Source: Bacteroidales bacterium | Lineage (GTDB): Bacteria > Bacteroidota > Bacteroidia > Bacteroidales > Muribaculaceae | Assembly (NCBI GenBank): GCA_910575615.1 | Contig: CAJTEX010000007.1 | Location: 1-64,000, forward strand | Length of the DNA stretch: 64,000 nucleotides | Reading direction: 5' to 3' | Shown here: piece after piece, positions 1-64,000 of the stretch | How the letters are laid out: each line of letters opens with the position of its first letter | Position numbering within the stretch: the first letter of the stretch is position 1 | The notes under the pieces: generated by a model | What the model was told of the DNA's origin: nothing | Seen by the model: only the letters and a program-made list of their open reading frames with translations | The model's database searches: none | Position numbers and translations under genes: made by a program

Positions 1-116
1 CTTAATGCTACCAATTTCACATCGCCTCAAATGACAAGCCCTTTTTCGTAAAACAGGTGTAACTTATTATATTTGTAGAGAATATATGATTTTGTCTTTT
101 TTTACCGGACAGCAAT
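1..116. mobile_element. Right end of an IS4-like insertion sequence (rest lies left of the window)
   Basis: These 116 bases read identically to 3535-3650, the right part of the small element at 3432-3651. They end in ACCGGACAGCAAT, an IS-type terminal repeat. The insertion lies inside the membrane-protein gene whose 5' end is at 117-259, so a full or partial copy of this IS probably extends beyond the left edge. The matching target duplication cannot be checked here. Confidence 0.7.
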
Positions 117-259
117 ATAAGGCAAAAGAACACATTGGCATTGAATTCTGATTCTCCTTTGGTCAGGATGGAATGGCGGATGACCAAAGCCGAAAATATA
201 TCGACCGCAATCACCAGCACAAGCAGCCAGGGATGATGGCCTTTGAATAGGTCTTTCAT
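117..259 (-). pseudogene. 5' fragment of the conserved terminal membrane-protein gene, interrupted by an IS
   Basis: The first 47 or so codons encode a hydrophobic segment followed by LVIRHSI and NVFFCLIL. This resembles the N-terminus of the 440-aa protein at 61168-62490 (LLVRHAA, then NVLFGVIFIL). The DNA just upstream of both ATGs is also alike (GGTGG then TGTTTAA or TGTTAAA). The reading frame then runs into IS sequence at about position 116 and ends there, so the gene is disrupted. Its function is not recognised. In each unit this gene sits just upstream, in transcription order downstream, of the integrase end. Confidence 0.6.
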
Positions 260-278
260 ACGGTGGTTGTTTAATCTT

Positions 279-404
279 AATAGTTCGGTAAAATTTGCAT
301 ATTCAATTGAATATCAATAAGATGCAATAACAATTCAATATCAATGCAAACTATTGTGTATCAGTGCGATACAGCCATGCCTGCTCAAAAATTACCGAAC
401 TGTT
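279..404. mobile_element. Small MITE-like element 1 (about 126 bp)
   Basis: Imperfect terminal inverted repeats (AGTTCGGTAA at 282-291, TTACCGAACT at 392-401; about 14 of 16 bases paired over the wider arms) bracket AT-rich DNA with no reading frame. The flanks are TAATCTTA at 272-279 and 406-413, which fits a target duplication. It lies between the start of the broken membrane gene and the IS4-family element. Confidence 0.45.
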
Positions 405-405
405 G

Positions 406-414
406 TAATCTTAT
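406..414 (+). repeat. Target-site duplication TAATCTTAT (left copy)
   Basis: The same 9-mer occurs at 3424-3432, the opposite edge of the IS4-family element, and again at 3653-3661 beyond the next small element. A fourth, 8-base version is at 272-279. The 9-bp length fits IS4-family duplications. Confidence 0.75.
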
Positions 415-419
415 TATTA

Positions 420-1244
<825 letters not shown>

Positions 1245-1264
1245 CTATGTTGTATTCCAAAATT

Positions 1265-1588
1265 CTCGTTGAGATTTAGAAAAGATTAACGTTAAAAATC
1301 AATTGCTTATATTTCTGTGCCGATTGTGTAGGCACAAAAGAGTCATGATCGAGGCCTCTGCCCCAATCAAATAACCGGCAATCGGTTAGAGCCCGAAATG
1401 CCTTGTAGTTAAAAAAGTCCTATCAGGCAAACTTCTATCAGTCACACCCCATCGGGCTGACAGTTTACTTATTCAGCATAATAGGAAAGACGCCACAACC
1501 TTTCTTTTAGATGCAGCCAAGGCTCATCAAGGAGGCGAGAGTAGCCGTCTTACTGTATTTGCCTATAAGACATTGTGTGTCGCATTAT
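1265..1588 (-). ncRNA. Non-coding end of the IS110-type element: possible bridge-RNA region
   Basis: About 320 bases downstream of the transposase have no convincing gene but contain stem-loops: TGTGCC (1316-1321) with GGCACA (1331-1336), and TAACCG (1372-1377) with CGGTTA (1383-1388). IS110-family elements are known to encode a structured bridge RNA in a non-coding end; in the IS1111 subgroup it lies downstream of the transposase. Transcript limits and guide loops were not resolved, so this marks a region, not a defined RNA. Confidence 0.3.
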
Positions 1589-2659
1589 CTAACGGCATTC
1601 ATATCTGCGGTTTGATTTCAGTACGGAAAATATTATGTTGGAGAGCTTGCGGGCTATCCGGATTATGGCTTCCTGCGACTTCATTCCGCGAGTGCACAAT
1701 GCGCCGAACTTAGCGGAGAGTTCCGCGTCGTGCCGTATGGCTATCCATGAGGCCTCGACTATTTTTGGACCGAGGAATTTGTTTCCCCGGAAAGTCTTCT
1801 CACCGACGTATTCCTTGTCGCCGCTTGACGACATCATCGGCACGAGTCCGAGGAACGATGCGAACTGGCGCTGGTTACTGAAGCGACCGATGTCGTCAAT
1901 CTCGGTAAGCAGGCTCATGGCAATTGTCGAACCAATGCCGGGAACCGACATCAGGATGCCGTATTTCTCGGCATACCTGTCGCTGCGCGCCAGCGAGCGC
2001 AATCTGCGGTTGACATCAAGGAGGCGTTCCCTGTAATGGAGTACCTCGGCAATGAGCAGGTCAAGCGAGACCCGGGTGTCGGAGAGCAACCGCACGTCAT
2101 TCTGCAACCACGTTATGAAACTTCTTGTCCAGTGGCGGTTGCTTCGGAAATATTCTTCGGGGTACTCCACGCCGTTGTGGTACAGCAGATGCTTGATTCT
2201 GGATTTTATGCCGCCGGAAAGCTTCACAATAGTGGCGCGGTGGCGTACCAGCGCACGGTCATCGAGGCTGTCCTTCGAGTGAATGTACACACTGCCGAGC
2301 TCGCCGCGCATAAGGGCTTTGGCCAGCTTTTTTGAATCCACCGGGTCTGACTTCGAGACCTTTTCCTTCTGGGTGGTCGGAACGTCAGCCGCATGTACCA
2401 CGGTGCATTTTATACCAAGCTCAGTCAGGGCATAATAGGTCGAGAAGCCCGAAAACCCCGTCTCGTAGGCTGCATGGTAGCTACCGTTAGGATAATGCTT
2501 GTTCAAATGTTCAAAGAGCTCTTTGGCCGAAGCCTTTTGAGTATGAGTGCGCATAAACCCAGAGGGGGTGAGCACCGTGACACTCCATGTTCTCAGATGG
2601 ACGTCGATACCAATAGAGATATTTTGTCCGCTGAAATCTTTTTTGTTACTTTGTACCAT
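1589..2659 (-). CDS. IS110-family transposase
   Basis: The 356-aa protein has the N-terminal RuvC-like DEDD domain (Asp19 in SIGIDVH, Glu66 in YETGFSG, Asp105 and Asp108 in SKSDPVDS). Its C-terminal Transposase_20 domain has a helix-hairpin-helix-like SVPGIGSTIAM and a serine-rich SSSGDK segment around residues 277-279, where the catalytic Ser is expected. It would recombine the circular element with its target as a guide-RNA-dependent recombinase. Length and both domains are complete, so this enzyme could be active. It is transcribed leftward like the interrupted IS4 gene. Confidence 0.9.
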   Translation of the reverse strand: MVQSNKKDFSGQNISIGIDVHLRTWSVTVLTPSGFMRTHTQKASAKELFEHLNKHYPNGSYHAAYETGFSGFSTYYALTELGIKCTVVHAADVPTTQKEKVSKSDPVDSKKLAKALMRGELGSVYIHSKDSLDDRALVRHRATIVKLSGGIKSRIKHLLYHNGVEYPEEYFRSNRHWTRSFITWLQNDVRLLSDTRVSLDLLIAEVLHYRERLLDVNRRLRSLARSDRYAEKYGILMSVPGIGSTIAMSLLTEIDDIGRFSNQRQFASFLGLVPMMSSSGDKEYVGEKTFRGNKFLGPKIVEASWIAIRHDAELSAKFGALCTRGMKSQEAIIRIARKLSNIIFSVLKSNRRYECR

Positions 2660-2823
2660 AGACGTATCGGTTTTGCTGTTAATGTATTTTGCTTTTACAA
2701 ATTTACATGCAATTGCCCTTACGTCTATCTTTTCTCCTCACTCCTCTCGGGGGAAAGCCTTAGCGGCAAGGGGGCAGACAGCCCCCGTTGAGCGCCCCGT
2801 CAGCTAATCTGATGCAAACATAG

Positions 2824-3310
2824 TGACTTTCTTCTTTCCCGTCTTGGGATGTCGGCCAACACCCTTGAAAATAGCGTTGGAGAATAATGTGATTGTAGTG
2901 GAATCGATAATCCTAAGCTGCTTTATCCACTCTTCCGTGCCGTTGCGTCTGCTGTCCGATGAAAGAATGTCTTTGTTGGCTGCATACAGGTCTCGATAGA
3001 CCTCCTCAAAGAACTTCTCTGACCGTCGGGCATTTGCATACGACAGCGTGCTGCGCTTTGGTACAGTATCAATTCCGACATGGTGCAGTTTGCGAACCTC
3101 CGCTGTCATAGATGTCTCTATCTCACGCAATGAGTCGAAGCGCTGGATCACGGCATAGAGCATCGTAAGCAGATGCGTATAGCCGTCAAAGCTCTTTACA
3201 TACTTCTCTCCGCCGTGTTTTCGGCTGAATTCAACAATTTTTTCACGATTGAGTGATTTTATCAGCTGTCCATATATCGGCTGTCCGAAGAAATTACTAC
3301 TTTTACTCAT
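2824..3310 (-). pseudogene. IS4-family transposase, N-terminal part
   Basis: The gene starts at ATG 3310 (MSKSSNFFGQP) with the Bacteroidetes IS4-type N-terminal DNA-binding segment and reaches the first catalytic Asp (RIIDSTTITLF). It reads up to KTGKKK, then enters the IS110-type insert and stops a few codons later at 2804. The remaining catalytic residues are in 502-1244. The truncated product of about 168 aa cannot transpose, though it might still bind the element's ends. Confidence 0.85.
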
Positions 3311-3431
3311 GGTTATTCATGGATTGTTTGGCGACACCAAAATAACCATTTAGGGCTGACTCCTGCAATAGGTGTCAGCCCTAATTTTTCAATCGCTCAA
3401 AAAAAGTTTAGCGGACAGTAATATAATCTTA

Positions 3432-3651
3432 TATTGCTGTCCGGTAAAACTTTGACATGATAGGAAATGGACTATTTTTATCTCATACAGCATGAAACAG
3501 ACTCGTATAGATGTCTTTTAAGGGCTTTTTGATGCTTAATGCTACCAATTTCACATCGCCTCAAATGACAAGCCCTTTTTCGTAAAACAGGTGTAACTTA
3601 TTATATTTGTAGAGAATATATGATTTTGTCTTTTTTTACCGGACAGCAATA
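3432..3651. mobile_element. MITE-like element 2 (about 220 bp)
   Basis: Perfect 17-bp terminal inverted repeats (ATTGCTGTCCGGTAAAA at 3433-3449, complement at 3634-3650) resemble those of the adjacent IS4-family element. There is no coding capacity. Its right 116 bases equal positions 1-116, so it is an internally deleted relative of the IS at the left window edge. The flanks carry TAATCTTA on both sides (3424-3431 and 3653-3660). Confidence 0.7.
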
Positions 3652-3768
3652 ATAATCTTATAAGTCTTAAAATTTGATGAGTTTAACAACCAAAGTTAAA
3701 ACAAGATGCCACTTCCTATTGTTCATGTGGTTTCCTCTGATGAATCCTTCAACTTTCTTGGCCATAGA

Positions 3769-3800
3769 TTTGTTTGTGTTATATATTTGTTTTATCTTTG
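3769..3800 (+). promoter_or_regulatory. Promoter of the RHH/YafQ toxin-antitoxin pair
   Basis: TTTG at 3769-3772, a 20-nt spacer and TATCTTTG at 3793-3800 match the Bacteroidetes promoter consensus. The antitoxin ATG is 20 nt downstream. This supports the shorter antitoxin start at 3820 over an upstream in-frame ATG at 3706. Confidence 0.65.
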
Positions 3801-3819
3801 CAAACATAATGATAGCACT

Positions 3820-4077
3820 ATGGAAGCAGCAATTCAGAAGAAGGCCACAATGTTCCGTTTGAACGTTGATTTGATTGAACGCCTAAAGGAGATGGCAAAA
3901 AGAGAGCACCGCAGTCTCAATAATTTTGTTGAGTGTGTGTTGCTCGATGTTGCGTATAATGAACCTAACGAAGTCACGAAGGCCGCAATGGAAGAAGCCC
4001 GCAGCGGAAAACTCCGGGATGTGCCTCCAATTGACACATCATCAGTAGAAGCTATGTTTAAGTCTATGGGATTATGA
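3820..4077 (+). CDS. Ribbon-helix-helix antitoxin of a YafQ-type toxin-antitoxin pair
   Basis: This 85-aa protein starts MEAAIQKKATMFRLN and carries an RHH/Arc-type segment (residues about 8-45, LIERLKEMAKREHRSLNNFV). The acidic, flexible C-terminus is where a DinJ-like antitoxin would wrap the toxin. It probably neutralises the toxin and represses its own promoter. The stop overlaps the toxin start by four bases (ATGA, 4074-4077), so translation is coupled. The pair runs rightward, opposite to integrase A, and sits between the broken membrane gene and that integrase. Confidence 0.8.
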   Translation: MEAAIQKKATMFRLNVDLIERLKEMAKREHRSLNNFVECVLLDVAYNEPNEVTKAAMEEARSGKLRDVPPIDTSSVEAMFKSMGL

Positions 4078-4361
4078 AGACACTTCGTCCTTCCACCCAA
4101 TACAAAAAGGACTTAAAGAGGATTCGAAATAACCCCAAGAAAGCTGAGGCATTACTTGAGGTATTACGATTGCTGGAAAATGAATTGCCTATTCCACCGA
4201 TTTACAAACCGCATATGCTGACAAGTGATTACGCGGGTTGCATGGAATGCCATATTCAGGGAGATTTCCTGCTTATATGGATAGACCAGACTACGAATGA
4301 TATTGATTTAGTGCGATTAGGCTCTCATTCAGAATTATTTGGCAAAGGAGCTAAACGATAG
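4074..4361 (+). CDS. YafQ-family mRNA-cleaving toxin
   Basis: This 95-aa RelE/ParE-superfamily protein keeps the YafQ catalytic pattern: His47 (YKPHML), His60 and Asp64 (ECHIQGD), and His85 (GSHSELF), in the same order and spacing as the known E. coli YafQ residues. It is expected to cut mRNA in the ribosomal A site when the antitoxin is lost, stabilising the element or acting under stress. It overlaps the antitoxin gene and ends just before a bidirectional terminator. The start is fixed by the ATGA overlap. Confidence 0.85.
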   Translation: MKTLRPSTQYKKDLKRIRNNPKKAEALLEVLRLLENELPIPPIYKPHMLTSDYAGCMECHIQGDFLLIWIDQTTNDIDLVRLGSHSELFGKGAKR

Positions 4362-4367
4362 AGAATA

Positions 4368-4409
4368 ATAGACCGAGAGGACGTTGATAAGACAATCTTC
4401 TCGGTCTAT
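4368..4409. terminator. Bidirectional terminator between yafQ-type toxin and integrase A
   Basis: A 14-bp stem with one G-U pair (4368-4381 with 4396-4409, core AGACCGAGA/TCTCGGTCT) encloses a 14-nt loop. It lies 6 nt after the toxin stop and 2 nt after the convergent integrase stop, and is followed by T-rich DNA toward the right. Confidence 0.7.
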
Positions 4410-4411
4410 AT

Positions 4412-5524
4412 TTATTTCAGGGTGATGGCGTTGGATGCCTCGCGATTCTTCTCGCTTACGACATCGGCGTAAATTTGAGTAGTTCTTACGCTACGGTGGG
4501 TTAACATCTTTGATACCACGTATACGTCAATGCCGAGCGAGATAAGGAGTGTGGCAAACGAGTGGCGAAGACAATGGAACGACAGTTTTTTCTCGATTCC
4601 GGCTGCCTTTACCCATTTCTTGAATGGCTGTTGTGCCATTGAGCGGCGGAAGCCTTTGAAGATAAGTCCTTCACCATGCTCTCCGCAATATTTCAGAGCC
4701 TCTTCACTTATCGGTAAAGTGGCCTCTGTTTCGGTTTTCTCGGTGCATAGACGTATGCAGTGACCACCGTCAGGACTTCGCTCAATATTATCCCATCGGA
4801 GCTGCAACAAATCACTTAGCCTAAGTCCGGTAAACAGACCGAACATAGATGCTTGTTTGAGGATAGGCACCTCACATTCGGTAGCATCGAGAATTTTCAT
4901 CTCGTCGAGCGTCAGGTACTCCTTTTTCACCTCCTGCCATTTGATTCCTTCAAGGAAGTCATTAACGTTTTCGTTGATAAACTTCTCTTTATATGCCATT
5001 TTCAGCAGACAGCGGAATGTTGACCAATAGCCTGAAGCAGAGTTGTTGGATAACGGTATCTTTTTGTCAGGATGGCGCAGATTATGTGCGTAGAGCAGAT
5101 ACTCCCTGAAGTCTTCGCATAGTTCCGTTGTAATATCACCGAATGTGCATCGGCCTCCGCAGAATTTTTTGAAATGGAGATAGACGCTCATCCATTTGTC
5201 ATACTTGCTTTTCGCCTTCTTCTCGAAGTAGGCAAGAAAGTCCATCTTCTGTTTAGTCTTGTCAAGGAATCCGAACTGTTCGTTTACGAGGCTCTGATAA
5301 CGGATGCAACGGATGGCCTCGGCTTTCTCCTCCATTTCCTGATTGAAACGGCGTTGTATCTCGTTGGCTGGTTCGGCAAAGATGACTATGCCGAGAGTTT
5401 CGCGGCGGGTCATCTTGTTTGTGTGGGGATTGCGTATCGCGGGATAATAATCGAGATAGAGCGATACCTTACCTCCGGCATACGGGCGACGACGGAGGAA
5501 CACTTTGGTGCAGGTGTTTGTCAT
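4412..5524 (-). CDS. Integrase A, tyrosine recombinase of unit 0
   Basis: From ATG 5524 (MTNTCTKVFLRRR) the protein is 370 aa, the usual length for Bacteroidales mobile-element integrases. It has an N-terminal arm-binding and SAM-like region (residues 1-200) and a catalytic domain with Arg235 (TGLRLSDLL), His317-x-x-Arg320 (FHCLRHSF), His343 (LTHRS) and nucleophile Tyr352 (TQIYADV). All key residues are present. The longer frame to 5668 would overlap the HTH gene and has no family similarity, so the short start is chosen. It resembles integrase C far more than integrase B. Short inverted repeats at 5594-5653 lie just upstream. Confidence 0.9.
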   Translation of the reverse strand: MTNTCTKVFLRRRPYAGGKVSLYLDYYPAIRNPHTNKMTRRETLGIVIFAEPANEIQRRFNQEMEEKAEAIRCIRYQSLVNEQFGFLDKTKQKMDFLAYFEKKAKSKYDKWMSVYLHFKKFCGGRCTFGDITTELCEDFREYLLYAHNLRHPDKKIPLSNNSASGYWSTFRCLLKMAYKEKFINENVNDFLEGIKWQEVKKEYLTLDEMKILDATECEVPILKQASMFGLFTGLRLSDLLQLRWDNIERSPDGGHCIRLCTEKTETEATLPISEEALKYCGEHGEGLIFKGFRRSMAQQPFKKWVKAAGIEKKLSFHCLRHSFATLLISLGIDVYVVSKMLTHRSVRTTQIYADVVSEKNREASNAITLK

Positions 5525-5593
5525 TGCTTTATGGGGTTTGAGGGTTTGAAAATCAGATACAAAAGTAGCGGGAGAAGCATGAGAGAACAATGA

Positions 5594-5653
5594 GTTCTCC
5601 AGCAGTCCCAAGGCTTCTCCAAAGTCTCTCTGGAGATTAAATCTCCGGAGAAC
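5594..5653. repeat. Cluster of TTCTCC/GGAGA inverted repeats upstream of integrase A
   Basis: GTTCTCC (5594-5600), CTTCTCC (5614-5620), CTGGAG (5630-5635), GGAGATT (5632-5638), AATCTCC (5640-5646) and GGAGAAC (5647-5653) lie within 60 bases. GGAGATT-A-AATCTCC is a perfect palindrome, and the outer GTTCTCC and GGAGAAC are also complementary. They fit an operator or arm-type binding sites for the integrase or the HTH protein. Confidence 0.5.
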
Positions 5654-6534
5654 CGAGGAGAGAATCAAGTTCCGAGCAGAGTATGAGAGTGTATTTTCCT
5701 TTCTTCACACGAGTGATGTTGTGGTATTTCAGATAGTGGTGGAGTTGGTCGCGTGTCAGCCCATACTTCTCCATTGCCTCTGGATAGGTGTAATATTCCG
5801 GCTCCTTTGGCGCGGTCGTACCCTTCGCCAAATCGAAGTGATACTTTGAATACATCACATAGTTGCCATGCTTTTTTTCGGGATTCCCTCCTTTGATACG
5901 AGAGTATAGATTGCCGATAGCGTCATTCCATAAGCGGCTTGAATATCAGCCGCGGTGTACCACTCGTTGATTTCCTCCTTCGGCTGCTGATTGGCAAAGT
6001 AGCGGTCAACATGGCTTCGGCTCCAAAGAGTCTTTCCTCGGCTCTGAGTCTTCGGCCAGCCCTCACGTTCCGCAATCTTATACATCCCGGAGTTTGACAC
6101 TCCGAATTTTTCCTGCACCTCCTTCGATGTGTAGAACTCAGTGATGGGCTCCCGTACCGGCTTTTCTCGTTTGAGATACTTATGACCTTTCTCGAACAGT
6201 TGGTCAATGTCCTGCCGTCGTACCAGCGTTTTTCCTTTGAACTGCACGGTTGCGATAGCGTTTCGGCAAAGTATCGGTATGCAGTAGCCCGGCTGACTCC
6301 AAGCAATCGGCATACCTGAGTGGGGGAAAGGAACTCAAGTTTCTCAATTTCTATCTTACCTTCAATCTGGGTTGAGTATTTCGCCTTGAACTCGCTGAGT
6401 TTCGCTTGCCGTTTTCTCTCCTTATAGGCGAGCCCGGAACATCTGTGGCTACAGTATTCCGTGGTAGTCTTTCGTGCGACAAATTCTTTGCCACACCACT
6501 TACATTTTTTGATGATTTCAATATTACTGCTCAT
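5637..6534 (-). pseudogene. Multi-HTH DNA-binding protein of unit 0, split by two frameshifts
   Basis: The intact relative is the 254-aa protein at 26308-27072. This copy has the same N-terminal zinc-binding motif (CKWCG, then YCSHRCS), then HTH segments GVSRATAYRY, FGVSNSGMYK, YGMTLSAIYT and YGLTRDQLHH. The reading frame breaks at 6261-6263 (one A too few in the coding strand) and at the T7 run 5872-5878, where an eighth base would restore a continuous chain. It would probably act as excisionase or directionality factor or as a repressor. The A7 stretch is slippery, so the second break might be programmed; the first break argues for decay or sequencing error. Confidence 0.65.
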
Positions 6535-6550
6535 ATTCGCTTTTATTGGT

Positions 6551-6586
6551 GGTTATTTCGCCAGTTATTTCGCCAGTTATTTCGCC
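6551..6586. repeat. Three tandem 12-bp repeats (NGTTATTTCGCC)
   Basis: GGTTATTTCGCC (6551-6562) is followed by AGTTATTTCGCC twice (6563-6574 and 6575-6586), starting 17 nt upstream of the HTH-gene ATG. Two copies of the same core with the same 12-bp period occur at the matching place in unit 1 (27084-27105). Likely a binding array for the HTH/zinc protein. Confidence 0.7.
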
Positions 6587-6590
6587 GAAA

Positions 6591-6630
6591 GTGTCTCATC
6601 GCGTCTCACTGCGTCTCATGGTGTCTCAAA
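6591..6630. repeat. Four helically phased 10-bp repeats (GYGTCTCANN)
   Basis: GTGTCTCATC, GCGTCTCACT, GCGTCTCATG and GTGTCTCAAA follow each other with an exact 10-bp period, placing each copy on the same face of the helix. They adjoin the TTATTTCGCC array between the HTH gene and the proposed attachment site. An accessory-protein (excisionase-like) binding array is the likely role. Confidence 0.65.
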
Positions 6631-6742
6631 AGTCCACGACTTTGCGACACGATGTGAAGGGATTGACCGACTTGATACAAATCGGGTACAAAAACACAGG
6701 TAAAAAAGGGTGAAAAGCGGTTATATTGCAGTATGGATACGA

Positions 6743-6773
6743 AAAAAGCCGCCCGATAACGAGCGACTTTTCA
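6743..6773. terminator. Hairpin with flanking A and T runs near the unit 0 end
   Basis: An imperfect 8-bp stem (GCCGCCCG with CGAGCGAC, two mismatches) is preceded by a run of A and followed by TTTT, so it could stop transcription in either direction. Unit 1 has an analogous hairpin at 27277-27299 in the same relative position. It may insulate the element from its neighbour. Confidence 0.45.
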
Positions 6774-6815
6774 ATGTTTTATACCAAATGGCACCAGTTG
6801 TCACCAATAGGCTAC

Positions 6816-6827
6816 TTTCCGATGCAG
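6816..6827 (+). repeat. Putative attachment core TTTCCGATGCAG (unit 0/unit 1 junction)
   Basis: The same 12-mer occurs at 27346-27357. The distances to the upstream HTH-gene starts are 282 bp here and 274 bp there. A perfect direct repeat bracketing a 20.5-kb integrase-bearing segment is what tyrosine-recombinase integration leaves. The crossover position is not determined. Confidence 0.55.
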
Positions 6828-7018
6828 TGTTGACAACTATAATTGTATCAAGGAGTTGCAGTTTAAATGGTTCATGCCTGATTTTGGTAAGTCATTGACT
6901 TGGCGGAACCGTCTTTTCTTGTGTTGTCAGAGGCTGTCGCAGCCTCCATCTCCAAGCCACACCGGGCTTGCTGCTTTCGTCTGCAAAATTAGCGATAATC
7001 TTGCGAGCTGACAAGGGT
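6828..7018. other. Left end of unit 1: non-coding, one hairpin
   Basis: No gene is supported here. GAGGCTG-TCG-CAGCCTC (6930-6946) is a perfect 7-bp hairpin, a possible terminator for the leftward cargo operon. CAAAATTA at 6984-6991 reads TAATTTTG on the minus strand, a possible -7 element pointing out of unit 1 toward the unit 0 end; no good -33 element was found. Confidence 0.4.
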
Positions 7019-7084
7019 CATCCGACCGAAAAATCGGTCGGATGCCTTAAAAACGGTCGGATTAGGAATCATTTCGGTCGGATG
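7019..7084. repeat. CGGTCGGAT repeat cluster near the unit 1 left end
   Basis: CATCCGACCG (7019-7028) pairs with CGGTCGGATG (7035-7044). Further direct copies are CGGTCGGAT at 7054-7062 and CGGTCGGATG at 7075-7084, followed by ACCGAC, so three direct and one inverted copy lie in 66 bases at about 20-bp spacing. The cluster lies between the end of the cargo operon and the proposed attachment core, where recombinase arm sites would be expected. Confidence 0.6.
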
Positions 7085-7137
7085 ACCGACTATACGCCAA
7101 AATACACAAAAAATAAACAGTTGTTGAAACTGTTCGT

Positions 7138-8802
7138 TTACTGTTTATTTTTTGCCAACCAAATCTTCCCATTAGCCTCTATTAATCCGGCTTTACGCAA
7201 CTCTGACAGTAAATGATATATAAGCGTTTCATTCTGTTCATAAGTGTTGCGGCTGGGTAGCGTGCCTTGTAGATATTCGAGGATGGCATCACGCTTGGCA
7301 CCGTCGGAGCCAGCGTTCTGGATGTATTGTAGAATCATCTGCTTCAGCTTATCACGTTCCAAACCTCTTACTCTTGTGTAGCCGGGGAGCTGCTTGGAGG
7401 CTTTCGCCACTCCGAGGGAGATAGTATAGTTGGGGGCCTCACCTTCGATTAGTCCGCGTTTCATGAGGTCTTGCGCTATCTCCTCATCTATACGGTGTCC
7501 TTTCTGAATGGCATCGAGGGAAATGCAGTCGTGGAGTGTCAGGGTATTGTTATCTTTGAGAAGCTTGGTATATCGTTCATTGATGGCATTGCCATAGATG
7601 CGCACGGCCACTTCTTTCTTCTCGTTGTCAATCTCATAATCGGGCATCGGGAAACGGCGTTCCATCTGTTCGGTAAACATCTTCTTGATTCCTCGGCTCA
7701 CGGTGTCAATCATATTGAAATGAACCATAGCCTTGCACAGACAGGCATTGCGGAAGAATCGCTGCGGGCCGTTTGTCGCAAGTGCATTCTCCAATGTTCC
7801 GGGAATGAACGAACCTCCATTGGCATAGTACAGGAAGCCCGGATTCTCGACGAAGTTAATTCTTTGACGCAGAGTATAATCCTGGTGTGCGATGCAGTTA
7901 TGTAATGCCTCGCGAATGGTGTAGTCGTCGTACTGTTTCATTGTGTCAGGGAACAGCGTTCCGCCGGGCATTTCGCGCAACGTTAGATTATGGATTTTGG
8001 CAAGGATTTCATCAACAGTCAGGATGAAGGGCACAGAGAAGTGCTCGTAATCAACCACATCCTGTTTCTCGTCGCGAAGAGTCCATGTGACTTCGGCGAC
8101 AGCAGGACGCAGTTTGCTGTCAGAGAACATCTTGCCGAGTAGAATGATTGCGGCGCGTGTGAGCTTGCCGTCAACCATCAGCTCACACTTGCTAAGGAAC
8201 GCTTCTGTAGACCAGCGGTTGATCTCCTCAGCAGGTATGCGGCTGTGTACTTTCTTGAACATCTTGCGAGCTTTGGCGATAGCCACTTCGTCGAGGTCGT
8301 CTATTGTCGCATTCGACACAAGTTCTGCCGACCAATCCGGTTCCGGAGTCTGATGCCGAATTTCATCCATCTTTGATTGGTTTAGCGGCTTCAGGCTCTC
8401 GCCGTCGCGACCGAATGCGATCCCTTTCCACTTCATCACGATATTTCGCGGAGAAGCCGGAATCTTGAACATCAGGATACGCTTGCCGTCAACTTCAATC
8501 GGAACGATCTCGCGGAACGTCTGGCCGTCAGTTGTATGCTGTGCGAAATCATGCTTGAGATTATTGAGCGCACTCTCTCCGTTTTTATACGATGTGCCGA
8601 CAATCTCATGTTTCTTCTCGTCATAGCCAAAAATCAGCCATGCGAAATCAAGTCCACGAAGATTCGCCTCGTTGCTCAACGCCGAGAAATATTTGCCCAA
8701 ATCATCGAAGTCAAAGTTGTTCTCCGCCTTCTTGAACTCCACGACCTCATTCTCCTTGTGTGGAACGAGGTTATTAAATATGTTGATATAGCTTTGGGGC
8801 AT
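7138..8802 (-). CDS. AlbA_2 (Schlafen-like) ATP-binding protein
   Basis: This 554-aa protein begins with an AlbA_2 domain (residues about 15-130; ENEVVEFKKAE, then LIFGYDE and GIAFGRDGES), a nucleic-acid-binding fold. A HATPase_c_4-type region follows around residues 290-420 (IREALHNCIAHQDY, then a glycine-rich stretch), and a C-terminal winged-helix-like part (LKQMILQYIQ). This is the COG2865 layout, often found next to type I restriction genes. It is last in the leftward operon hsdM-hsdS-hsdR-kinase-receiver. The substrate is unknown; a regulatory or defence role is inferred from position. Confidence 0.75.
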   Translation of the reverse strand: MPQSYINIFNNLVPHKENEVVEFKKAENNFDFDDLGKYFSALSNEANLRGLDFAWLIFGYDEKKHEIVGTSYKNGESALNNLKHDFAQHTTDGQTFREIVPIEVDGKRILMFKIPASPRNIVMKWKGIAFGRDGESLKPLNQSKMDEIRHQTPEPDWSAELVSNATIDDLDEVAIAKARKMFKKVHSRIPAEEINRWSTEAFLSKCELMVDGKLTRAAIILLGKMFSDSKLRPAVAEVTWTLRDEKQDVVDYEHFSVPFILTVDEILAKIHNLTLREMPGGTLFPDTMKQYDDYTIREALHNCIAHQDYTLRQRINFVENPGFLYYANGGSFIPGTLENALATNGPQRFFRNACLCKAMVHFNMIDTVSRGIKKMFTEQMERRFPMPDYEIDNEKKEVAVRIYGNAINERYTKLLKDNNTLTLHDCISLDAIQKGHRIDEEIAQDLMKRGLIEGEAPNYTISLGVAKASKQLPGYTRVRGLERDKLKQMILQYIQNAGSDGAKRDAILEYLQGTLPSRNTYEQNETLIYHLLSELRKAGLIEANGKIWLAKNKQ

Positions 8803-8841
8803 TATAGCTTAAATTTGTTGAGAATTAAACTGTTAAACTAT

Positions 8842-9831
8842 CTAATTCCGAGGATTAATGTTTTTTGAAATACTATGGATTCCTAGGTCTATTTCTCTTG
8901 TGCTACCATCACTCATGTGGTCTATTTGTTTTGTCTTAAACCTTGTGGTTTGCTTTGAAACAATAATGGAAATGTATTTAGCTTGTTTACACAAGCGGCA
9001 AGTCTTTCGTAAAACGATACGGTGAAGTTGGTATATTGGAAATTGCTCAATTACTCGTCTTGAGACATGAACGCTTTCTTGATTTTGTGATTCAGGCAGT
9101 TTATAAGTTAGTTTTTGAGATTCAGTATGTTGTGATGAAATGGAGTATAGTTTGGAGGACTGGGCAATAATACTAGAGTTTATGCTTTCAGATATTTGTT
9201 GTGCTGAAATTGAGAATTCAGTTTCAAGTTTTTGTTCAATTTTCTTCTCAATCTGAACCTTATTATCAATGTTAGAAATGGTATTCCATTCTTTTTCTTG
9301 ACCAGCGTATATATCAAGTATGCACTCTCCCTCTTCTGAAATAACCATTCCACCATAAGGCATACAATTTACGATATCACAAGATGTGAACGGATGTCTC
9401 CAAAAGGAGAATAATTTTTTAGCAGGTACATTCTTTAGTTCTTTACTAATGGCAACCTCATATTTGGTAAAAAGATCTAATACATAGTTTGAAAGTTTTG
9501 AAATCTCATTTTTTGACAAATAAAACGAGAATCCTACATTTATGGCTTTAGCTAATTCTTCTTTTGTCGCTTCTCCGGTTAACATTATGGCCAACACGTT
9601 CGGATCTATTTGCCTTATTTTATGAAATAGTTCCGTGCCCTTCAAAACAGGCATTACTTGATCAATCACTGCAACTTTTACGTTGACATGAGTGACATAG
9701 TCTAATAGCTCATTGGGATTGTCAAAAGGTTTTACTTTGAACCCGGTTTGAGCCTCAATAAGTTCGGCAAAATCATTTGCTGCGTTAGGGGCATCGTCAA
9801 TAACGATGATTTCTGGAATGTCTGATTTCAT
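8842..9831 (-). CDS. Receiver-domain response regulator with an uncharacterised C-terminal half
   Basis: Residues 1-120 form a complete CheY-like receiver: acidic pair Asp12-Asp13 (VIDDAP), phospho-acceptor Asp57 (AVIDQVMP), Thr85 (IMLTGEA) and Lys107 (FYLSKNE). The C-terminal 200 residues show no DNA-binding winged helix; they contain an SFWRHPFTS segment, a Gln/Ser-rich stretch and one CRLC pair near the end. It overlaps the kinase gene by four bases (9828-9831), so the kinase is its obvious partner. The output may be a protein interaction with the restriction complex, an inference from operon position. Confidence 0.75.
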   Translation of the reverse strand: MKSDIPEIIVIDDAPNAANDFAELIEAQTGFKVKPFDNPNELLDYVTHVNVKVAVIDQVMPVLKGTELFHKIRQIDPNVLAIMLTGEATKEELAKAINVGFSFYLSKNEISKLSNYVLDLFTKYEVAISKELKNVPAKKLFSFWRHPFTSCDIVNCMPYGGMVISEEGECILDIYAGQEKEWNTISNIDNKVQIEKKIEQKLETEFSISAQQISESINSSIIAQSSKLYSISSQHTESQKLTYKLPESQNQESVHVSRRVIEQFPIYQLHRIVLRKTCRLCKQAKYISIIVSKQTTRFKTKQIDHMSDGSTREIDLGIHSISKNINPRN

Positions 9832-11228
9832 TTTGAAGGAAATTGAAGAGAGAACTTAATAATTTGATTATCAAGAGATATATCGAGTTCTTTACCTCCT
9901 AATAAAGTCAAGAAATGGCGTACGGTTTCAAGTCCAGTCCCGATATGATCTTTCTTGGATGAATATCCATTTTTGTGTAAATCAGAAAGTAGAGGAACAT
10001 TTTCACATTCGTTCTCTAATATAATGTTTATTATAGAGTCTGTATGGGATATATATACTTTTATTTCAGAGTTAACTGGAGATGCCGCGACAGCATTCTC
10101 TAGCAAAGGTGAAACTACTGACATCATTATATTCTTTGAAATATGTATGTCATCATCAGCTTCTAACATCATTTTAAGCCCTGACTTTTGATATTTTGAA
10201 CAGTACATGTCAAAACAGTCACTAAGAGATTTTGTGTAGTTAGAACTGTCTCCGATAGTAGTCGATGACAGAAGTTCTTTATATGCGACAATCGTGCTTC
10301 TACAAAAATTCACATACTGTATAATTTTCTCTATCTGAGATTGAGATGTTCCTTTGACTTTGCCCTTAAGAAGTTCGCAATTGACCTCAATCTGAGAAAG
10401 AGGTGTTGCTAAAGTGTGATTTAATTCCTTTAGAATTGCAAAATCATTTGGGAGAGATTTTTGAATCTCCTTTTGAGAAACCAGCGTATTGAGTTTGCTA
10501 ATTTCAGCGCTCATAGTATAAATCATGGGTCTCAACTCATCGACACTGGCAGAATATACATTACTTGGAAGAAATGGTTTTTGGCTTAATTTGTGGATTT
10601 CAGCAATACATTGTTTTATTTCTAAATCTAGTTGACGTAATTTTGAATTTGCTTCATAAGACCATAAAGTATCCATTGGCCTACGAAAACTATCTTCCCG
10701 AGATAATGCTGAGATATTTTGTTGAAGAAGGCTTGATAGTTTAGAACTACTTTTTAGTGAACTTATGCGCTTCGCTGTTATGACAGAGCAAATGATTAAC
10801 ACTATAGCGGAAACTACTCCAATAATAGTCAAAAGATATTCGATATTTATTATTACTGTATTTGAAGCCAGGCTGATAGGTGTTTTATTCTCAGATAATT
10901 CAAAACTATTATAGAATGGGAGTACCGTAAGAGGCAAACTAATGACAAATACAATTATAGAGTTGTATCTACCTTCTCGACTAAAAAATATAGTGAGTAA
11001 TGAGGCGATTGCCTCAATTATGAAACAAATTTTCCAAACCGTAATCGCAATTTCAGAAGAATAAATTTCTTTTACTGGGAAAATACCTATTAAGACAAAA
11101 AACAATGTCAATAATAGCAAATAGGAATTTTTACTCTCATCTTTTACAGAAATGAGAGTACCCAGAAGGCAAACCACATAAAGTAGCCCGAAAATGATTA
11201 TTATAGTCCAACAAATAATATTCATCAT
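9828..11228 (-). CDS. Membrane-bound sensor histidine kinase
   Basis: The 466-aa protein has five hydrophobic segments in its first 150 residues, a coiled linker, an H-box around His271 (KELNHTLATPLSQIE) and a HATPase domain with N-box Asn378 (SPLLENAVAAS) and G-box GTGLETVRHF (430-439). The usual DxG motif is weak (residues 404-410 read LENECEN), so ATP binding may be altered. It starts 16 nt after hsdR and overlaps the receiver gene, forming a two-component pair inside the restriction operon. No extracytoplasmic sensor domain is evident; the signal may be sensed in the membrane. Confidence 0.8.
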   Translation of the reverse strand: MMNIICWTIIIIFGLLYVVCLLGTLISVKDESKNSYLLLLTLFFVLIGIFPVKEIYSSEIAITVWKICFIIEAIASLLTIFFSREGRYNSIIVFVISLPLTVLPFYNSFELSENKTPISLASNTVIINIEYLLTIIGVVSAIVLIICSVITAKRISSLKSSSKLSSLLQQNISALSREDSFRRPMDTLWSYEANSKLRQLDLEIKQCIAEIHKLSQKPFLPSNVYSASVDELRPMIYTMSAEISKLNTLVSQKEIQKSLPNDFAILKELNHTLATPLSQIEVNCELLKGKVKGTSQSQIEKIIQYVNFCRSTIVAYKELLSSTTIGDSSNYTKSLSDCFDMYCSKYQKSGLKMMLEADDDIHISKNIMMSVVSPLLENAVAASPVNSEIKVYISHTDSIINIILENECENVPLLSDLHKNGYSSKKDHIGTGLETVRHFLTLLGGKELDISLDNQIIKFSLQFPSK

Positions 11229-11243
11229 AATGATAAATGATTT

Positions 11244-14200
11244 TCAGGGTTCTGCTGCGAATAATAATGAATCATCGGAGTCAAGTAAATACTCCAATGT
11301 ATGGTTAATCATCTGTTCCTTAAATTCTTCGAGGAACATTTCTTTGTTTTCGTCTATGAGTTTCTTAACCTTTGTGTCCTCGGTCTGACGGAGAAAACGA
11401 CGGATAAGTTTGTTGTATTCCTTTTCTATCTGCTCACGAGTGAAGTTTTCACTGCGGAGCATAGCCATAAACTTGCCATCGGCTTCGAGGAACGAATAGA
11501 GCGCGTCGGTTTGGTCGTGCCAAAACTGCATGGCTTGTTCGCGTTCGGCCTCGGTTTCGTTCATCTTGGCAAGTTCTTGGAAGATGCCCTCAAGGCCGCG
11601 CTTTTTGCCGGGCTTGCCGGTGGGAGGCGGCGGAGTGTTGCCCCCATCATCGCCGGGTTCGCCTGGTTCTTCTACGTCGATTTCCTCACCTACGAGCAAA
11701 CCGAGGCCACCGTCAAAGGAAGTGCTGATGGCGCCGAGGGCTTGTTTCTTCTCGAACATTGAATTATAGATGTAGACGTAACGCTGCCAAAAGTCGATGA
11801 AGTCAGTATCCGAGAATTTCGGATCGAGTTCAATCACGCCCTGCAAAAGCAGCATTCGGGAGTTGTAACGCCCGACGGCTTTTTTAAGCAGTTTGGCCGC
11901 GTCCTCTGCCATAGACGGGTCTACCTCTTCATTTCGAGCCTTGACCTCCTGTATATAGGCGGCGTGAGCGTCTATCATGTTCTTTATCCATGCACGGATA
12001 GCGGCATCCATTTCAAGGCAAAGAGCGGCGTTAGCCTCTTTTTTGCCTTTGGATGAGCGGTAACGCTCAAACCACGTCGTATAAACAGGCTGAGCGATAA
12101 GATTGCGGTAGATTTCATCCACTACAGCCTTTTCGCGTATCGGGTCGAAGTCGGTAATCACCATGCCGCAGAATTTCGCGAAGGCTTCGCGGATATTCTT
12201 TTCATTGACGTTATCGAAAGAGAAGTCAATGATGTGGCATTCCTCCTTATATTTGGTGGTGCGGTTTACTCGCGATATTGTCTGAATGGCGTTGATGTCG
12301 CGGATTTCCTTGTCAAGGAAAAGAGTGTGCAGTTTAGGTTCGTCGAAGCCGGTCTGCAATTTGTCAACGACTATTATAAGACCGTTCTTGGCGGTCTTGA
12401 AATTGTCGATAACCTTATCCTCGGCCACTCCGTCGTTCATCGACGCGCACTTCTCGTATTTCTGACTGTCGGAATAAACAATGGCAACAGGCGCATCGGC
12501 ATACTTTGCGAAAGTGACTGATGCGGTCTTTTCAGCCATAAGACGGCGAATGAGTTTGCAATATTCGATTGCAATTGGTATTGAGGTAACGGCAAGCATA
12601 GCTTTGCCCTGGCCTCGGATTTTGCCATAAATCTGCGAGAGCAGACGGTTGACAATGAATTTGGCAATAGCCTCGCGGCGGTCAGCATTTTCATAGATTT
12701 GCCTTTTGGCAAATGCTATGCGCTCGTCCGCCTGAGTGCGTATGGCTTCTTCGACAGCCTGACGCAATCCGTCGGGAAGCTCGAAATACATCTTGGCCGG
12801 AACGGGGATGATGTGTTTCGTGGGGTCGAGGATATAACCGTCGGCAATGGCCTCTTTCATTGTATAGGTGTCAAACGGTTTCCAAAGCTGCGAGAAGTTG
12901 GTGCCTCGGTGGAACTCGCCGAATCGAGCGAGAACTTTATCGCTTGGCGTGGCGGTGAAGCCGACAATGAGGTTTTTCTTCTTCGAACCGCGAGTGATAA
13001 ACCCTCCGTTTTCATCGAATATGTCTTGCAGTTCATCGAATGCCGAAAACATTTCCTGATGCACATCGTCGGTGTTGGAGCGGTGCACCTCGTCGATGAG
13101 AAAAGCCACACGCTTATCGGTAAAACTCTTTCCGGCGCTCTCGATAGCTTTTTTCAGCTCCCAAAATTTTTGGATGTTGACCACGATGATGCGGCGTTTG
13201 TCGCTCAGCGCGGCTACGAATGTATCCTGATTCGTTGCCTCGACGAACATCGCCTTGTCGATGTTCATGTTGAGCATCATGGAGTCGAGTTGGTCGCGAA
13301 GTTGCAGACGGTCAACGACCAGAAGAATCTTGTCGTAGACCCACTCGCCGTTGTGGCGCAGGTCTTTGAGTTGTAGCGCAGTCCAGCCTATAATGTTACT
13401 CTTTCCGAACCCTGCCGCATACTGAAGCAGAAGCGAGTAGACATATTTGTTATTGCAGTAGCTTTCGCGCTCTGCGATAACACGGTCTATCAACTCTTGC
13501 GGAGCGTCAAGGGCTTGCAGCTCGGCGCGGAGCTTTTCTATGAAGTAGTTCGGCTCGCCCTCATGGTCGAGAAATTCCTGAACGCGGTTGATAATGCGGT
13601 CGCATCCGAATTTTTGCTTGGGACGAGGACAGATCAGCTTGCCTGTTTTGTCCTTGTACTCTTTTTTCTTTACCTTGCGACCGTTTTCCGTCACTGTCAC
13701 AGTCTTGTAGGTGTATGCCATGAAGTTGTAGTAGATGATCTCTTTCTCAATCATCTTCTTGGAATACAACGAGCGCATGGCCTCCTCAAATCGCACTCGC
13801 GGGTCGGTCTCGCTGTCGGCGAGCGTAGGAAGCGGTTTGAAAACGGCCTCCACCACCGGACGGAACGACGATATAGTGATTGTCCCGTCTTGAAAACCTC
13901 GTTTGGCCTCGTCAAAAAACTGGCCGGGGTTTCGGAGAACAAAAGTATTGTTGATATCGGTGGTTACAAGGTGCAGAGCCTTTTCAAAGGGGCGCAGGAA
14001 ACGGCGGCGAAGTGTCTGCGACACATCGTTGCCGTCGGCTATCCGGGTATAAACTGCCACGGCTTCGAGATAGTCGGTATTAACCTTGTTGCGTCCGTTG
14101 GTTCGGGCACTCTGATTGGTAAAATTACTTTTCATCTCGGCATATCCTAGGAATATACCGTTGACGAAGAAAGAGAGGTCAGGACGAAAAGCAAATACTT

Positions 14201-14624
14201 TCCTTCCGTCATGATGGAAAGAATAAGTCATTTCTTCGACGGCAGAGAAGATGTTCTTTTTGAAGTCTTCATCGCCGCGAAGCTCGGTGCCGCTCACATA
14301 CAGGAGTTGAAGCGTTTCTCCATCAAAAGAGATAGTACGGTTCTTATTGAGGAAGATTGCCACATTGGCACTCGCCTCAATTTTTTCCTTAATGGTATCC
14401 ATAATGGCACGGAGCAGTTTTTGCTCGTCACCATTATACTCGCTTTTGCGCAGGAGGTTCTGCCACTGTCGGCGAGAGTTTTCTTTCAAGAACTCCAGCA
14501 AGTCGGAGGGGATGAATAAGTCCGGCGAAACGGCATTGTTCTTGACTTCGCGATAGCCGAGTCCTTCCTGACGGCGGCAGAAGAAGTCCATTACGTATTC
14601 GCCCTGCAATTCAAGTTCGTTCAT
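11244..14624 (-). CDS. hsdR: Type I restriction endonuclease subunit R (unit 1)
   Basis: The 1126-aa motor/nuclease subunit has a PD-(D/E)xK nuclease near the N-terminus (Asp149, then Glu163-Met-Lys165 in YAEMKSN). The SF2 helicase region has Walker A AAGFGKSN at about residue 405, DEVH in VAFLIDEVHRS and motif VI-like QTISRVNRTTKYK. A proline/glycine linker (GNTPPPPTGKPGKK) precedes a helical C-terminus that would dock on HsdM. It would translocate and cut unmodified DNA with HsdM and HsdS. It lies 6 nt after hsdS in transcription order. All core motifs look intact. Confidence 0.9.
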   Translation of the reverse strand: MNELELQGEYVMDFFCRRQEGLGYREVKNNAVSPDLFIPSDLLEFLKENSRRQWQNLLRKSEYNGDEQKLLRAIMDTIKEKIEASANVAIFLNKNRTISFDGETLQLLYVSGTELRGDEDFKKNIFSAVEEMTYSFHHDGRKVFAFRPDLSFFVNGIFLGYAEMKSNFTNQSARTNGRNKVNTDYLEAVAVYTRIADGNDVSQTLRRRFLRPFEKALHLVTTDINNTFVLRNPGQFFDEAKRGFQDGTITISSFRPVVEAVFKPLPTLADSETDPRVRFEEAMRSLYSKKMIEKEIIYYNFMAYTYKTVTVTENGRKVKKKEYKDKTGKLICPRPKQKFGCDRIINRVQEFLDHEGEPNYFIEKLRAELQALDAPQELIDRVIAERESYCNNKYVYSLLLQYAAGFGKSNIIGWTALQLKDLRHNGEWVYDKILLVVDRLQLRDQLDSMMLNMNIDKAMFVEATNQDTFVAALSDKRRIIVVNIQKFWELKKAIESAGKSFTDKRVAFLIDEVHRSNTDDVHQEMFSAFDELQDIFDENGGFITRGSKKKNLIVGFTATPSDKVLARFGEFHRGTNFSQLWKPFDTYTMKEAIADGYILDPTKHIIPVPAKMYFELPDGLRQAVEEAIRTQADERIAFAKRQIYENADRREAIAKFIVNRLLSQIYGKIRGQGKAMLAVTSIPIAIEYCKLIRRLMAEKTASVTFAKYADAPVAIVYSDSQKYEKCASMNDGVAEDKVIDNFKTAKNGLIIVVDKLQTGFDEPKLHTLFLDKEIRDINAIQTISRVNRTTKYKEECHIIDFSFDNVNEKNIREAFAKFCGMVITDFDPIREKAVVDEIYRNLIAQPVYTTWFERYRSSKGKKEANAALCLEMDAAIRAWIKNMIDAHAAYIQEVKARNEEVDPSMAEDAAKLLKKAVGRYNSRMLLLQGVIELDPKFSDTDFIDFWQRYVYIYNSMFEKKQALGAISTSFDGGLGLLVGEEIDVEEPGEPGDDGGNTPPPPTGKPGKKRGLEGIFQELAKMNETEAEREQAMQFWHDQTDALYSFLEADGKFMAMLRSENFTREQIEKEYNKLIRRFLRQTEDTKVKKLIDENKEMFLEEFKEQMINHTLEYLLDSDDSLLFAAEP

Positions 14625-14630
14625 TGCTTA

Positions 14631-15917
14631 TCAAATTATGGCGCGTTTGCCGGTTACTACTTCATTTATCAGCGAGCGTTTTAATTCTTTAAGACGCTCG
14701 ATTTGGGTGCATATCTTTTCGATGATAGCGTCAATCTTGCCGCATTTCTCGTCAAGATAGGCGGCTATTTCTCGCTGTTCTGAATAAGGAGGCAATGCGA
14801 TTTCAATATTGCGCATAATGGAATAGTTGGTAGTCCATAGGTCTGCCACTATGCCTTTTCCATTGCGATAAAATTCCTCGACCCAATCATTGCATCGAAA
14901 ATAATAATCAGCAAATTTTGGGTCTATATTAGTTGGCTCTAAGACTATATAAATAAGAGAAACTGAGCCATCCATAGGCGACGTACCACAAGACCCTTTA
15001 CGGTCGCTTCGCGAATTTACCACAAAATCATCCTTGCAAACTTTTTTTCGGGTATCTCCCTCTGCCATAGATTTTGCCACATTCTCCATTTGTGGCACGA
15101 CCCCATTCTTGGTAACTGATAATGGGGCAAAATCAATTTCAGAAACTTTTTCATTACGAAAATTGAAATAGTTTCTAATGCGGCCAACATTCCAATGAAT
15201 AGGAATGTGCGTATTCCAACGAAGCCCTGATGGATTCAGGGGGGCGTTGGGGTTAAGGCCGCGAGTTACGGCGCGGTTGATGAAGGAGCGGCGCAGACGG
15301 CTGTATGCATCGGCTTTGCGCTCCAACAGCTCAATCTGTCTCCCAATCTTCTCACACTCTCTATCCAAGTATGCGGCTATAGCCTCCTGCTCTGCAAGCG
15401 GAGGAATTAAAACAAAAGTTTGGTTGATAATACTTTGTGTAACGGAGTAGAGTTTGACACTTTTAACTCTTTTTCGTATCTGGGTGCGCCAATCATCGCT
15501 AATGAAAAGATACGCAAAGTATTTACCACATCCAAGTCCGGAATTTCTAAAAAGAATAGTGTGATAGCCTGCATAAAGGTCGGCAGGTTCGGAAATGTAT
15601 ATACAATTACCGCAACCGGCTAGATCCTCGGAAGTGTCCGCAAAGATAAAATCATGATGATTTACTTTTGCGGAATCTTTATCTTTGACAAGAAAATCGG
15701 GGATAAACTTAACTAAATCAGGATTGACAAATGTTTGAGGATTGTTCTTTGCATGGACTTGACCATAGCTTAAAACAGCGTTGCCAACTTCTACTAAGTC
15801 TGCTTTAGTAAAGGTTATTCCAGTATTGGTGCAACCAAATTTTTTTAGCGGTTCAAGCTGCCACCCTTTTGGGATATTGGGAAACCATTCATTATCTATG
15901 CTTACGTATTCTTTCAT
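14631..15917 (-). CDS. hsdS: Type I restriction specificity subunit S (unit 1)
   Basis: The 428-aa protein has the two-repeat HsdS plan: a target-recognition domain, a conserved helical spacer (LAEQEAIAAYLDRECEKI, about residues 174-191), a second recognition domain opened by IPIHWNVGRIRNYF, and a second helix (YSEQREIAAYLDEKCGKI). It would set the DNA sequence methylated and cut by the complex. Its ATG overlaps the hsdM stop (15914-15917). Both recognition domains look complete, and no inverted-repeat shuffling partner is visible nearby. Confidence 0.9.
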   Translation of the reverse strand: MKEYVSIDNEWFPNIPKGWQLEPLKKFGCTNTGITFTKADLVEVGNAVLSYGQVHAKNNPQTFVNPDLVKFIPDFLVKDKDSAKVNHHDFIFADTSEDLAGCGNCIYISEPADLYAGYHTILFRNSGLGCGKYFAYLFISDDWRTQIRKRVKSVKLYSVTQSIINQTFVLIPPLAEQEAIAAYLDRECEKIGRQIELLERKADAYSRLRRSFINRAVTRGLNPNAPLNPSGLRWNTHIPIHWNVGRIRNYFNFRNEKVSEIDFAPLSVTKNGVVPQMENVAKSMAEGDTRKKVCKDDFVVNSRSDRKGSCGTSPMDGSVSLIYIVLEPTNIDPKFADYYFRCNDWVEEFYRNGKGIVADLWTTNYSIMRNIEIALPPYSEQREIAAYLDEKCGKIDAIIEKICTQIERLKELKRSLINEVVTGKRAII

Positions 15918-17926
15918 AATCCCAGTTCCTTTTCGAGGGTTGCAAGTTCTGAATCTATCTCTGCGATTTCGGCGAGGATTGTGTCAACGGGTTCTACGGT
16001 TTCGGGAACGTAGAACTCCTTGTTGAAGTTGACCTCGACACCGACAGTGTTGTCGAGAAGCCGGTAAGGCTTCGAGAGATAACGGGCGAGGAATTCAGCG
16101 ATTACGCGGTCGTTTTCTTCGGGGTCGGGATTGTACGGTATAACCTCGGTGTCTTTGTCGGTCTTGTTCGTTACCTTTGCGGAGGCCGAAACTTTGCCCG
16201 TAGTCTTACTACGCGAGATAGAGAAGTTTAAGCACCCCATGCCGAGGTTTTCATCGCTGCCATCTTTGCGAGAAATCTGTATAATGCCGGGGCGATTCTT
16301 GCCGGAGATATAAATATATTCTTTTGAGAATATGATTATGTCTTTCGGCTGAATATCGAGGTTGGCGAGTGCTTCTTCGGGGTACTCTGCATTATCTCCG
16401 ATAGGCCATAGCCAACCGTTGGCTTCGTCGTAGGTAGCCTCAAAATTCTTGATTTTGTAAGGCTCTCCATAGTAGCCGAGGCTTTCGCTTGCCGAACGTC
16501 CGGCTTCGTCTATCTCGGTCAGCTCGATTTGCTGCTTGTTGAAGTAGAAGTGCCATTTGTCGTAGACTTTGGCAATGTCGCAGTCGCGGAACTCAACGAG
16601 AGCGCGGACTATGTCGGCGCGGTGAGTTTCGTTCATCTCCTTGCGCTTGGAGCCTTTGTTCTTTTTCAGCGGTTGCCAAAGGTCGGAGGCGTTGATAAGA
16701 ATAACCTTATTTTTTCGGTCGGCAGATTTGTTCTTGTTGAGGATCCACAAGTAAGTAACAATGCCGGTGTTGAAAAATTCGTCGGAGGGCATCTGTATGA
16801 TGGCTTCGACCCAGTCGTTGTCAAAGAGATATTTGCGGACATTACTCTCACCGCTTCCGGCATCACCACTGAAAAGCGAGCTGCCGTTGTTTACCTCGAC
16901 TACAATACCTTTGCTGTCATGCAGGTGCCATGCGTTGTGTTGGAGAAAAAGGAGCTGACCGTCGCTTACCGACGGGAGGAAAGCGAACTGACCGGTCTGG
17001 TCGTCGCGGATTTCTTTCTCATAACCTTTCCAAGGTATGCCGTAGGGAGGATTGGCGACAACAACGTCGAACGACTTGCCGTTGAACGGTAAGGAAGTAA
17101 GCGTATTGCCGTATTTGATTTCGGCATTGTCGCGGAACAAAGATTCAATCTTTGCGAGTGCGTAAAGGGCATCGTTCCAGTCGCAGCCATTGGCGGCGAT
17201 GAACTCATAGCCCGCGCCCTCACGCAGACGGTCGGCAACACCGAAAAGCAGGTTGGCACCGCCGCAAGTGGGGTCATAGAGATGTACGAAGTCGCGCTTT
17301 GGAATGTCAATTTTCGCTGCAACGATTTCGGCGATCAGCGAAATAATATCTTCGGGGGTGTACTGTTCTCCGGCGGTTTCTGCGGAGATGTCAGCCCATT
17401 TACGCTTGATGTGTTCTTCAAGCGTGGTGATTTCAGAGTTGTTATAAGGCGAAAGGTCAATCTGCGCCCAGCCTGTGATGTACTGCATCAAAATACCTTT
17501 CTTCCGAAGTTCAGCTACCATGCCGTCGAGGTTAAGGTATTTGCTATCGTCGGTTCCTCGCTCTATGCCGAGCAGTTCTTTGAGTTGTGCATCGAACCCT
17601 GCGAGATATTGCGAGAAGTCTTGCTCAAAGGTCTTATCGTTGTCGCAGATACTTGAAAGAGTCTTGTTCTGCCGAACGATGTAATCATTGTAGCCGCACT
17701 CGCGGTCGCGGAAGGCTTCGACAAAATCCTCGATATTTTCGGTTGGGTCGATACCCTCGGCTTCTTGAATATCACGCATTTCATTGCGCATACGTCCTTC
17801 AAGCATAATGAGCGCGAAGAATGGCATCATATAGTCGGGGAATTTGCTCTGTTTGATACCCGAAGAAATCAGAAGGTCTGCGCAAGCCCAAATCTCCGAT
17901 TCATATGATAGAATATCCTTCATCAT
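15914..17926 (-). CDS. hsdM: Type I restriction N6-adenine methyltransferase subunit M (unit 1)
   Basis: The 670-aa protein has the HsdM N-terminal helical domain, SAM-binding motif I (YDPTCGGANLLFG, about residues 217-229) and catalytic motif IV NPPYG (in VVANPPYGIPW). The C-terminal extension (residues 480-670) is longer than in small HsdM proteins and ends in a coiled segment (EIAEIDSELATLEKE). It methylates adenine at the site chosen by HsdS. The start overlaps the XRE regulator stop by one base, so regulator and methylase are made from one transcript. Confidence 0.9.
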   Translation of the reverse strand: MMKDILSYESEIWACADLLISSGIKQSKFPDYMMPFFALIMLEGRMRNEMRDIQEAEGIDPTENIEDFVEAFRDRECGYNDYIVRQNKTLSSICDNDKTFEQDFSQYLAGFDAQLKELLGIERGTDDSKYLNLDGMVAELRKKGILMQYITGWAQIDLSPYNNSEITTLEEHIKRKWADISAETAGEQYTPEDIISLIAEIVAAKIDIPKRDFVHLYDPTCGGANLLFGVADRLREGAGYEFIAANGCDWNDALYALAKIESLFRDNAEIKYGNTLTSLPFNGKSFDVVVANPPYGIPWKGYEKEIRDDQTGQFAFLPSVSDGQLLFLQHNAWHLHDSKGIVVEVNNGSSLFSGDAGSGESNVRKYLFDNDWVEAIIQMPSDEFFNTGIVTYLWILNKNKSADRKNKVILINASDLWQPLKKNKGSKRKEMNETHRADIVRALVEFRDCDIAKVYDKWHFYFNKQQIELTEIDEAGRSASESLGYYGEPYKIKNFEATYDEANGWLWPIGDNAEYPEEALANLDIQPKDIIIFSKEYIYISGKNRPGIIQISRKDGSDENLGMGCLNFSISRSKTTGKVSASAKVTNKTDKDTEVIPYNPDPEENDRVIAEFLARYLSKPYRLLDNTVGVEVNFNKEFYVPETVEPVDTILAEIAEIDSELATLEKELGL

Positions 17927-18159
17927 TATTCAATATTACCGCCATTAATCAGTCGGCGTGGGTCAACATTCAATATAGATGCAATCTTCACAAGCATTTC
18001 TAAAGATGGCTGAGCCGCATTGGAGCACCAACGGGAAACGGTCGCTTCATTTTTGCCTAATTGCTCTGCGAGCCATTTACCTGTGCGATTTTGCTCAACT
18101 AAGACTACTTTTAGTCTATTTATTCGTTCCGTTGGAGTAGCTATATTGTTTGTTGACAT
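17926..18159 (-). CDS. XRE-family regulator of the unit 1 restriction operon
   Basis: From ATG 18159 (MSTNNIATPTERINRL) this is a 77-aa single-domain Cro/CI protein with the HTH GKWLAEQLGKNEATVSRWCS. A longer frame would begin at TTG 18186, inside the likely promoter, so the ATG is preferred. It is very similar to the regulator at 50418-50636, which heads the other restriction operon. It probably controls hsdM expression as a C-protein-like timer or repressor. Confidence 0.75.
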   Translation of the reverse strand: MSTNNIATPTERINRLKVVLVEQNRTGKWLAEQLGKNEATVSRWCSNAAQPSLEMLVKIASILNVDPRRLINGGNIE

Positions 18160-18183
18160 GTGATAATTCTTTGATGTTATTTG

Positions 18184-18191
18184 CAAAGTTA
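18184..18191 (-). promoter_or_regulatory. -7 element of the restriction operon promoter
   Basis: On the minus strand the site reads TAACTTTG followed by C, a good match to TAnnTTTG, 25 nt upstream of the XRE ATG. No convincing TTTG was found at -33, so activation or overlap with the XRE operator is possible. Confidence 0.5.
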
Positions 18192-18240
18192 GCTAATTTT
18201 TCTGAGATAGGAGCCATTATTTGCAGGAAAACGGATGGAA

Positions 18241-18283
18241 AAACTCTACATCAGGCACGTTGCTTGCTTGGTGTAGAGTTTTG
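18241..18283 (-). terminator. Terminator of the unit 1 mobilization operon
   Basis: An 11-bp perfect stem (AAAACTCTACA at 18241-18251, complement at 18273-18283) with a 21-nt loop lies 6 nt downstream of the last mobilization gene. It separates that operon from the promoter of the restriction operon. On the minus strand the 3' arm ends in GTTTT, giving a short T tail. Confidence 0.65.
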
Positions 18284-18289
18284 ATGAGG

Positions 18290-18976
18290 TCAGTCATGGG
18301 ATTGGTATTGGCGCTTGAGGCGGTCGAGGGAGTGGGCGCGGCGGAGGGAGTCGCGGTAGGCGATGTCCTGCTGCCAATGGCCGGTGTGCCATTGGCGGTA
18401 TTGCTTGGGGTAGTTCTCGCGGTAGAATTGCCCGAAGGCTATGGCGTCGGCATTGTCTTCGTACCACCTTTCGAGCTGACCGATGCGCTGTTCGTATTCT
18501 CGCTTGGTGTCTGATGCAGAATTTGAGAGCATTATACTTCCGGTCAGTATTATACCGACTATCGCCCCAACGATGCCGAAGGAAGGGAGGTAGAGCCGGA
18601 ACACGTCTTTCCAGCTCCTGAAATTGGAATCGAGCAGCTTCCGGTCTTCCTCGCCAAGTTCTGCCCTGACGCTTGTGGGAACGGATTTGATTATCTCGCC
18701 AAGGTTGGCGATGCCGTGCTCCTGTAGCTTCCCGGCGTTGCCAATCAGTTCTCGAATCTCTGCTGCATGACCGAAGTCCTTGACCGAGCCGTCGTCATCA
18801 AGGAGCAGGTCGAATATCACTCCTGCAAGTTCCTCCTCGTTTTTGACAATCGCCTCGTTTCTTGAGGCTGCTTTCTCGAAGCGGTCGGCAATGCCTGACA
18901 ATGCAGAGACGGTTTTCTTGTCGATGGTGTCGGGCACATCTGCCGAAGCCGGCACGTTTTCAAATGGATTACTCAT
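18290..18976 (-). CDS. Single-pass membrane protein, mobilization accessory
   Basis: The family is not recognised. The 228-aa protein has an acidic helical N-terminal part and one clear membrane segment near residues 130-150 (FGIVGAIVGIILTGSIML). A basic C-terminal tail follows, rich in Arg, Tyr and Gln. It overlaps mobC by eight bases and is last in the mobilization operon. Unit 2 has an unrelated-looking protein of similar size and membrane topology (56209-56883) at the same place. That suggests a membrane anchor between relaxosome and a foreign coupling protein. Confidence 0.6.
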   Translation of the reverse strand: MSNPFENVPASADVPDTIDKKTVSALSGIADRFEKAASRNEAIVKNEEELAGVIFDLLLDDDGSVKDFGHAAEIRELIGNAGKLQEHGIANLGEIIKSVPTSVRAELGEEDRKLLDSNFRSWKDVFRLYLPSFGIVGAIVGIILTGSIMLSNSASDTKREYEQRIGQLERWYEDNADAIAFGQFYRENYPKQYRQWHTGHWQQDIAYRDSLRRAHSLDRLKRQYQSHD

Positions 18977-19343
18977 GGCTGCTGTCGGTTAAAGTGTTTT
19001 TTGCTTTGTCTATTTCTGAGGCTATGAAGCGTATAGCCTCAATAGCCCATCGGTCAGGCTCTTTTGTAGTGTTGAGGTGGTGTGCAATCTGGTTGAGATT
19101 GTTCTTCATGCCCACAAGGTCGCGGAACCATTGGAGCGTCTGCGGTGAGCGGTCAGGGATTCTGCGCCGCATGACTATAAGGCGGCAGAGCAAGCTCAGC
19201 TTGATGCCACGCTCTTTAGCTTTCATGGTGAGCTGATTCTTTTCAGTGGAGGTGAGACGGAACGTGATGCGCTCCGTCAGGTTTTCTTCCGGATTGTCCG
19301 GTTTTCGCCTGCTGTTTCGCAGGGCGGATGGTTTCTTCTTCAT
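18969..19343 (-). CDS. mobC: MobC-like relaxosome accessory protein
   Basis: The 124-aa basic protein has a ribbon-helix-helix-like N-terminal half (ERITFRLTSTEKNQLTMKAK) and the MobC helix LVGMKNNLNQIAHHLNT, typical of plasmid mobilization relaxosome proteins. It should bind the transfer origin and help the relaxase. It follows the relaxase by 12 nt and overlaps the next gene. The gene order relaxase then mobC is reversed in unit 2, so the two blocks come from different mobilization families. Confidence 0.8.
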   Translation of the reverse strand: MKKKPSALRNSRRKPDNPEENLTERITFRLTSTEKNQLTMKAKERGIKLSLLCRLIVMRRRIPDRSPQTLQWFRDLVGMKNNLNQIAHHLNTTKEPDRWAIEAIRFIASEIDKAKNTLTDSSHE

Positions 19344-19355
19344 AGTTTTCAGTTT

Positions 19356-20375
19356 TTACAGTTTATATCCGTTTCGGCGTTTCCATTCCTCGTCAGGGTC
19401 ATCGGAATTGTGACCGTCGTTTATCTCATGTTCGGCGTTGCGAGAACTGCCACTGCCATCGACATTGAGCTGCGCATGATGTAAGGGCTTCAAGGGAGAA
19501 GAATGCTGCGATTTGACAACCGGCTTATCCTGAATTGAAAGATTCGGAATAAGAGTCATGTCGACACCCAAGTCTTTGGCAAGAGAATATTTTCTGATCT
19601 TCCCATCGGGGTCTGTCATCACAGCACAGATACCTTTCTTCTCATCGCGGGTCAGTGTTATGCCTTCTTCCGCAAGTGCGGCAATAAAGGCTTCAGTCGA
19701 ATCTGTCTTTTTAGCAGCTTTCTCGATGACATATTTGAGCATAGACTTTCGCTTTGCGGCCTCCTCGACAGCACGCTTACGGCGCATCTTCTCATCAATT
19801 TCCAACTGCGATGCTGATGGCTTATGACGACGTTTGGTTTTCTCCTTGCGTAGTTGACCCTCGGCCTTCTGATGAGCCGTTTCGCGCTCGACAGCTTTCG
19901 GCGGTGCCTCCAGTCCGTACTTCATGGCAATACAAGCGGCAGCGCGGTTGGCGTTCTTATTGATGAACTTGTCGCAAAACCGCTTTCCGTTAATGTCGGT
20001 TGTTCGGATAACGATATGGTAGTGCTCGTTATCCGTATTGTCGTGACGCGCCACGATGTATGGGTACTCCGAAACATCGTTTCCACGCTCCGACAGTTCA
20101 TCAAGAAAGTCCTGGATAATGGTGCGGATTTTATCCCGGCCATTGTCCGGCATCGAGCGCAGTATTGCGGTCTCGTTCGGTGTGAAGGATATGACTATCG
20201 TATAGCACCGGTTCTTGTAATCGTTTGCGGTAGCCATCCAGTCGCGGGCCTGTTCTTCCGGCGAAGCTGCAATATCGGTGTGGTTGGCAAGCAGAATCCC
20301 ACCGTCCTTGTCTCGGTTCTGCGCATAGCCCAGGCTGTGGGAAATGTCGGACGATTTTCCAACTCTCGCGTTCAT
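19356..20375 (-). CDS. Relaxase / mobilization nuclease of unit 1
   Basis: The 339-aa protein has the pfam03432-type relaxase domain: a candidate nicking Tyr17 (SLGYAQN) and the metal-binding triad His111, His118 and His120 (RHDNTDNEHYHIVI). After residue 170 a basic tail follows, with no helicase domain. It would nick the origin of transfer and carry the strand into a recipient using another element's secretion system. A likely origin lies just upstream (20441-20475). Confidence 0.85.
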   Translation of the reverse strand: MNARVGKSSDISHSLGYAQNRDKDGGILLANHTDIAASPEEQARDWMATANDYKNRCYTIVISFTPNETAILRSMPDNGRDKIRTIIQDFLDELSERGNDVSEYPYIVARHDNTDNEHYHIVIRTTDINGKRFCDKFINKNANRAAACIAMKYGLEAPPKAVERETAHQKAEGQLRKEKTKRRHKPSASQLEIDEKMRRKRAVEEAAKRKSMLKYVIEKAAKKTDSTEAFIAALAEEGITLTRDEKKGICAVMTDPDGKIRKYSLAKDLGVDMTLIPNLSIQDKPVVKSQHSSPLKPLHHAQLNVDGSGSSRNAEHEINDGHNSDDPDEEWKRRNGYKL

Positions 20376-20440
20376 TTCAGTGCAAAGTTTGCGCGGACTG
20401 AAGCCGCAGGTTTCACATATCGTCTGTCGGACAAATCGGG

Positions 20441-20475
20441 TCGAGGGGTTTCCCCTTGCAAGGGTGTTTTTTCGG
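20441..20475 (-). other. Candidate origin of transfer (oriT), unit 1
   Basis: Upstream of the relaxase, AGGGG-TTT-CCCCT (20444-20456) overlaps the perfect palindrome CCCTTGCAAGGG (20453-20464), followed by GTGTTTTTTCGG. Overlapping hairpins next to a relaxase gene are typical of transfer origins. The nick site is not identified. The 175-bp gap from 20376 to 20550 holds no other gene. Confidence 0.4.
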
Positions 20476-20550
20476 GCCGGAGCGACAGCGGAGTGTCTGA
20501 CAAAAACACATCTTGCAGAGCCACTCGAATTCCGGGAGCATTTTCACACC

Positions 20551-21618
20551 TCATAGCTTGAGCCCTCCCGTCTCCCGGTCGATAACCGCCTTCTTTTCGC
20601 CTCCCAAAAGAGGCGTGATGTCGAGCTTCGGCTTAGGCTGCTCTTGTCTGACATTGCGAGTCTCCTTCTCTTCAACTTCGATTCGCATGGACTTCCATTT
20701 TCGGTATGTTTCCGGAACCTTCGGGAGATGTTTTGCGAAGAGGGAACCGAACCCACGATACATGTCCGTGCGGTCAATTGCCGTTCCTTTCACAGCATCG
20801 TTGATGGCTGCAAAAGCCTTTATGCCAAATTCGTTTTCCGGCATAAAGCAGCGCACTTCAAGGAAGTCGGGATTTACTTTCAGGTATTCACAGACCTTGG
20901 CGAGTCCGCGCTTGCCGTTGATAATGATATGATAACGTCGCGCCATAAGGGGGTATGCACCATTGCGCGTGGCGGATTCCATAAGTGTCAGGAAATCGAG
21001 CGGATTTTCATACACCATGCAGATTTGGTCCTTTCGGCGTTGCCCTATAGTGCTAATGCCGCTTTCACCAATCTGCCGGAACATCTTGCCGTTGAAAGCC
21101 ATGAAACAGTCCGCTTCTTCATCCACAGGCATTGCCAGGACACGTTCACGCTTGCCTCCTTTGACCTGAGGCAGAGAACCTTTAAGAGCATAGAGCTTCA
21201 CAGTCTCCATTGAGAGTCCATAGCGGGTCATCATCCTGCCGAGTTCACGGTCTTTGGGGTGGCAGGTATCCGTGAAATCCCAGACCGGTCGGCTGACTGC
21301 GGTATAACCGAAAGCTGCGGGAGTGTTCTCACGCTCCGCATAAAGTTTTTCGACCTCAGCGAAAGCCTTTGAGCAGTCGCTATCGCCTGCAAGTCCGAGC
21401 TTGACAGCGAGTTGAGACGCACAGCCGTAGCAGTCCGGATTTTTCATAGCCCACTCATTTCGGGCATTGTTGACAGTAAGTTCCTTGCCGTTGCCAAGGT
21501 CATAATGTCTGAGATTTTTCCTTTGTGAGATGCAGACCAGTCCGGCCGCCATGCATAGGTCATCGACCGGGACGATAGAGTCAAACTCCATCGGTGTGAA
21601 TTTCTTTAATTTGTTCAT
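20551..21618 (-). CDS. DNA primase-like (Toprim-type) protein
   Basis: The 355-aa protein resembles the primase-like proteins of Bacteroidales mobile elements. A zinc-finger-like N-terminal region (WAMKNPDCYGCASQLAVKL) is followed by an inactive or divergent Toprim segment (QICMVYENPLDFLTLMES, then YHIIINGKRG). A long basic tail follows. It probably helps re-prime transferred single strands or replicate the excised circle. It lies between the relaxase and the VirE-like helicase; the 171-nt gap to the latter has no gene. Confidence 0.6.
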   Translation of the reverse strand: MNKLKKFTPMEFDSIVPVDDLCMAAGLVCISQRKNLRHYDLGNGKELTVNNARNEWAMKNPDCYGCASQLAVKLGLAGDSDCSKAFAEVEKLYAERENTPAAFGYTAVSRPVWDFTDTCHPKDRELGRMMTRYGLSMETVKLYALKGSLPQVKGGKRERVLAMPVDEEADCFMAFNGKMFRQIGESGISTIGQRRKDQICMVYENPLDFLTLMESATRNGAYPLMARRYHIIINGKRGLAKVCEYLKVNPDFLEVRCFMPENEFGIKAFAAINDAVKGTAIDRTDMYRGFGSLFAKHLPKVPETYRKWKSMRIEVEEKETRNVRQEQPKPKLDITPLLGGEKKAVIDRETGGLKL

Positions 21619-21789
21619 TCGTAGTGTGTTTATAAATTATAATCATCGGTTTTGTCCCAAATGTCCTTATGTCCTGAGGAAAACACCGAACATTACAGCC
21701 ATTTTCAGTAGTATTGTGCTTTCTGTTTTTCTTTCCCTTTAAGCCAAAATATTTTTGGATTGTAAGGGAAGGTATTTGGGACATTCGGG

Positions 21790-23589
21790 TCAGAATGGCG
21801 AGTCTTCGCAATCGAAGTCAAGAGTAGGAGAGAGTGGTATCTTGGGATTGTCAGTACGAATCCAGGGGCGTTTAATTCGTCCGTCGGCGCCACAATAGTC
21901 GCGGTGCATACCCGGCACTTTCTCTTTCTCCGACCTTACCCAACCGTGTATATGCTCCATGAGGGAGTTGATATACTGCGATGAATAGCGGAATGATGTT
22001 CGGATGGCATCGTTTGGCATTTCGCACTTTATCATCTTCGGAGATACTATTGTCAGCGGTTCAGTGCCTATCTGACGGTATTCGTCATCGATAAATGATG
22101 ACGGATCAATAGCCCACTTCTGCCACTGCGCCCTCTTGCCGAGCGGCCATGAGAAGTATGCTTTTGGAACGAGTCTGTTCAAGAACGCCTCTATTTCATC
22201 AAGCAATTCATCTCCGGCGGCAGTGGTATATTCAGCTTGTCGCCGATTGGCCTCCGATTCCAATTCAGGAGGAAGAAACAGCGTCTCTTCGGCAGTGTAA
22301 TAGTGATAAGCCTCAGCCCACAACTGGGGAACCTCGGATTTCAGTGCGTCAATCCATTCCCGAACTTCTCCTGTGCCCCTTATAGGGATAATCCACCAGC
22401 GGCGGTTGCCGTTACAGCTCTGTAGAAACTCTGTCTCGTTGGTCGTTGCGGCAAACACGTTGCTTCGGGGAATCGACTCACTCTTCCGGGCGTATGCCGG
22501 GCGCACATCATCGCGGACCCGGCTGAGAAACGCTTTGGCTGCCTCAGCATCATGGGCGCGTTTCATGCCGTTGAGTTCCGATATTTCCACAATCCATGCG
22601 CCAGTGATATCCTCAATCTTCGACTTGTCGTCGTGAGCGAATGAGAACGAATCAGAAAACCAGTTTCCGGCGATGATATTCAGGAATGTGCTTTTGCCAA
22701 CACCCTGCGGCCCTGTAAACGTGAGTATATGGTCGAATTTGCATCCGGGACTGAAAGCGCGGGCCACCGCGCCGACCATCCACTTGCGTGTCTGCATCCG
22801 TGTAAGAAGAGTGTCATCGGCACCAAGGTACCGGATTACAACTGTATCGATGCGCTCCACATTATCCCATGTCGCACTCTGTATAAATTCATGCACGGGA
22901 TTGAAGCCACGCTCCTTTGATGTCGTTTTGAGCATTTCGAGAATACGCGGCTGAGAGAGCTGAAGCCCGTATACATTCTCGATATAAATGGCAATCTTGC
23001 CTATCGATTCATCGTCAATACGGTTGTCTCGCTCATTGCAGAAGTCTGGACAGTCGGTAATGTCCTGCTTGGTAAAGCGGTCGAAACGCACTTTTTTGAG
23101 CTGTGGGTCGTTGAGTAGAATCAGTTTGATATTCTGACCTGTTCTTTCAATCTGATTCCTGTCGTTGAGCGATAGCGCCGCCTCCCATTCGTCCGAATTT
23201 ACATTGACTGATTTATTCTTGTCTTTTATCACTGTGAGCTTTACCGTTGTGTCCTCGGCGCAGAGTTGCAGCATTGCTTTATATGAGGGGCGACGTTTCG
23301 TTGCGGTTTCTTCCTTTACAGATTTGTCAAGGTCTCCGAACCTGAATATTCTTACAATTTCAAATGCATTGCAGGGCGCGTTGACCCCACTGATCCAGAC
23401 AATCTGTTGAACTTCGTCTGTTTCGAGTGTGACTTCCGGGTTGTATGTAGCGGCATACAACCCGGTGGTTTTATCAAGAAGGAATAGGTCCGCCAGAAAT
23501 TTTTCAATAGCGGCATGGCAGGAATAAGCACGGCAGAAGGTGCTTTCCATATCATGTCTTTCGGACAGAAGTTTGTAACCTACGCTCAT
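21790..23589 (-). CDS. VirE-like P-loop helicase (virulence-associated E family)
   Basis: From ATG 23589 (MSVGYKLLSERHD) the protein is 599 aa. It has an N-terminal VirE_N-like part and a pfam05272-type SF3-like ATPase with Walker A FTGPQGVGKSTFLN, Walker B-like AWIVEISELNG and an arginine-finger-like RRWWIIP. It would unwind the excised element's origin, together with the primase. The start is chosen because ATG and the preceding HTH stop overlap as ATGA; the longer frame is out of family. Confidence 0.8.
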   Translation of the reverse strand: MSVGYKLLSERHDMESTFCRAYSCHAAIEKFLADLFLLDKTTGLYAATYNPEVTLETDEVQQIVWISGVNAPCNAFEIVRIFRFGDLDKSVKEETATKRRPSYKAMLQLCAEDTTVKLTVIKDKNKSVNVNSDEWEAALSLNDRNQIERTGQNIKLILLNDPQLKKVRFDRFTKQDITDCPDFCNERDNRIDDESIGKIAIYIENVYGLQLSQPRILEMLKTTSKERGFNPVHEFIQSATWDNVERIDTVVIRYLGADDTLLTRMQTRKWMVGAVARAFSPGCKFDHILTFTGPQGVGKSTFLNIIAGNWFSDSFSFAHDDKSKIEDITGAWIVEISELNGMKRAHDAEAAKAFLSRVRDDVRPAYARKSESIPRSNVFAATTNETEFLQSCNGNRRWWIIPIRGTGEVREWIDALKSEVPQLWAEAYHYYTAEETLFLPPELESEANRRQAEYTTAAGDELLDEIEAFLNRLVPKAYFSWPLGKRAQWQKWAIDPSSFIDDEYRQIGTEPLTIVSPKMIKCEMPNDAIRTSFRYSSQYINSLMEHIHGWVRSEKEKVPGMHRDYCGADGRIKRPWIRTDNPKIPLSPTLDFDCEDSPF

Positions 23590-23963
23590 ATGAACCTCCT
23601 GTCTTTGGCACTGTTGCGCATGCCTTTGGTCATCTGCTCCATCTGTTCCTCGATGGAAGGCTGGCCTTTCCGAAGCCCCTCGGCCATCCACTGCCTTAAC
23701 TCGGAGGGGAGAAAAAGCAGGTTGCGCCCTGGCTTATAGCATGGTATACGACCCTCCTGAACGAGTGCATAGACCCTTGACACAGACAGTCTAAGAATAC
23801 TGGCGGCATCTTTGACTGTTACCATCTCTTCCGGAGCGGTAACGACCATTGGAGCCATAGCGCCTTGCAGTAGTTTACCGACAGTTTCGGTCAGGGCATC
23901 GACTTTTTCTTCAAGCCGTGCCATAATCTGAGGCATTGCCTCGAATGTTGGTTTTTCAATCAT
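23586..23963 (-). CDS. Helix-turn-helix (excisionase-fold) protein
   Basis: From ATG 23963 (MIEKPTFEAMPQ) this is a 125-aa protein. It has a coiled N-terminal segment (MARLEEKVDALTETVGKLL) and a MerR/excisionase-type winged helix (TVKDAASILRLSVSRVYALV, then PCYKPGRNLLFLPSELRQW). Unit 2 has its counterpart at 60430-60831. It is upstream of, and overlaps, the helicase gene. GGATAACC iterons lie 47-114 bp upstream of its ATG and are good candidates for its operator. Confidence 0.75.
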   Translation of the reverse strand: MIEKPTFEAMPQIMARLEEKVDALTETVGKLLQGAMAPMVVTAPEEMVTVKDAASILRLSVSRVYALVQEGRIPCYKPGRNLLFLPSELRQWMAEGLRKGQPSIEEQMEQMTKGMRNSAKDRRFI

Positions 23964-24009
23964 AATGCGGTACGATGGGGGATTTGAACATCGTGCCGCA
24001 AAGTTCATC

Positions 24010-24077
24010 GGTTATATTCCTCCAATCCAGTTATCATCCGGATAACCAATGGATAACCGATAACCTGAATATTATCC
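24010..24077. repeat. GGATAACC iteron cluster 1
   Basis: GGTTAT (24010-24015), GTTATC (24030-24035), GGATAACC (24040-24047 and 24051-24058), GATAACC (24059-24065) and TTATCC (24072-24077) lie within 68 bases between the membrane-protein gene and the HTH gene. The 17-mer at 24051-24067 recurs exactly at 26289-26305, upstream of integrase B. Confidence 0.7.
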
Positions 24078-24872
24078 GGCTTCTTCTGGCACAGGAAATA
24101 TATATGGCACCAGCGGTCGGTTGACTTCGATTATCTGAAGTCGAAACTTTGTAGTAGCGTCGGAATCCTTGAGTCGGCTTTTGATAGTACTGACCGCATA
24201 GTTCTGAAGCGTCAGCGGGAATGAGGCTTTAATCATTTCGGCTGTGGCAAAACCAAAAATTTTCGGACAAGTATCAGGATTATGGATACGACGACACACG
24301 TTCCATGCGAAATGGATCAGGTCAAATTCAAAGACTCCCTGCAATTTTCGCTTCTCTACAACCTCGAAAGGTCCGCAGGTATTCAGTTTCCTGAAATTGT
24401 CGAGCAGTTTTTCAATCTGTTCGTCCGACAGTAGATTGCCGAGAGTTCCGGAGATATAGCCGATGATTTCTTCCGATAGCTCCGCAGTTTTATCATTCTC
24501 AACGACTGATACTTCGCCTTCTTCGCCCTGTCTATCACAAGTGACGACAATATCGTCTGCTTTAAGTGATTCTGGGGCGTTGCCGGAGTCAACTGTTTTA
24601 CTTAGGTTTTGTTTTAATACCGCAGCGCACTTTCTTCCGGTTGCAAAAATTGCGGGCATTGCATCATTTACCATCGGTCCCGCCACAAAGACAGCCAAAA
24701 GAAACGGTGCTTCATAGAGAGTGAATATCCAAGCGGCATCAAGCCAGAACAACGCTGTGCCCGGATTTGAGGATGACCCGTTAGTTCCCGCATAAGCTGT
24801 CTTCATTGCCATAATCAGGAAGACAATGGTGATTAATACGGTCATGGTTTTCAATGTGTTGTCGCTTTTCAT
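24072..24872 (-). CDS. Conserved-position membrane protein of unit 1
   Basis: Unrecognised 266-aa protein. Two hydrophobic N-terminal segments (residues 8-28, TVLITIVFLIMAMKTAYA; and 45-70, WIFTLYEAPFLLAVFVAG) precede a soluble helical domain. The soluble part ends with a folded region (residues 150-260) that resembles the C-terminal part of the 440-aa protein at 61168-62490. It occupies the fixed slot between integrase and HTH/helicase genes seen in all three units, suggesting a role in element maintenance or transfer. A -7-like element lies 29 bp upstream. Confidence 0.55.
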   Translation of the reverse strand: MKSDNTLKTMTVLITIVFLIMAMKTAYAGTNGSSSNPGTALFWLDAAWIFTLYEAPFLLAVFVAGPMVNDAMPAIFATGRKCAAVLKQNLSKTVDSGNAPESLKADDIVVTCDRQGEEGEVSVVENDKTAELSEEIIGYISGTLGNLLSDEQIEKLLDNFRKLNTCGPFEVVEKRKLQGVFEFDLIHFAWNVCRRIHNPDTCPKIFGFATAEMIKASFPLTLQNYAVSTIKSRLKDSDATTKFRLQIIEVNRPLVPYIFPVPEEAG

Positions 24873-24900
24873 ATAATTGTGAGATTTTGAAATTGTCCGA

Positions 24901-24908
24901 CAAAATTA
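24901..24908 (-). promoter_or_regulatory. -7 element before the unit 1 membrane-protein operon
   Basis: The minus strand reads TAATTTTG followed by TC, matching TAnnTTTG, 28 nt upstream of the membrane-protein ATG. No exact TTTG was found 20 nt further upstream, so this is moderate evidence. Confidence 0.4.
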
Positions 24909-25001
24909 CAGAGGATTGATTGCTAAAAACGAAATGTTGGACACTTTTTTTAGCCATATCGGTTCACTTTTAACAACTTCCTGTATTTTTAGCACAAAAT
25001 A

Positions 25002-25025
25002 GTCCGTTACCGGGCGGTAACGGAC
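25002..25025. terminator. Perfect hairpin terminator after integrase B
   Basis: GTCCGTTACC-GGGC-GGTAACGGAC forms a 10-bp perfect stem with a 4-nt loop, 67 nt downstream of the integrase stop. On the minus strand it is followed by TATTTTG, a modest T-rich tail. It separates integrase from the membrane-protein operon. Confidence 0.7.
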
Positions 25026-25092
25026 CATTATCTGCCTATTTGTGAAACGTGAGAACGTCCCACTGTCATTTCAGGAGGAAATCAGGTGCATT

Positions 25093-26205
25093 CTATTTGG
25101 GCTTGATTTTAATCTTGCCGAGAGTCTCAAGCAGTGCGGTCGGAACCTCATGCGTGTAGCGTAGAGTTGTCTCAAGATTCTTATGGGTGAGAGCCTGGCT
25201 GACCACGTAGGGATTGCTGCTCATTGCCATCTGAAGGGTGGCGTAGGTATGGCGGAAGCAATGGAACGTGATGTGCTTGTCGATGTTCGCTGCCTTTATC
25301 CAGTCTGCCAGAGGTTTTGCCGTAAGTGTTTTCTTGAATCCGGGAAATACTTTGCCTGTCTTACGCTCTCCGATTAGCTCGATGGCATCCTCGCAAAGCG
25401 GTAGGGTTGCAGCCGTCTTTGTCTTCTGTGTCTTGATTACAACGCATAGTCCGATTCCGGCAATCTCCTGAATATTCTTCCAGTCGAGGTTGAGAATGTC
25501 ACTGAAACGCAGACCTGTGAGACAGGAGAAGAGCGATGCCCTGCGAAGCACGTCGCTGTCGCAGGGAGTCTGGGCCAGTCGGATAAGCTCGTCCTGATTG
25601 AGAAACTCTTTCACGACATCATCCCATTCGATGTATTCAAGAAAGTCGTTGACGTTCTCGGTCAGAAGTTTCTCCTTGTAAGCCTTTTTGAGCAGAGCGC
25701 GGAATGTCGAAAAATACCCAGAAGCGGCATTTTTGGACAATTTCTTTTTCGTGTGTTTGAGCTGCTTGGCGTTCAGGAGATAATCGCGAAACTTGTTGCA
25801 GAGGTCAAGAGTTATATCTCCGAAGGTGCATTTCCCTCCTGTAAAGATGTGGAAATGTTTGTAGCTGATTCGCCATTTGGTATTGCTTTGCCTTCTGGCA
25901 TATTCCTCATAATAAGCGAGAAAATCCTCCTTCTGCTGGCTATGGTCGATGAAACCGAACTGGCGGTTAATCACCTGTTCCTGACGGCGACAGCGCAGAA
26001 GTTCCCCTTTCTCAAGCATCGCCTGGTTGAAGTCGCGCTGCACCTTGTTGGTCGGGTTGCCATACAGGTAGATTCCAAGATACTCATGGCGCTGCATCTT
26101 GTTTGTTTTCGGGTTTCGGATTGGTGGATAGTAGTCAAAGTACAACGTGATCTTACCCGATTCAAGAAGACGCTGCCGCAAGGCGACTTTAGTGCATATA
26201 TCCAT
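25093..26205 (-). CDS. Integrase B, tyrosine recombinase of unit 1
   Basis: The 370-aa protein has the same layout as integrase A, with catalytic Arg233 (TGLRFSDIL), His315-x-x-Arg318 (FHCFRHTY), His341 (LTHKN) and Tyr350 (LRYTHEV). The catalytic set is complete. It is clearly more distant from integrases A and C than they are from each other. It nevertheless shares the unit-end architecture, and probably the attachment core. GGTTATC/GATAACC repeats lie immediately upstream, and a multi-HTH gene precedes it by about 100 nt. Confidence 0.9.
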   Translation of the reverse strand: MDICTKVALRQRLLESGKITLYFDYYPPIRNPKTNKMQRHEYLGIYLYGNPTNKVQRDFNQAMLEKGELLRCRRQEQVINRQFGFIDHSQQKEDFLAYYEEYARRQSNTKWRISYKHFHIFTGGKCTFGDITLDLCNKFRDYLLNAKQLKHTKKKLSKNAASGYFSTFRALLKKAYKEKLLTENVNDFLEYIEWDDVVKEFLNQDELIRLAQTPCDSDVLRRASLFSCLTGLRFSDILNLDWKNIQEIAGIGLCVVIKTQKTKTAATLPLCEDAIELIGERKTGKVFPGFKKTLTAKPLADWIKAANIDKHITFHCFRHTYATLQMAMSSNPYVVSQALTHKNLETTLRYTHEVPTALLETLGKIKIKPK

Positions 26206-26247
26206 ACGAGTTTTGTTTTTGAATGATTTGTTTCGGCGAAGTTCACT

Positions 26248-26305
26248 GGTTATCTCCCGGTTATCAAGTTATTAGACTGTTAACCTGCGGATAACCGATA
26301 ACCTG
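26248..26305. repeat. GGATAACC iteron cluster 2, upstream of integrase B
   Basis: GGTTATC (26248-26254 and 26259-26265), GTTAACC (26279-26285), GGATAACC (26289-26296) and GATAACC (26297-26303) fill the gap between the HTH gene and integrase B. The last 17 bases match cluster 1 exactly. A common binding protein controlling integrase and replication genes is likely. Confidence 0.7.
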
Positions 26306-26307
26306 CT

Positions 26308-27072
26308 TCATTTCAGCGTTGGAGGACGGAGAATCGCATCGATTTCCGACTTCAATATATAGGTATACTTGCCGACTTTCTTACGGCGCAGACCATGGTA
26401 CTTCACATAGTTGTGAAGCTGATCATAGGTCAGATTGTACTCAGCCCGCACATTAGAGTATGAAATCCAGTCATCTTCTTTTGGCGGTTCGGGCTTCGCT
26501 GCAAACACTCGATTGCAGTGCGCCTTGCTCCAAAGCGTCTTCCCCCGGTGGTAGACCTTCGGAATATTGTGAGCCTTACCCTGAGCAAACACACATGAAT
26601 TGCTCACCCCGAACTTCTCGATGATTTCCTTCGTGGTGTAAAACTCCGAGATTGCTTCGCCGTTCTCACTGTTGACGATTGCCGCATCTTTCGGCTTCCT
26701 CTCATAAGGTCGAGCCTCAATCATTACATCTATGTCCGCACGTTTGATCACTGTCCATTGGCCAGTGATTCTATAGGCCTTTAGTACGCCTCTATATATG
26801 AGCTTGTATATGCCAAATCGGGTTCTTTTGAGTATCTTAGCTGCTTCAGCTACTGTTAAGTACTGACTGTCTTTTAGTTTATTCTCACCTTCAGCAGCGA
26901 CTCTTTCAATTTCATGATTTTCTACTCGTTTCTTTTTCTCTTGCCGTTTCCTTTCTTTGTAAGCATGTTCGGCACAACGTTTAGAGCAGTAACGAGTAGA
27001 GCATTTTTGAGCTTCAAACTCGTTCCCACACCATTCGCACATTTTCTTGATTCTGATGTTTGATGTTGCCAT
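26308..27072 (-). CDS. Zinc-finger multi-HTH DNA-binding protein of unit 1
   Basis: The 254-aa protein has an N-terminal Cys cluster (CEWCGN, then RYCSKRCAEHAYKERKR) and three winged-helix/excisionase-type domains at about residues 70-120 (TVAEAAKILKRTRFGIYKL), 140-190 (TTKEIIEKFGVSNS) and 200-250 (NVRAEYNLTYDQLHNY). Repeated MerR-like domains suit an architectural protein that bends several adjacent sites. It probably controls excision or integrase transcription and may bind the repeats just upstream (27084-27105). It is the intact version of the frameshifted gene at 5637-6534. Confidence 0.75.
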   Translation of the reverse strand: MATSNIRIKKMCEWCGNEFEAQKCSTRYCSKRCAEHAYKERKRQEKKKRVENHEIERVAAEGENKLKDSQYLTVAEAAKILKRTRFGIYKLIYRGVLKAYRITGQWTVIKRADIDVMIEARPYERKPKDAAIVNSENGEAISEFYTTKEIIEKFGVSNSCVFAQGKAHNIPKVYHRGKTLWSKAHCNRVFAAKPEPPKEDDWISYSNVRAEYNLTYDQLHNYVKYHGLRRKKVGKYTYILKSEIDAILRPPTLK

Positions 27073-27083
27073 TTCTTAATCAT

Positions 27084-27105
27084 TTATTTCGCCACTCATT
27101 TCGCC
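27084..27105. repeat. Two 12-bp-spaced TTATTTCGCC-type repeats
   Basis: TTATTTCGCC (27084-27093) and TCATTTCGCC (27096-27105) have the same 12-bp period as the three copies at 6551-6586, and the same position just upstream of the multi-HTH gene. Confidence 0.65.
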
Positions 27106-27113
27106 TATAGTTT

Positions 27114-27148
27114 GTACACATGTAAACATGTGTTGACATGTGTGTACA
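27114..27148. repeat. ACATGT palindrome cluster
   Basis: Three ACATGT palindromes (27118-27123, 27126-27131, 27136-27141) lie inside a larger near-palindrome that opens with GTACACATGT and closes with ACATGTGTGTAC. It occupies the place that the 10-bp GTCTCA array has in unit 0, so it may be the equivalent site for a different accessory protein. Confidence 0.55.
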
Positions 27149-27276
27149 TCATCCACTACCGAGCAGAGCGACTTGACTCGGATAGCAGACGGGCAACAAA
27201 TGTGGTTCAAAAATGGAGTAAAAAACAGGTAGAAACGAGTTCTACCGATTAAACTGCCGACAGCCGGACACAAGAA

Positions 27277-27299
27277 AAGGCGCTCAAACTGAACGCCTT
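27277..27299. terminator. Hairpin near the unit 1 right end
   Basis: AAGGCG (27277-27282) pairs with CGCCTT (27294-27299), with further partial pairing toward the loop. It matches the position of the hairpin at 6743-6773 in unit 0, about 50 bp before the proposed attachment core. Confidence 0.45.
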
Positions 27300-27345
27300 A
27301 ATACTTATCTATACTTATAGTTGCCTATCTTTAACTGCCGTTCAT

Positions 27346-27357
27346 TTTCCGATGCAG
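27346..27357 (+). repeat. Putative attachment core TTTCCGATGCAG (unit 1/unit 2 junction)
   Basis: Exact second copy of the 12-mer at 6816-6827, 274 bp from the multi-HTH start. It separates the conserved unit 1 end from unrelated DNA that begins unit 2. Confidence 0.55.
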
Positions 27358-27567
27358 AAGCGGTTAAAATATTGATTTACAATATCGTGTAAATCCAAAC
27401 CGTACAAGAGCCGTACAAGTAGCTCTGTCGAGTTGTTTCTGCGGTCGGTCTGCGGACTCAAAGACATGCGCGGCTACTATGCCGGACATGTGGTCGTTGA
27501 GCTTATGCGAAGTTAATAAATTTCCGGCAGATAGCCAACTTCGTAAATGCTATCCGTCCTTTTCTGT
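27358..27567. other. Left end of unit 2: non-coding
   Basis: No gene is supported. The DNA contains short local inverted repeats (for example TTGATTTACAATATCGTGTAAATC, of which GATTTAC and GTAAATC pair) and a CGGTCGGTC stretch. It has none of the CGGTCGGAT array seen at the unit 1 left end. Confidence 0.35.
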
Positions 27568-28569
27568 TCATACTAATTTCAGTTCAAAAGCTTCGTCGTA
27601 GGGAATGTGGCTATGCGCAATGGAGCTTTGTTGCCAACCGTTTTCCTGATGGCTCGCTTCTATTATCGCGGATACGGAAAGAGGTTTCAATTTTCCAATA
27701 ACATAATCAATAGATTCCTTTTCAGATTCAGAAAGGTTCACACAATCTTGATTGGAATTGCATGTAAGCAATGTGCTGACCATATCATGAGCCTCAATCA
27801 GTCGCTTATCAAGTTCGGGAGTATTGTCATAGATTGTGGCGTAATGGTCAGGAACCGGGCCGAAATTCAATGCACGATATTGAAGGCCGCTGATTGATTG
27901 ACCTGTCTTGCGGTAGTGATTGAAATCGGAATAAAACATCAGCTTGTTCAATTTCGTCGGGAATACCTCTCCATGCTTCATCACGATGTAGCGAACCATG
28001 TCAAACAGTTTAGGGACGCTTTTCCCTCCATAACCATTGAATATGCTTCGGCTATCATCATTGAAGATAACACGATGGAGTGCGGCGTGTTCATCATCTT
28101 TTATCTCGCTCATATTGATTGAGGTAAGAATGCGTTCATATTCTGCCGGCTGAAAAGTGTCCTTGCAACCTTTAAGCAGTCCCAACAATACATTCTTATC
28201 GCGTATAGCTGCAATCATTTTGCCGTTGGATTCCGAAGGGACCTCTCCATTCTCGTATTTGGCATATTGATTTGTGCCAAATCCAAGAATCCTTGTAATT
28301 TGGGAATAATTCAAACTATAGATGGTTCTGATTTCCTTGATCTCGTCAGGAAATGGGATGCCATGTCGGGTACGATATTGAGAGTAAAGGTCGTTGAATT
28401 GTAATGTATCCTGCTCTGTCGTTGTGAATTGCTCACCGGTATCCTCACAAATATAGTACCGGACGTGAACACGGAATTTTTCCTTGCGGAACTCCTTCAC
28501 TTCCGTTGTGCTTACTTCCTTGACCTTCCCACCAGTCAATGGGCTTTTCATATCTACATACTTCTCCAT
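27568..28569 (-). CDS. MqsA-like HTH protein fused to a Panacea/SocA-type (DUF4065) antitoxin domain
   Basis: The 333-aa protein has an N-terminal MqsA-like region with strand-rich part and XRE helix-turn-helix (residues about 75-125; LNYSQITRILGFGTNQYAKYENG). The C-terminal half matches the Panacea/SocA domain (VPKLFDMVRYIVMKHGE, then LNKLMFYSDFNHYRKTG and GPVPDHYATIYD). It should bind DNA and neutralise the MqsR-like toxin encoded 4 nt upstream. Toxin-first order and the promoter upstream of the toxin make an operon. Panacea domains are known to neutralise many unrelated toxins. Confidence 0.8.
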   Translation of the reverse strand: MEKYVDMKSPLTGGKVKEVSTTEVKEFRKEKFRVHVRYYICEDTGEQFTTTEQDTLQFNDLYSQYRTRHGIPFPDEIKEIRTIYSLNYSQITRILGFGTNQYAKYENGEVPSESNGKMIAAIRDKNVLLGLLKGCKDTFQPAEYERILTSINMSEIKDDEHAALHRVIFNDDSRSIFNGYGGKSVPKLFDMVRYIVMKHGEVFPTKLNKLMFYSDFNHYRKTGQSISGLQYRALNFGPVPDHYATIYDNTPELDKRLIEAHDMVSTLLTCNSNQDCVNLSESEKESIDYVIGKLKPLSVSAIIEASHQENGWQQSSIAHSHIPYDEAFELKLV

Positions 28570-28572
28570 AGC

Positions 28573-28926
28573 CTATTTCTTTTTGAACGGATAGTTAAGG
28601 GGATGCTCTGCCTCATGAAACGAGATACAGATAGTTTTGCTTCCCGGCGCACCCATAGATATTTTTATATACAGCTCCGTACCGTCGTAATCTTTGCCGA
28701 ATACCCACATATCACCGAACGACGCCTCATCAATGATTGAGTGAGAATAATCTTCTTTCTCGATTTTCTTGATAATCTCTTCACGCGCTACAGGAGTTAT
28801 ACCTAACGCACGGAGTGCCTCCTCATTCTTATCCCGATGAAGAAAGATTATTCCCCAAATGCTGAATTTGGGTTTGAATTCTCTGAGAAACGCCTCCACT
28901 TCCTGTTCGTTCTTAGCTGTAATCAT
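28573..28926 (-). CDS. MqsR-family RNase toxin
   Basis: The 117-aa protein has the MqsR-type fold signals: RALGITPVAREEIIKKIEK near the middle, then DMWVFGKDYDGTELYIKISM and a conserved strand ICISFHEAEHPLNYPF. The RelE-like toxin MqsR cleaves mRNA at GC-containing sites, and a similar activity is inferred. It is first in a two-gene operon with the Panacea-type antitoxin. It starts 21 nt after a strong Bacteroidetes promoter. It sits near the unit 2 left end, where it could stabilise the element. Confidence 0.7.
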   Translation of the reverse strand: MITAKNEQEVEAFLREFKPKFSIWGIIFLHRDKNEEALRALGITPVAREEIIKKIEKEDYSHSIIDEASFGDMWVFGKDYDGTELYIKISMGAPGSKTICISFHEAEHPLNYPFKKK

Positions 28927-28946
28927 AATATCTTGGATTTATAGCG

Positions 28947-28978
28947 CAAAGATACACCATATAATTTAATATTCCAAA
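28947..28978 (-). promoter_or_regulatory. Promoter of the MqsR/Panacea operon
   Basis: On the minus strand TTTG (28975-28978), exactly 20 nt, then TATCTTTG (28947-28954): a full match to the Bacteroidetes consensus, 21 nt before the toxin ATG. Confidence 0.75.
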
Positions 28979-29285
28979 TAAATAACACTTTAAGGTGCGA
29001 TTTAGTTCTATTCTTCCTTGTCATATCAGCAGGCTGGGTCTGATAATGTGAAAAATTCTGCGTTCCGTTGTTTTACAAAAAATGTGGTAAACCGCAACTT
29101 TTAGTAATACAATAGAGCTCATATTCAATCTTCATTACCAAAATTGCAGTTTCCTTCAATTTTTAGTCGTGCTATTAAGGATTCTCGGCTTTTACGTGAG
29201 TATTACAAAAAATTGTAGAATTCTACATAAATAGGGAATATGCAGGCCAATGCCCAAATATAAAGAGGTGATTTATTAATGAACA
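28979..29285. other. AT-rich intergenic region with a 14-bp palindrome
   Basis: No gene is seen between the divergent MqsR and phosphoesterase promoters. TGTAGAATTCTACA (29214-29227) is a perfect palindrome, and TTACAAAAAATG and TTACAAAAAATT recur on both sides of the region. These could be operator sites; nothing links them to a named regulator. Confidence 0.4.
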
Positions 29286-29317
29286 TTTGGCAAATTCAGG
29301 AATGTATCGTAACTTTA
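29286..29317 (+). promoter_or_regulatory. Promoter of the phosphoesterase gene
   Basis: TTTG (29286-29289), 20 nt, then TAACTTTA (29310-29317): one mismatch from the consensus -7, with the ATG 15 nt downstream. Confidence 0.6.
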
Positions 29318-29332
29318 TGAATAATTGTAGCT

Positions 29333-30103
29333 ATGAAGATTCAATATTGCTCTGACCTGCATTTGGAGTTCAGTGATAATCTCCGGATGATGAATGCTAA
29401 AGAACCGGCGATTGAGGTAGCCGGAGACATTCTCGTTATTGCCGGGGATGTGGGCTATCTTGTGGATAAGAACGTGGAGCACCTGCGCTTGTGGAAATGG
29501 TTGTCAGGAAGCTATCTTCAGGTGTTGATGGTAGCCGGCAACCATGAGTTTTACAACAATGGCGACATTGGGGAGATGGGTGAAAGTTGGCAGAAGATGT
29601 TTCGTCCTAATGTTGGCTACTATCACAACAAAGTCGTGCGCATAGACGATACCGACTTTATCCTCTCAACTCTCTGGTCAAGAATCTCGCCCGTTGATGA
29701 AAGGGTGGTTCAGTCCGGAATGAATGATTACCGCCAGATTCTACACAACCGTCATAGACTCACAGCCAAAGACATAACAGATGAGTTTGAAAAGAACTTC
29801 GCCTTCATACAGAATGCCGTTGAGTCGAGCGATGCTGAAAAGATTGTGGTCGTGACACATCATCTCCCGACATTTGCGGCCATTGACAAGCGTTATTCCG
29901 GCGATCCGCTGAACGTGGACTTCGCAACCGAACTCGGCAACTACATCGCCGACAGCAGAATCAACGCATGGATCTATGGCCACGCTCATCATCATACCGA
30001 CCTGATTATAGGCAACACCCATCTTGTCAGCAACCCTCTCGGCTACGTCTTCGCCGGTGAACGCACAACCTTCAACGACTCCGCCGTCATCGAAATCTGC
30101 TAG
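29333..30103 (+). CDS. Calcineurin-like metallophosphoesterase
   Basis: The 256-aa protein shows all five metal-binding blocks: SDLHLEF (Asp8, His10), VIAGDVGY, VAGNHEFY, VTHHLPT and GHAHHH. It is a single-domain hydrolase of a phosphoester; the substrate is not predictable and could be a cyclic nucleotide or nucleic-acid end. It is the only rightward gene in this part of unit 2 and has its own promoter. It converges on the RhuM-family gene 30 nt away. Its location in a defence island allows a role in signalling or DNA end processing, which is speculative. Confidence 0.8.
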   Translation: MKIQYCSDLHLEFSDNLRMMNAKEPAIEVAGDILVIAGDVGYLVDKNVEHLRLWKWLSGSYLQVLMVAGNHEFYNNGDIGEMGESWQKMFRPNVGYYHNKVVRIDDTDFILSTLWSRISPVDERVVQSGMNDYRQILHNRHRLTAKDITDEFEKNFAFIQNAVESSDAEKIVVVTHHLPTFAAIDKRYSGDPLNVDFATELGNYIADSRINAWIYGHAHHHTDLIIGNTHLVSNPLGYVFAGERTTFNDSAVIEIC

Positions 30104-30132
30104 GCTCCGATGCATGTTACTCCGCCGATATG

Positions 30133-31161
30133 TTACTCTTTGTCAAAATCCAATGGGAGGAGGTTATCGCCGTTGAAACGGTCGAAATCTGATTGGAAGA
30201 GTCGGTCCTGGATGACGCGGTATTTCTCAAACTCGGTTTCAGCGTGTTCCTTGGCTTGCTCGGCGGTGACGTGTCCGGCATCCGAAAGAATAGGGCGGTC
30301 TGTAAGGTCAAGGAATTTATCAATACGCGTTGCCCAGTCCTCCATAGTCATGGGGATATGTCGTTTCGCCATATCCTCAGCCAAATCCAAAAATGAATTG
30401 ACTATGCGGCCCATATCCTCTAATTCGGTCTCTTTGAGATAGTTCTTGGCGATGCTTACATCCGGTTTCAGGATTTTACCATCTGGAGCGTTCTCCCACG
30501 TTGTCAAGCCCATGTGCTCTTTCTGGGCGTCGGCCCGGTCTACGATCAATTCGGCGGCAGTGTGCCCATGTACCGCGTAGTGCATCTTGTTCTGTACCTT
30601 CTTGAAGAACAACCGAGTGGTTGGCGCATCGCGGTTATAATCAATGCTTGTGGCATAAATATCAGTGAGTTTCTGGTAAAAGCGCCGTTCACTGAGCCGG
30701 ATTTCCCGAATCTCAGCCAACAAGTGCTCAAAATAATCCTCACCGATAAACGTACCGTTCTCCATGCGCTTCCTGTCAATCACGTAGCCGCGTATCGCAA
30801 ACTGTCGCAATACAAACGTACACCACTGCCGGAATTGCGTGGCCCGAGTACTGTTCACGCGATAACCCACAGAAATAATGGCATCGAGATTATAGAATTT
30901 TGTCAAGTAATTCTTGCCATCGGAGGCAGTTGCCGAGTATTTCTCGGTAACTGAATCTTCTTGTAATTCACCGGATTTGAAGATATTTTTAAGGTGAAGC
31001 CCTATATTGTCCGTGGAACAATCAAACAACTGCGCCATAGCCTTCTGCGTGCACCAGATAGTCTCATCGCGGTACACAACCTGCACTCCGTCCTCCTTTC
31101 CTTCAATCTGGAAAATCAGAAACTCAGCGGTACTATTCCGTATCTCAAACTTCTTCGCCAT
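30133..31161 (-). CDS. RhuM-family protein
   Basis: The 342-aa protein matches the virulence RhuM family: an N-terminal DNA-binding-like part (IWCTQKAMAQLFDCSTDNIG, then KYSATASDGKNYLTKFYNLD and ISVGYRVNSTRATQFRQW), followed by helical segments with FYQKLTDIYATSIDYN. The name comes from a Salmonella island gene; the biochemical role is unknown, and relatives are frequent in restriction and defence islands. It is last in a long leftward run and overlaps the dehydrogenase gene by 17 bases. Confidence 0.75.
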   Translation of the reverse strand: MAKKFEIRNSTAEFLIFQIEGKEDGVQVVYRDETIWCTQKAMAQLFDCSTDNIGLHLKNIFKSGELQEDSVTEKYSATASDGKNYLTKFYNLDAIISVGYRVNSTRATQFRQWCTFVLRQFAIRGYVIDRKRMENGTFIGEDYFEHLLAEIREIRLSERRFYQKLTDIYATSIDYNRDAPTTRLFFKKVQNKMHYAVHGHTAAELIVDRADAQKEHMGLTTWENAPDGKILKPDVSIAKNYLKETELEDMGRIVNSFLDLAEDMAKRHIPMTMEDWATRIDKFLDLTDRPILSDAGHVTAEQAKEHAETEFEKYRVIQDRLFQSDFDRFNGDNLLPLDFDKE

Positions 31162-32209
31162 AGTTAACTATATTATCGTTTTTTATTGCCACTTTAATAA
31201 CGTTGTCGCGGCGGTTTTCAAATAGGTCGTAGGCCTCCTCAATCTGTGAGAAGGGGAAGATATGTGTGATAAGGGGAGTTGTGTCAATCTTACCCTCGGA
31301 GATAAGTCGAAGTATCTCATCGCAATCACAGCCATCAACGCCTCCGGTCTTGAACGTCAGATTCTTCCCATACATATCGGGCAATGGCAACACCTGCGGC
31401 TTATCATAAAGAGCCACAACCGTGACAATCGCGTTCGGTCGAGCCGCTTGCCAAGCCAACTGGAAAGTGCCTTCGGCTCCGGCAACTTCAATCACACGGT
31501 CAGCACCGCCATGATCCGACAGCCGCAACGTTTTCTCCAGACAATCCTCCGGTGAAAGGACAATCACATCGGGATAATGGGTATGGACAAACTCCTGACG
31601 TGCAGCATCCTTCTCGCAAACAATAATCCGTTTCGGATTATAAAGCCTGACACACTGCAAAGTGCAAAGCCCGGTCGGTCCGGCGCCGATTATCAGCACC
31701 GTATCCTCTTCGCCAATCTCCGAAATCTTAGCCGCCCAATATCCGGTGGCAAGAATATCACCGACAAACAGAGCCTGCTCATCGCTCACATTATCCGGAA
31801 TCACAGTCAGCCCATTGTCAGCAAACGGCACACGCACAATCTCCGTCTGTCCACCATCAATGCGGCAACCAAGCGCCCAGCCGCCATTCGGGTCAGTGCA
31901 ATTATTTACCCATCCATGCTGACAAAAGAAACACTCACCGCAGAACGTCTCCACATTCACCGCCACACGGTCGCCCGGCTTAACTTTTGCAACAGCCTCG
32001 CCGACACTCTCCACCACGCCGACCATCTCATGCCCGACAGTAACGCCCGGCACAGCCCTCGGCACGCTCCCATGCTTGATATGCAAATCGCTGGTGCAGA
32101 TACTGCTCAGAGTCACCCTCACCACAGCATCCGTCGCTTCCGCGATGACCGGCTTCGCCTTCTCCGTCACCTCAAAACATCCTTCGCCTATATACGTCAA
32201 TGCCTTCAT
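31145..32209 (-). CDS. Zinc-dependent medium-chain alcohol dehydrogenase-like protein
   Basis: The 354-aa MDR-family protein has the catalytic-zinc region (SICTSDLHIKHG), GHEMVGVVESVG, a Cys-rich structural-zinc lobe (FCGECFFCQHGWVNNC) and a Rossmann NAD-binding motif (VLIIGAGPTGLCTLQ). It would oxidise an alcohol or polyol with NAD(P). The substrate is not evident. It is an odd metabolic gene inside a defence cargo, and its 3' end overlaps the RhuM gene. It may be a passenger from a chromosomal locus. Confidence 0.85.
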   Translation of the reverse strand: MKALTYIGEGCFEVTEKAKPVIAEATDAVVRVTLSSICTSDLHIKHGSVPRAVPGVTVGHEMVGVVESVGEAVAKVKPGDRVAVNVETFCGECFFCQHGWVNNCTDPNGGWALGCRIDGGQTEIVRVPFADNGLTVIPDNVSDEQALFVGDILATGYWAAKISEIGEEDTVLIIGAGPTGLCTLQCVRLYNPKRIIVCEKDAARQEFVHTHYPDVIVLSPEDCLEKTLRLSDHGGADRVIEVAGAEGTFQLAWQAARPNAIVTVVALYDKPQVLPLPDMYGKNLTFKTGGVDGCDCDEILRLISEGKIDTTPLITHIFPFSQIEEAYDLFENRRDNVIKVAIKNDNIVNYGEEV

Positions 32210-32239
32210 CCTTTTTCAAAAATTTTATTAAGTTGCAAA

Positions 32240-32425
32240 TCAAGCAATATTGGGCTGCTCTAGCCACAGTTCATATATGTCAAGTTGGGTAACCCAATCC
32301 TGGTCATAAAACCTTTTCTCCAAAGCCTGGCAATCAGAATCTCGCATATTGGGGTTCTTCAAGGAGCGTACCCGTTGAATTACCTCTTGGATGGGATCCA
32401 ATTTTGAAGGGACAAATTCTTCCAT
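32240..32425 (-). CDS. Small hypothetical protein
   Basis: Unrecognised 61-aa acidic protein (starts MEEFVPSKLDP, ends LEQPNIA) with mostly helical character and no motif. It lies 4 nt after the zinc-ribbon gene and 30 nt before the dehydrogenase gene in the same direction, so expression as part of the operon is plausible. Coding status rests on position and length only. Confidence 0.4.
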   Translation of the reverse strand: MEEFVPSKLDPIQEVIQRVRSLKNPNMRDSDCQALEKRFYDQDWVTQLDIYELWLEQPNIA

Positions 32426-32429
32426 GTCT

Positions 32430-32708
32430 TTAATCTGCTAACATACAACTTCCTTCTACCTCTTTCATCTTACCACCGCATTTAGGGCAATGTCCATCAA
32501 TAGGATTCCAGGTTGACACAACTCTTTTTCTACAATTTGGACAATCAACATAGAACATGTGGTCGTGCATAAGCACGCTGACGATCTCCTTGCAGTGGTC
32601 ACATTTGAAGTCCACTACCAGTCCTGCCATGATTCCGTCGAACCCAGCTCCGTTGCCAACGTGCTCATAACCGCAGCAGGAGCATCTGTATGTATGATAT
32701 GCAGCCAT
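32430..32708 (-). CDS. Small multi-CxxC zinc-ribbon protein
   Basis: The 92-aa protein has four Cys pairs (CSCCGY, KCDHCK, DCPNCRK, HCPKCGG), enough for two zinc ribbons, and no other domain. It probably binds zinc and perhaps nucleic acid or a partner protein. It follows the helicase-like gene by 7 nt, so it may be a subunit or chaperone of that protein; this is inference. Confidence 0.65.
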   Translation of the reverse strand: MAAYHTYRCSCCGYEHVGNGAGFDGIMAGLVVDFKCDHCKEIVSVLMHDHMFYVDCPNCRKRVVSTWNPIDGHCPKCGGKMKEVEGSCMLAD

Positions 32709-32715
32709 GTAAAAT

Positions 32716-35376
32716 TTAATTTTTATAGTTGCTAAAAAAACTATGATACTTCTCGTTGCCGCAATTTAATACAATGACACGTTCTCTTGCACGTGTTAAT
32801 GCGGTATATATGAGTTCGGAATTCACTTCGTTTGGTTCTATGATGAGAATCAAATTGGGGGTTTCCCAACCTTTGAAACTATGTATCGATGATATTTTTA
32901 TACATTGATTTTCGACGGTAAAATGAATTTTTTTACTACGATCGATGTTTTTTATATCACGTTCAGGGAAAGGAGCTCCAGATTGATGAACTTGTTGAAT
33001 TTCATCAAGAGTGGCAAATGCCGTTTTAGTTTCTTTGTTGTTAGTTTTCCGAAGATAATTCTCGATTGATCGCAGAATGGGGATGTGATTAGATACAATC
33101 GCGACATCGCTTGAAGAAATTTGCCTTTCTTCTATAATATTGTTGCATATTTCACAAATTCTACCAGCAGAAACATTTGAGCCCAAATTATAATAGTATA
33201 AACATTTGAACTCTTCAAACAAAGATGCTTGAGGTGCGTCAAATTGACTTATCGTATTCGTAATAAAAGTATCGTGGAATTTTACAACCAGATCCGATAA
33301 AGAGTGAGTAAGAAATCTATGCGATTTTGTTAGAGAGTTGTTCCATCCATTCCTCGCGACTTCTACCTTAATTTGCCCTTTGCTATCCAAAGGTCGATGA
33401 TATATGTTTTGGCTTGCATCGCCAAGGACTACAATCTCTCCATCACTCGCAAGGAAATATCGTTTGATTATTTCAATCCAAATAGGATTAAAATCTTGAA
33501 TCTCATCGATGAAGATGTTATTAAACCTCTTAGTTATAGATTCCTTCGCACTAAAGAAATCTATATCATCGTATGAAAACTCAAACTCGTCTGACTGTAT
33601 GTCTTCTGATTCCTGTCGATTATTTATAACGCGTCTTTTGGACGGTTTTAATCCAAGGCTTTGTGCATTCATTTTGAAGAAACGATGGTAGCTAAGAATT
33701 GTAAATTCACTCCGTCCAAAGTCAGCCTTTACCTGATTCAATCTGTATCTTATATAATTAGCTAACGCAATATTATATGATAAAATCAAAACGGGATTTC
33801 CGGTATATAAATGAGTATTGACGGCACGTTGAACGAGTACCTGAGTCTTCCCTGATCCGGCAACCCCATTTATTTGTTTTGTCACATTAGGCACTGAAAC
33901 CAACTTTTGCTGTGTGCTATCCAATTCAATGCCCTTACCTTCCTTATAGCTATGCCATGAAGGAGAGAGTATGCGCATAATGCTTTGATAGGTTACATCT
34001 CCAAAATCATCATTATTATAAATAGGAGCGAACCAACCTAACTGCATGGTCCCTGGATTTGAAGTAAGAGAATCATTTCCCACAAATCTTACATAATCAA
34101 AGCCACAAGGCACCTTCTTCCCGACATATTCATATTTTAGCCCTATGGTTTCTTGGGCTGTCAAGTTACATATCCATGAATAAATGTCGTTGCAGCTACA
34201 GTCGGGAAAAAGAATTGCCATTCTGACAATGCCCCATACATGCTTATTCTTTGCTGCGATTTTTCCCCATACGTCCTCCAAGTGCTTACGCATAAGATTC
34301 CCTTGAAGATTTTTAAGGGCAATCATATCTTCACTAATTCTATTCAGTTCAGGTCGACCTTCATAAATCTTCAGAATCAAAATACCCATACCGGGTCTTA
34401 CTAATACAACATCAATCTTTTCTCCATTTATCTCAGGTGCCAAGAAAATAGAATCATGCTCATTCAAGTCTTTACATTGCTCCAACCTTTCATAAAAAGG
34501 AAGCGCCTTTTCAGACAACCCATATTGACGGAACCATCCTGCAATATCATAGTCGTCCTTCATCTGGAATCCACCTTGAAGTATTGGCTTTATTGATACA
34601 TCAAATGAATGATTTATTGAGTTTCCATCGTGGATAAAACAATTGGCCTTACATGTCACTCTTTTTCTTCTGCTTGTAAAGGCGTACTCCTTATTGGAAA
34701 TGCGAGTAATATTTGTGTAATTATTAAATATAGACGCAAATTGATCTATCCTGTAAGCACCGTAGTTCAGTGGACCAACACACATTATATAATGTTTTTT
34801 ACCCGGGGAGGCTACCACTTGAGCAAGTTTAACTAAGTCAATGGTGTTAATGTCCAGTACATTTGAGAAAAGATGAATAACATTAGGGGATATATAACTG
34901 GAACTCCTTATCTGATCTACCGAATCTGATTCCGCTGGGAGATATTTATTTATCGTAATAATCTGGATGCTGGGAAATGCGGTCTTAACATTAAGTTCAG
35001 CTCTTTCTAATGCAACCAAAGAAGGCTCTATCAATGTTACTTTTTTAAGCAAATGTAACTTTTCACGTTCTCTTAACATGTCTATTAGAGTCAAAGATGC
35101 CAATCCCTGTCCACAACCCCAATCCCAAATTTCAATATTCCCAAGTTTGTCAAAATCTATATTTTGGAACGCTCCACGACATTTAATCTCATGCATTTCA
35201 CCGTATGCCGAAATATAAGCGCAGAGTTCTTCATTGGAATTGAGAAGTCCAGTCCCATGATTAACAAAATTCCATGGACAAACTCTCATATGTTGAGGTA
35301 GCATCGATTTTGAAACATCGATGAAAGATTCCATTGTATACGGATGGATTCGCGATATGGCACTTTCAAATCCCAT
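32716..35376 (-). CDS. Fusion of methyltransferase-like, NERD-like and UvrD/REP helicase domains
   Basis: The 886-aa protein opens with a SAM-methyltransferase-like motif (IEIWDWGCGQGLASL, residues 81-95). A NERD-like nuclease-related segment follows near residues 300-330 (KIDVVLVRPGMGILILKIYEG). Then comes an SF1A helicase with Walker A GVAGSGKTQVL (about 500), Walker B IFIDEIQDFNP (about 625) and C-terminal YTALTRARERVIVLN. NERD-helicase fusions occur in defence islands; the extra methyltransferase-like domain is unusual. It probably translocates on and may process invading DNA. It starts 1 nt after the DUF1848 gene stop. Confidence 0.75.
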   Translation of the reverse strand: MGFESAISRIHPYTMESFIDVSKSMLPQHMRVCPWNFVNHGTGLLNSNEELCAYISAYGEMHEIKCRGAFQNIDFDKLGNIEIWDWGCGQGLASLTLIDMLREREKLHLLKKVTLIEPSLVALERAELNVKTAFPSIQIITINKYLPAESDSVDQIRSSSYISPNVIHLFSNVLDINTIDLVKLAQVVASPGKKHYIMCVGPLNYGAYRIDQFASIFNNYTNITRISNKEYAFTSRRKRVTCKANCFIHDGNSINHSFDVSIKPILQGGFQMKDDYDIAGWFRQYGLSEKALPFYERLEQCKDLNEHDSIFLAPEINGEKIDVVLVRPGMGILILKIYEGRPELNRISEDMIALKNLQGNLMRKHLEDVWGKIAAKNKHVWGIVRMAILFPDCSCNDIYSWICNLTAQETIGLKYEYVGKKVPCGFDYVRFVGNDSLTSNPGTMQLGWFAPIYNNDDFGDVTYQSIMRILSPSWHSYKEGKGIELDSTQQKLVSVPNVTKQINGVAGSGKTQVLVQRAVNTHLYTGNPVLILSYNIALANYIRYRLNQVKADFGRSEFTILSYHRFFKMNAQSLGLKPSKRRVINNRQESEDIQSDEFEFSYDDIDFFSAKESITKRFNNIFIDEIQDFNPIWIEIIKRYFLASDGEIVVLGDASQNIYHRPLDSKGQIKVEVARNGWNNSLTKSHRFLTHSLSDLVVKFHDTFITNTISQFDAPQASLFEEFKCLYYYNLGSNVSAGRICEICNNIIEERQISSSDVAIVSNHIPILRSIENYLRKTNNKETKTAFATLDEIQQVHQSGAPFPERDIKNIDRSKKIHFTVENQCIKISSIHSFKGWETPNLILIIEPNEVNSELIYTALTRARERVIVLNCGNEKYHSFFSNYKN

Positions 35377-35377
35377 G

Positions 35378-36454
35378 TTATATTCCTGTTATTTTGTCAT
35401 TTAGTGGATTACTTAGATGTTGTTGCCAGTTAGATACAGCAATTGCTTTGCTGGTATTGGCATAACAATATTCGCACTGGTGCGGGCAAGTATTGTATTG
35501 TCCAATATCCTTGCTGATGATGCACCCACAAAATTGTCTTTGACCTTTGTCCCTATTATTCTTTCTTTTAAAGCCATATGCTGTCTCGGAGATTTTAATC
35601 GCATCTAATGGAATCTCCGGCTCGTCAAATAATGTAGGCTGTGTAGAATGGATCTCTACATTGAGAAATTTCATCAACGCAGAATCACTCCATGCAAAGC
35701 GAATCATTAAGTCATCATCAACGCATCGGTTGTGCTCAATTCCATACTGCGTAATGTCGATTTTCTCTCCACATGTAGCGAGGACATAGTTCCACCCTCG
35801 CTCCTTATTCATAGCCGATAACCGAGATGCAAATGCATTCATGGAATCTTCATCCCACTCATGATAACGAATATTGTTCCTATCAAGATTAATCTTCACT
35901 TTTTTATATGATGCTATATCCGCAAAGCTGAACACTAACTTCTCGGTATAACCTTTCAGCTGATCGCCTATATTCCTAACTTTTTTAAGTAGTTTTTCAA
36001 TTGATATTTCATCAGTAAGGATCATAGGGTCAAACCGCCAGACAACTCGGCCGAGCCCTAATTTGTCAACCAATTTTATGAAAGTGTCAATTCTTTGCTT
36101 AAGAGGAGGAACGCCTTTTTCTAACCCCTCGTCCTCATAATCGTTGAGGGTATATTGTATATAGCAACCAATGTTACGTTCCTTTAGATATTCAAGATGT
36201 CCGAGCAGTGGTTTCGGGTTTTTAGACCAAAACACTATAAAGCGAGTGTTTTGATATGAAATATACAACGGCACTCCATTGAATGGATTTGTCCATACAG
36301 AGTATCCCTTTTCCAGTCTGCGAAAAAACCATTCTGCATAAAATGCTGGTATATCGGTAGAACGACTGGCAGAAACAATGATTGGGGCGGTTGCCTCAAC
36401 CAATCTGCCATCATCTGTTGTAATATTTACTTTTTTTGCAGCCATACCGGTCAT
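35378..36454 (-). CDS. DUF1848 family iron-sulfur protein
   Basis: From ATG 36454 (MTGMAAKKVNITTDDG) the protein is about 358 aa. It has the DUF1848 start block (IIVSASRSTDIPAFYAEWF), NPFNGVPLYIS and FWSKNPKPLL, and a C-terminal Cys cluster (FCGCIISKDIG, then TCPHQCEYCYAN) suited to an Fe-S cluster. The family is radical-SAM-like in appearance but its reaction is unknown. It overlaps no neighbour but is tightly packed between the DUF4268 gene and the helicase fusion, which points to a shared operon function. Confidence 0.75.
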   Translation of the reverse strand: MTGMAAKKVNITTDDGRLVEATAPIIVSASRSTDIPAFYAEWFFRRLEKGYSVWTNPFNGVPLYISYQNTRFIVFWSKNPKPLLGHLEYLKERNIGCYIQYTLNDYEDEGLEKGVPPLKQRIDTFIKLVDKLGLGRVVWRFDPMILTDEISIEKLLKKVRNIGDQLKGYTEKLVFSFADIASYKKVKINLDRNNIRYHEWDEDSMNAFASRLSAMNKERGWNYVLATCGEKIDITQYGIEHNRCVDDDLMIRFAWSDSALMKFLNVEIHSTQPTLFDEPEIPLDAIKISETAYGFKRKNNRDKGQRQFCGCIISKDIGQYNTCPHQCEYCYANTSKAIAVSNWQQHLSNPLNDKITGI

Positions 36455-36455
36455 T

Positions 36456-37559
36456 TTATGCTTTTGCGATTTGCTTGTTATACTTGCTGAACACTTCAAG
36501 AAATTTGCGACTGCCAGAAAGTAGGAAATTCATCACTTCAGGCACGACAGCTTCATCAAGATATGAGATCTCTTTCTGTGTTTTGACTCTGCATGTTACC
36601 TTATCATTCAGCCTTTCCCAAACTAATGGGAATTCCGGCATGGCTGATTGAATCTCATCCTTCATGGAATAAAGGAAGTCAAATTTAGTCTTGTTGGTAT
36701 CCTTATCTCCAAAATTGAAATAGAGCTCAACTCGGCACACACTATAGTTGATAATTACATTAACAGTAAGTCCGGAGACTCCAAGAGATTTCCCTATCCA
36801 ATTGTCAGTGCTTGGTGATGATGAAGCGTAAGGGCCATTCTTTTCGCTGTTTAGCTCAATAAATGCAACCCAGAATTTACGCCTTGCTGTAAAACGACCG
36901 GCAACGGTGGCTGAGACCTGTGTTGCTTCTTGTGTTTTTGCAGCCATCTTGATTGTATATTCCTCAGCATCTTTAATTGGAATGATTTGGTCAAAATCAA
37001 TCAAGATGCTATTGTTATATGTAAAAGGCGTTACCTTAAAGCACTTTATTTCAAGTCCAAATTTAGATAGCCACAACACTGATGATGTAACCTCTTTACG
37101 GAAGTTGGCAGCAACAAAGAAGATTCTTTGTGTGTTGTCGCCTACATTCAGTTCCACCTCGTCGATGTCTTCAATATCATAGAAGTCAAGAATATTAGCG
37201 ATAGCCTTTTCCCTGTCGGCAATATACTTTGAATAGATGTCAAGTATCTCCTGTTTTGAGAGACTTGAACAGTATGATGCATACTTTATTGCTTGCCATG
37301 TAACGTCTTTCCCGGAATCATCGAGCTTGTTCTCAATTACGACAAGCCGCCCTTGTTTGTCGAGAGCAAGAAGGTCAAGACGTTCCTTGGTTTCTGAAAA
37401 TCCATCAAATTCCTTTTGTATAATAAGCAAATCTTCACCAAGAGCGGACGGTTCTGCGGCAATCCACTCCTGAAGATGTTTGCGCTCAGTCAGTTTCAAA
37501 TCACTGAAGCTGCGTTTGACTGCTGATGATAGTTTATTATTGTTTTCTAAGATATACAT
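36456..37559 (-). CDS. NucS-like nuclease domain with DUF4268
   Basis: The 367-aa protein has an N-terminal PD-(D/E)xK nuclease core with Asp62 (RLDLLALD), Glu76-Asn-Lys78 (VVIENKLDD) and a following helix (WQAIKYASYCS), as in NucS/RecB-type endonucleases. The C-terminal half (residues 215-340) is DUF4268. Proteins of this build are common in restriction islands and are thought to be DNases. It is downstream of the type I restriction genes and could add nuclease activity to the island. Confidence 0.75.
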   Translation of the reverse strand: MYILENNNKLSSAVKRSFSDLKLTERKHLQEWIAAEPSALGEDLLIIQKEFDGFSETKERLDLLALDKQGRLVVIENKLDDSGKDVTWQAIKYASYCSSLSKQEILDIYSKYIADREKAIANILDFYDIEDIDEVELNVGDNTQRIFFVAANFRKEVTSSVLWLSKFGLEIKCFKVTPFTYNNSILIDFDQIIPIKDAEEYTIKMAAKTQEATQVSATVAGRFTARRKFWVAFIELNSEKNGPYASSSPSTDNWIGKSLGVSGLTVNVIINYSVCRVELYFNFGDKDTNKTKFDFLYSMKDEIQSAMPEFPLVWERLNDKVTCRVKTQKEISYLDEAVVPEVMNFLLSGSRKFLEVFSKYNKQIAKA

Positions 37560-37569
37560 AGTCCTTAGA

Positions 37570-37923
37570 TTAGCAGTTTATATATGTGACGGGATTCTGG
37601 CTGCGCACATAATCAGATACCTTAAGGCCCAAATATTTGCTATCTTTTACCTCTATGCCCTCAAAAGAGCAACGAAGATATCCGTTATACTCCTCATACT
37701 TCCATCGCATATCAGTATATACAGCTATGACTATGCCATTGGCAACTCCGAACACATAGTCAGCTTGTTCCACATGGCTCTTATCTACTTTCCAATATTT
37801 ACGAACCATTTCATATACATTGGGTCGCTTATAGATGTCCTCCTCTTTATCATCGGCATTATAACATCTACTTATATTGAGCAATACAACTTTATCGGTT
37901 GGTATTTCGGGTATTGTTTTCAT
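37570..37923 (-). CDS. Hypothetical protein downstream of the restriction operon
   Basis: From ATG 37923 (MKTIPEIPTDKVVLLNI) this is a 117-aa protein with no recognised domain. It alternates beta and helix and contains VEQADYVFGVANGIVIAVYT, which looks like the DUF/LEM-type RNA- or nucleotide-binding folds seen in some restriction-linked genes, but I cannot assign it. The start is chosen because the upstream gene's stop is one base away (37925). Confidence 0.5.
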   Translation of the reverse strand: MKTIPEIPTDKVVLLNISRCYNADDKEEDIYKRPNVYEMVRKYWKVDKSHVEQADYVFGVANGIVIAVYTDMRWKYEEYNGYLRCSFEGIEVKDSKYLGLKVSDYVRSQNPVTYINC

Positions 37924-37924
37924 A

Positions 37925-38188
37925 TTACTTCTTATTGCTTTTGTCGTTAATTGAAGAGCTGATTCCAAAGAAAGATTTCACAACTTCGTCTTCCTCTTCC
38001 CAAATATCTAATTCATCAATATCGTTCTCAATCTCGTTCTCACAGAATGTGATACTATCAATATTGTTCATTAGAAAGTCCATTCCACCTTCGGTAAGGG
38101 GTGTGGAATAAATATTATTTAGGCGACTCTCGTTTAATTCGATGTCATCTTTAATCTCATCTATGATTCTCTCCTTGTCAGTCTTCAT
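37925..38188 (-). CDS. Small acidic hypothetical protein
   Basis: From ATG 38188 (MKTDKERIIDEIKDDIE) the protein is 87 aa. It is very acidic and helical, with a stretch ENEIENDIDELDIWEEEDE. Such charge suggests a DNA-mimic or an antitoxin-like partner, but nothing identifies it. The longer frame to 38275 overlaps the peptidase gene and is not needed. It sits between an ImmA/IrrE-like peptidase and another small protein. Confidence 0.5.
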   Translation of the reverse strand: MKTDKERIIDEIKDDIELNESRLNNIYSTPLTEGGMDFLMNNIDSITFCENEIENDIDELDIWEEEDEVVKSFFGISSSINDKSNKK

Positions 38189-38198
38189 TCTTTTGTTC

Positions 38199-39179
38199 TT
38201 AAAGGTTTGGAAATAAAGATTGCTGAACAGGCTTCTCGCGCAAAGTCTTGATTGCAGAAACAAACGTTTTATCAAATTTGTGCAAGTAGCCTTTTGCCAA
38301 TGGAACAGGTTCCATTAGCATTTTCCAAATATCATTGGATGCCTTGAATATCATATCAACACTGATTCCGGATGGAATTTCATCGTTTTTATCCAGATAA
38401 CCATTCAGATATTTCTCCGATGGACTTGATATTCCAAGCCGATTGCAGATAAGCCATGAGATTGATTCAGCCTCAAATTCTCTTGCACCATGGTCTAATG
38501 GTCGATATTGCCACCATTCCTTGGGTGTACATGGCGCACAAATATGGTGACAGAAGAAATGGCCAAGCTCATGGATTATACTTGCGAACCGCTCTGCATC
38601 GTCTGCTTTGGAATTTACACTCAGTAAGAAATTGGCTGGATATTTTAGATTATGATTTCCAATCTTAATATCAATCGTTTCTTCTTTTTTATCTAATCTC
38701 ATTATTTTGGCGCAGAAATCTCTGCCTGCGATCATCGATGGATTATATGCTATCCCGTATGGTGAAAGATTTTTTAGAAGAATTTGATATTGAGAACTGT
38801 TGACATTGCCATTCGCCTCAAATGGTGCAGAAAGTTCTTCTATGACCTTTTCAATTTCTTCATCGTCAAACTTGCTGTCAGGCGACGCAAAGGTGTCAGC
38901 AACATCGAAAAGATACTCCAGTGGGCCAAAAGGGATGAGGACGAGAATAGGACGTGCATCGGGTTTTATGGCTCTACCGAAGAGCTTTTTCCATTTCCCA
39001 TCATTCAGAAGGTATTTGGCTCCGGGTCTCTGTATATACGCAAGCATAGAGTTATAGGGCGCCAAAACTTTCATGCTCTGACAGAATTTCATCATTGCAC
39101 GGAAGTTTGTTGAACTTCTATAACTCTTGACTCCAGAGAAAAGTGAGTCAAGTCTCTCTCCGGTAAATCCTGATTCCAT
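38199..39179 (-). CDS. ImmA/IrrE-like zinc metallopeptidase
   Basis: The 326-aa protein carries the HExxH zinc motif in IIHELGHFFCHH (about residues 205-216) with a downstream Glu-rich helix (GAREFEAESISWLICNRL) that supplies further ligands. The N-terminal half resembles the ArdC-like N-terminal domain often fused to such peptidases (NFRAMMKFCQSMKVLAPYN). ImmA-type enzymes cleave repressors or antitoxins. Here it could act on a regulator of the restriction operon, being 10 nt after hsdR; the substrate is unknown. Confidence 0.75.
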   Translation of the reverse strand: MESGFTGERLDSLFSGVKSYRSSTNFRAMMKFCQSMKVLAPYNSMLAYIQRPGAKYLLNDGKWKKLFGRAIKPDARPILVLIPFGPLEYLFDVADTFASPDSKFDDEEIEKVIEELSAPFEANGNVNSSQYQILLKNLSPYGIAYNPSMIAGRDFCAKIMRLDKKEETIDIKIGNHNLKYPANFLLSVNSKADDAERFASIIHELGHFFCHHICAPCTPKEWWQYRPLDHGAREFEAESISWLICNRLGISSPSEKYLNGYLDKNDEIPSGISVDMIFKASNDIWKMLMEPVPLAKGYLHKFDKTFVSAIKTLREKPVQQSLFPNL

Positions 39180-39188
39180 AGCTATTCT

Positions 39189-42100
39189 TTATGCTGCGAT
39201 AACTTCACTAATTAGTTTGATGTATTCAATCAAGGAGTTATAGCCTTGCTTAAATACCGTAGTGAAACTGTTGAATGGTGGAGATTGGAGAAGCTTGGTG
39301 CGGATGTCTCCGTTCTCACTTACATAGCGTATCAGATTGCGGAGATATTCCTCCTGCATCCTTGTCATTTCAGTGCCTTTAATCAGTTCACGGTATTTCT
39401 CAAACGCCGTTTCCTGCTCTATACCGATTATCGAACGGATAAACGCAGCCACATTCTCCCTATAAGGGTTCTTTTGTGTGGTTGCATCGTATTCCTCTCT
39501 TGTGCCAAGTTCGTGCCAGAAGATTTCTTCCAATCGTTTAATATCGCTCTCCGACAAATGCTCCAGGCGATAAATCTTCTGTAAAACAGGGTCATTGGGA
39601 AGATGTTCACGCAGATAATCCTCAGCTCGACGACGATATGTACGCGGAGGAGTTACAGAGATTCCAGTGTTATCTTTCTGGAATGTATCTTCAATGTTAA
39701 CTGTAAACGTCTTGTCACTCTTTCCTCCGTCAATGTACTGCAAGAGGTCTCGAAGTTCTATGCGTACCCTTTCGAGTGAACCGAGACTAAGCGAGTTCCA
39801 GAATTGGGAGGTCAACACTTCCTTGATGGTATCCATTTTAGCCATCACCTGAGGGATGGAAGCCTTCTTCTCTTTGAGATAACGGGCTATGCTGGTTATC
39901 TGAGTCTCGGTTGCACCTGCATTGACGGTCTCATCGACAAGAGCTAACTGTCGTTTCAGACAAAGAGCATCGAATTTCAATGCGGAAGCATCGGCCAATG
40001 TGTTCTTGAACAAAGGGGAAATATTTTCTTTCATCGCCATTGTGTCTCCCAAAGAGAGTGCAGTCATCGCATCAGGCTGCGATAATGACTCAACCAGTTT
40101 TAACTGTCGGCGCACATCAAGACGGCTTCTGTTCAGTTCCTTTATCTGCTTATGAAGAATCTCCTTCAATTCATCATGAAGTGATTTCGCATCTGGGTCA
40201 GATTGATACGACGCATCTTGGAGAATATACTTCAAGTCGGTACGGAGATTGAAAATAGTTGCAACCACTGAAATAGATTTAGTAGGTTTCGCCCCATCTC
40301 CATTGACACTGAAATATTCAAAATTGCGGTAGTAGTCAAAGATGAGAAAATCCTTCTTATGCTGTCCCGGCCCAAATAGATCCGGACATAGTCGCGTTCC
40401 TCGGCCAATCATCTGCCAGAACTTGATTTTGGAATGAACAGGCTTAAAGAACACCAAATTGACTATTTCGGGTACATCAATGCCGGTATCGAGCATATCG
40501 ACAGAAACGGCAATCTGAGGAAGACTCTCCGGATTCTTGAAACGAACAATCAAGTCTGAAGAGTATTTCTCATAGTTGTCTATGACTCTACAAAAGTCAG
40601 GACCCAGATCGGGATAAAGTGCGGCAAAACGTTCTGCAATAAATACTGCGTGCTTATGGTTGTATGCAAAGATGATGGTCTTGCCAATCATAGTGCCGTC
40701 ATTTACGCGGTAGCCGTTTTCCATCAACTGAGTAAGCACATAGTCAACGGTATTCTGACTGAAGATGTATTTGAAAATCTCGGCAGCTGATATTTTGCGG
40801 CTGTAATCACCTTCGATACTTTGAATCACTTTCTCATACTCAAAGATTTCTTTAAGTTGCTCTCTTTCCTCGGGAGTCAGTTTTTCCGGGTCAATACCTT
40901 CAGTGAGGATCTGTGAGTTGTCAATGATGGGAACGAACGGCACAAGCCATCCGTCATCTATTGCTTCCTGATACTCGTAACTGTCCGTAGGGATACCTTG
41001 CTCCATACCGAAAAGTTCGTATGTAGAACGGTCTACTTCATCTCGTGGCGTAGCAGTCAGTCCCAAAAGCAAACCATCGAAATAATCAAAGATAGCGCCA
41101 TATTTGCCAAATACTGATCTATGTGCCTCGTCAATTATTACAAGGTCGAAGCGTCCGATTGAGAATGTTTTGTCCTCGCGGTCCAGATGGCTTATCATTG
41201 TCTGATAAGTTGAGAAAAGGATACGTGCAGACTTATCTCCGTCAGAGTCACGCAAAGAACTTACTGTCTGTGATGGGAGAAGTTTCTGATAGTTGAGCTT
41301 GGCTTGGTCAACAAGTTCGATTCGGTCAGCAAGGAACAAAACGTTTTTAACCCATCCATTGCGTACCAACAACTCCACCATTGAGATACTGACACGGGTC
41401 TTTCCAGTCCCTGTTGCCATCACAAGAAGGGCACGGCGGTGCATATCATTGAAGTGATTGGCTACAGATTGAATTACTCGTTTCTGATACGGGCGGTTGG
41501 TAATTCTATCATCAATCGACAGGTCAGATATGGCATTTCGGCTACGCTGGGCAATCATGCGACGCAGCTCATCACGAGTATGAAAGCCCATCAAAGGACG
41601 CGAGGGATAACCCTGACCGTCTATGATGTTTGTTTCAAAACCGTTGGAATAATAAATCACCGGAAGTTCGCAAGCATATTTGTTTTTAAGACATTCTGCA
41701 TAAAGCTCTGCCTGATGCCGTCCCTTTGCCGGATCCACGCTGCTACGTTTGGCTTCAATTACGGCGAGCGGAGTTCCGTCATCATCGAAAAGTACATAAT
41801 CCGCATAACCGATTCCTGTATTATTGGGCATATTATATGCAGTGTATGGTTCAGCAGCCATATCTAAATGGTGATATGCTGGAGAATCTTCATGTACAAT
41901 TGCATCAGATAAGCGACTCCCCACTTCTATCTCAATGCAAGCTTGACCGGCTATAATCTCTCCTTTCTTTTCTGAAACTTTCCAACCTGCTTCACGTAGC
42001 AACAGGTCAATATAAAGACGCCGTGTCTCTGCTTCTGAAAGGTCATTGACTATTGGCTGCGCCTCAACAGTCTCCGGTTGTGCCGTGGTTGTTTCAGCCA

Positions 42101-42623
42101 CTTCTGCAGCGGCTGTTTCTGCCTCAGCCGTTGTGACAGCTTCAACCTTTTCTGGCTGGATTGAGAATCTCGGTCTGCGCGGTTTTTCTCCTTGTTCAAG
42201 CAAAGACTTGTCAAACGGAGGCAGTTCAGGGATCAATCCCCATGCCAATGCGAAAGAACCGACAAAATAATAAAGATTCAGGACTGCAAAGAATGACTCT
42301 CTGCGGCCAACATGCCCGGCATCGCCCCCAACATGTGAGGCATTATTACCGATTTTACGTATATAGTGAATACGTTTCATCATTTCCGGGCTATCTACGA
42401 AAGCACTGAAACGATCATCTGTAGACAGTTCAAGCAAGGTCACGCGGTCTTTTGTCACCCAGCCCTTCAAACGATAGATCGTCTTGACCATCGTTTCGAG
42501 AGCAAGACGAGCGCTATGTGCCGAAATCATAGGATTAGAGGCTTGAAATTCCTCAGCCGTGGCACAGTGTTGATAGGCCGATCTAAGTCCTTTTACATCT
42601 TTTAGTATGTCGAAGTTCTTCAT
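39189..42623 (-). CDS. hsdR: Type I restriction endonuclease subunit R (unit 2)
   Basis: The 1144-aa protein has an N-terminal DUF4145-like helical domain (1-130). An Ala/Glu/Thr-rich linker follows (160-190), then a PD-(D/E)xK nuclease with Asp275 (GYADYVLF) and Glu290-Ala-Lys292 (AVIEAKRSS). The SF2 motor has Walker A MATGTGKTR (402-410), DEAH in VIIDEAHRSVF and motif VI FWQMIGRGTR. It is a different subtype from the unit 1 HsdR, so the two systems were acquired separately. It follows hsdS by 12 nt and precedes the peptidase gene by 9 nt. Confidence 0.9.
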   Translation of the reverse strand: MKNFDILKDVKGLRSAYQHCATAEEFQASNPMISAHSARLALETMVKTIYRLKGWVTKDRVTLLELSTDDRFSAFVDSPEMMKRIHYIRKIGNNASHVGGDAGHVGRRESFFAVLNLYYFVGSFALAWGLIPELPPFDKSLLEQGEKPRRPRFSIQPEKVEAVTTAEAETAAAEVAETTTAQPETVEAQPIVNDLSEAETRRLYIDLLLREAGWKVSEKKGEIIAGQACIEIEVGSRLSDAIVHEDSPAYHHLDMAAEPYTAYNMPNNTGIGYADYVLFDDDGTPLAVIEAKRSSVDPAKGRHQAELYAECLKNKYACELPVIYYSNGFETNIIDGQGYPSRPLMGFHTRDELRRMIAQRSRNAISDLSIDDRITNRPYQKRVIQSVANHFNDMHRRALLVMATGTGKTRVSISMVELLVRNGWVKNVLFLADRIELVDQAKLNYQKLLPSQTVSSLRDSDGDKSARILFSTYQTMISHLDREDKTFSIGRFDLVIIDEAHRSVFGKYGAIFDYFDGLLLGLTATPRDEVDRSTYELFGMEQGIPTDSYEYQEAIDDGWLVPFVPIIDNSQILTEGIDPEKLTPEEREQLKEIFEYEKVIQSIEGDYSRKISAAEIFKYIFSQNTVDYVLTQLMENGYRVNDGTMIGKTIIFAYNHKHAVFIAERFAALYPDLGPDFCRVIDNYEKYSSDLIVRFKNPESLPQIAVSVDMLDTGIDVPEIVNLVFFKPVHSKIKFWQMIGRGTRLCPDLFGPGQHKKDFLIFDYYRNFEYFSVNGDGAKPTKSISVVATIFNLRTDLKYILQDASYQSDPDAKSLHDELKEILHKQIKELNRSRLDVRRQLKLVESLSQPDAMTALSLGDTMAMKENISPLFKNTLADASALKFDALCLKRQLALVDETVNAGATETQITSIARYLKEKKASIPQVMAKMDTIKEVLTSQFWNSLSLGSLERVRIELRDLLQYIDGGKSDKTFTVNIEDTFQKDNTGISVTPPRTYRRRAEDYLREHLPNDPVLQKIYRLEHLSESDIKRLEEIFWHELGTREEYDATTQKNPYRENVAAFIRSIIGIEQETAFEKYRELIKGTEMTRMQEEYLRNLIRYVSENGDIRTKLLQSPPFNSFTTVFKQGYNSLIEYIKLISEVIAA

Positions 42624-42635
42624 TGATTCAAGATT

Positions 42636-43751
42636 TTAAGAGAAATAATACTGCATCCGTTCTGCCATCAGCATTTCGGCATCGGCTAATTGCTGACGGA
42701 GCAAATTATTTTGAAGATTTATAGAGTCCATTTGAGCCGCAAAAGCTTTTTGCATGTCAATAGGAGGGAAAATAATAGGCAAGAGCCTGATGTCTTTAAC
42801 ATTAATTTGTCTAAGTGTAGCTCCTTTAGTTTTGTCTTGTATAATGCTATTTATCTGGGGCATTCTAAGGCAGTAATACACAAATAAGCGTTCCCCAAGC
42901 TTAAGTCTTGCAGAAACCAAACCTCTTGTAATGTTTCCTCCCTTCAGTTCCTCAGAAGCTAAGGAAATGACTCCGGTAACACCTCGGCAACTTATAAATA
43001 TCTCATCTCCTTCTAATTTGGTACGCTGATATTTTTGGGCAATAGGTGGGTCAACCCTCTTTAAATTTTTCAGATATATTACCGGAGAAGACATATCAAT
43101 AGATCTGACAACAGGAACACCATTGGGAACCTCCTCTCCAGGTTGAACTATTCCATAGGTCAACTTACAATCATCTGTAACTATATCTTGCAACTGTTTA
43201 ACTTCCCAGCCTTTAGAGTTTGCTACCGGGTCACCAAAAGTGGTAAGGAAGATGGATTGAGCCAAATCATCAAGATCGGCTATCTGTTCCCGGTAACCAT
43301 CAATTACCTCTTGCAACGCATCGAGTTCTGAAGCAATTGATTCTTGCTCTATGATTTTGGGTACCAGTATCTTCTCTGATTTATAGTGCCTAAAATAAAT
43401 ATGAGGTATGGCAGCGCCCTTTACATATTTCGCAAGATTTAATGAAATCAAAAGGTATTTCAAGAAATCAATATTGATGTTATCTTGGGGGAATATATAC
43501 TGCATAGTACCCACTAATGATGATTTAGGAGGATATTTGTTAACTCGTCCAACTCCTGAGCCATCTTTAACAATACCTATATATTCTTTATCTTGATGGT
43601 AAAAATCAATATTACCAACAATTCCACTTGCGCCAAACAATAGGTATTCTCCTTTCCCTATCTCTGTCTTTGAAATAGTTATATTGGATGTGCCGTTTGT
43701 GCAGATTTCTCCTAAATTACACTTTTTCCACTTACTCTTATCAACCTTCAT
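42636..43751 (-). CDS. hsdS: Type I restriction specificity subunit S (unit 2)
   Basis: From ATG 43751 (MKVDKSKWKKCNLGEIC) this is a 371-aa HsdS with two target-recognition domains (about 1-165 and 185-340). The helical spacers are IEQESIASELDALQEVIDGY and PIDMQKAFAAQMDSINLQNN. Half-domain order is normal. It sets the recognition sequence of the unit 2 system. The start is chosen because the upstream frame begins with TTG; the ATG is two bases after the hsdM stop. Confidence 0.9.
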   Translation of the reverse strand: MKVDKSKWKKCNLGEICTNGTSNITISKTEIGKGEYLLFGASGIVGNIDFYHQDKEYIGIVKDGSGVGRVNKYPPKSSLVGTMQYIFPQDNINIDFLKYLLISLNLAKYVKGAAIPHIYFRHYKSEKILVPKIIEQESIASELDALQEVIDGYREQIADLDDLAQSIFLTTFGDPVANSKGWEVKQLQDIVTDDCKLTYGIVQPGEEVPNGVPVVRSIDMSSPVIYLKNLKRVDPPIAQKYQRTKLEGDEIFISCRGVTGVISLASEELKGGNITRGLVSARLKLGERLFVYYCLRMPQINSIIQDKTKGATLRQINVKDIRLLPIIFPPIDMQKAFAAQMDSINLQNNLLRQQLADAEMLMAERMQYYFS

Positions 43752-43753
43752 AC

Positions 43754-45250
43754 TCAAGAGTTTAGGAGACGTTGAAATTCAGCAAAAGCATTGTCAATCT
43801 TAGACTGACGTTCTTTCATTCGGGTGATGATTGTCTCAGGAGAGTCATATTCAATGACCTCACGCTCCACTTCGTGATAACGCTTATAGCTTAGGTCAAA
43901 CCCATTCTCTCTGATTGTCTTAACATCGACAAAGAATGACTGAGATTTACGGTCACGATTATTCTCCGCTTCCAAGTTGTGAAAACGGGATACGATATCC
44001 GGAATGTCATTGCGATCAGGCTGTGGAGAACGCTGCGATGTTAAGGAGAAGCCATCGGCTCTCATATCGTAGAACCATACTTTATCAGTGCCTCCTGTGC
44101 CTGTCTTGGTAAAGATAATGATTGCAGTGCTTACACCACTGTAGGGTTGAAACACTCCACTCGGCATCGTAATAACCGCTTTGAGACAATGTTTGTCGAC
44201 AAGAGCGGAACGAATGGTTTTATAAGCGGCTCCATCACCAGTCAGAACTGTATCAGGAACAATTGAAGCACAACGACCTCCCGGTTCGAGCATACGCATC
44301 ATCAAGGCCAAGAAGAGCAATTCTGTCTTCTTGGTGGTCACAGCAGAAAGAAGAGAGTTGGCTATATCGTCTCTGTCAAGACTTCCAGCAAAAGGAGGAT
44401 TCGCAAGACAGAGGGTGTATTTGTTAGTATCAGAATTATCATCTGACAACGAATTTCGATAGAATAGCTGCGGGTCAGTAACATCATGGAGCATCATGTT
44501 CATACAGCCAATTCGCATCATCGAGGCATCAGAGTCTGAGCCAAAGAAGGTGTCATGTTCATAACGTCGCTTGGCTTCGATACCAAGAAGTTCGTCAGCC
44601 TGATTCTCTGCTATGTATTTCGCTGCTTCCATAATGAATCCGGCACTACCCATAGCAGGGTCACAGATTTTGTCATCAAGGGTAGGTCGCATAAGGTCAA
44701 CCATCATCTTGATGATATGTCGAGGAGTACGGAATTGACCATTCGTTCCACTGGCTGCCATCTTTCCAAGCATATATTCATATACATCGCCCATCATATC
44801 CGAACCATCTTGAGTCAGTTCCTCTATACCCTCTACTACACGCGAAAGGAGACGTGGATTGGTTATCTGGAATACAGTGTCTTCCATAGCCCGACTATAT
44901 GCTGACCCTTCTCCACCGATATATCGAAGGAATATGAAAGCGTCATTTCGCACACGGTTGAGCATCTTTGCCGGTTCCATCTCTTTGAACACATGCCAGC
45001 GCATCTCCTTGTATGGCACCTCCTGATCGGTGGCCGGGTTCTTCCAGTCTCCGGGAAGAAAGACAGGGTTATCAACACTGTCACCGGTAAGATTGGCTAT
45101 CTGCTCCTTCTGACGCTCCCGGTCATCGAGCATCTTCATAAAGAGCAGATAGGTCATTTGTTCAAAAATGGCCGATGGCTGAGTAAAACCATTATTCCAG
45201 AATGTCTGCCAAATGGCATCGACCTGTTGTTTCTTTTCGCCTGTAATCAT
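43754..45250 (-). CDS. hsdM: Type I restriction N6-adenine methyltransferase subunit M (unit 2)
   Basis: The 498-aa protein has motif I ICDPAMGSAGFIMEA (about residues 196-210) and catalytic NPPFAG (about 286-291). The N-terminal helical domain is HsdM-like (LLFMKMLDDRERQKE) and the C-terminal coil pairs with HsdS. This is the active methylase partner of a second, degenerate methylase-like protein (46384-49341) encoded two genes upstream. Spacing to the receiver gene is 6 nt. Confidence 0.9.
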   Translation of the reverse strand: MITGEKKQQVDAIWQTFWNNGFTQPSAIFEQMTYLLFMKMLDDRERQKEQIANLTGDSVDNPVFLPGDWKNPATDQEVPYKEMRWHVFKEMEPAKMLNRVRNDAFIFLRYIGGEGSAYSRAMEDTVFQITNPRLLSRVVEGIEELTQDGSDMMGDVYEYMLGKMAASGTNGQFRTPRHIIKMMVDLMRPTLDDKICDPAMGSAGFIMEAAKYIAENQADELLGIEAKRRYEHDTFFGSDSDASMMRIGCMNMMLHDVTDPQLFYRNSLSDDNSDTNKYTLCLANPPFAGSLDRDDIANSLLSAVTTKKTELLFLALMMRMLEPGGRCASIVPDTVLTGDGAAYKTIRSALVDKHCLKAVITMPSGVFQPYSGVSTAIIIFTKTGTGGTDKVWFYDMRADGFSLTSQRSPQPDRNDIPDIVSRFHNLEAENNRDRKSQSFFVDVKTIRENGFDLSYKRYHEVEREVIEYDSPETIITRMKERQSKIDNAFAEFQRLLNS

Positions 45251-45256
45251 AATCTT

Positions 45257-46372
45257 TTAGAATTTTGAGTCGCGTTTGCACCAAAAGTTTATGGCATTCA
45301 TTTCCTCATCAGGATTGGCAATGAGGAAATTATCATACCAACGGATGAAGTCACAAAGTCCCATTGCAAGGGAGCGGAGCATATAGGGAGAATTGCCGAC
45401 ATGAGGCAGGTATTTGTCAAGGTTCATAGCAATTTCAACTTCTGCCTCGGCAGTATGAGCCGCGCCACCGGTTTGGAAAACGGCATCTTTAAGCCAGTTT
45501 GCAAGCTGTTTTGGTAAGATGGGTGCTTCAGTCAGACGCTCAATCTTTTCCCAAAACTTTTTGTCGCTGTCTTTACACTGCTCTGGTTTTTCAGGTTGGT
45601 CTGCACCAAGAAACAAACTACTCCATGATAGATTAACCTGCTCCTTTTGACCCTTTGAAACAATATTTGTAGGTAGGATCCCCATCCTTACCATATGACG
45701 GAATATGTATTCCAACGCTTTACGAAGGTCAATATACCGACGATTGTAGTCAGCATTTGTTGTGCCTTTGAAATGGATAGGCACGAGCAGTGGCATCAAA
45801 TGGAAGCCGACATCAGCAGCCAAACCTAATTTGTCGAGAGCCGTGAAAACATCAGGATACAGGTCATTCTCAATCTGGAGTTCCTCATTGTAGTGGTTTA
45901 CCTGCGTGCGAATGCGCTCAAAAAGTAGCTGACGCTCATATCGCTCCTCATTGCCGTATTTGACCTTTGCGTTTTTAGAGTAAAATCGGCGATTAGTAAG
46001 TTTTACCCAGCTCTCGTCCCATTCGTTGATGTCTGGAATCAAGTCGCGAATGTCATCTTCACCTTGGCCTGAAAGAACGTACCAAGGAATTGTACGATCT
46101 TTTCGAGCCGCAATCTTCCCGATTCGAGTTATGACGTTCATCAAAAATCTGTCAGCTTTATCGGCATCGCCTTTCTTATACTGGCACTTAGCATCCAGTA
46201 TTATAGCCTGCCATCGATCATAGTCTGATTCAAGTGCAGCTTCGGCTTCTTCCCAACATGGGAATACTGTCAACTGTAAATCACCGCACATTTCAGCCTC
46301 TCCAGGATAGGAGTTTGTCACCAGAGGGTCATTTTCGACCCAAAGAACCTGTATCAAATCGTTTTCACGCAT
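45257..46372 (-). CDS. Receiver-domain protein linked to the restriction operon
   Basis: The first 140 residues of this 371-aa protein look like a divergent receiver: acidic pocket Glu13 and Asp15 (LWVENDP), phospho-acceptor Asp60 (AIILDAKCQ), Ser101 (YVLSGQGED) and Lys133 (RFYSKNA). The C-terminal 230 residues are helical with no DNA-binding motif (residues 190-290 contain LRKALEYIFRHMVRMGILP). It lies 11 nt after the methylase/kinase fusion gene, the likely phosphodonor, and 6 nt before hsdM. It probably transmits a signal to the restriction enzyme rather than to DNA. Confidence 0.7.
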   Translation of the reverse strand: MRENDLIQVLWVENDPLVTNSYPGEAEMCGDLQLTVFPCWEEAEAALESDYDRWQAIILDAKCQYKKGDADKADRFLMNVITRIGKIAARKDRTIPWYVLSGQGEDDIRDLIPDINEWDESWVKLTNRRFYSKNAKVKYGNEERYERQLLFERIRTQVNHYNEELQIENDLYPDVFTALDKLGLAADVGFHLMPLLVPIHFKGTTNADYNRRYIDLRKALEYIFRHMVRMGILPTNIVSKGQKEQVNLSWSSLFLGADQPEKPEQCKDSDKKFWEKIERLTEAPILPKQLANWLKDAVFQTGGAAHTAEAEVEIAMNLDKYLPHVGNSPYMLRSLAMGLCDFIRWYDNFLIANPDEEMNAINFWCKRDSKF

Positions 46373-46383
46373 AGTCTCAAATT

Positions 46384-49341
46384 TTAGAGGATTCTAACGG
46401 TGTTAGTGTTTGTAAAGATCAGTCGGTAGATGACCGGAAATTCTGCGTTAGGCTCGGATTTAACCTCAACAGAACCCAGACCTTCCATTAATGACTTTAT
46501 TTCAAAGCCACCTTGTCCAGAATGAAGAGTGCCTTCAGAAGAGCTTTCATTTAAGGCAGTAGAGAAGCCGCTCATCAACACATCATCGCTGGTCACACCT
46601 TCTTTAAGAGGGAGACCGTTGTTTGCGATAGTAATCACAATATCACCATGTACTTCCTGCCAGTCGAAGCGAATTTCATTATCGCTTTTGTCGGAAGAAA
46701 ATCCGTGAGCCTTGGCATTGGCAACAATATTGTTGAAGATCCGTTCTACCAAACGCATGGGAGCAGTGAACACGTTCATTGCATCTGTGTGATAGTATGT
46801 CACATCACCAGTCTCTTCATTGATGTCCGGAATATCGGCAGTATTGTCATTGCCAACGTTCACCATCCTGACGTTAGGCGTGGAATGTGTGCGTATGTAG
46901 TCTTCGATGAATCCATAAGGATTAATTTCGACTTCTTCTCCCCAATCGGCTTTCTCTAATCTCAATGATTCCACTTGTTGTTCAAGTGTGGAGATTGCGT
47001 AGCCGATGGTGCCCATCAGGTTCTCAACTGATATTGGATTGACGCGACCAACAATGTCGTTGAAGCTGATTTGGCCTCCTTTTTTCTGGGCAAACATGTT
47101 CATCTGCTGCCAGTTTGAAGATAAGGCAGAGAGAGTCTGAATCATGGCATGACGAGTGCTACGGACTTCGCGTTTATACCTTTCGTGAGCTTCGTGAAGT
47201 TCAAGAGCCATATCACCCATTTCTGCTGTCAAGACATCATTTATGAGCTTCTGTCTTTCTTCTTCACTCTGGTAATCTGGCACGAAAACCTGAGATAAGT
47301 CAAGTCGGTTAAGTCGCGCTATTGTAAGTCCTTTGGCGTGTGCGGTTATCTGGTTAGCAACCACCTTGGTTGAAAGCAGTGCCGCCAAGTATTGGGCACT
47401 TACTCCGTCAGCGGGCTGAAGAACTTTGATGAATCCGGGAGGGAAAGCAATCTTATTATGGAAGTTCTCCACAAAGACTGTTCGCACTTTGCCACTTACA
47501 ATAGCTATTAGAACCGCGTCTCCGTAAATGGCAACATGATTTCTCGCAGAAGTCGCTTTCTTCTCCACGCACTTTTGAGGAGCAAAAGGTTTGCGATGCA
47601 ATGCCTCTGGGAGCGACGAACCAACAAGATTGTATTCAGTATTCCCATCACCACGACATTCTTTAATTTCTGAAGCGAAATCAGAAAGAGGCTTACCGTT
47701 TTTTGGTCTCGGAGTCAGGTAAATCTCTGGAATGAGGTTACAATCATTTAAATAGGAATATTTCACTATGGTTGCGACATCATCATCAACCACATACTCA
47801 CCTCTTTCTCCGAAGTCAACAAGGTCGTCCTCCATATCCTTGACGAACTGCTCCCAGTCAAAAGTTGTCTGGCGATATACACTCTTTGCAAACCGAGTAT
47901 AACCCGAAGCGTCAGCAAAGACTATATCCTCATTTTCGATCCCTTTGGAAATAACGATAGCTGCTTGAGATATTCCGGTCCCATTGAAAATATTAGATGG
48001 AAGAGAAATAACCGCTTTCAGAGCCTTGTCTTCGACAAGCTTAGTACGAATTGATTTCGATGCCTGACTTTGGTCGAAAAGGAAACCGGCAGAAACAATG
48101 CAAACTAATGTGCCTCCGTCTTCAAGTTTGTCGTAAAGGTGGCTTACAATGTCGCCTATCCGCTGACCTTTCTCCATTAGATAGGCTGGAGAAGTAATAA
48201 TGGCTTTGTATTTTTTGTCATCCGACATGGTTGCAAATGAATCGCCCAATTTTATATTGGTTCGAGAAGTTGCCCCTGCGGCGAATAAACGAATCTGTCC
48301 CAATGCCCACGTTTCAGCAATGCGTTCCTCACCTACAACTGGATTAGGAAGAGCGATTGCATATGAATTCGCTCCAGCAAATGGATTGTAGACAATGGTA
48401 TCCTGTGGGCAAGATACTAACGAGCACATGAAGTCTGTAACTTCTTGTGGTTGAATGAAACCAAAGGAGGATTCGTATTTCATTCCATTTGATGCGACAA
48501 CCTGCTGAAACACATCTTCAAGATGAGATGCAAGGAATGCCATTTCCTCTTGGCTCAATATTCCTTCAACAAAATCATTGCGAAAGAGAATGTCCTTGAC
48601 CTCATCGTTGGCTTTATCTCCGGCCGCTGTCAAGTAACATTCCAACAATAGTGACAATCCTGATTTCGAAAATACGTTTCTTGACAGTGCACACATCATG
48701 TATCGCGAAATAAGCTCTGATACATTGTAGGGCTTCGTATTATTAACGAGTGCTTCGATATCTGTTTCTTGCTCTTTTGCATCAGCGACCATCTCCTTTT
48801 GACGTTTCACCGAAGGCAGTCCTTCAATAGCACAGGTATTGCGGATGATGTCAAGAGGCTCAATCACGATTTCGCGATTGTTTTCAAGGTCGTAGTTGCT
48901 TATGCCGACTGAATTCCAGTCTTCGGGGTCAAGACAGGATGCGATGGTATGATTCCACTTCTCGAACTGACACATGTAAAACATATATTCGGGAGTGACA
49001 ATCGGGGCTAACCGCGCGGCAATAAGATAACCTTCTTTGTCCTTGCGAAGAGATGAAGGAATATAGACCGGCATCTTCTCAGAGGCAAGAATATAAGCCA
49101 TTGAGTTAGAGTGAGAGGTTATGACGAGTGTCGGAGAAGTTAGCTTACGCATTCCCTCTTTGGCTTCTCCAAGTTGAAGTTGACTGGGACGAACGTATAT
49201 AGAATCCCAATCCTTGGCGAAGTTCTGTGCCGAGAATATGTAGCCAACTTCTGGCTCCTTCACCTGCTCTGCATGAGCATAGAGAAGGATGTTAGAAACT
49301 TTAGTAGACTGAGCGGCGGTGTTGGAGGTTGTGTTGAGCAT
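46384..49341 (-). CDS. Fusion of degenerate type I methylase, specificity-like segments and histidine-kinase ATPase domain
   Basis: From ATG 49341 (MLNTTSNTAAQ) the protein is 985 aa. Residues 35-200 resemble an HsdS half. Residues 215-520 are HsdM-like, with a motif I-like YNPFAGANS (318-326), but SPAY (384-387) replaces catalytic NPPY/F. Residues 580-715 are again HsdS-like (AKGLTIARLNRLDLSQVFVP). Then a helix with His731 (STRHAMIQTLSALSS) and a HATPase with N-box FNNIVANAKAHG (869-880) and glycine-rich SGQGGFEIKSLMEGLG (941-956). It may sense DNA methylation or foreign DNA and signal through the next gene's receiver. The earlier start at 49395 would overlap the WYL gene. Confidence 0.75.
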   Translation of the reverse strand: MLNTTSNTAAQSTKVSNILLYAHAEQVKEPEVGYIFSAQNFAKDWDSIYVRPSQLQLGEAKEGMRKLTSPTLVITSHSNSMAYILASEKMPVYIPSSLRKDKEGYLIAARLAPIVTPEYMFYMCQFEKWNHTIASCLDPEDWNSVGISNYDLENNREIVIEPLDIIRNTCAIEGLPSVKRQKEMVADAKEQETDIEALVNNTKPYNVSELISRYMMCALSRNVFSKSGLSLLLECYLTAAGDKANDEVKDILFRNDFVEGILSQEEMAFLASHLEDVFQQVVASNGMKYESSFGFIQPQEVTDFMCSLVSCPQDTIVYNPFAGANSYAIALPNPVVGEERIAETWALGQIRLFAAGATSRTNIKLGDSFATMSDDKKYKAIITSPAYLMEKGQRIGDIVSHLYDKLEDGGTLVCIVSAGFLFDQSQASKSIRTKLVEDKALKAVISLPSNIFNGTGISQAAIVISKGIENEDIVFADASGYTRFAKSVYRQTTFDWEQFVKDMEDDLVDFGERGEYVVDDDVATIVKYSYLNDCNLIPEIYLTPRPKNGKPLSDFASEIKECRGDGNTEYNLVGSSLPEALHRKPFAPQKCVEKKATSARNHVAIYGDAVLIAIVSGKVRTVFVENFHNKIAFPPGFIKVLQPADGVSAQYLAALLSTKVVANQITAHAKGLTIARLNRLDLSQVFVPDYQSEEERQKLINDVLTAEMGDMALELHEAHERYKREVRSTRHAMIQTLSALSSNWQQMNMFAQKKGGQISFNDIVGRVNPISVENLMGTIGYAISTLEQQVESLRLEKADWGEEVEINPYGFIEDYIRTHSTPNVRMVNVGNDNTADIPDINEETGDVTYYHTDAMNVFTAPMRLVERIFNNIVANAKAHGFSSDKSDNEIRFDWQEVHGDIVITIANNGLPLKEGVTSDDVLMSGFSTALNESSSEGTLHSGQGGFEIKSLMEGLGSVEVKSEPNAEFPVIYRLIFTNTNTVRIL

Positions 49342-49372
49342 AAGCTTAAAATTTTGTTTCGATGCTGCAAAG

Positions 49373-50398
49373 TTACAAGGGACTTGTGCAGTCATTCTTC
49401 AAAAGTCCATAAATCTTGCAACACTCTCCCAAAATAGATGTAATCTCATCTCTCAGTGCCAATGGCTCTAAGATTTCTACATCCTTACCGAACCCAAGAA
49501 TGGTTGCAGTTAATTCTTTGTTCGGTATGAGTTTCAATGTAATAGTCCTCTCAACGTCGTTATTCTGTTGTGTTGGATGAATAGGCTTGGCCTTGATATA
49601 AGGGTATCGAGGTTCGGAAAAGCGAAGAACCACTTTCTCTATTTTACCCCCTTTAGGAATGGTAACACCAATCACATCATAGAAATAATCGTCAGGATTT
49701 TCTATAATTGTATCTGGTATGAACTCAGCCTTTACCGGTGTGACTTCCTGTATTCTGTCCAATGGAAAAACCGATATGCTCTTAAATTCCGTGCTGTATC
49801 CTAAGATGTACCACCGATTATTATATTGCTTAAGATAATATGGGTGGATGAGAACGGCATAAGGAGGCTTATTGAATGGAGCATATAGCACCCTTATCGG
49901 TTGTTCGTTAACAATGTACCCAAATAGTTCTCTAAACCGTTCTATTCCTTGCAAATCCACATTGGAGTCAAACGATAAGATAGTTCTGTCGGAACCTTTT
50001 GCCTTATACTTACGTTTCAACTTCTCAATTATCTCATACATCCAATCAAACTGTGGCATCCCTCTGAAAGAGGCAAGCATCCTCACCGTGGTCTCTAACT
50101 CAGTAAGTTCTTCATCGGTTAAATCCACAATAGAGAACCCTTGACGCGAATAACGATAGTACCGACGTTGACCATCCCAATAGGCTTCAATCGGAGCCGA
50201 CATATTCGGGGAGGTCTTCATTTCCTGAATATCTGAGTAGATTTGACGCTTGCTTACCGTCTCCTTTTCGCTCAATTGGGCATACAAATAATCACACACG
50301 GCCTTCTGCAAGTCCTCAATGAAGAACTTGCGAGAGAAGTTACTGAAGCATTTGTCAAGAGCCTCGTAACGGAGACGTGCATGTTTATTCGTTGCCAA
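49373..50398 (-). CDS. WYL-domain transcriptional regulator
   Basis: The 341-aa protein has an N-terminal winged helix (KAVCDYLYAQLSEKETVSKRQIYSDIQEM, read in parts) and a WYL domain (residues about 145-220; IRVLYAPFNKPPYAV, then NNRWYILGYS). A WCX-like C-terminal strand-rich part follows. WYL regulators bind nucleic-acid or nucleotide ligands and control many phage-defence islands. It is between the XRE regulator and the methylase/kinase fusion, so it probably tunes the whole leftward operon. Confidence 0.85.
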   Translation of the reverse strand: MATNKHARLRYEALDKCFSNFSRKFFIEDLQKAVCDYLYAQLSEKETVSKRQIYSDIQEMKTSPNMSAPIEAYWDGQRRYYRYSRQGFSIVDLTDEELTELETTVRMLASFRGMPQFDWMYEIIEKLKRKYKAKGSDRTILSFDSNVDLQGIERFRELFGYIVNEQPIRVLYAPFNKPPYAVLIHPYYLKQYNNRWYILGYSTEFKSISVFPLDRIQEVTPVKAEFIPDTIIENPDDYFYDVIGVTIPKGGKIEKVVLRFSEPRYPYIKAKPIHPTQQNNDVERTITLKLIPNKELTATILGFGKDVEILEPLALRDEITSILGECCKIYGLLKNDCTSPL

Positions 50399-50417
50399 TG
50401 TGTGGGTATAATTATTG

Positions 50418-50636
50418 TTAGAATGGTTCTTGCGATACGGGTTCGTTCAATAAATCACGGACACGAACATTCAACTGCTCTGCAATAGCAAACAAGGTTT
50501 CCAATCCGGGCTGAGCCGAATTTGTACACCATTTGGAGACCGTAGCCGGGTCTTTACCCAATTGCTCCGCCAGCCATTTGTTCGTTCTCTTCTTTTCGAC
50601 TAATACGAGCTTAATCCTATTTAGGTCACGTTCCAT
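50418..50636 (-). CDS. XRE-family regulator of the unit 2 restriction operon
   Basis: This 72-aa Cro/CI protein with HTH NKWLAEQLGKDPATVSKWCT is closely related to the regulator of the unit 1 restriction operon: it shares KWLAEQLGK, ATVS and WC plus the AQP block. It is the first gene of the leftward operon and lies back-to-back with the qat promoter. It could therefore control both restriction and Qat transcription from one operator region. The start is ATG 50636, 22 nt after a -7 element. Confidence 0.8.
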   Translation of the reverse strand: MERDLNRIKLVLVEKKRTNKWLAEQLGKDPATVSKWCTNSAQPGLETLFAIAEQLNVRVRDLLNEPVSQEPF

Positions 50637-50658
50637 ATCTTCAGAATTGAATTTGACG

Positions 50659-50666
50659 CAAATTTA
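50659..50666 (-). promoter_or_regulatory. -7 element of the unit 2 restriction operon
   Basis: The minus strand reads TAAATTTG followed by C, matching TAnnTTTG, 22 nt before the XRE ATG. No clear -33 TTTG; about 45 bp separates it from the divergent qat -7 element. Confidence 0.5.
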
Positions 50667-50709
50667 CTGAATTTTTCAGAACTAACATAATTATTTGTGA
50701 ATTTTTCAT

Positions 50710-50717
50710 TAACTTTG
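50710..50717 (+). promoter_or_regulatory. -7 element of the qat operon
   Basis: TAACTTTG followed by C matches the consensus. Transcription would start near 50724, which rules out the in-frame codons before that point and supports the qatA start at 50784, about 60 nt downstream. TTTG at 50694-50697 is only 12 nt upstream, so the -33 element is weak. Confidence 0.5.
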
Positions 50718-50783
50718 CAGCGCCATCCTCTCTCTACGGCCAATTCCGGCTTCCGAGCAACCCTGGGTGGAGCACTTAATTCC

Positions 50784-52598
50784 ATGTGGAAAGACTCAGA
50801 AACCAACATTGATTACCTAAATTTCAACTATCTTGTCGAAGTCATCACAGAGCTAGTGACAGACAATGATATCACCCCATCTACAATTGGCGTGTACGGA
50901 GATTGGGGAAGCGGAAAGTCAAGTATAATGAAAATGGTGGAGGAAAAGATTGAGTCTCAAAAAGACAAGTCAGTCATTTTCGTACATTTTAATGGCTGGC
51001 TGTTTGAAGGATATGAAGACGCGAAGACAGCTCTATGCGGTGCAATACTTGATGCGGTGCAAGAATATGTAACTATATTAGGAAAGTTTAAGGGGAAACT
51101 AAAAAGTTCTATCACTTCCCTTAAGAAGAAAATTGATGTGAACAAATTGCTCGGCAAAGGTCTCAAGTATTCTCTAGATTATTTTTTGACCGGAGGTATA
51201 GGAATTCTGGCAGATTTCACTCTCGGGAGCATTAAGGATGCTATTAAAGCAAAGGCAAACTCTATGTCAGAGAAGCAATTGACTGAGTTGTTAGACCTTT
51301 TCAAGTCGGAAGAATCAAAGCGAAATGAAATAGCCAACTTCCAAAAGGAATTTGCTAAACTCATTGAGGATACTAAGGTTAACCACATGGTGGTATTTAT
51401 TGATGAGTTGGACAGATGTGAGCCTGATACTATTTTGGATATCTTCGCAGCTATGCGTCTCTTCCTTTTCGCTAAAAATACTTCGTTTGTTATCGGTGCA
51501 GATGAGCGATTAATACGTTTCGCCATCAAGACTAAATATAAGGAAATTCCTGAGAACAATCTTGATATAGGCAAGGAATATTTAGAGAAGATGATTCAGT
51601 ATCCTGTTAATATTCCTGTTTTAAGCAACGAGGAAATAGAACAGTACATAGCGCTCATGCTTCTCGAAAAGGAACTAAAAAATAAGGAAGAATTTAATCG
51701 AATATTGACACAAGTCAGAGGTCTTAAGCCTTCCGAGAAGTTTGGCATAGAGCATCTTTCTTCAAATGGGAAATATTCCGAAAAGTCTAAGGAATGTTTT
51801 GATTTGGCACGTCAAATCGCAATCTCTTTATCCGGCATCAAAATGATTAATGGAAATCCTCGTCAATGTAAAAGATTCCTTAATACCCTATATTTACGAA
51901 TGGCAATGGCCAATTCCCGAGGGGTGGAGTATGACAAAAACGTTGCCGCAAAATTAATGTTACTGGAATATTATAAGCCGGAATTGTATGACAAGGTGGT
52001 TGATCCCAAAAACAAAGAGGATTTTGATGAAATCGAGTCAAACAAGGTGAAAGACAAGAATGTATTTAAGGCTGATCTGGAATCTTCAACATGGTTCTCC
52101 GAATGGCTTAAAATTCCATTCAAGTTATCCAACGTCAACATTGGAGATTATTATTATTTTTCTCGTAAGAGTTCCCGATTGAACATGTTCTTGAAAAGTA
52201 ATCTTTCTCCTACAGCCGAAAAGTGCTATGATTTCCTAAAGTCAGGAAATGCCACGGGAAGGAACAAAGCCGAAGCCCTATTGAAAGAGGTCTCTGCAGA
52301 AGAAAGCCTTTCTATACTAAAGCTGCTGAGTGATGATATGAATATTGGAGAACAAGTCGATAAAAGGATTTTCGAATCTTTCATTAGTCTAATAACTTGC
52401 CGTCAAGAGTTGAAGATTGAGGGTCTTAACATTGTGAAAGCGATTCCACTACAGAAACACGATGTAGCATTTGTAGGAAAGCTGACTCCTTTAATTGATA
52501 TACTTACAGATGCAGAAACATCTGAATTAGAAGGATTATACTCTCAAAATGAGCCATTGAGAAAAGCCTTCGAAGCCATTTGTGATCTAAAGAAATAA
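50784..52598 (+). CDS. qatA: QatA, KAP-family P-loop NTPase of the QatABCD defence system
   Basis: From ATG 50784 (MWKDSETNIDYLNFNY) the protein is 604 aa. It has Walker A GDWGSGKSS (39-47), a KAP-type insertion with hydrophobic helices (about 120-155, including TGGIGILADFTLG) and Walker B MVVFIDELDRCEPD (202-215). A conserved GNPRQCKRFLNTL follows. KAP ATPases are often membrane-associated and assemble defence complexes. Gene order KAP-B-QueC-like-TatD equals that of the described QatABCD anti-phage system. The intergenic distance to qatB is 4 nt. Confidence 0.9.
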   Translation: MWKDSETNIDYLNFNYLVEVITELVTDNDITPSTIGVYGDWGSGKSSIMKMVEEKIESQKDKSVIFVHFNGWLFEGYEDAKTALCGAILDAVQEYVTILGKFKGKLKSSITSLKKKIDVNKLLGKGLKYSLDYFLTGGIGILADFTLGSIKDAIKAKANSMSEKQLTELLDLFKSEESKRNEIANFQKEFAKLIEDTKVNHMVVFIDELDRCEPDTILDIFAAMRLFLFAKNTSFVIGADERLIRFAIKTKYKEIPENNLDIGKEYLEKMIQYPVNIPVLSNEEIEQYIALMLLEKELKNKEEFNRILTQVRGLKPSEKFGIEHLSSNGKYSEKSKECFDLARQIAISLSGIKMINGNPRQCKRFLNTLYLRMAMANSRGVEYDKNVAAKLMLLEYYKPELYDKVVDPKNKEDFDEIESNKVKDKNVFKADLESSTWFSEWLKIPFKLSNVNIGDYYYFSRKSSRLNMFLKSNLSPTAEKCYDFLKSGNATGRNKAEALLKEVSAEESLSILKLLSDDMNIGEQVDKRIFESFISLITCRQELKIEGLNIVKAIPLQKHDVAFVGKLTPLIDILTDAETSELEGLYSQNEPLRKAFEAICDLKK

Positions 52599-52602
52599 TT
52601 AA

Positions 52603-53442
52603 ATGGGAACATCGAATTTATATAAGGGGCCTAAAGGGCAGTCCCTATTGCCTGAAGGATATGAGGAATCGATAGATTGGGATAATAATCCCGATAATGT
52701 TGATTCTTCCGATGATACAGATACTTCTCAAGATAACCCTCAAGAAGATAAAGACCGACGGAAACAGCAACAAAACCAAGATGGAGGCGGTAACTGGTCT
52801 GCGGCCAAGAGAGCTATTACCAAAACTTCTGGAGGTGGTAGATCTGGCATAAGTCGTGCAGTTTCTTCGTATACAAAAGCGTTAGGAGGAGCAAAGAGTG
52901 CAGCTAAAAAATCCAAAGTAGCTCAATCTATCACCGTAGGTATTTATGATTTGTTTTCTGGTTCATCAGCACAAGTCAGAGAAAACCTTGAAAACATCGG
53001 AATAAAACTTGAAGGTCGATCGAATAGAGATATTTTTAACGAAATATGCAAGCGTTTAGCTCCAACACCTGACGATTTAGACAATTCAATTGCCAATAAG
53101 GCATTAAATGAAACAATCTCCGAAATTGTATCTGAAGAAGGTTTTGACACTTCGGACTTAGGCGTTTTCAATTCGGAAATGTTGAATAAAATGGTAAGTG
53201 GCTTTATAACAAATTACATTTTTGAAAAGCTTATTCATCAAACTGGATATGGCATGTTGATTAAGGGAAAATCTCCACAGGAGATTGAAACCACTGAAGA
53301 AAATCTCAAAGATTATATTGGGAGCATCGTGAGGCATGTTGTAAAGAAAAACCTGCATGAAGGAGTTAGCAAGAAAGATGTTAGAAAAATGATTAATAAC
53401 CTATATGAGAAATCATATGGAGTAATGGAGAGTATGGCATGA
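52603..53442 (+). CDS. qatB: QatB, partner protein of the Qat system
   Basis: The 279-aa protein has a low-complexity, acidic and glycine-rich N-terminal third (residues 20-95, with SSDDTDTSQDN and QQQNQDGGGNW) followed by a helical domain. It has no catalytic motif. In known Qat operons the second gene is an uncharacterised protein of this type, and the assignment rests on that position and length. It overlaps qatC by four bases (ATGA), so both are co-translated. Confidence 0.75.
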   Translation: MGTSNLYKGPKGQSLLPEGYEESIDWDNNPDNVDSSDDTDTSQDNPQEDKDRRKQQQNQDGGGNWSAAKRAITKTSGGGRSGISRAVSSYTKALGGAKSAAKKSKVAQSITVGIYDLFSGSSAQVRENLENIGIKLEGRSNRDIFNEICKRLAPTPDDLDNSIANKALNETISEIVSEEGFDTSDLGVFNSEMLNKMVSGFITNYIFEKLIHQTGYGMLIKGKSPQEIETTEENLKDYIGSIVRHVVKKNLHEGVSKKDVRKMINNLYEKSYGVMESMA

Positions 53443-54728
53443 CAAGAAAAATTGTATGTAAATTGAATGACAATGAGCACTTTCACATTGAGGGTGCTCA
53501 AGAAGTCAATCTTAATGATAGCCGAGACTATCGTTATACTCTTTGGAAGAGGGCTAAAAAGCATCTTTATCAAATTCCACAATTTTTCTCAGATGAGGCA
53601 TTAGATCTTTTCTATATCGCCTTGATGGTCTTTTGTGCAGACAAAACAGTTCGAAGAGGAGAAACTGTGGACGCCTGGACTCGCGATATAGAGATTTATA
53701 TGCCTGTACTCAAACCTGAAAAATGGGAAGAATTAAAAGATACTCTCAAAAAAGCTCTTGATTTTCTCACGGGCGATCGATGGTATTTGCATTTTAGAGA
53801 AAGAGCCTATACACAACACGAGACTTATTATCAGAAGAGAAAGTTTCATTATAGAAAGTCCATACCTACGATAGATACAGAAACTATATGTATGTTATCG
53901 GGAGGACTGGATTCTTTTATAGGCGCAATAGATATGCTCGCTAATGGGGAACGTCCCGTCTTTGTTGGAAATTATAATGGAGGAAAAGGTGTAAGCGTAT
54001 ATCAAAATTGCGTAATTAATAAACTTATAGATTATTTTGGCATTGGCAAAGAACGATTTTATCAATTTTACGCAGCTCCTATTCGTGGAAAAGAAGATAC
54101 GACGCGCTCTCGTTCTATGATGTTTTTTGCACATGCAATACTACTGGCTTCTGGTTTCGCACATCCAGTTAGCATATGTATACCCGAGAATGGTGTCATA
54201 TCCTTGAATATCCCTCTTACAACTCATCGAGTAGGAAGCTTAAGTACACGAACGACACATCCGTATTATATTGGTCTTCTTCAGTTACTGATTGATGGTC
54301 TTGGTATTCCAGTAAAACTAATCAATCCGTATCAGTTCTGCACAAAGGGTGAAATGATGAAACAATGCAAAGATCAGTTTTTTTTGAAAGAAAATTTCAA
54401 ATTCACAATGTCTTGCTCTCACCCTGATTTGTCAAGGTGGAGACACGAATCCGGTTCTAAACATTGTGGTGTATGTTTGCCATGTACAATACGCAGAGCC
54501 GCTATTGCGGCTTCTGGCTATGAAGATGACTCAATATACGGCGATCCCCAATACGCTAATAATGAAGCTCAGGCGAATCTCCTCTCATATAGATTGGGCA
54601 TACGGAAGAAAAAAGTTCCAATATTGGCAATCCAATTGAATGGGCCAATTTCTGAAAAACATGATGAATATTCACGTGTATATGAACAAGGCATAAAAGA
54701 GCTAAAAAACTTTATAGACACCCTATGA
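53439..54728 (+). CDS. qatC: QatC, QueC-like nucleotide-modifying enzyme
   Basis: The 429-aa protein carries the PP-loop SGGLDSF (about residues 153-159) of QueC-type ATP pyrophosphatases. A C-terminal zinc site follows (TMSCSHPDL, then KHCGVCLPCTIRRA), as in 7-cyano-7-deazaguanine synthase. An extra N-terminal domain of 130 residues distinguishes it from housekeeping QueC. It may modify a guanine base on protein or nucleic acid as part of Qat defence. It overlaps qatB and qatD by ATGA junctions. Confidence 0.85.
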   Translation: MTRKIVCKLNDNEHFHIEGAQEVNLNDSRDYRYTLWKRAKKHLYQIPQFFSDEALDLFYIALMVFCADKTVRRGETVDAWTRDIEIYMPVLKPEKWEELKDTLKKALDFLTGDRWYLHFRERAYTQHETYYQKRKFHYRKSIPTIDTETICMLSGGLDSFIGAIDMLANGERPVFVGNYNGGKGVSVYQNCVINKLIDYFGIGKERFYQFYAAPIRGKEDTTRSRSMMFFAHAILLASGFAHPVSICIPENGVISLNIPLTTHRVGSLSTRTTHPYYIGLLQLLIDGLGIPVKLINPYQFCTKGEMMKQCKDQFFLKENFKFTMSCSHPDLSRWRHESGSKHCGVCLPCTIRRAAIAASGYEDDSIYGDPQYANNEAQANLLSYRLGIRKKKVPILAIQLNGPISEKHDEYSRVYEQGIKELKNFIDTL

Positions 54729-55447
54729 CTCCTTTATTTGATACTCATTGCCATCTCGATTTGCTGAAAAATGCAACAACGGTATTATCCTCAATAGAGG
54801 TTCTGCCCGTTTATGCAATTTCAATGACAAATCTACCAGACCTATATATGCGCGAACAGAACTCATTCCAAAGCAAATATATTCGACTGGCATTAGGGTT
54901 TCATCCAGAACTAATTCTTAAATATCAGCGACAGATTCCATTAATGTGGGAATTACTTCCAACAGCAAAATACATTGGTGAGGTTGGGTTGGATTCCAAA
55001 GCAGACGGTAGAAAAGAGCAAACTAATTTTTTTGAGAAATTAATAAACCTATGCAGAGAAGATAACCAAAAGATCATCTCAATTCATTCCAGAGGAGCTA
55101 TTTCTGATGTATTAGAGATTATAGGTGAACAATACCTTTTTCACCCTATACTTCACTGGTTTTCAGGCAAACGTATGGAGTTGGAGTTGGCAATAGAAAG
55201 AGGATATTTTTTTTCTTTAAACAAAGCTATGTTAGAATCTTCCAAATTTACATCAATGTTATCATGCATACCGACAGACAAAATGTTATTGGAGACCGAT
55301 GCCCCCTTTATTGAAATGAAGAGAGGTTATGTAAATTCAATAGAGGATACCGTGGGAAAGCTTGGCTCTCTTTTGCATAGGAACAAAGAGGATATGAAAA
55401 GAATATTATGGGAAAATTTCAAAACTCTCCTATATTCTTCTGAGTAA
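54725..55447 (+). CDS. qatD: QatD, TatD-family metal-dependent nuclease
   Basis: The 240-aa protein has the TatD metal ligands His8 and His10 (FDTHCHLDL), Glu86 (IGEVGLDS), His121 (SIHSRG), His144 (LHWFSG) and Asp192 (LLETDAPF). TatD proteins are DNases. Here it is the fourth component of Qat defence and may degrade phage DNA or act on the modified substrate. It is the last gene of the operon, followed by a hairpin. It is somewhat shorter than housekeeping TatD (about 260 aa). Confidence 0.88.
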   Translation: MTPLFDTHCHLDLLKNATTVLSSIEVLPVYAISMTNLPDLYMREQNSFQSKYIRLALGFHPELILKYQRQIPLMWELLPTAKYIGEVGLDSKADGRKEQTNFFEKLINLCREDNQKIISIHSRGAISDVLEIIGEQYLFHPILHWFSGKRMELELAIERGYFFSLNKAMLESSKFTSMLSCIPTDKMLLETDAPFIEMKRGYVNSIEDTVGKLGSLLHRNKEDMKRILWENFKTLLYSSE

Positions 55448-55506
55448 GCTATACTAAAAAACATATAATCATAGAAAAATAACAATTGGAATAAATTATA
55501 ATCTAA

Positions 55507-55527
55507 AAGCCACGGACTCCGTGGCTT
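55507..55527 (+). terminator. Hairpin after the qat operon
   Basis: AAGCCACGG-ACT-CCGTGGCTT forms a perfect 9-bp stem with a 3-nt loop, 59 nt after the qatD stop. It is followed by AGAG, not T-rich DNA, so it may be an RNA-end-stabilising hairpin or a weak terminator. Confidence 0.6.
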
Positions 55528-55529
55528 AG

Positions 55530-55736
55530 AGTTATGGGAGGAAGAGGGCTTCGAGCTCGGTGAGAAGGTAATTGTATAAGCTGCAATGCCATTTAACACG
55601 GCAGTTGCGGTAGGGGTGTAGGCGTGAAAGAAGTTACGTTACCGGATTTGAGGGGCCAAGGATGCTTGATTTGTTGACTATTGCACGACAACAGGTATAT
55701 GCCAAGAAACTGATGTGGTTGTTGTCTAATAGTAAG
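55530..55736. other. Intergenic DNA between the qat and mobilization operons
   Basis: No intact gene is supported. The stretch is mixed in composition; short segments such as GAGGGCTTCGAGCTCGGTG look like former coding DNA but no frame can be assigned. It is the junction between defence cargo and the mobilization block and may be a recombination scar. Confidence 0.3.
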
Positions 55737-55765
55737 GCCCCTCGATAAGGGTGATACCGAGGGGC
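55737..55765 (-). terminator. Terminator of the unit 2 mobilization operon
   Basis: GCCCCTCG (55737-55744) pairs with CGAGGGGC (55758-55765) in an 8-bp GC-rich stem, 18 nt downstream of the last mobilization-block gene. On the minus strand it is followed by CTTACTATT, weakly T-rich. Confidence 0.55.
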
Positions 55766-55783
55766 GAAATGGAGATTAGGGGT

Positions 55784-56212
55784 TTACGCGAACTTCATGC
55801 AGGGGATGAGGGTGTCAGGGACGGCTACTTCTTTGGAGAAGGTGACGATAGGGGTTTCGACGGCGAGGTGTTTGAACCCGTGGCGGGAGCCGCGCTCGAA
55901 GATGAAATTGCAAAGGGCGAGGAATTCATCTTTGTCTTGGGCGTGGCCGCTACCGGTCACGAAGTCGGAGAGGATGATGATGTCATCGGGGAGGTTGTTG
56001 TGGCCGTTGCTGTGTTCCCAGACTTTGAGCTGGATGTGGATGTTGCGTCCGAGGTAGCGGAAGGTTGCGCCGACGCAGTTCCAGTCGCAGATTGCATCAT
56101 CGTAGTTGGCCTCGTAGCGCTTGGCGATGTAGATGCAGAAGTCATCAAACAGGTCTTCGATGCGGTGAGCTGCGATTGTCGAGAGAATTTTGTTGGTGTT
56201 GGATGTTGTCAT
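55784..56212 (-). CDS. Hypothetical protein of the mobilization block
   Basis: Unrecognised 142-aa protein. It is predicted soluble, alpha/beta, with a conserved-looking core (CVGATFRYLGRNIHIQLKVW, then ILSDFVTGSGHAQDKDEF). Its ATG overlaps the stop of the upstream membrane protein (56209-56212), so it is coupled to mobilization. No catalytic motif is visible. It might be an adaptor for transfer or a cargo gene captured at the end of the block. Confidence 0.5.
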   Translation of the reverse strand: MTTSNTNKILSTIAAHRIEDLFDDFCIYIAKRYEANYDDAICDWNCVGATFRYLGRNIHIQLKVWEHSNGHNNLPDDIIILSDFVTGSGHAQDKDEFLALCNFIFERGSRHGFKHLAVETPIVTFSKEVAVPDTLIPCMKFA

Positions 56213-56883
56213 TTTTTTGAGTTTTGGGATTGTGTGTTGAGTTCGTTGATTTTCTCTTCAAGGCGGTGCTTCTGATCAAGGGCGCGTGCTGTTTCTTGCA
56301 CTCTTTCCTCATAGGCTCGGACTTCTGCCTCTATTTGTTTCACTTTCTTCGGGTCGTTAAACCAGCTTTCGATGCTGTCGAGTCCTACTGTTCCGACACC
56401 TCCATTCATCAGGATGTAATGGTACTTGATGTCGGATATTCTGCATTGCTCTATGCGTCCTTCCTGCCAGAAGGTCATTGCGAAAAACAAGAGCGTTGAA
56501 AATATAGTGAAGCCAAGGGTGAGATACCACTGCCATGATTCGCGTGCGATACGGATAGTTTTTTCGACTTTCTGCACAGGAGGATTAGCCCTGAAGTCAT
56601 CAAACTTCTGATTGAAGTCATCATTAAATTCTGTGATTGAATCGCAGATTTGTTCAGTGGATTGGTTGACAGCTCCTTCGCAGTTCTCAGTTGAAGTTCT
56701 AATCGCGTGAGTGTAGAGCACAAGGTTATTGTCCAGTTCATCCTTGAACTTGGCGAGATCATCGGTGGTGGCGCAGTTGAGCTGCGCTTCCTTGATTTCA
56801 TTGCAGGTGCCGGAGAGTGTACCTAATTCTTCGGCGATGTTACCGAGGAAACCCTCGGTGGGATTTTCATTTTCTTTACTCAT
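56209..56883 (-). CDS. Coiled-coil single-pass membrane protein, mobilization accessory
   Basis: The 224-aa protein has a helical acidic N-terminal half, one membrane segment near residues 120-140 (WYLTLGFTIFSTLLFFAMTF) and a C-terminal coiled coil (IEAEVRAYEERVQETARALD). It sits directly after the relaxase and MobC genes like its unit 1 counterpart (18290-18976), despite no clear sequence similarity. I infer a membrane anchor for the relaxosome or for coupling to a helper transfer apparatus. Confidence 0.6.
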   Translation of the reverse strand: MSKENENPTEGFLGNIAEELGTLSGTCNEIKEAQLNCATTDDLAKFKDELDNNLVLYTHAIRTSTENCEGAVNQSTEQICDSITEFNDDFNQKFDDFRANPPVQKVEKTIRIARESWQWYLTLGFTIFSTLLFFAMTFWQEGRIEQCRISDIKYHYILMNGGVGTVGLDSIESWFNDPKKVKQIEAEVRAYEERVQETARALDQKHRLEEKINELNTQSQNSKK

Positions 56884-56901
56884 TTTTCTTTTTTTGTGGG
56901 G

Positions 56902-57894
56902 TTAAATACTGCGGCCTTTGCGTTTGGCCTTTTTGCGGCGGCGTTCCATCTCGTTGTTCATGGCCTCCTGTTCGGGGTCGTATCCGGGGCCGAGTTTGAA
57001 CAGACCGCCAAGTCCTTCGGCGAGATTTTCACCGATTTCAAGTCCGGCTTCAATCACCTTTGATGCGATGCTTGGCTCCTGTTTTGGAGTTTTTGCGACT
57101 ACGGGACGGGGTGCATGAGAAGAGGTAGATGCCGTTTTAGAACGACCGTTTTTATTCTCGTTGAGTATGCGGTCGATGTTGGCAAAAGAGAATTTTCTCC
57201 CTTTGGCAACCTCCGAAGCCTTGAACTTATGCTTACCTTTCACGAAAGAAAGACCCTCGACAATGGTAGTGCCGCGACGGTATTTCTTTCGGAGCGACAC
57301 ACCGCTTTGGGCAAGTTCTCTTTGAAAAGTAGTCCAGTCTTTGGCAACTTTCAGGGCATCGCGCACGGCGATATACACCTCTTGCTTGGCTTTGTCACGA
57401 CCTTTGAGTCGGTGAGTTTTCACCTTGTCGCGTCCTTCACCGAAGGTCAAACCATACTTCAATTTCAGCTCCTTGCAGATGTCATTGCTCCGGTAATATT
57501 CCCAGCTGTCGCTGACGCATTTGCCATCATTGTCCACTCGGTTGAACACGATATGGCAGTGAGGATGCTCCTTATCGAGATGCCGTGCGATGATAAACTG
57601 GGTGTTCTTGATGCCCATCCGCTCCATATATTCAAGGGAGAATTTCACCATTTTCTCATCGGTGAGGATTGCCGAATCTTCGGGAGAATAGGACAATGAG
57701 ATGTGACCTACCCAATGTTGAACGCGCTGGTTGAGGTGTCGCTGACACTCAAAACCGTTGATAATATCCTGAGGCGTATCGCTCAAAACACCCTCGGCGT
57801 ATAAAAGACGAGCCTCTTTGCCGGGTTCGTCCACGGCGAGCGCATAGCGGACGCATCCGCTAAAATCGCTCCCTTTAGTTATGCTTCCAATCAT
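56902..57894 (-). CDS. Relaxase / mobilization nuclease of unit 2
   Basis: The 330-aa MobA/VirD2-type relaxase has candidate nicking Tyr17 (CVRYALA) and a histidine metal site His105, His110, His112 and His114 (ARHLDKEHPHCHIVF). The C-terminal third is basic and ends in an Arg/Lys-rich tail (RRRKKAKRKGR). It should nick the adjacent origin and pilot the strand. The upstream mobC overlaps its start (57875-57894), the reverse order of unit 1. Confidence 0.88.
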   Translation of the reverse strand: MIGSITKGSDFSGCVRYALAVDEPGKEARLLYAEGVLSDTPQDIINGFECQRHLNQRVQHWVGHISLSYSPEDSAILTDEKMVKFSLEYMERMGIKNTQFIIARHLDKEHPHCHIVFNRVDNDGKCVSDSWEYYRSNDICKELKLKYGLTFGEGRDKVKTHRLKGRDKAKQEVYIAVRDALKVAKDWTTFQRELAQSGVSLRKKYRRGTTIVEGLSFVKGKHKFKASEVAKGRKFSFANIDRILNENKNGRSKTASTSSHAPRPVVAKTPKQEPSIASKVIEAGLEIGENLAEGLGGLFKLGPGYDPEQEAMNNEMERRRKKAKRKGRSI

Positions 57895-58243
57895 TTGATA
57901 AGTTGTTGTAAAGGGTTTTCAATTCCTTGCTGCGGGCCTGCACTTCCCAGCTCACGAGTTTGAAGTCTTTAGTCGCGTTGGCTACCGTAGCAAGTTGATT
58001 CAGGTTGTTGCTCATGCTCCCAATCTGACGAAGTATCGCCATATCTTCGGGTGTGGCGAGTGCCGTTATCTTGGCGTTGAGCAGTGCCCGTCGCCAGAAA
58101 TCCGACAATTTTCTGCCGGCTTTGCGGCAATTTTCAACTACCTGCTGATACTCTTCTTCTGTGAGTCGGACGCTCACAACCCGGAGTTTCTTGGGCTTAT
58201 CAGCCGCATCCTTTGATGCGGATTTTCTTTTTGTAAAAGTCAT
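57875..58243 (-). CDS. mobC: MobC-like relaxosome accessory protein (unit 2)
   Basis: From ATG 58243 (MTFTKRKSASKDAADK) the protein is 122 aa with a basic N-terminus, an RHH-type segment (VVSVRLTEEEYQQVVENCRK) and the MobC helix (LRQIGSMSNNLNQLATVAN). The longer frame to 58336 runs through the inverted repeats of the likely origin and is rejected. It binds that origin and assists the relaxase, with which it overlaps by 20 bases. Confidence 0.85.
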   Translation of the reverse strand: MTFTKRKSASKDAADKPKKLRVVSVRLTEEEYQQVVENCRKAGRKLSDFWRRALLNAKITALATPEDMAILRQIGSMSNNLNQLATVANATKDFKLVSWEVQARSKELKTLYNNLSNDWKHN

Positions 58244-58309
58244 GTTGTGACAGAGTTTTGAGATGAATAAATCAGTTGACTGTGACCATCGGGAGCGAAG
58301 TTGGTCACC

Positions 58310-58395
58310 CGGTAACGGAGGGTGCAAGGTCGGCAAAAGTTTACGTTGCCACTACCTTGCTACCCTACGTTTCTCTCCGGGTAACGCTTCGCGTG
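58310..58395 (-). other. Candidate origin of transfer (oriT), unit 2
   Basis: Upstream of mobC, GGGTGCAAGGT (58320-58330) is nearly complementary to ACCTTGCTACCC (58354-58365), one base bulged. They are flanked by CCGGTAACGG and CCGGGTAACGC. Nested inverted repeats next to mobC and relaxase genes are typical of oriT. The nick position is not known. Confidence 0.45.
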
Positions 58396-58439
58396 GCGCT
58401 GCGATGGCTATGCCATTTTCATTATAGGCGCTATGGCAA

Positions 58440-58868
58440 TCAAAACGACTTGCTGATTATTGCGAACCAGCTTCCGTAGTTGTCAGCGTTGCTGTCGAGA
58501 TGCTCGTTGATGATATGCTCAACGAAGTTGCTGACACTGTAGCCCGAACCGCCAAAGATGCGGGCAATCTTGTCCACGCGCTCAAACGTGTCATTGCTGA
58601 TGGCCACCTGATGCTTATTGTCCTTTCCGAGTTTAATCGGGGCGAAGAAAGCAGTGCGGTAATCTTCGAGGTCGAGCTTGCGCTGCTTGGCGTTGGGGCG
58701 CGTCGGTTTGGGTAGAGTGGTTGCGCCGGTCTCAGCGGATTGCTGAGTTTCGGGAAAAATAGAGTTTTCCATCGGGTTCTCAATTTTAGAGGGGTTAGAC
58801 ATTTGGGGATTTTTAGGAGCGTCAGTCATTTCAGATGACTGAACAGCGGGATTTTTCGATGTTGCCAT
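58440..58868 (-). CDS. DUF3408-family protein
   Basis: The 142-aa protein has a long disordered N-terminus (Pro/Ser/Glu-rich) and a C-terminal DUF3408-type RHH-like domain (QVAISNDTFERVDKIARIFG, then SVSNFVEHIINEHL). The family is a regular member of Bacteroidales conjugative and mobilizable elements, encoded near the mobilization region. It probably binds DNA at the origin or regulates transfer genes. The origin candidate lies just downstream of it, between it and mobC. Confidence 0.75.
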   Translation of the reverse strand: MATSKNPAVQSSEMTDAPKNPQMSNPSKIENPMENSIFPETQQSAETGATTLPKPTRPNAKQRKLDLEDYRTAFFAPIKLGKDNKHQVAISNDTFERVDKIARIFGGSGYSVSNFVEHIINEHLDSNADNYGSWFAIISKSF

Positions 58869-59011
58869 ATCTATCAGTTTTGTTGTGGACTTTCGTCCGG
58901 TTAATAATCTTAGTTATGTGAATACCTTGTACTCTTTAGCTATTCGATTGCCCTGTGACATCTCTTATCCGAGGATTACCACTGCGCATAGTTGAGGTGA
59001 CTAATGAGTGG

Positions 59012-60430
59012 TCAAACTTCACCATCGGCAGTAACATTGTTAGTGGAGTAACATGACATCTTACGATACCATCCTTGGCGGATTCGTTTGAAAAGCGTGT
59101 TCAGATTGCGAGTGAGAAACATCTTGAACGTGTGGTCTTTCATTCCGAACCGTTCGGCGGTCTTGATTCCATCGGCAGTTGAGAACTCATCGGCGAGATG
59201 GTCATATACCGTGCGGTGCAGGTCATTTAGTTTCTCTTCACTTACGCAGGTGATTACCGCTAGTGCATTCTGACGGAAATACTCAGCCAACCGGATAGCG
59301 CCATCGACATCATTAACCTCGATCATCTCCGGACTTTGAGTTTCGTCTAAAACTGCCCAGCGAGCCATGCGGAGTATCAGACAGAACCGAAGCACGTAGA
59401 TTTCAAGTTTGCAAAAGAAGCTGATAACATTATCGCTCATCTCACTGTCGCACAACTCAGCATTGCGATGTTGCCACGCATATAGCGATTTCTTTGCTTC
59501 GTTGTCAAACCGAATGATTATCGGCTGCGGCTCCTGATTCTCGTTGAGATTACATGGCACAGATAGAAGTCTGTTGAGGATACGTTCCCAGTCACGGTCA
59601 AGGTCTTCACGCACTTCCTCCTCATTCCATCTCGGTTTGGCGGTTGTCTTGGTCATAGCGAACAGTATGCGGTCGATAAAACCGTTGGCTGCACGTTCAC
59701 CATTGGCGAGTTCAGTCAGCAGACGTTTCTGAATTGTGCCGACAACCGAGATGAAAGGACATTTGATGAAAATGGAATTCTGAGAGTTCTTGCGGTCTGA
59801 CATTGTGGTGCTACCATTGAATGCCGACAACCAGAATTGTTCCTCAGACCCATTGTTGTAGCGCGTGAAGTTTTTGAACCAAGAGGCCAATTCATCAACC
59901 CAAAGGCAGAGACCTCTCGGATTGTGGGAATGAATAACGCTCAATCCCTCCTGTGTCACGTCCGATACGAGGTAACGCAGACGTTTCGGCTCCTTTGGGA
60001 ATTGGTCATAACCGGCATTGACTCTCTCCTTGCGGCTCATAGCGATGGCTTCCTGATATGCACGAAACTGTTTTTGGTACTCCTGATTGTTTTTCCAGTC
60101 GGCGTTGACCAGTGGGCGCATTGCAAAGTTGAGTGGATGAGATTTGTTTGCTCCGGGACGGCCTACGATTGCCATGTAGATTATGGCTGATTCACGCCAG
60201 TTGCGTTTCACTTCCACGCGATGGGTATTTCCGATTGCAACTGAGATAGCCGCAAGCATAGCCGACGCGGTGTAGTCGATAGGGAAGCCGCAACTTGTAT
60301 GCAGTTCCAGAACTAAGCGTTGCAGTTTTGCCGGAAACACATCAATGGGAAAGTCAGATGCTGTGGCAGAGGTATGACTTGCCAATGCACTGATGACTGT
60401 ATCGAGAGTAATATTCTTTTCCATAGTCAT
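59012..60430 (-). CDS. DUF3987-family P-loop protein
   Basis: The 472-aa protein matches DUF3987: VEVKRNWRESAIIYMAIVGR leads to an altered Walker A (GRPGANKSHPL), then LCLWVDELASWF (Walker B-like) and FISVVGTIQKRLL. The family is a presumed replicative helicase-like ATPase of Bacteroidales elements. It takes the place that the VirE-like helicase plus primase hold in unit 1, so unit 2 has swapped its replication module. It overlaps the HTH stop at 60430. The 143-bp gap to DUF3408 holds no gene. Confidence 0.8.
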   Translation of the reverse strand: MTMEKNITLDTVISALASHTSATASDFPIDVFPAKLQRLVLELHTSCGFPIDYTASAMLAAISVAIGNTHRVEVKRNWRESAIIYMAIVGRPGANKSHPLNFAMRPLVNADWKNNQEYQKQFRAYQEAIAMSRKERVNAGYDQFPKEPKRLRYLVSDVTQEGLSVIHSHNPRGLCLWVDELASWFKNFTRYNNGSEEQFWLSAFNGSTTMSDRKNSQNSIFIKCPFISVVGTIQKRLLTELANGERAANGFIDRILFAMTKTTAKPRWNEEEVREDLDRDWERILNRLLSVPCNLNENQEPQPIIIRFDNEAKKSLYAWQHRNAELCDSEMSDNVISFFCKLEIYVLRFCLILRMARWAVLDETQSPEMIEVNDVDGAIRLAEYFRQNALAVITCVSEEKLNDLHRTVYDHLADEFSTADGIKTAERFGMKDHTFKMFLTRNLNTLFKRIRQGWYRKMSCYSTNNVTADGEV

Positions 60431-60831
60431 CAGAAATTATAGCCTCCTCGCGGACGGCGTTTCATGCCTGCGGTGACAGCCGCCACCTGTTCTTCAAAGG
60501 AAGGAGCAACGGCGTGTTTGCGTCCGTTTTCGATCCATGCGTATAACTCATCTTCATAAAAGTAGAGGAGCTTGCCGCGCTTGTAGCTCGGAATGGGGTC
60601 ATTCGGAGCTTTGATTGCGCGGTAGAGGGTCGAAAGTGACTTGCCGATAATCGTGCAAGCCTCTTTCGCGTGAACGATTCTCCGGGAGGGCTTGTGTTGT
60701 TTGAAAGGGTTGGCTGCGCCTACCTTTTCAAGTAACTCAAGTACCCGGTCGAGTTTCTCTGAGAGACCGCTTACCACATGTGGCAGCTGGTCGAAGGTGA
60801 TTGTGGATGTTTCCATATCGAATAATTTCAA
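60430..60831 (-). CDS. Helix-turn-helix (excisionase-fold) protein of unit 2
   Basis: The 133-aa protein has an N-terminal coil (LSEKLDRVLELLEKVG), then a winged helix HAKEACTIIGKSLSTLYRAIK with PSYKRGKLLYFYEDELYAW, and a short tail (SFEEQVAAVTAGMKRRP). It is the counterpart of the gene at 23586-23963, with similar tail motif (EEQ, then GM). An internal Met at residue 6 (60816) could be the start. It probably regulates the replication/mobilization operon it heads. Confidence 0.75.
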   Translation of the reverse strand: MKLFDMETSTITFDQLPHVVSGLSEKLDRVLELLEKVGAANPFKQHKPSRRIVHAKEACTIIGKSLSTLYRAIKAPNDPIPSYKRGKLLYFYEDELYAWIENGRKHAVAPSFEEQVAAVTAGMKRRPRGGYNF

Positions 60832-61110
60832 GTTTGTTTACGGAAATAAAACCGCACTGAAAGAAAGTGAGTTGTCGGTTAGAAAAATCACTTTTAGAAA
60901 ACTCAAAATAACCGAGATGTCAAAGCTAACTTATTAGTTGTTAAAATATTTGTCCGGAAAAATGATATGGTTAGAAACTCGATGAAGCAGTTATATTCAA
61001 GTGGCGATGCTTTAACTGGAACTCTGATACACGAACATCATCAAACACTCATGAGGTTGTCGTATTAGGTAGCTGGTTTGGCAAAATAGTTGGGTAAGGG
61101 TATAAAGAAA
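60832..61110. other. Intergenic DNA upstream of the HTH/DUF3987 operon
   Basis: About 280 bases with no gene. It contains AT-rich stretches and scattered GGTTAG/CTAACT and AAATAACCGAG motifs, but no clear iteron array or consensus promoter. Promoter for the leftward HTH gene is expected here. Confidence 0.3.
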
Positions 61111-61145
61111 GCGGATAACTCTGGATCTGAACCAGTGTTATCCGC
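61111..61145 (-). terminator. Terminator after the unit 2 membrane-protein gene
   Basis: GCGGATAAC (61111-61119) and GTTATCCGC (61137-61145) form a 9-bp stem continued, past a T-T mismatch, by CTGG/CCAG. On the minus strand it is followed by TTTCTTTATA. It lies 22 nt after the gene's stop. Confidence 0.75.
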
Positions 61146-61167
61146 AATCAGTATTGGGACGAAATAA

Positions 61168-62490
61168 TTATTTCTTCGATTTACCTTTGTTTTCGACAAC
61201 CTTCAGGTTGATTGTCTTATAACGTTTGAAATGTTCAAACAATGCATCCATCTGCTCTCGCGACAGGAGGGGTATTTTATCCTTGTCCGGATTTGTGTCC
61301 GTAAGTTTTGAATTTATGCTTTGTATTTGAAGATTACTGAAAGGTTCATAGAACACAGTCTTTACAAAGGTTGCAATGACTGGTCCCTTCAATCGGAGAA
61401 ACTTTCCGATATTGTAGCCGAGATGTTTGAGGTCTTCTTTTGACAGTTGATGTTTTTTCCTGAGTTTTACAGCATTAAATTCTGCTAATGGTGTTTTAGT
61501 CCACATTCTGGCGTTGAGGTGCAACTTGTCAAGTTCGTGTGATTCCATGAATCCTTGCATGGTATAAGTGATGTAAGCACAGATGAATGTAACCTGTTCA
61601 GTATTGTATAGTTCCTCGTTACGCAGCAGCTTCTCGTAGGCTTCATCGCATTCTTTCTTCTGAGTTATTATTTTCTCCGTGGTCTCCTTGTGCTCGTTAT
61701 AGAATTTTATCATCTCGTCCAACTGGTGAAGGAAAATAACATCCCCGTTTGCCGTTATGAATACTGTGCTTTCGTATTCTTCAATGGTTGTCGTGCCATC
61801 ACGGTTGTCTATAACATTCTGTTCCGGCACAGATGCAAAACATCCATACTCATATTCTTCATTTGATTCAATTTTTTCCCTTTTGATGTTGTTCTCATAG
61901 TCATATTTCTCTTGCGCAGTCAACCCGCTGATAAAGTCTTGAAATATTGCGTCCTCATCAAAATCTGGACAGTTGTTTTGATATTCATGCTCAAAGAGAA
62001 TTTCCTCATCGGATAATCCTGCACTGGCATAACCTTCTGAGCCATCGGCAAATCTGATATGGCGTGTGCCATCGTCCATTATATCAATGACTTCATAAGG
62101 ATGCTCATTAAGATTATTGGAAAATTCGACATCCTCTTCCCAAACTTCACAGTCAGTTGTTGTCGCTTCGGAACAGTAATCCATTTGTTGCGGTTCAGAC
62201 ATCGCAGGAACGGCAATCTGTTCGCCAGATGTCGTTTCGGCGATTACAACGGCTTCCTTGCGACGGAAGAAATTGGAGATGGTGCGGGAAAAATCTTCAA
62301 TAACGGATTGTAATCCGAGGTATAAACCAACGAGAAGAATGAAGATGACACCGAAAAGAACATTTCCGGTAAAGGTATCGGTGCCAAACCGATAGATGGC
62401 AGCGTGACGAACGAGCAGAGCGAGAAGTCCGGTTCCGGCTATTACAGCACTCCAGAGAATAATCGTGTCCCGGTTTGGGGCATTTTTCAT
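61168..62490 (-). CDS. Conserved-position membrane protein of unit 2
   Basis: Unrecognised 440-aa protein. Two N-terminal membrane segments (residues 9-26 and 40-58, NVLFGVIFILLVGLYLG) precede an acidic, Glu-rich middle (60-280) and a coil (FYNEHKETTEKIITQKKECD). The folded C-terminal domain (310-435) resembles the end of the 266-aa protein at 24072-24872. The first 50 residues resemble the broken gene at 117-259. It keeps the fixed slot beside the integrase end, hinting at a role in element persistence or transfer; no enzymatic motif is seen. Confidence 0.6.
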   Translation of the reverse strand: MKNAPNRDTIILWSAVIAGTGLLALLVRHAAIYRFGTDTFTGNVLFGVIFILLVGLYLGLQSVIEDFSRTISNFFRRKEAVVIAETTSGEQIAVPAMSEPQQMDYCSEATTTDCEVWEEDVEFSNNLNEHPYEVIDIMDDGTRHIRFADGSEGYASAGLSDEEILFEHEYQNNCPDFDEDAIFQDFISGLTAQEKYDYENNIKREKIESNEEYEYGCFASVPEQNVIDNRDGTTTIEEYESTVFITANGDVIFLHQLDEMIKFYNEHKETTEKIITQKKECDEAYEKLLRNEELYNTEQVTFICAYITYTMQGFMESHELDKLHLNARMWTKTPLAEFNAVKLRKKHQLSKEDLKHLGYNIGKFLRLKGPVIATFVKTVFYEPFSNLQIQSINSKLTDTNPDKDKIPLLSREQMDALFEHFKRYKTINLKVVENKGKSKK

Positions 62491-62583
62491 ATTGGGTGGG
62501 GTGTTAAATGATTAAACATCTATAAAGACAATTTAACCCCTCCGATTGTTCGCATCCAAAATGTTAAAGCGATACCAAATGAA

Positions 62584-62613
62584 GAATGGAGACCACATCA
62601 GTGACCTCCATTC
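62584..62613 (-). terminator. Hairpin after the HigBA-type pair
   Basis: GAATGGAG (62584-62591) pairs with CTCCATTC (62606-62613), with an internal loop and a further CAC/GTG pairing. It lies 26 nt downstream of the antitoxin stop. The T tail is weak, so termination efficiency is uncertain. Confidence 0.5.
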
Positions 62614-62638
62614 AATAGCATAGTTGTAAAGTATCCTG

Positions 62639-62950
62639 TTAGAGGATTGTCAGCGATACTCGTCGGCCTAATCCCTCGAAGATTCGGAAAAGGGTACTTA
62701 GTTGGATATCAGACTTTCCATTCTCCAAGCGAGAGATATATGTCTTTTTGGTGCCAATTCGTTCTGCAAGTTGTTCTTGGGTAAGTCCGGCGCGAAGCCG
62801 TTCCTCTTTAAGTGTCTCTGCAAGACAGAAAGCCGCAGCATCAGCATCAAACTGGTCGCGCTCAGGTGTTCCGGGATTTCCGTATTCGGCATCGAGAAGT
62901 TCGTCGAAAGTCCGAGCCTTCATTATTGCTTCTTTCTTGACTTTATCCAT
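62639..62950 (-). CDS. HigA-type XRE antitoxin
   Basis: The 103-aa protein has a C-terminal XRE HTH (EERLRAGLTQEQLAERIGTK, then TYISRLENGKSDIQ) and an N-terminal tail that would contact the toxin. Its start overlaps the toxin stop (62943-62950), giving the toxin-first order of higBA operons. It neutralises the upstream toxin and represses their shared promoter. An internal Met at residue 10 is an alternative start but the overlap favours the longer form. Confidence 0.8.
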   Translation of the reverse strand: MDKVKKEAIMKARTFDELLDAEYGNPGTPERDQFDADAAAFCLAETLKEERLRAGLTQEQLAERIGTKKTYISRLENGKSDIQLSTLFRIFEGLGRRVSLTIL

Positions 62951-63287
62951 TTTCTTTCTCTTTAAAATATTCTTTCATAATCTTTTTTGCTCGCTCCAAC
63001 TGTAACGGTTGCGTCTTTTGTGTTTTCTTTTGGAATCCATTGAACAGAATCACCAATGAACCCTCATCGAAACAGCAGAATATGCGAAATATGTTGCTTC
63101 CGACCTCGACTCGAATCTCATATAGACCATCCGTATTTTCCATGCTCCGGAGTATTGTTTTCGGAACTCGGTCAACACTGCGGACGACATTTAGGCAGTA
63201 GTTAATCTTTCTTCTTACTGCATCTGTCTGAGCCACATAAAACTCGTTGAAGTAGTCTTTGTATATTTTTATCGTTCTATTAGCCAT
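62943..63287 (-). CDS. HigB-type (RelE-superfamily) toxin
   Basis: From ATG 63287 (MANRTIKIYKDYFNEFY) the protein is 114 aa and matches the HigB/Gp49-like toxin family: DGLYEIRVEVGSNIFRIFCC, then FDEGSLVILFNGFQKKTQKT and a basic C-terminal helix. It is a ribosome-dependent mRNase by family. The upstream frame starts with TTG and is not needed. The pair stands between the membrane protein and integrase C, the slot filled by RHH/YafQ in unit 0 and empty in unit 1. Confidence 0.82.
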   Translation of the reverse strand: MANRTIKIYKDYFNEFYVAQTDAVRRKINYCLNVVRSVDRVPKTILRSMENTDGLYEIRVEVGSNIFRIFCCFDEGSLVILFNGFQKKTQKTQPLQLERAKKIMKEYFKEKENG

Positions 63288-63304
63288 ACTCAATTATACA
63301 ACTG

Positions 63305-63336
63305 CAAAGTTAACTAAAAAGTTTACTCCATCCAAA
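63305..63336 (-). promoter_or_regulatory. Promoter of the HigBA-type pair
   Basis: On the minus strand TTTG (63333-63336), 20 nt, then TAACTTTG (63305-63312): a complete consensus match, 18 nt before the toxin ATG. The -33 element lies just past the 3' end of integrase C. Confidence 0.75.
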
Positions 63337-63347
63337 TTCTGATGGAT

Positions 63348-64000
63348 TTATTTCAACGTAATGCTGTTGGCGGCGTCACGTTTCTTTTGATTTACGACTT
63401 CGGCGTAAATCTGGGTCGTGGCGACGTTTTTGTGGGTGAGCATCTTTGAGACTGTGTAGATGTCGGTGCCATTGGTTATCAGCAGCGTTGCGTAGGTGTG
63501 GCGCAGACCGTGGAAGGTGATTTTCTTGGTGATTCCGGCGGCTTTCAGCCAACTCTTGAATGGCTCGCGGGTATGGGCACGACTCAATCCTTTGAATACG
63601 AGTCCACGGTTCGGCTCTCCGCAATATGATAATGCTTCCTCGTTAAGAGGAAGGGTTGCCTGTGTCTTGGTTTTCTGAGTGCAGATGCGCATACAGTGGC
63701 CGCCATCAGGTGATACTTCGATATTGTCCCATTTCAACTGGAGGATGTCGCTGATTCGCAAGCCGGTGAGACAAGCAAACAGCGATGCTCGTTTCAGTAC
63801 ATCTACTTTGCAGGGTGTGGTAGCAAGTCTTCTGATTTCCTCAATTTCAAGGAAGTTGATTTTCGGCTCCTCCCAGTCGATGGATTCCAGATGGTCGTTG
63901 ATATTCTCATTGAGCAGTCCCTCTCTGTATGCCATTTTGAGCAGGGCGCGGAATGTTGACCAATATCCGGCGGCGGAGTTGGTGGCGATTTTAGCATACT
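63348..64000 (-). CDS. Integrase C, tyrosine recombinase of unit 2 (5' part outside the window)
   Basis: The last 217 or so codons are present and the frame is open to the window edge (YWSTFRALLKMAYREGLLNEN). They include catalytic Arg (TGLRISDIL), His-x-x-Arg (FHGLRHTY), His (LTHKN) and Tyr (TQIYAEV), so the catalytic domain is intact. It is strongly similar to integrase A (SPDGGHC, then ITLK at the C-terminus) and less so to integrase B. Shared recombinase type supports units 0 and 2 using the same attachment chemistry. Confidence 0.9.
   Translation of the reverse strand, partial: YAKIATNSAAGYWSTFRALLKMAYREGLLNENINDHLESIDWEEPKINFLEIEEIRRLATTPCKVDVLKRASLFACLTGLRISDILQLKWDNIEVSPDGGHCMRICTQKTKTQATLPLNEEALSYCGEPNRGLVFKGLSRAHTREPFKSWLKAAGITKKITFHGLRHTYATLLITNGTDIYTVSKMLTHKNVATTQIYAEVVNQKKRDAANSITLK

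Follow-up and report, generated by a model that had tools for sequence, protein, structure and literature searches.

Candidate two-component cassette with a degenerate type I methylase/specificity sensor upstream of exchangeable genes in Bacteroidota

Results

Organization of the locus

All features described here lie on the minus strand of the window (the whole stretch of DNA analysed, 64,000 nucleotides). The operon is headed by a 72-aa HTH_3 (Xre/Cro-type) regulator (50418..50636) and a WYL-WCX regulator (49373..50398), followed by a 985-aa frame encoding a fusion kinase (46384..49341), a receiver gene, and apparently intact type I hsdM (43754..45250, NPPF retained), hsdS (42636..43757) and hsdR (39189..42623) genes. 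Beyond hsdR lie an M78 (IrrE-like) peptidase-like gene that scores under the Pfam cut-off (38199..39179), a DUF1848 gene (35378..36499) and a UvrD-like helicase (32716..35376).

Architecture of the fusion kinase and its receiver

In the fusion, a dead HsdM core lies between two HsdS-like segments, the second of which is followed by a DHp domain and a HATPase domain; residues of its parts are numbered as in the 1003-aa frame. The HsdM-like, HsdS-like and HATPase parts, and their placement before the receiver and hsdMSR, had been read from the sequence in a first-pass annotation. Profile searches and AlphaFold models agree with the domain composition, support being weakest for the first HsdS-like segment (residues 33–200; 48796..49299). 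That segment is present in 7 of the 64 fusions, as judged by length, and is without a match among solved structures. When the fusion is compared with HsdS, a single protein that holds two recognition domains and their spacer helices, the second segment (residues 555–710; 47266..47733) is clear and the first weak. The HsdM-like core (residues 221–545; 47761..48735) retains NPFAG, and SPAY takes the place of NPPY; the catalytic [ND]PP[YFW] motif is intact in only 3/64 fusions. SAM motif I is retained in only 26/64, so that some members would be unable to hold SAM in the manner of a type I methylase.

The second recognition segment continues directly into one long helix bearing the phospho-acceptor His, much as a long spacer helix comes after a recognition domain in HsdS. 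The DHp region (residues 711–811; 46963..47265) is modelled as two helices, 711–771 and 790–811, with His749 encoded at 47149–47151; it adjoins the HATPase (catalytic) domain (residues 821–999; 46399..46935), which is the arrangement of a two-component kinase, and the kinase half of the model matches HK853. The His is invariant (64/64). An acidic residue follows it immediately in 3/64 fusions, which departs from the HisKA subtype, and the fusion has no HisKA match in Pfam. The first residue of the G1 motif is Asn instead of Asp in all 64 fusions; given this substitution and the rarely acidic post-His position, an active kinase cannot be taken for granted.

The receiver domain (residues 1–164; 45881..46372) has the expected fold, with an acidic pair, Asp60 (46193–46195), Ser/Thr and Lys; the phospho-acceptor Asp, the Lys (both 64/64) and the Ser/Thr are invariant across the family. 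It is followed by a helical C-terminal domain, possibly an output domain (45257..45880, including the stop codon). Sequence comparison indicates that the sensor part of the fusion changes fast, and the kinase and receiver slowly.

Pairing and spread of the cassette

The cassette is carried by Bacteroidota. The fusion lies directly upstream of 63 of the 64 receiver genes (62 loci). This one-to-one pairing supports, together with the invariant His, Asp, Lys and Ser/Thr, the earlier proposal that a kinase joined to a dead methylase/specificity module is paired with a receiver. The 62-locus set contains many Prevotella relatives and some contigs that stop early; it leaves out loci L001–L021 except L008. 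A WYL regulator is found upstream on the same strand in 52/62 loci. In 11 of these 52 an HTH-like stretch precedes the WYL gene, open across the match in 8, and the conserved DNA at this position is the HTH gene itself; a repeat search before WYL found no operator palindromes. Five weak receiver matches (L098–L101 and L103) were not counted as members since none has a fusion alongside; L098, the one scanned, is Response_reg plus PglZ.

Carriage by phages or plasmids was considered and set aside: no relatives were found in viral contigs, a plasmid search with the window's receiver as query returned nothing, and a Myroides receiver as query retrieved only three Myroides plasmid records.

Genes behind the receiver

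As judged by sequence comparison, the cassette is portable and its cargo is exchanged. In a close relative, the match to the window stops at the end of the receiver, with other genes beyond. Homologues of genes that lie distally in the window recur at other loci: the M78-like homologue comes after hsdR in one locus (L023), and in another (L022) the DUF1848 homologue is the first gene behind the receiver, with the UvrD-like helicase homologue next. The 'UvrD' label used in the tree test also covers L035, where the match is a 187-aa piece.

Type I restriction–modification (RM), scored as hsdM in the downstream run, accounts for 19/62 loci, and a PIF1/RecD-like helicase group, a loose grouping, for 16; the latter includes L066, whose RecD-like helicase also matches TBP-TOTE, and a locus truncated by a contig end (L031). 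The remaining loci have other defence-like genes, or nothing recognisable, behind the receiver. Neither hsdM nor the helicase group is found downstream in 26/62 loci, several of which have ordinary metabolic genes or no same-strand gene at this position. When cargo was clustered (61 loci, L079 being excluded as a repeat of the L009 contig), 42 had non-RM genes or none behind the pair. Within flanks of only about 1.5 kb, hsdM lies directly downstream in 6/10 other genomes with the pair in a phylum-wide draw, and in 1/12 in an order-wide draw. The first-pass annotation had proposed a DNA-reading sensor that reports to a receiver controlling restriction; the pairing of fusion and receiver is supported, and specific control of restriction, as worded there, is not: by the refuting condition set in that annotation, which concerns how often the pair comes with restriction genes, hsdM accompanies 19 of 62 loci.

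We also considered whether the PIF1-like helicase could be a core gene that merely flanks an insertion site and is not linked to the cassette. Across 12 genomes, each of the three best places (G908, G914 and G915; 509–1570 bits) is downstream of a receiver, at a distance of no more than about 1.2 kb, and matches in the nine remaining genomes reach at most 368 bits. Since all three top places are behind a receiver, linkage to the cassette is the better reading. The 911–941-aa cargo proteins of loci L024 and L040 were assigned to no family (L024 by Pfam; L040 by Pfam and PADLOC).

Relation of the sensor segment to the operon's own HsdS

At BLAST E ≤ 0.01, the sensor segment of the window matches no HsdS. 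The operon's own HsdS is the best match for L072, L073 and L074 (E 0.002–0.007); L058, L061, L063, L075, L078 and L081 match only HsdS of other loci, as does L068, whose own HsdS is absent from the set. A score test over 17 loci gave a small excess toward the own HsdS (permutation P 0.012), which ranked first in 4 of the 17. Reversed sensor segments gave an excess too (P 0.03); the other controls gave P values of 0.07–0.72 (three shuffles), 0.85 (kinase segment) and 0.18 (M segment). The likeness of the sensor segment to its own operon's HsdS is weak and is partly equalled by the reversed-sequence control; it makes a DNA target shared by the sensor and that HsdS neither more nor less likely.

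Discussion

Proposed function

The sequences show the domain make-up, the one-to-one pairing, the invariant signalling residues, the dead methylase motif, and the portability of the cassette with exchange of its cargo; the sensed ligand, the phosphotransfer, and the direction and target of control are what we infer. We propose, as on balance probable, that the WYL regulator, fusion kinase and receiver together make up a self-contained cytoplasmic two-component system that controls the downstream genes and has a retired methylase/specificity reader as its sensor. In this mechanism, the M and S segments would serve as a DNA-reading sensor that has lost methylation. When DNA or a phage product binds, the kinase dimer would change its twist and the kinase would place phosphate on receiver Asp60; the receiver, with the WYL regulator (in the window also HTH_3), would then alter how the cargo is expressed or how active it is, the cargo being type I restriction in the window and other genes at other loci. 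Several observations weigh against the proposal: the unusual residues after the His and in G1, a receiver protein with no recognised output domain, the 26 loci with neither hsdM nor the helicase group downstream, the patchy retention of SAM motif I, and the weak likeness to the operon's own HsdS. The best reading of the cargo is that it consists mostly of defence genes where a name can be given, restriction being only one client. More tentatively, the retired module may, as kinase input, sense invading DNA by sequence or modification and turn on the cargo via the receiver and WYL.

The near-invariance of three residues in the receiver's C-terminal domain (R217 in 63, E221 in 61 and H306 in 62 of 64) could instead point to a stand-alone effector that kills or inhibits when freed by phosphorylation, the downstream genes being accessory. 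Cargo-poor loci would fit such an effector, as would the OB and S1/CSD-like matches in a few receiver family members (3/44 each); the family scans of the receiver protein, however, return no nuclease or toxin family, and the conserved residues may be structural, so that we regard it as quite unlikely. Somewhat better placed, if still improbable, is a post-translational gate, by which the fusion replaces one M–S half in the HsdM/HsdS/HsdR complex and the receiver, once phosphorylated, permits or prevents HsdR action, transcription playing no part. It sits poorly with the 42 clustered loci in which the same pair precedes non-RM genes or none, and with the WYL regulator as a standing partner of the pair.

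In a further reading, the receiver gets no phosphate and the GHKL domain is a mere ATP-driven clamp or structural remnant of the MORC/MutL kind. The non-acidic post-His residue and the Asn in G1 are compatible with it, and RM-linked GHKL proteins of a different family are tied to paraMORC ATPases in the part of PMC8011034 covered here. Against it, neither the kinase His nor the Asp, Lys and Ser/Thr of the receiver vary, and a two-helix DHp is modelled in a kinase half that matches HK853; we consider this reading very unlikely.

A dead-methylase kinase with its own receiver before exchangeable, often defence, genes suggests that bacterial immunity has a switch not recognised so far. If the controller proposed above is real, it would have been made out of a restriction enzyme's recognition half, and a general question, whether foreign DNA is signalled and not merely cut, becomes testable by two point mutants (H749 and D60). 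Because the cassette precedes differing genes, looking directly downstream of the receiver also offers a way to new defence genes, candidates being the PIF1/RecD-like helicase group and the 911–941-aa proteins of L024 and L040.

Comparison with known systems

The fusion shares an M core and a recognition fold with the M2S type I restriction methyltransferases (EcoR124II; the 7eew M–S enzyme), from which it differs by the loss of an intact catalytic motif and the added kinase. The HsdM- and HsdS-type parts also give weak matches to the MAD2 and MAD5 models of the methylation-associated defence system (MADS), at scores far under the curated cut-offs (fusion MAD5, 24.6 versus 400 bits).

How immune operons are repressed or activated is largely open, and the literature covered, most of it in part, names few controllers: BrxR/CapW, CapR, CapH with CapP, and CapK with CapS. 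The suggestion that the present arrangement is absent from described systems held within that literature, where no such architecture appears and the nearest systems are CapK/CapS and the HEF_HK/Response_reg_2 pairs. The WYL gene codes for both WYL and WCX domains and has defence genes nearby, as is the case for BrxR/CapW, WYL regulators next to varied defence systems; neither a kinase nor a receiver belongs to those systems in the portions of PMC12255303 and PMC9122601 covered, and a term search of the main text of PMC9122601, reference list aside, found neither. With the WYL gene as query, phmmer retrieved two other WYL regulators (E 4e-4), neither named BrxR nor CapW.

HEF_HK/Response_reg_2 pairs (PF19191/PF19192) resemble the cassette in that a soluble kinase adjoins a divergent receiver near RM genes, mostly type II with C5 methylases in the part of PMC8011034 covered, and in that NNG in G1 recurs in the three pairs examined; they differ in being described there without a methylase or specificity fusion. 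Membership in this family was rejected: PF19191 and PF19192 have no match in 44 fusion and 44 receiver proteins, nor PF19192 in the window's genome, and profile comparison shows no relation of the receivers (probability 0.2), the kinases sharing the ATPase domain only (E 1.4e-5).

In the sections of Chambers et al. 2026 (PMC13373217) covered, CapK (HTH-STAS-GHKL) and its substrate CapS (a STAS-wHTH repressor) are encoded upstream of various immune operons and, by the authors' count, lie beside an RM system in 88 of 443 cases. Neither the window's pair nor the 44 + 44 family proteins gave a match to STAS. Both arrangements place a GHKL kinase and its partner upstream of differing operons, RM among them; here, however, the kinase is partnered by a receiver and has a dead methylase/specificity module as its sensor.

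Distribution and pairing of the fusion and receiver

A genome scan with a profile built from three receivers, using one genome per species, returned 60 receiver loci (L handles); adding the window and L008, a Myroides odoratimimus plasmid, gives a full set of 62 loci and 64 receiver genes, two pairs being present in each of L045 and L056. Going by record title, Bacteroidota account for the majority of receiver loci, and the other labels belong to single MAGs (Fibrobacter L074, Oceanicaulis L076, Lachnospiraceae L036 and Erysipelothrix L051) and are possibly wrong. By profile, a same-strand fusion lies immediately 5' of 63 of the 64 receivers; the sole exception, L076, has in the fusion position an ORF with the His and HATPase match. 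Among randomly drawn genomes, the window's own counted, receiver matches occur in 12 of 395 from the phylum (fusion adjoining in 11) and in 20 of 393 from the order (fusion adjoining in 13). Tandem second pairs are found at L045:11159-13449, L056:8183-11576 and L125:7076-9548. The second L045 kinase, of 437 aa, begins with an S-like part and lacks a methylase core; that S part is similar to the first HsdS-like segment of the window (E 4e-18).

Conserved signalling parts and fast-changing reading parts

All 64 fusions have H749, N925, G927, G960 and G962, and all 64 receivers have W11, D60, K133 and Ser/Thr101. The first-pass description of a degenerate methylase-kinase fusion paired with a receiver is borne out, with its His, Asp and Lys invariant. 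The methylase motif [ND]PP[YFW] is found at the aligned position in three of 64 fusions (L065, L080 and L081; nine rows are gapped there) and at any position in four, and it is present in 19 of 20 hsdM ORFs from the same operons, the twentieth being half of a split gene. An NPFAG-type SAM motif I is retained in 26 of 64 fusions. The dN of the methylase-like (M) segment exceeds those of both kinase and receiver in eight of ten relative pairs, and that of the specificity-like (S) segment in seven; the exceptions are L043/L044 and L052/L054 (nearly identical) and, for S, also L038/L042. All finite dN/dS values are below 0.5, with synonymous change saturated in several of the pairs. The signalling parts are thus kept by selection and the reading parts are quick to change, as would fit a sensor or an arms-race surface.

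In the structure model of the fusion, the recognition segment continues without break into the His-bearing helix, and P706 and H749 lie 39-49 residues apart in all but one of the 64 fusions. Such an arrangement would be expected if a coiled coil passes the reader's state to the kinase, and the joint is the most telling anatomical feature for how the cassette probably works. Two features count against an easy kinase reading: (i) an acidic residue directly follows the His in three of 64 fusions, and (ii) the first G1 residue is Asn in all 64.

Upstream regulators

A same-strand WYL gene (window 49373..50398, minus strand) lies within five ORFs upstream in 52 of 62 loci, immediately 5' of the fusion in 41. 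Seven of the ten other loci have less than 3.3 kb 5' of the receiver (L031, L033, L037, L051, L062, L067 and L076), L066 carries WYL on the opposite strand, and the same-strand search within five ORFs found none upstream in L071 and L077. An HTH protein match (window 50418..50636, minus strand) is found 5' of WYL in 11 of the 52 loci. The match region is open in the window, L023, L024, L025, L058, L061 and L074, all RM-carrying, and in L059, where the contig ends; it is broken or partial in L022, L026 and L034, none with RM. No HTH match was found 5' of WYL in the remaining 41, of which 11 carry RM.

Genes behind the receiver

Cargo was defined as the same-strand run behind the receiver with gaps of at most 450 bp (62 loci; L079 was left unclustered). 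Of the 62 loci, 19 contain hsdM in this run (hsdS accompanies it in 17 and hsdR in 17), 16 contain a PIF1/RecD-like helicase group and 26 have neither. The 26 include loci with DUF1848 and a NERD-UvrD-like helicase (L022), NERD-UvrD and a HATPase_c_4 protein (L026), AIPR/MzaE (L057), and HAD followed by a weakly ShosT-matching protein of the DNA-processing-A (DprA-like) type (L038; DprA-like match taken from L042). In L039 and L043 a Schlafen AlbA_2 protein stands ahead of the helicase (scan of L039). The proteins scanned in L027, L029 and L077 are ordinary metabolic or surface genes, and in L051 and L059 the run stops at the contig edge. The first-pass interpretation, a DNA-reading sensor that reports to a receiver controlling restriction, holds in part and needs widening. 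The sensor segment resembles its own operon's HsdS slightly at best, and use of the cassette before non-RM genes argues for a trigger of a more general kind.

A PIF1-like helicase of ~690 aa recurs behind the receiver in Prevotella-type loci (for example L036, L044 and L124) and may be an undescribed defence gene. Proteins of 911-941 aa (L024:17126-19861, L040:11114-13939) form one cluster, whose members follow hsdR in L024 and L025 and adjoin the receiver on its downstream side in L040; the scans made gave no family match for those of L024 and L040. Receivers L008:11297-12463 and L009:2774-3961 bear a C-terminal extension that the window receiver lacks; an OB_RNB match is found in three of 44 receivers, and an S1/CSD-like domain match in three of 44.

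On the kinase and receiver tree, nine cargo changes are needed for 43 labelled genes, compared with a mean of 18.6 under label shuffling (lowest of 500 shuffles, 13); cargo is therefore inherited in part and exchanged in part. The clearest exchange is seen beside the window on this tree, where L022 pairs with L023 (support 100) and both join the window (100); the window and L023 carry type I RM, and L022 carries DUF1848 and UvrD. Similarity between the window and L022 extends through HTH and WYL, the greater part of the fusion and the receiver, ends at window 45250, the first base of hsdM and 7 bases beyond the receiver stop codon, and restarts at 36388-35422, within the window's own DUF1848 gene. 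A DUF4268 protein (36456-37559, minus strand), which weakly matches a NucS-like nuclease, is encoded between the RM set and DUF1848.

Elsewhere in the window, a divergent Qat-type system occupies 50697-55447 (plus strand; PADLOC QatA E 8.6e-100, QatC E 1.6e-111), with QatB under the NCBIfam cut-off (82.4 versus 100 bits) and, at the position expected for QatD, an ORF of 240 aa. A second type I RM set lies within 7138-17926 (minus strand): N6_Mtase (15914-17926), Methylase_S (14631-15917) and HsdR-like (11244-14624), beside a Schlafen AlbA_2/HATPase_c_4 protein (7138-8802) whose DNA is 72% like the L026 cargo. Minus-strand relaxase (56902-57894) and DUF3987 (59012-60430) genes at 56902-60430 suggest that this defence island is carried by a mobilisable element.

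Comparison with known systems

In the accessible parts of the open-access full-text literature (subscription papers and preprints lie outside this scope), we found no account of a methylase-fused kinase and receiver architecture. The nearest known systems are HEF_HK/Response_reg_2 near RM (PMC8011034) and the CapK/CapS immune-operon controllers (PMC13373217); as described in the portions available, the domains of both are unlike those of the fusion and receiver, and sequence tests place the family outside both. An excerpt of PMC12839542 mentions fusions of Schlafen RNases with a minimal histidine kinase, located near BREX. A figure legend in DefensePredictor (PMC13092281) includes HATPase and REC in the domains given for its predicted systems; from that legend, these systems may overlap with this cassette. 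We rate the cassette as belonging among kinase-based controllers of defence operons, set apart by a dead restriction methylase/specificity module as sensor, by a receiver as partner and by its portability.
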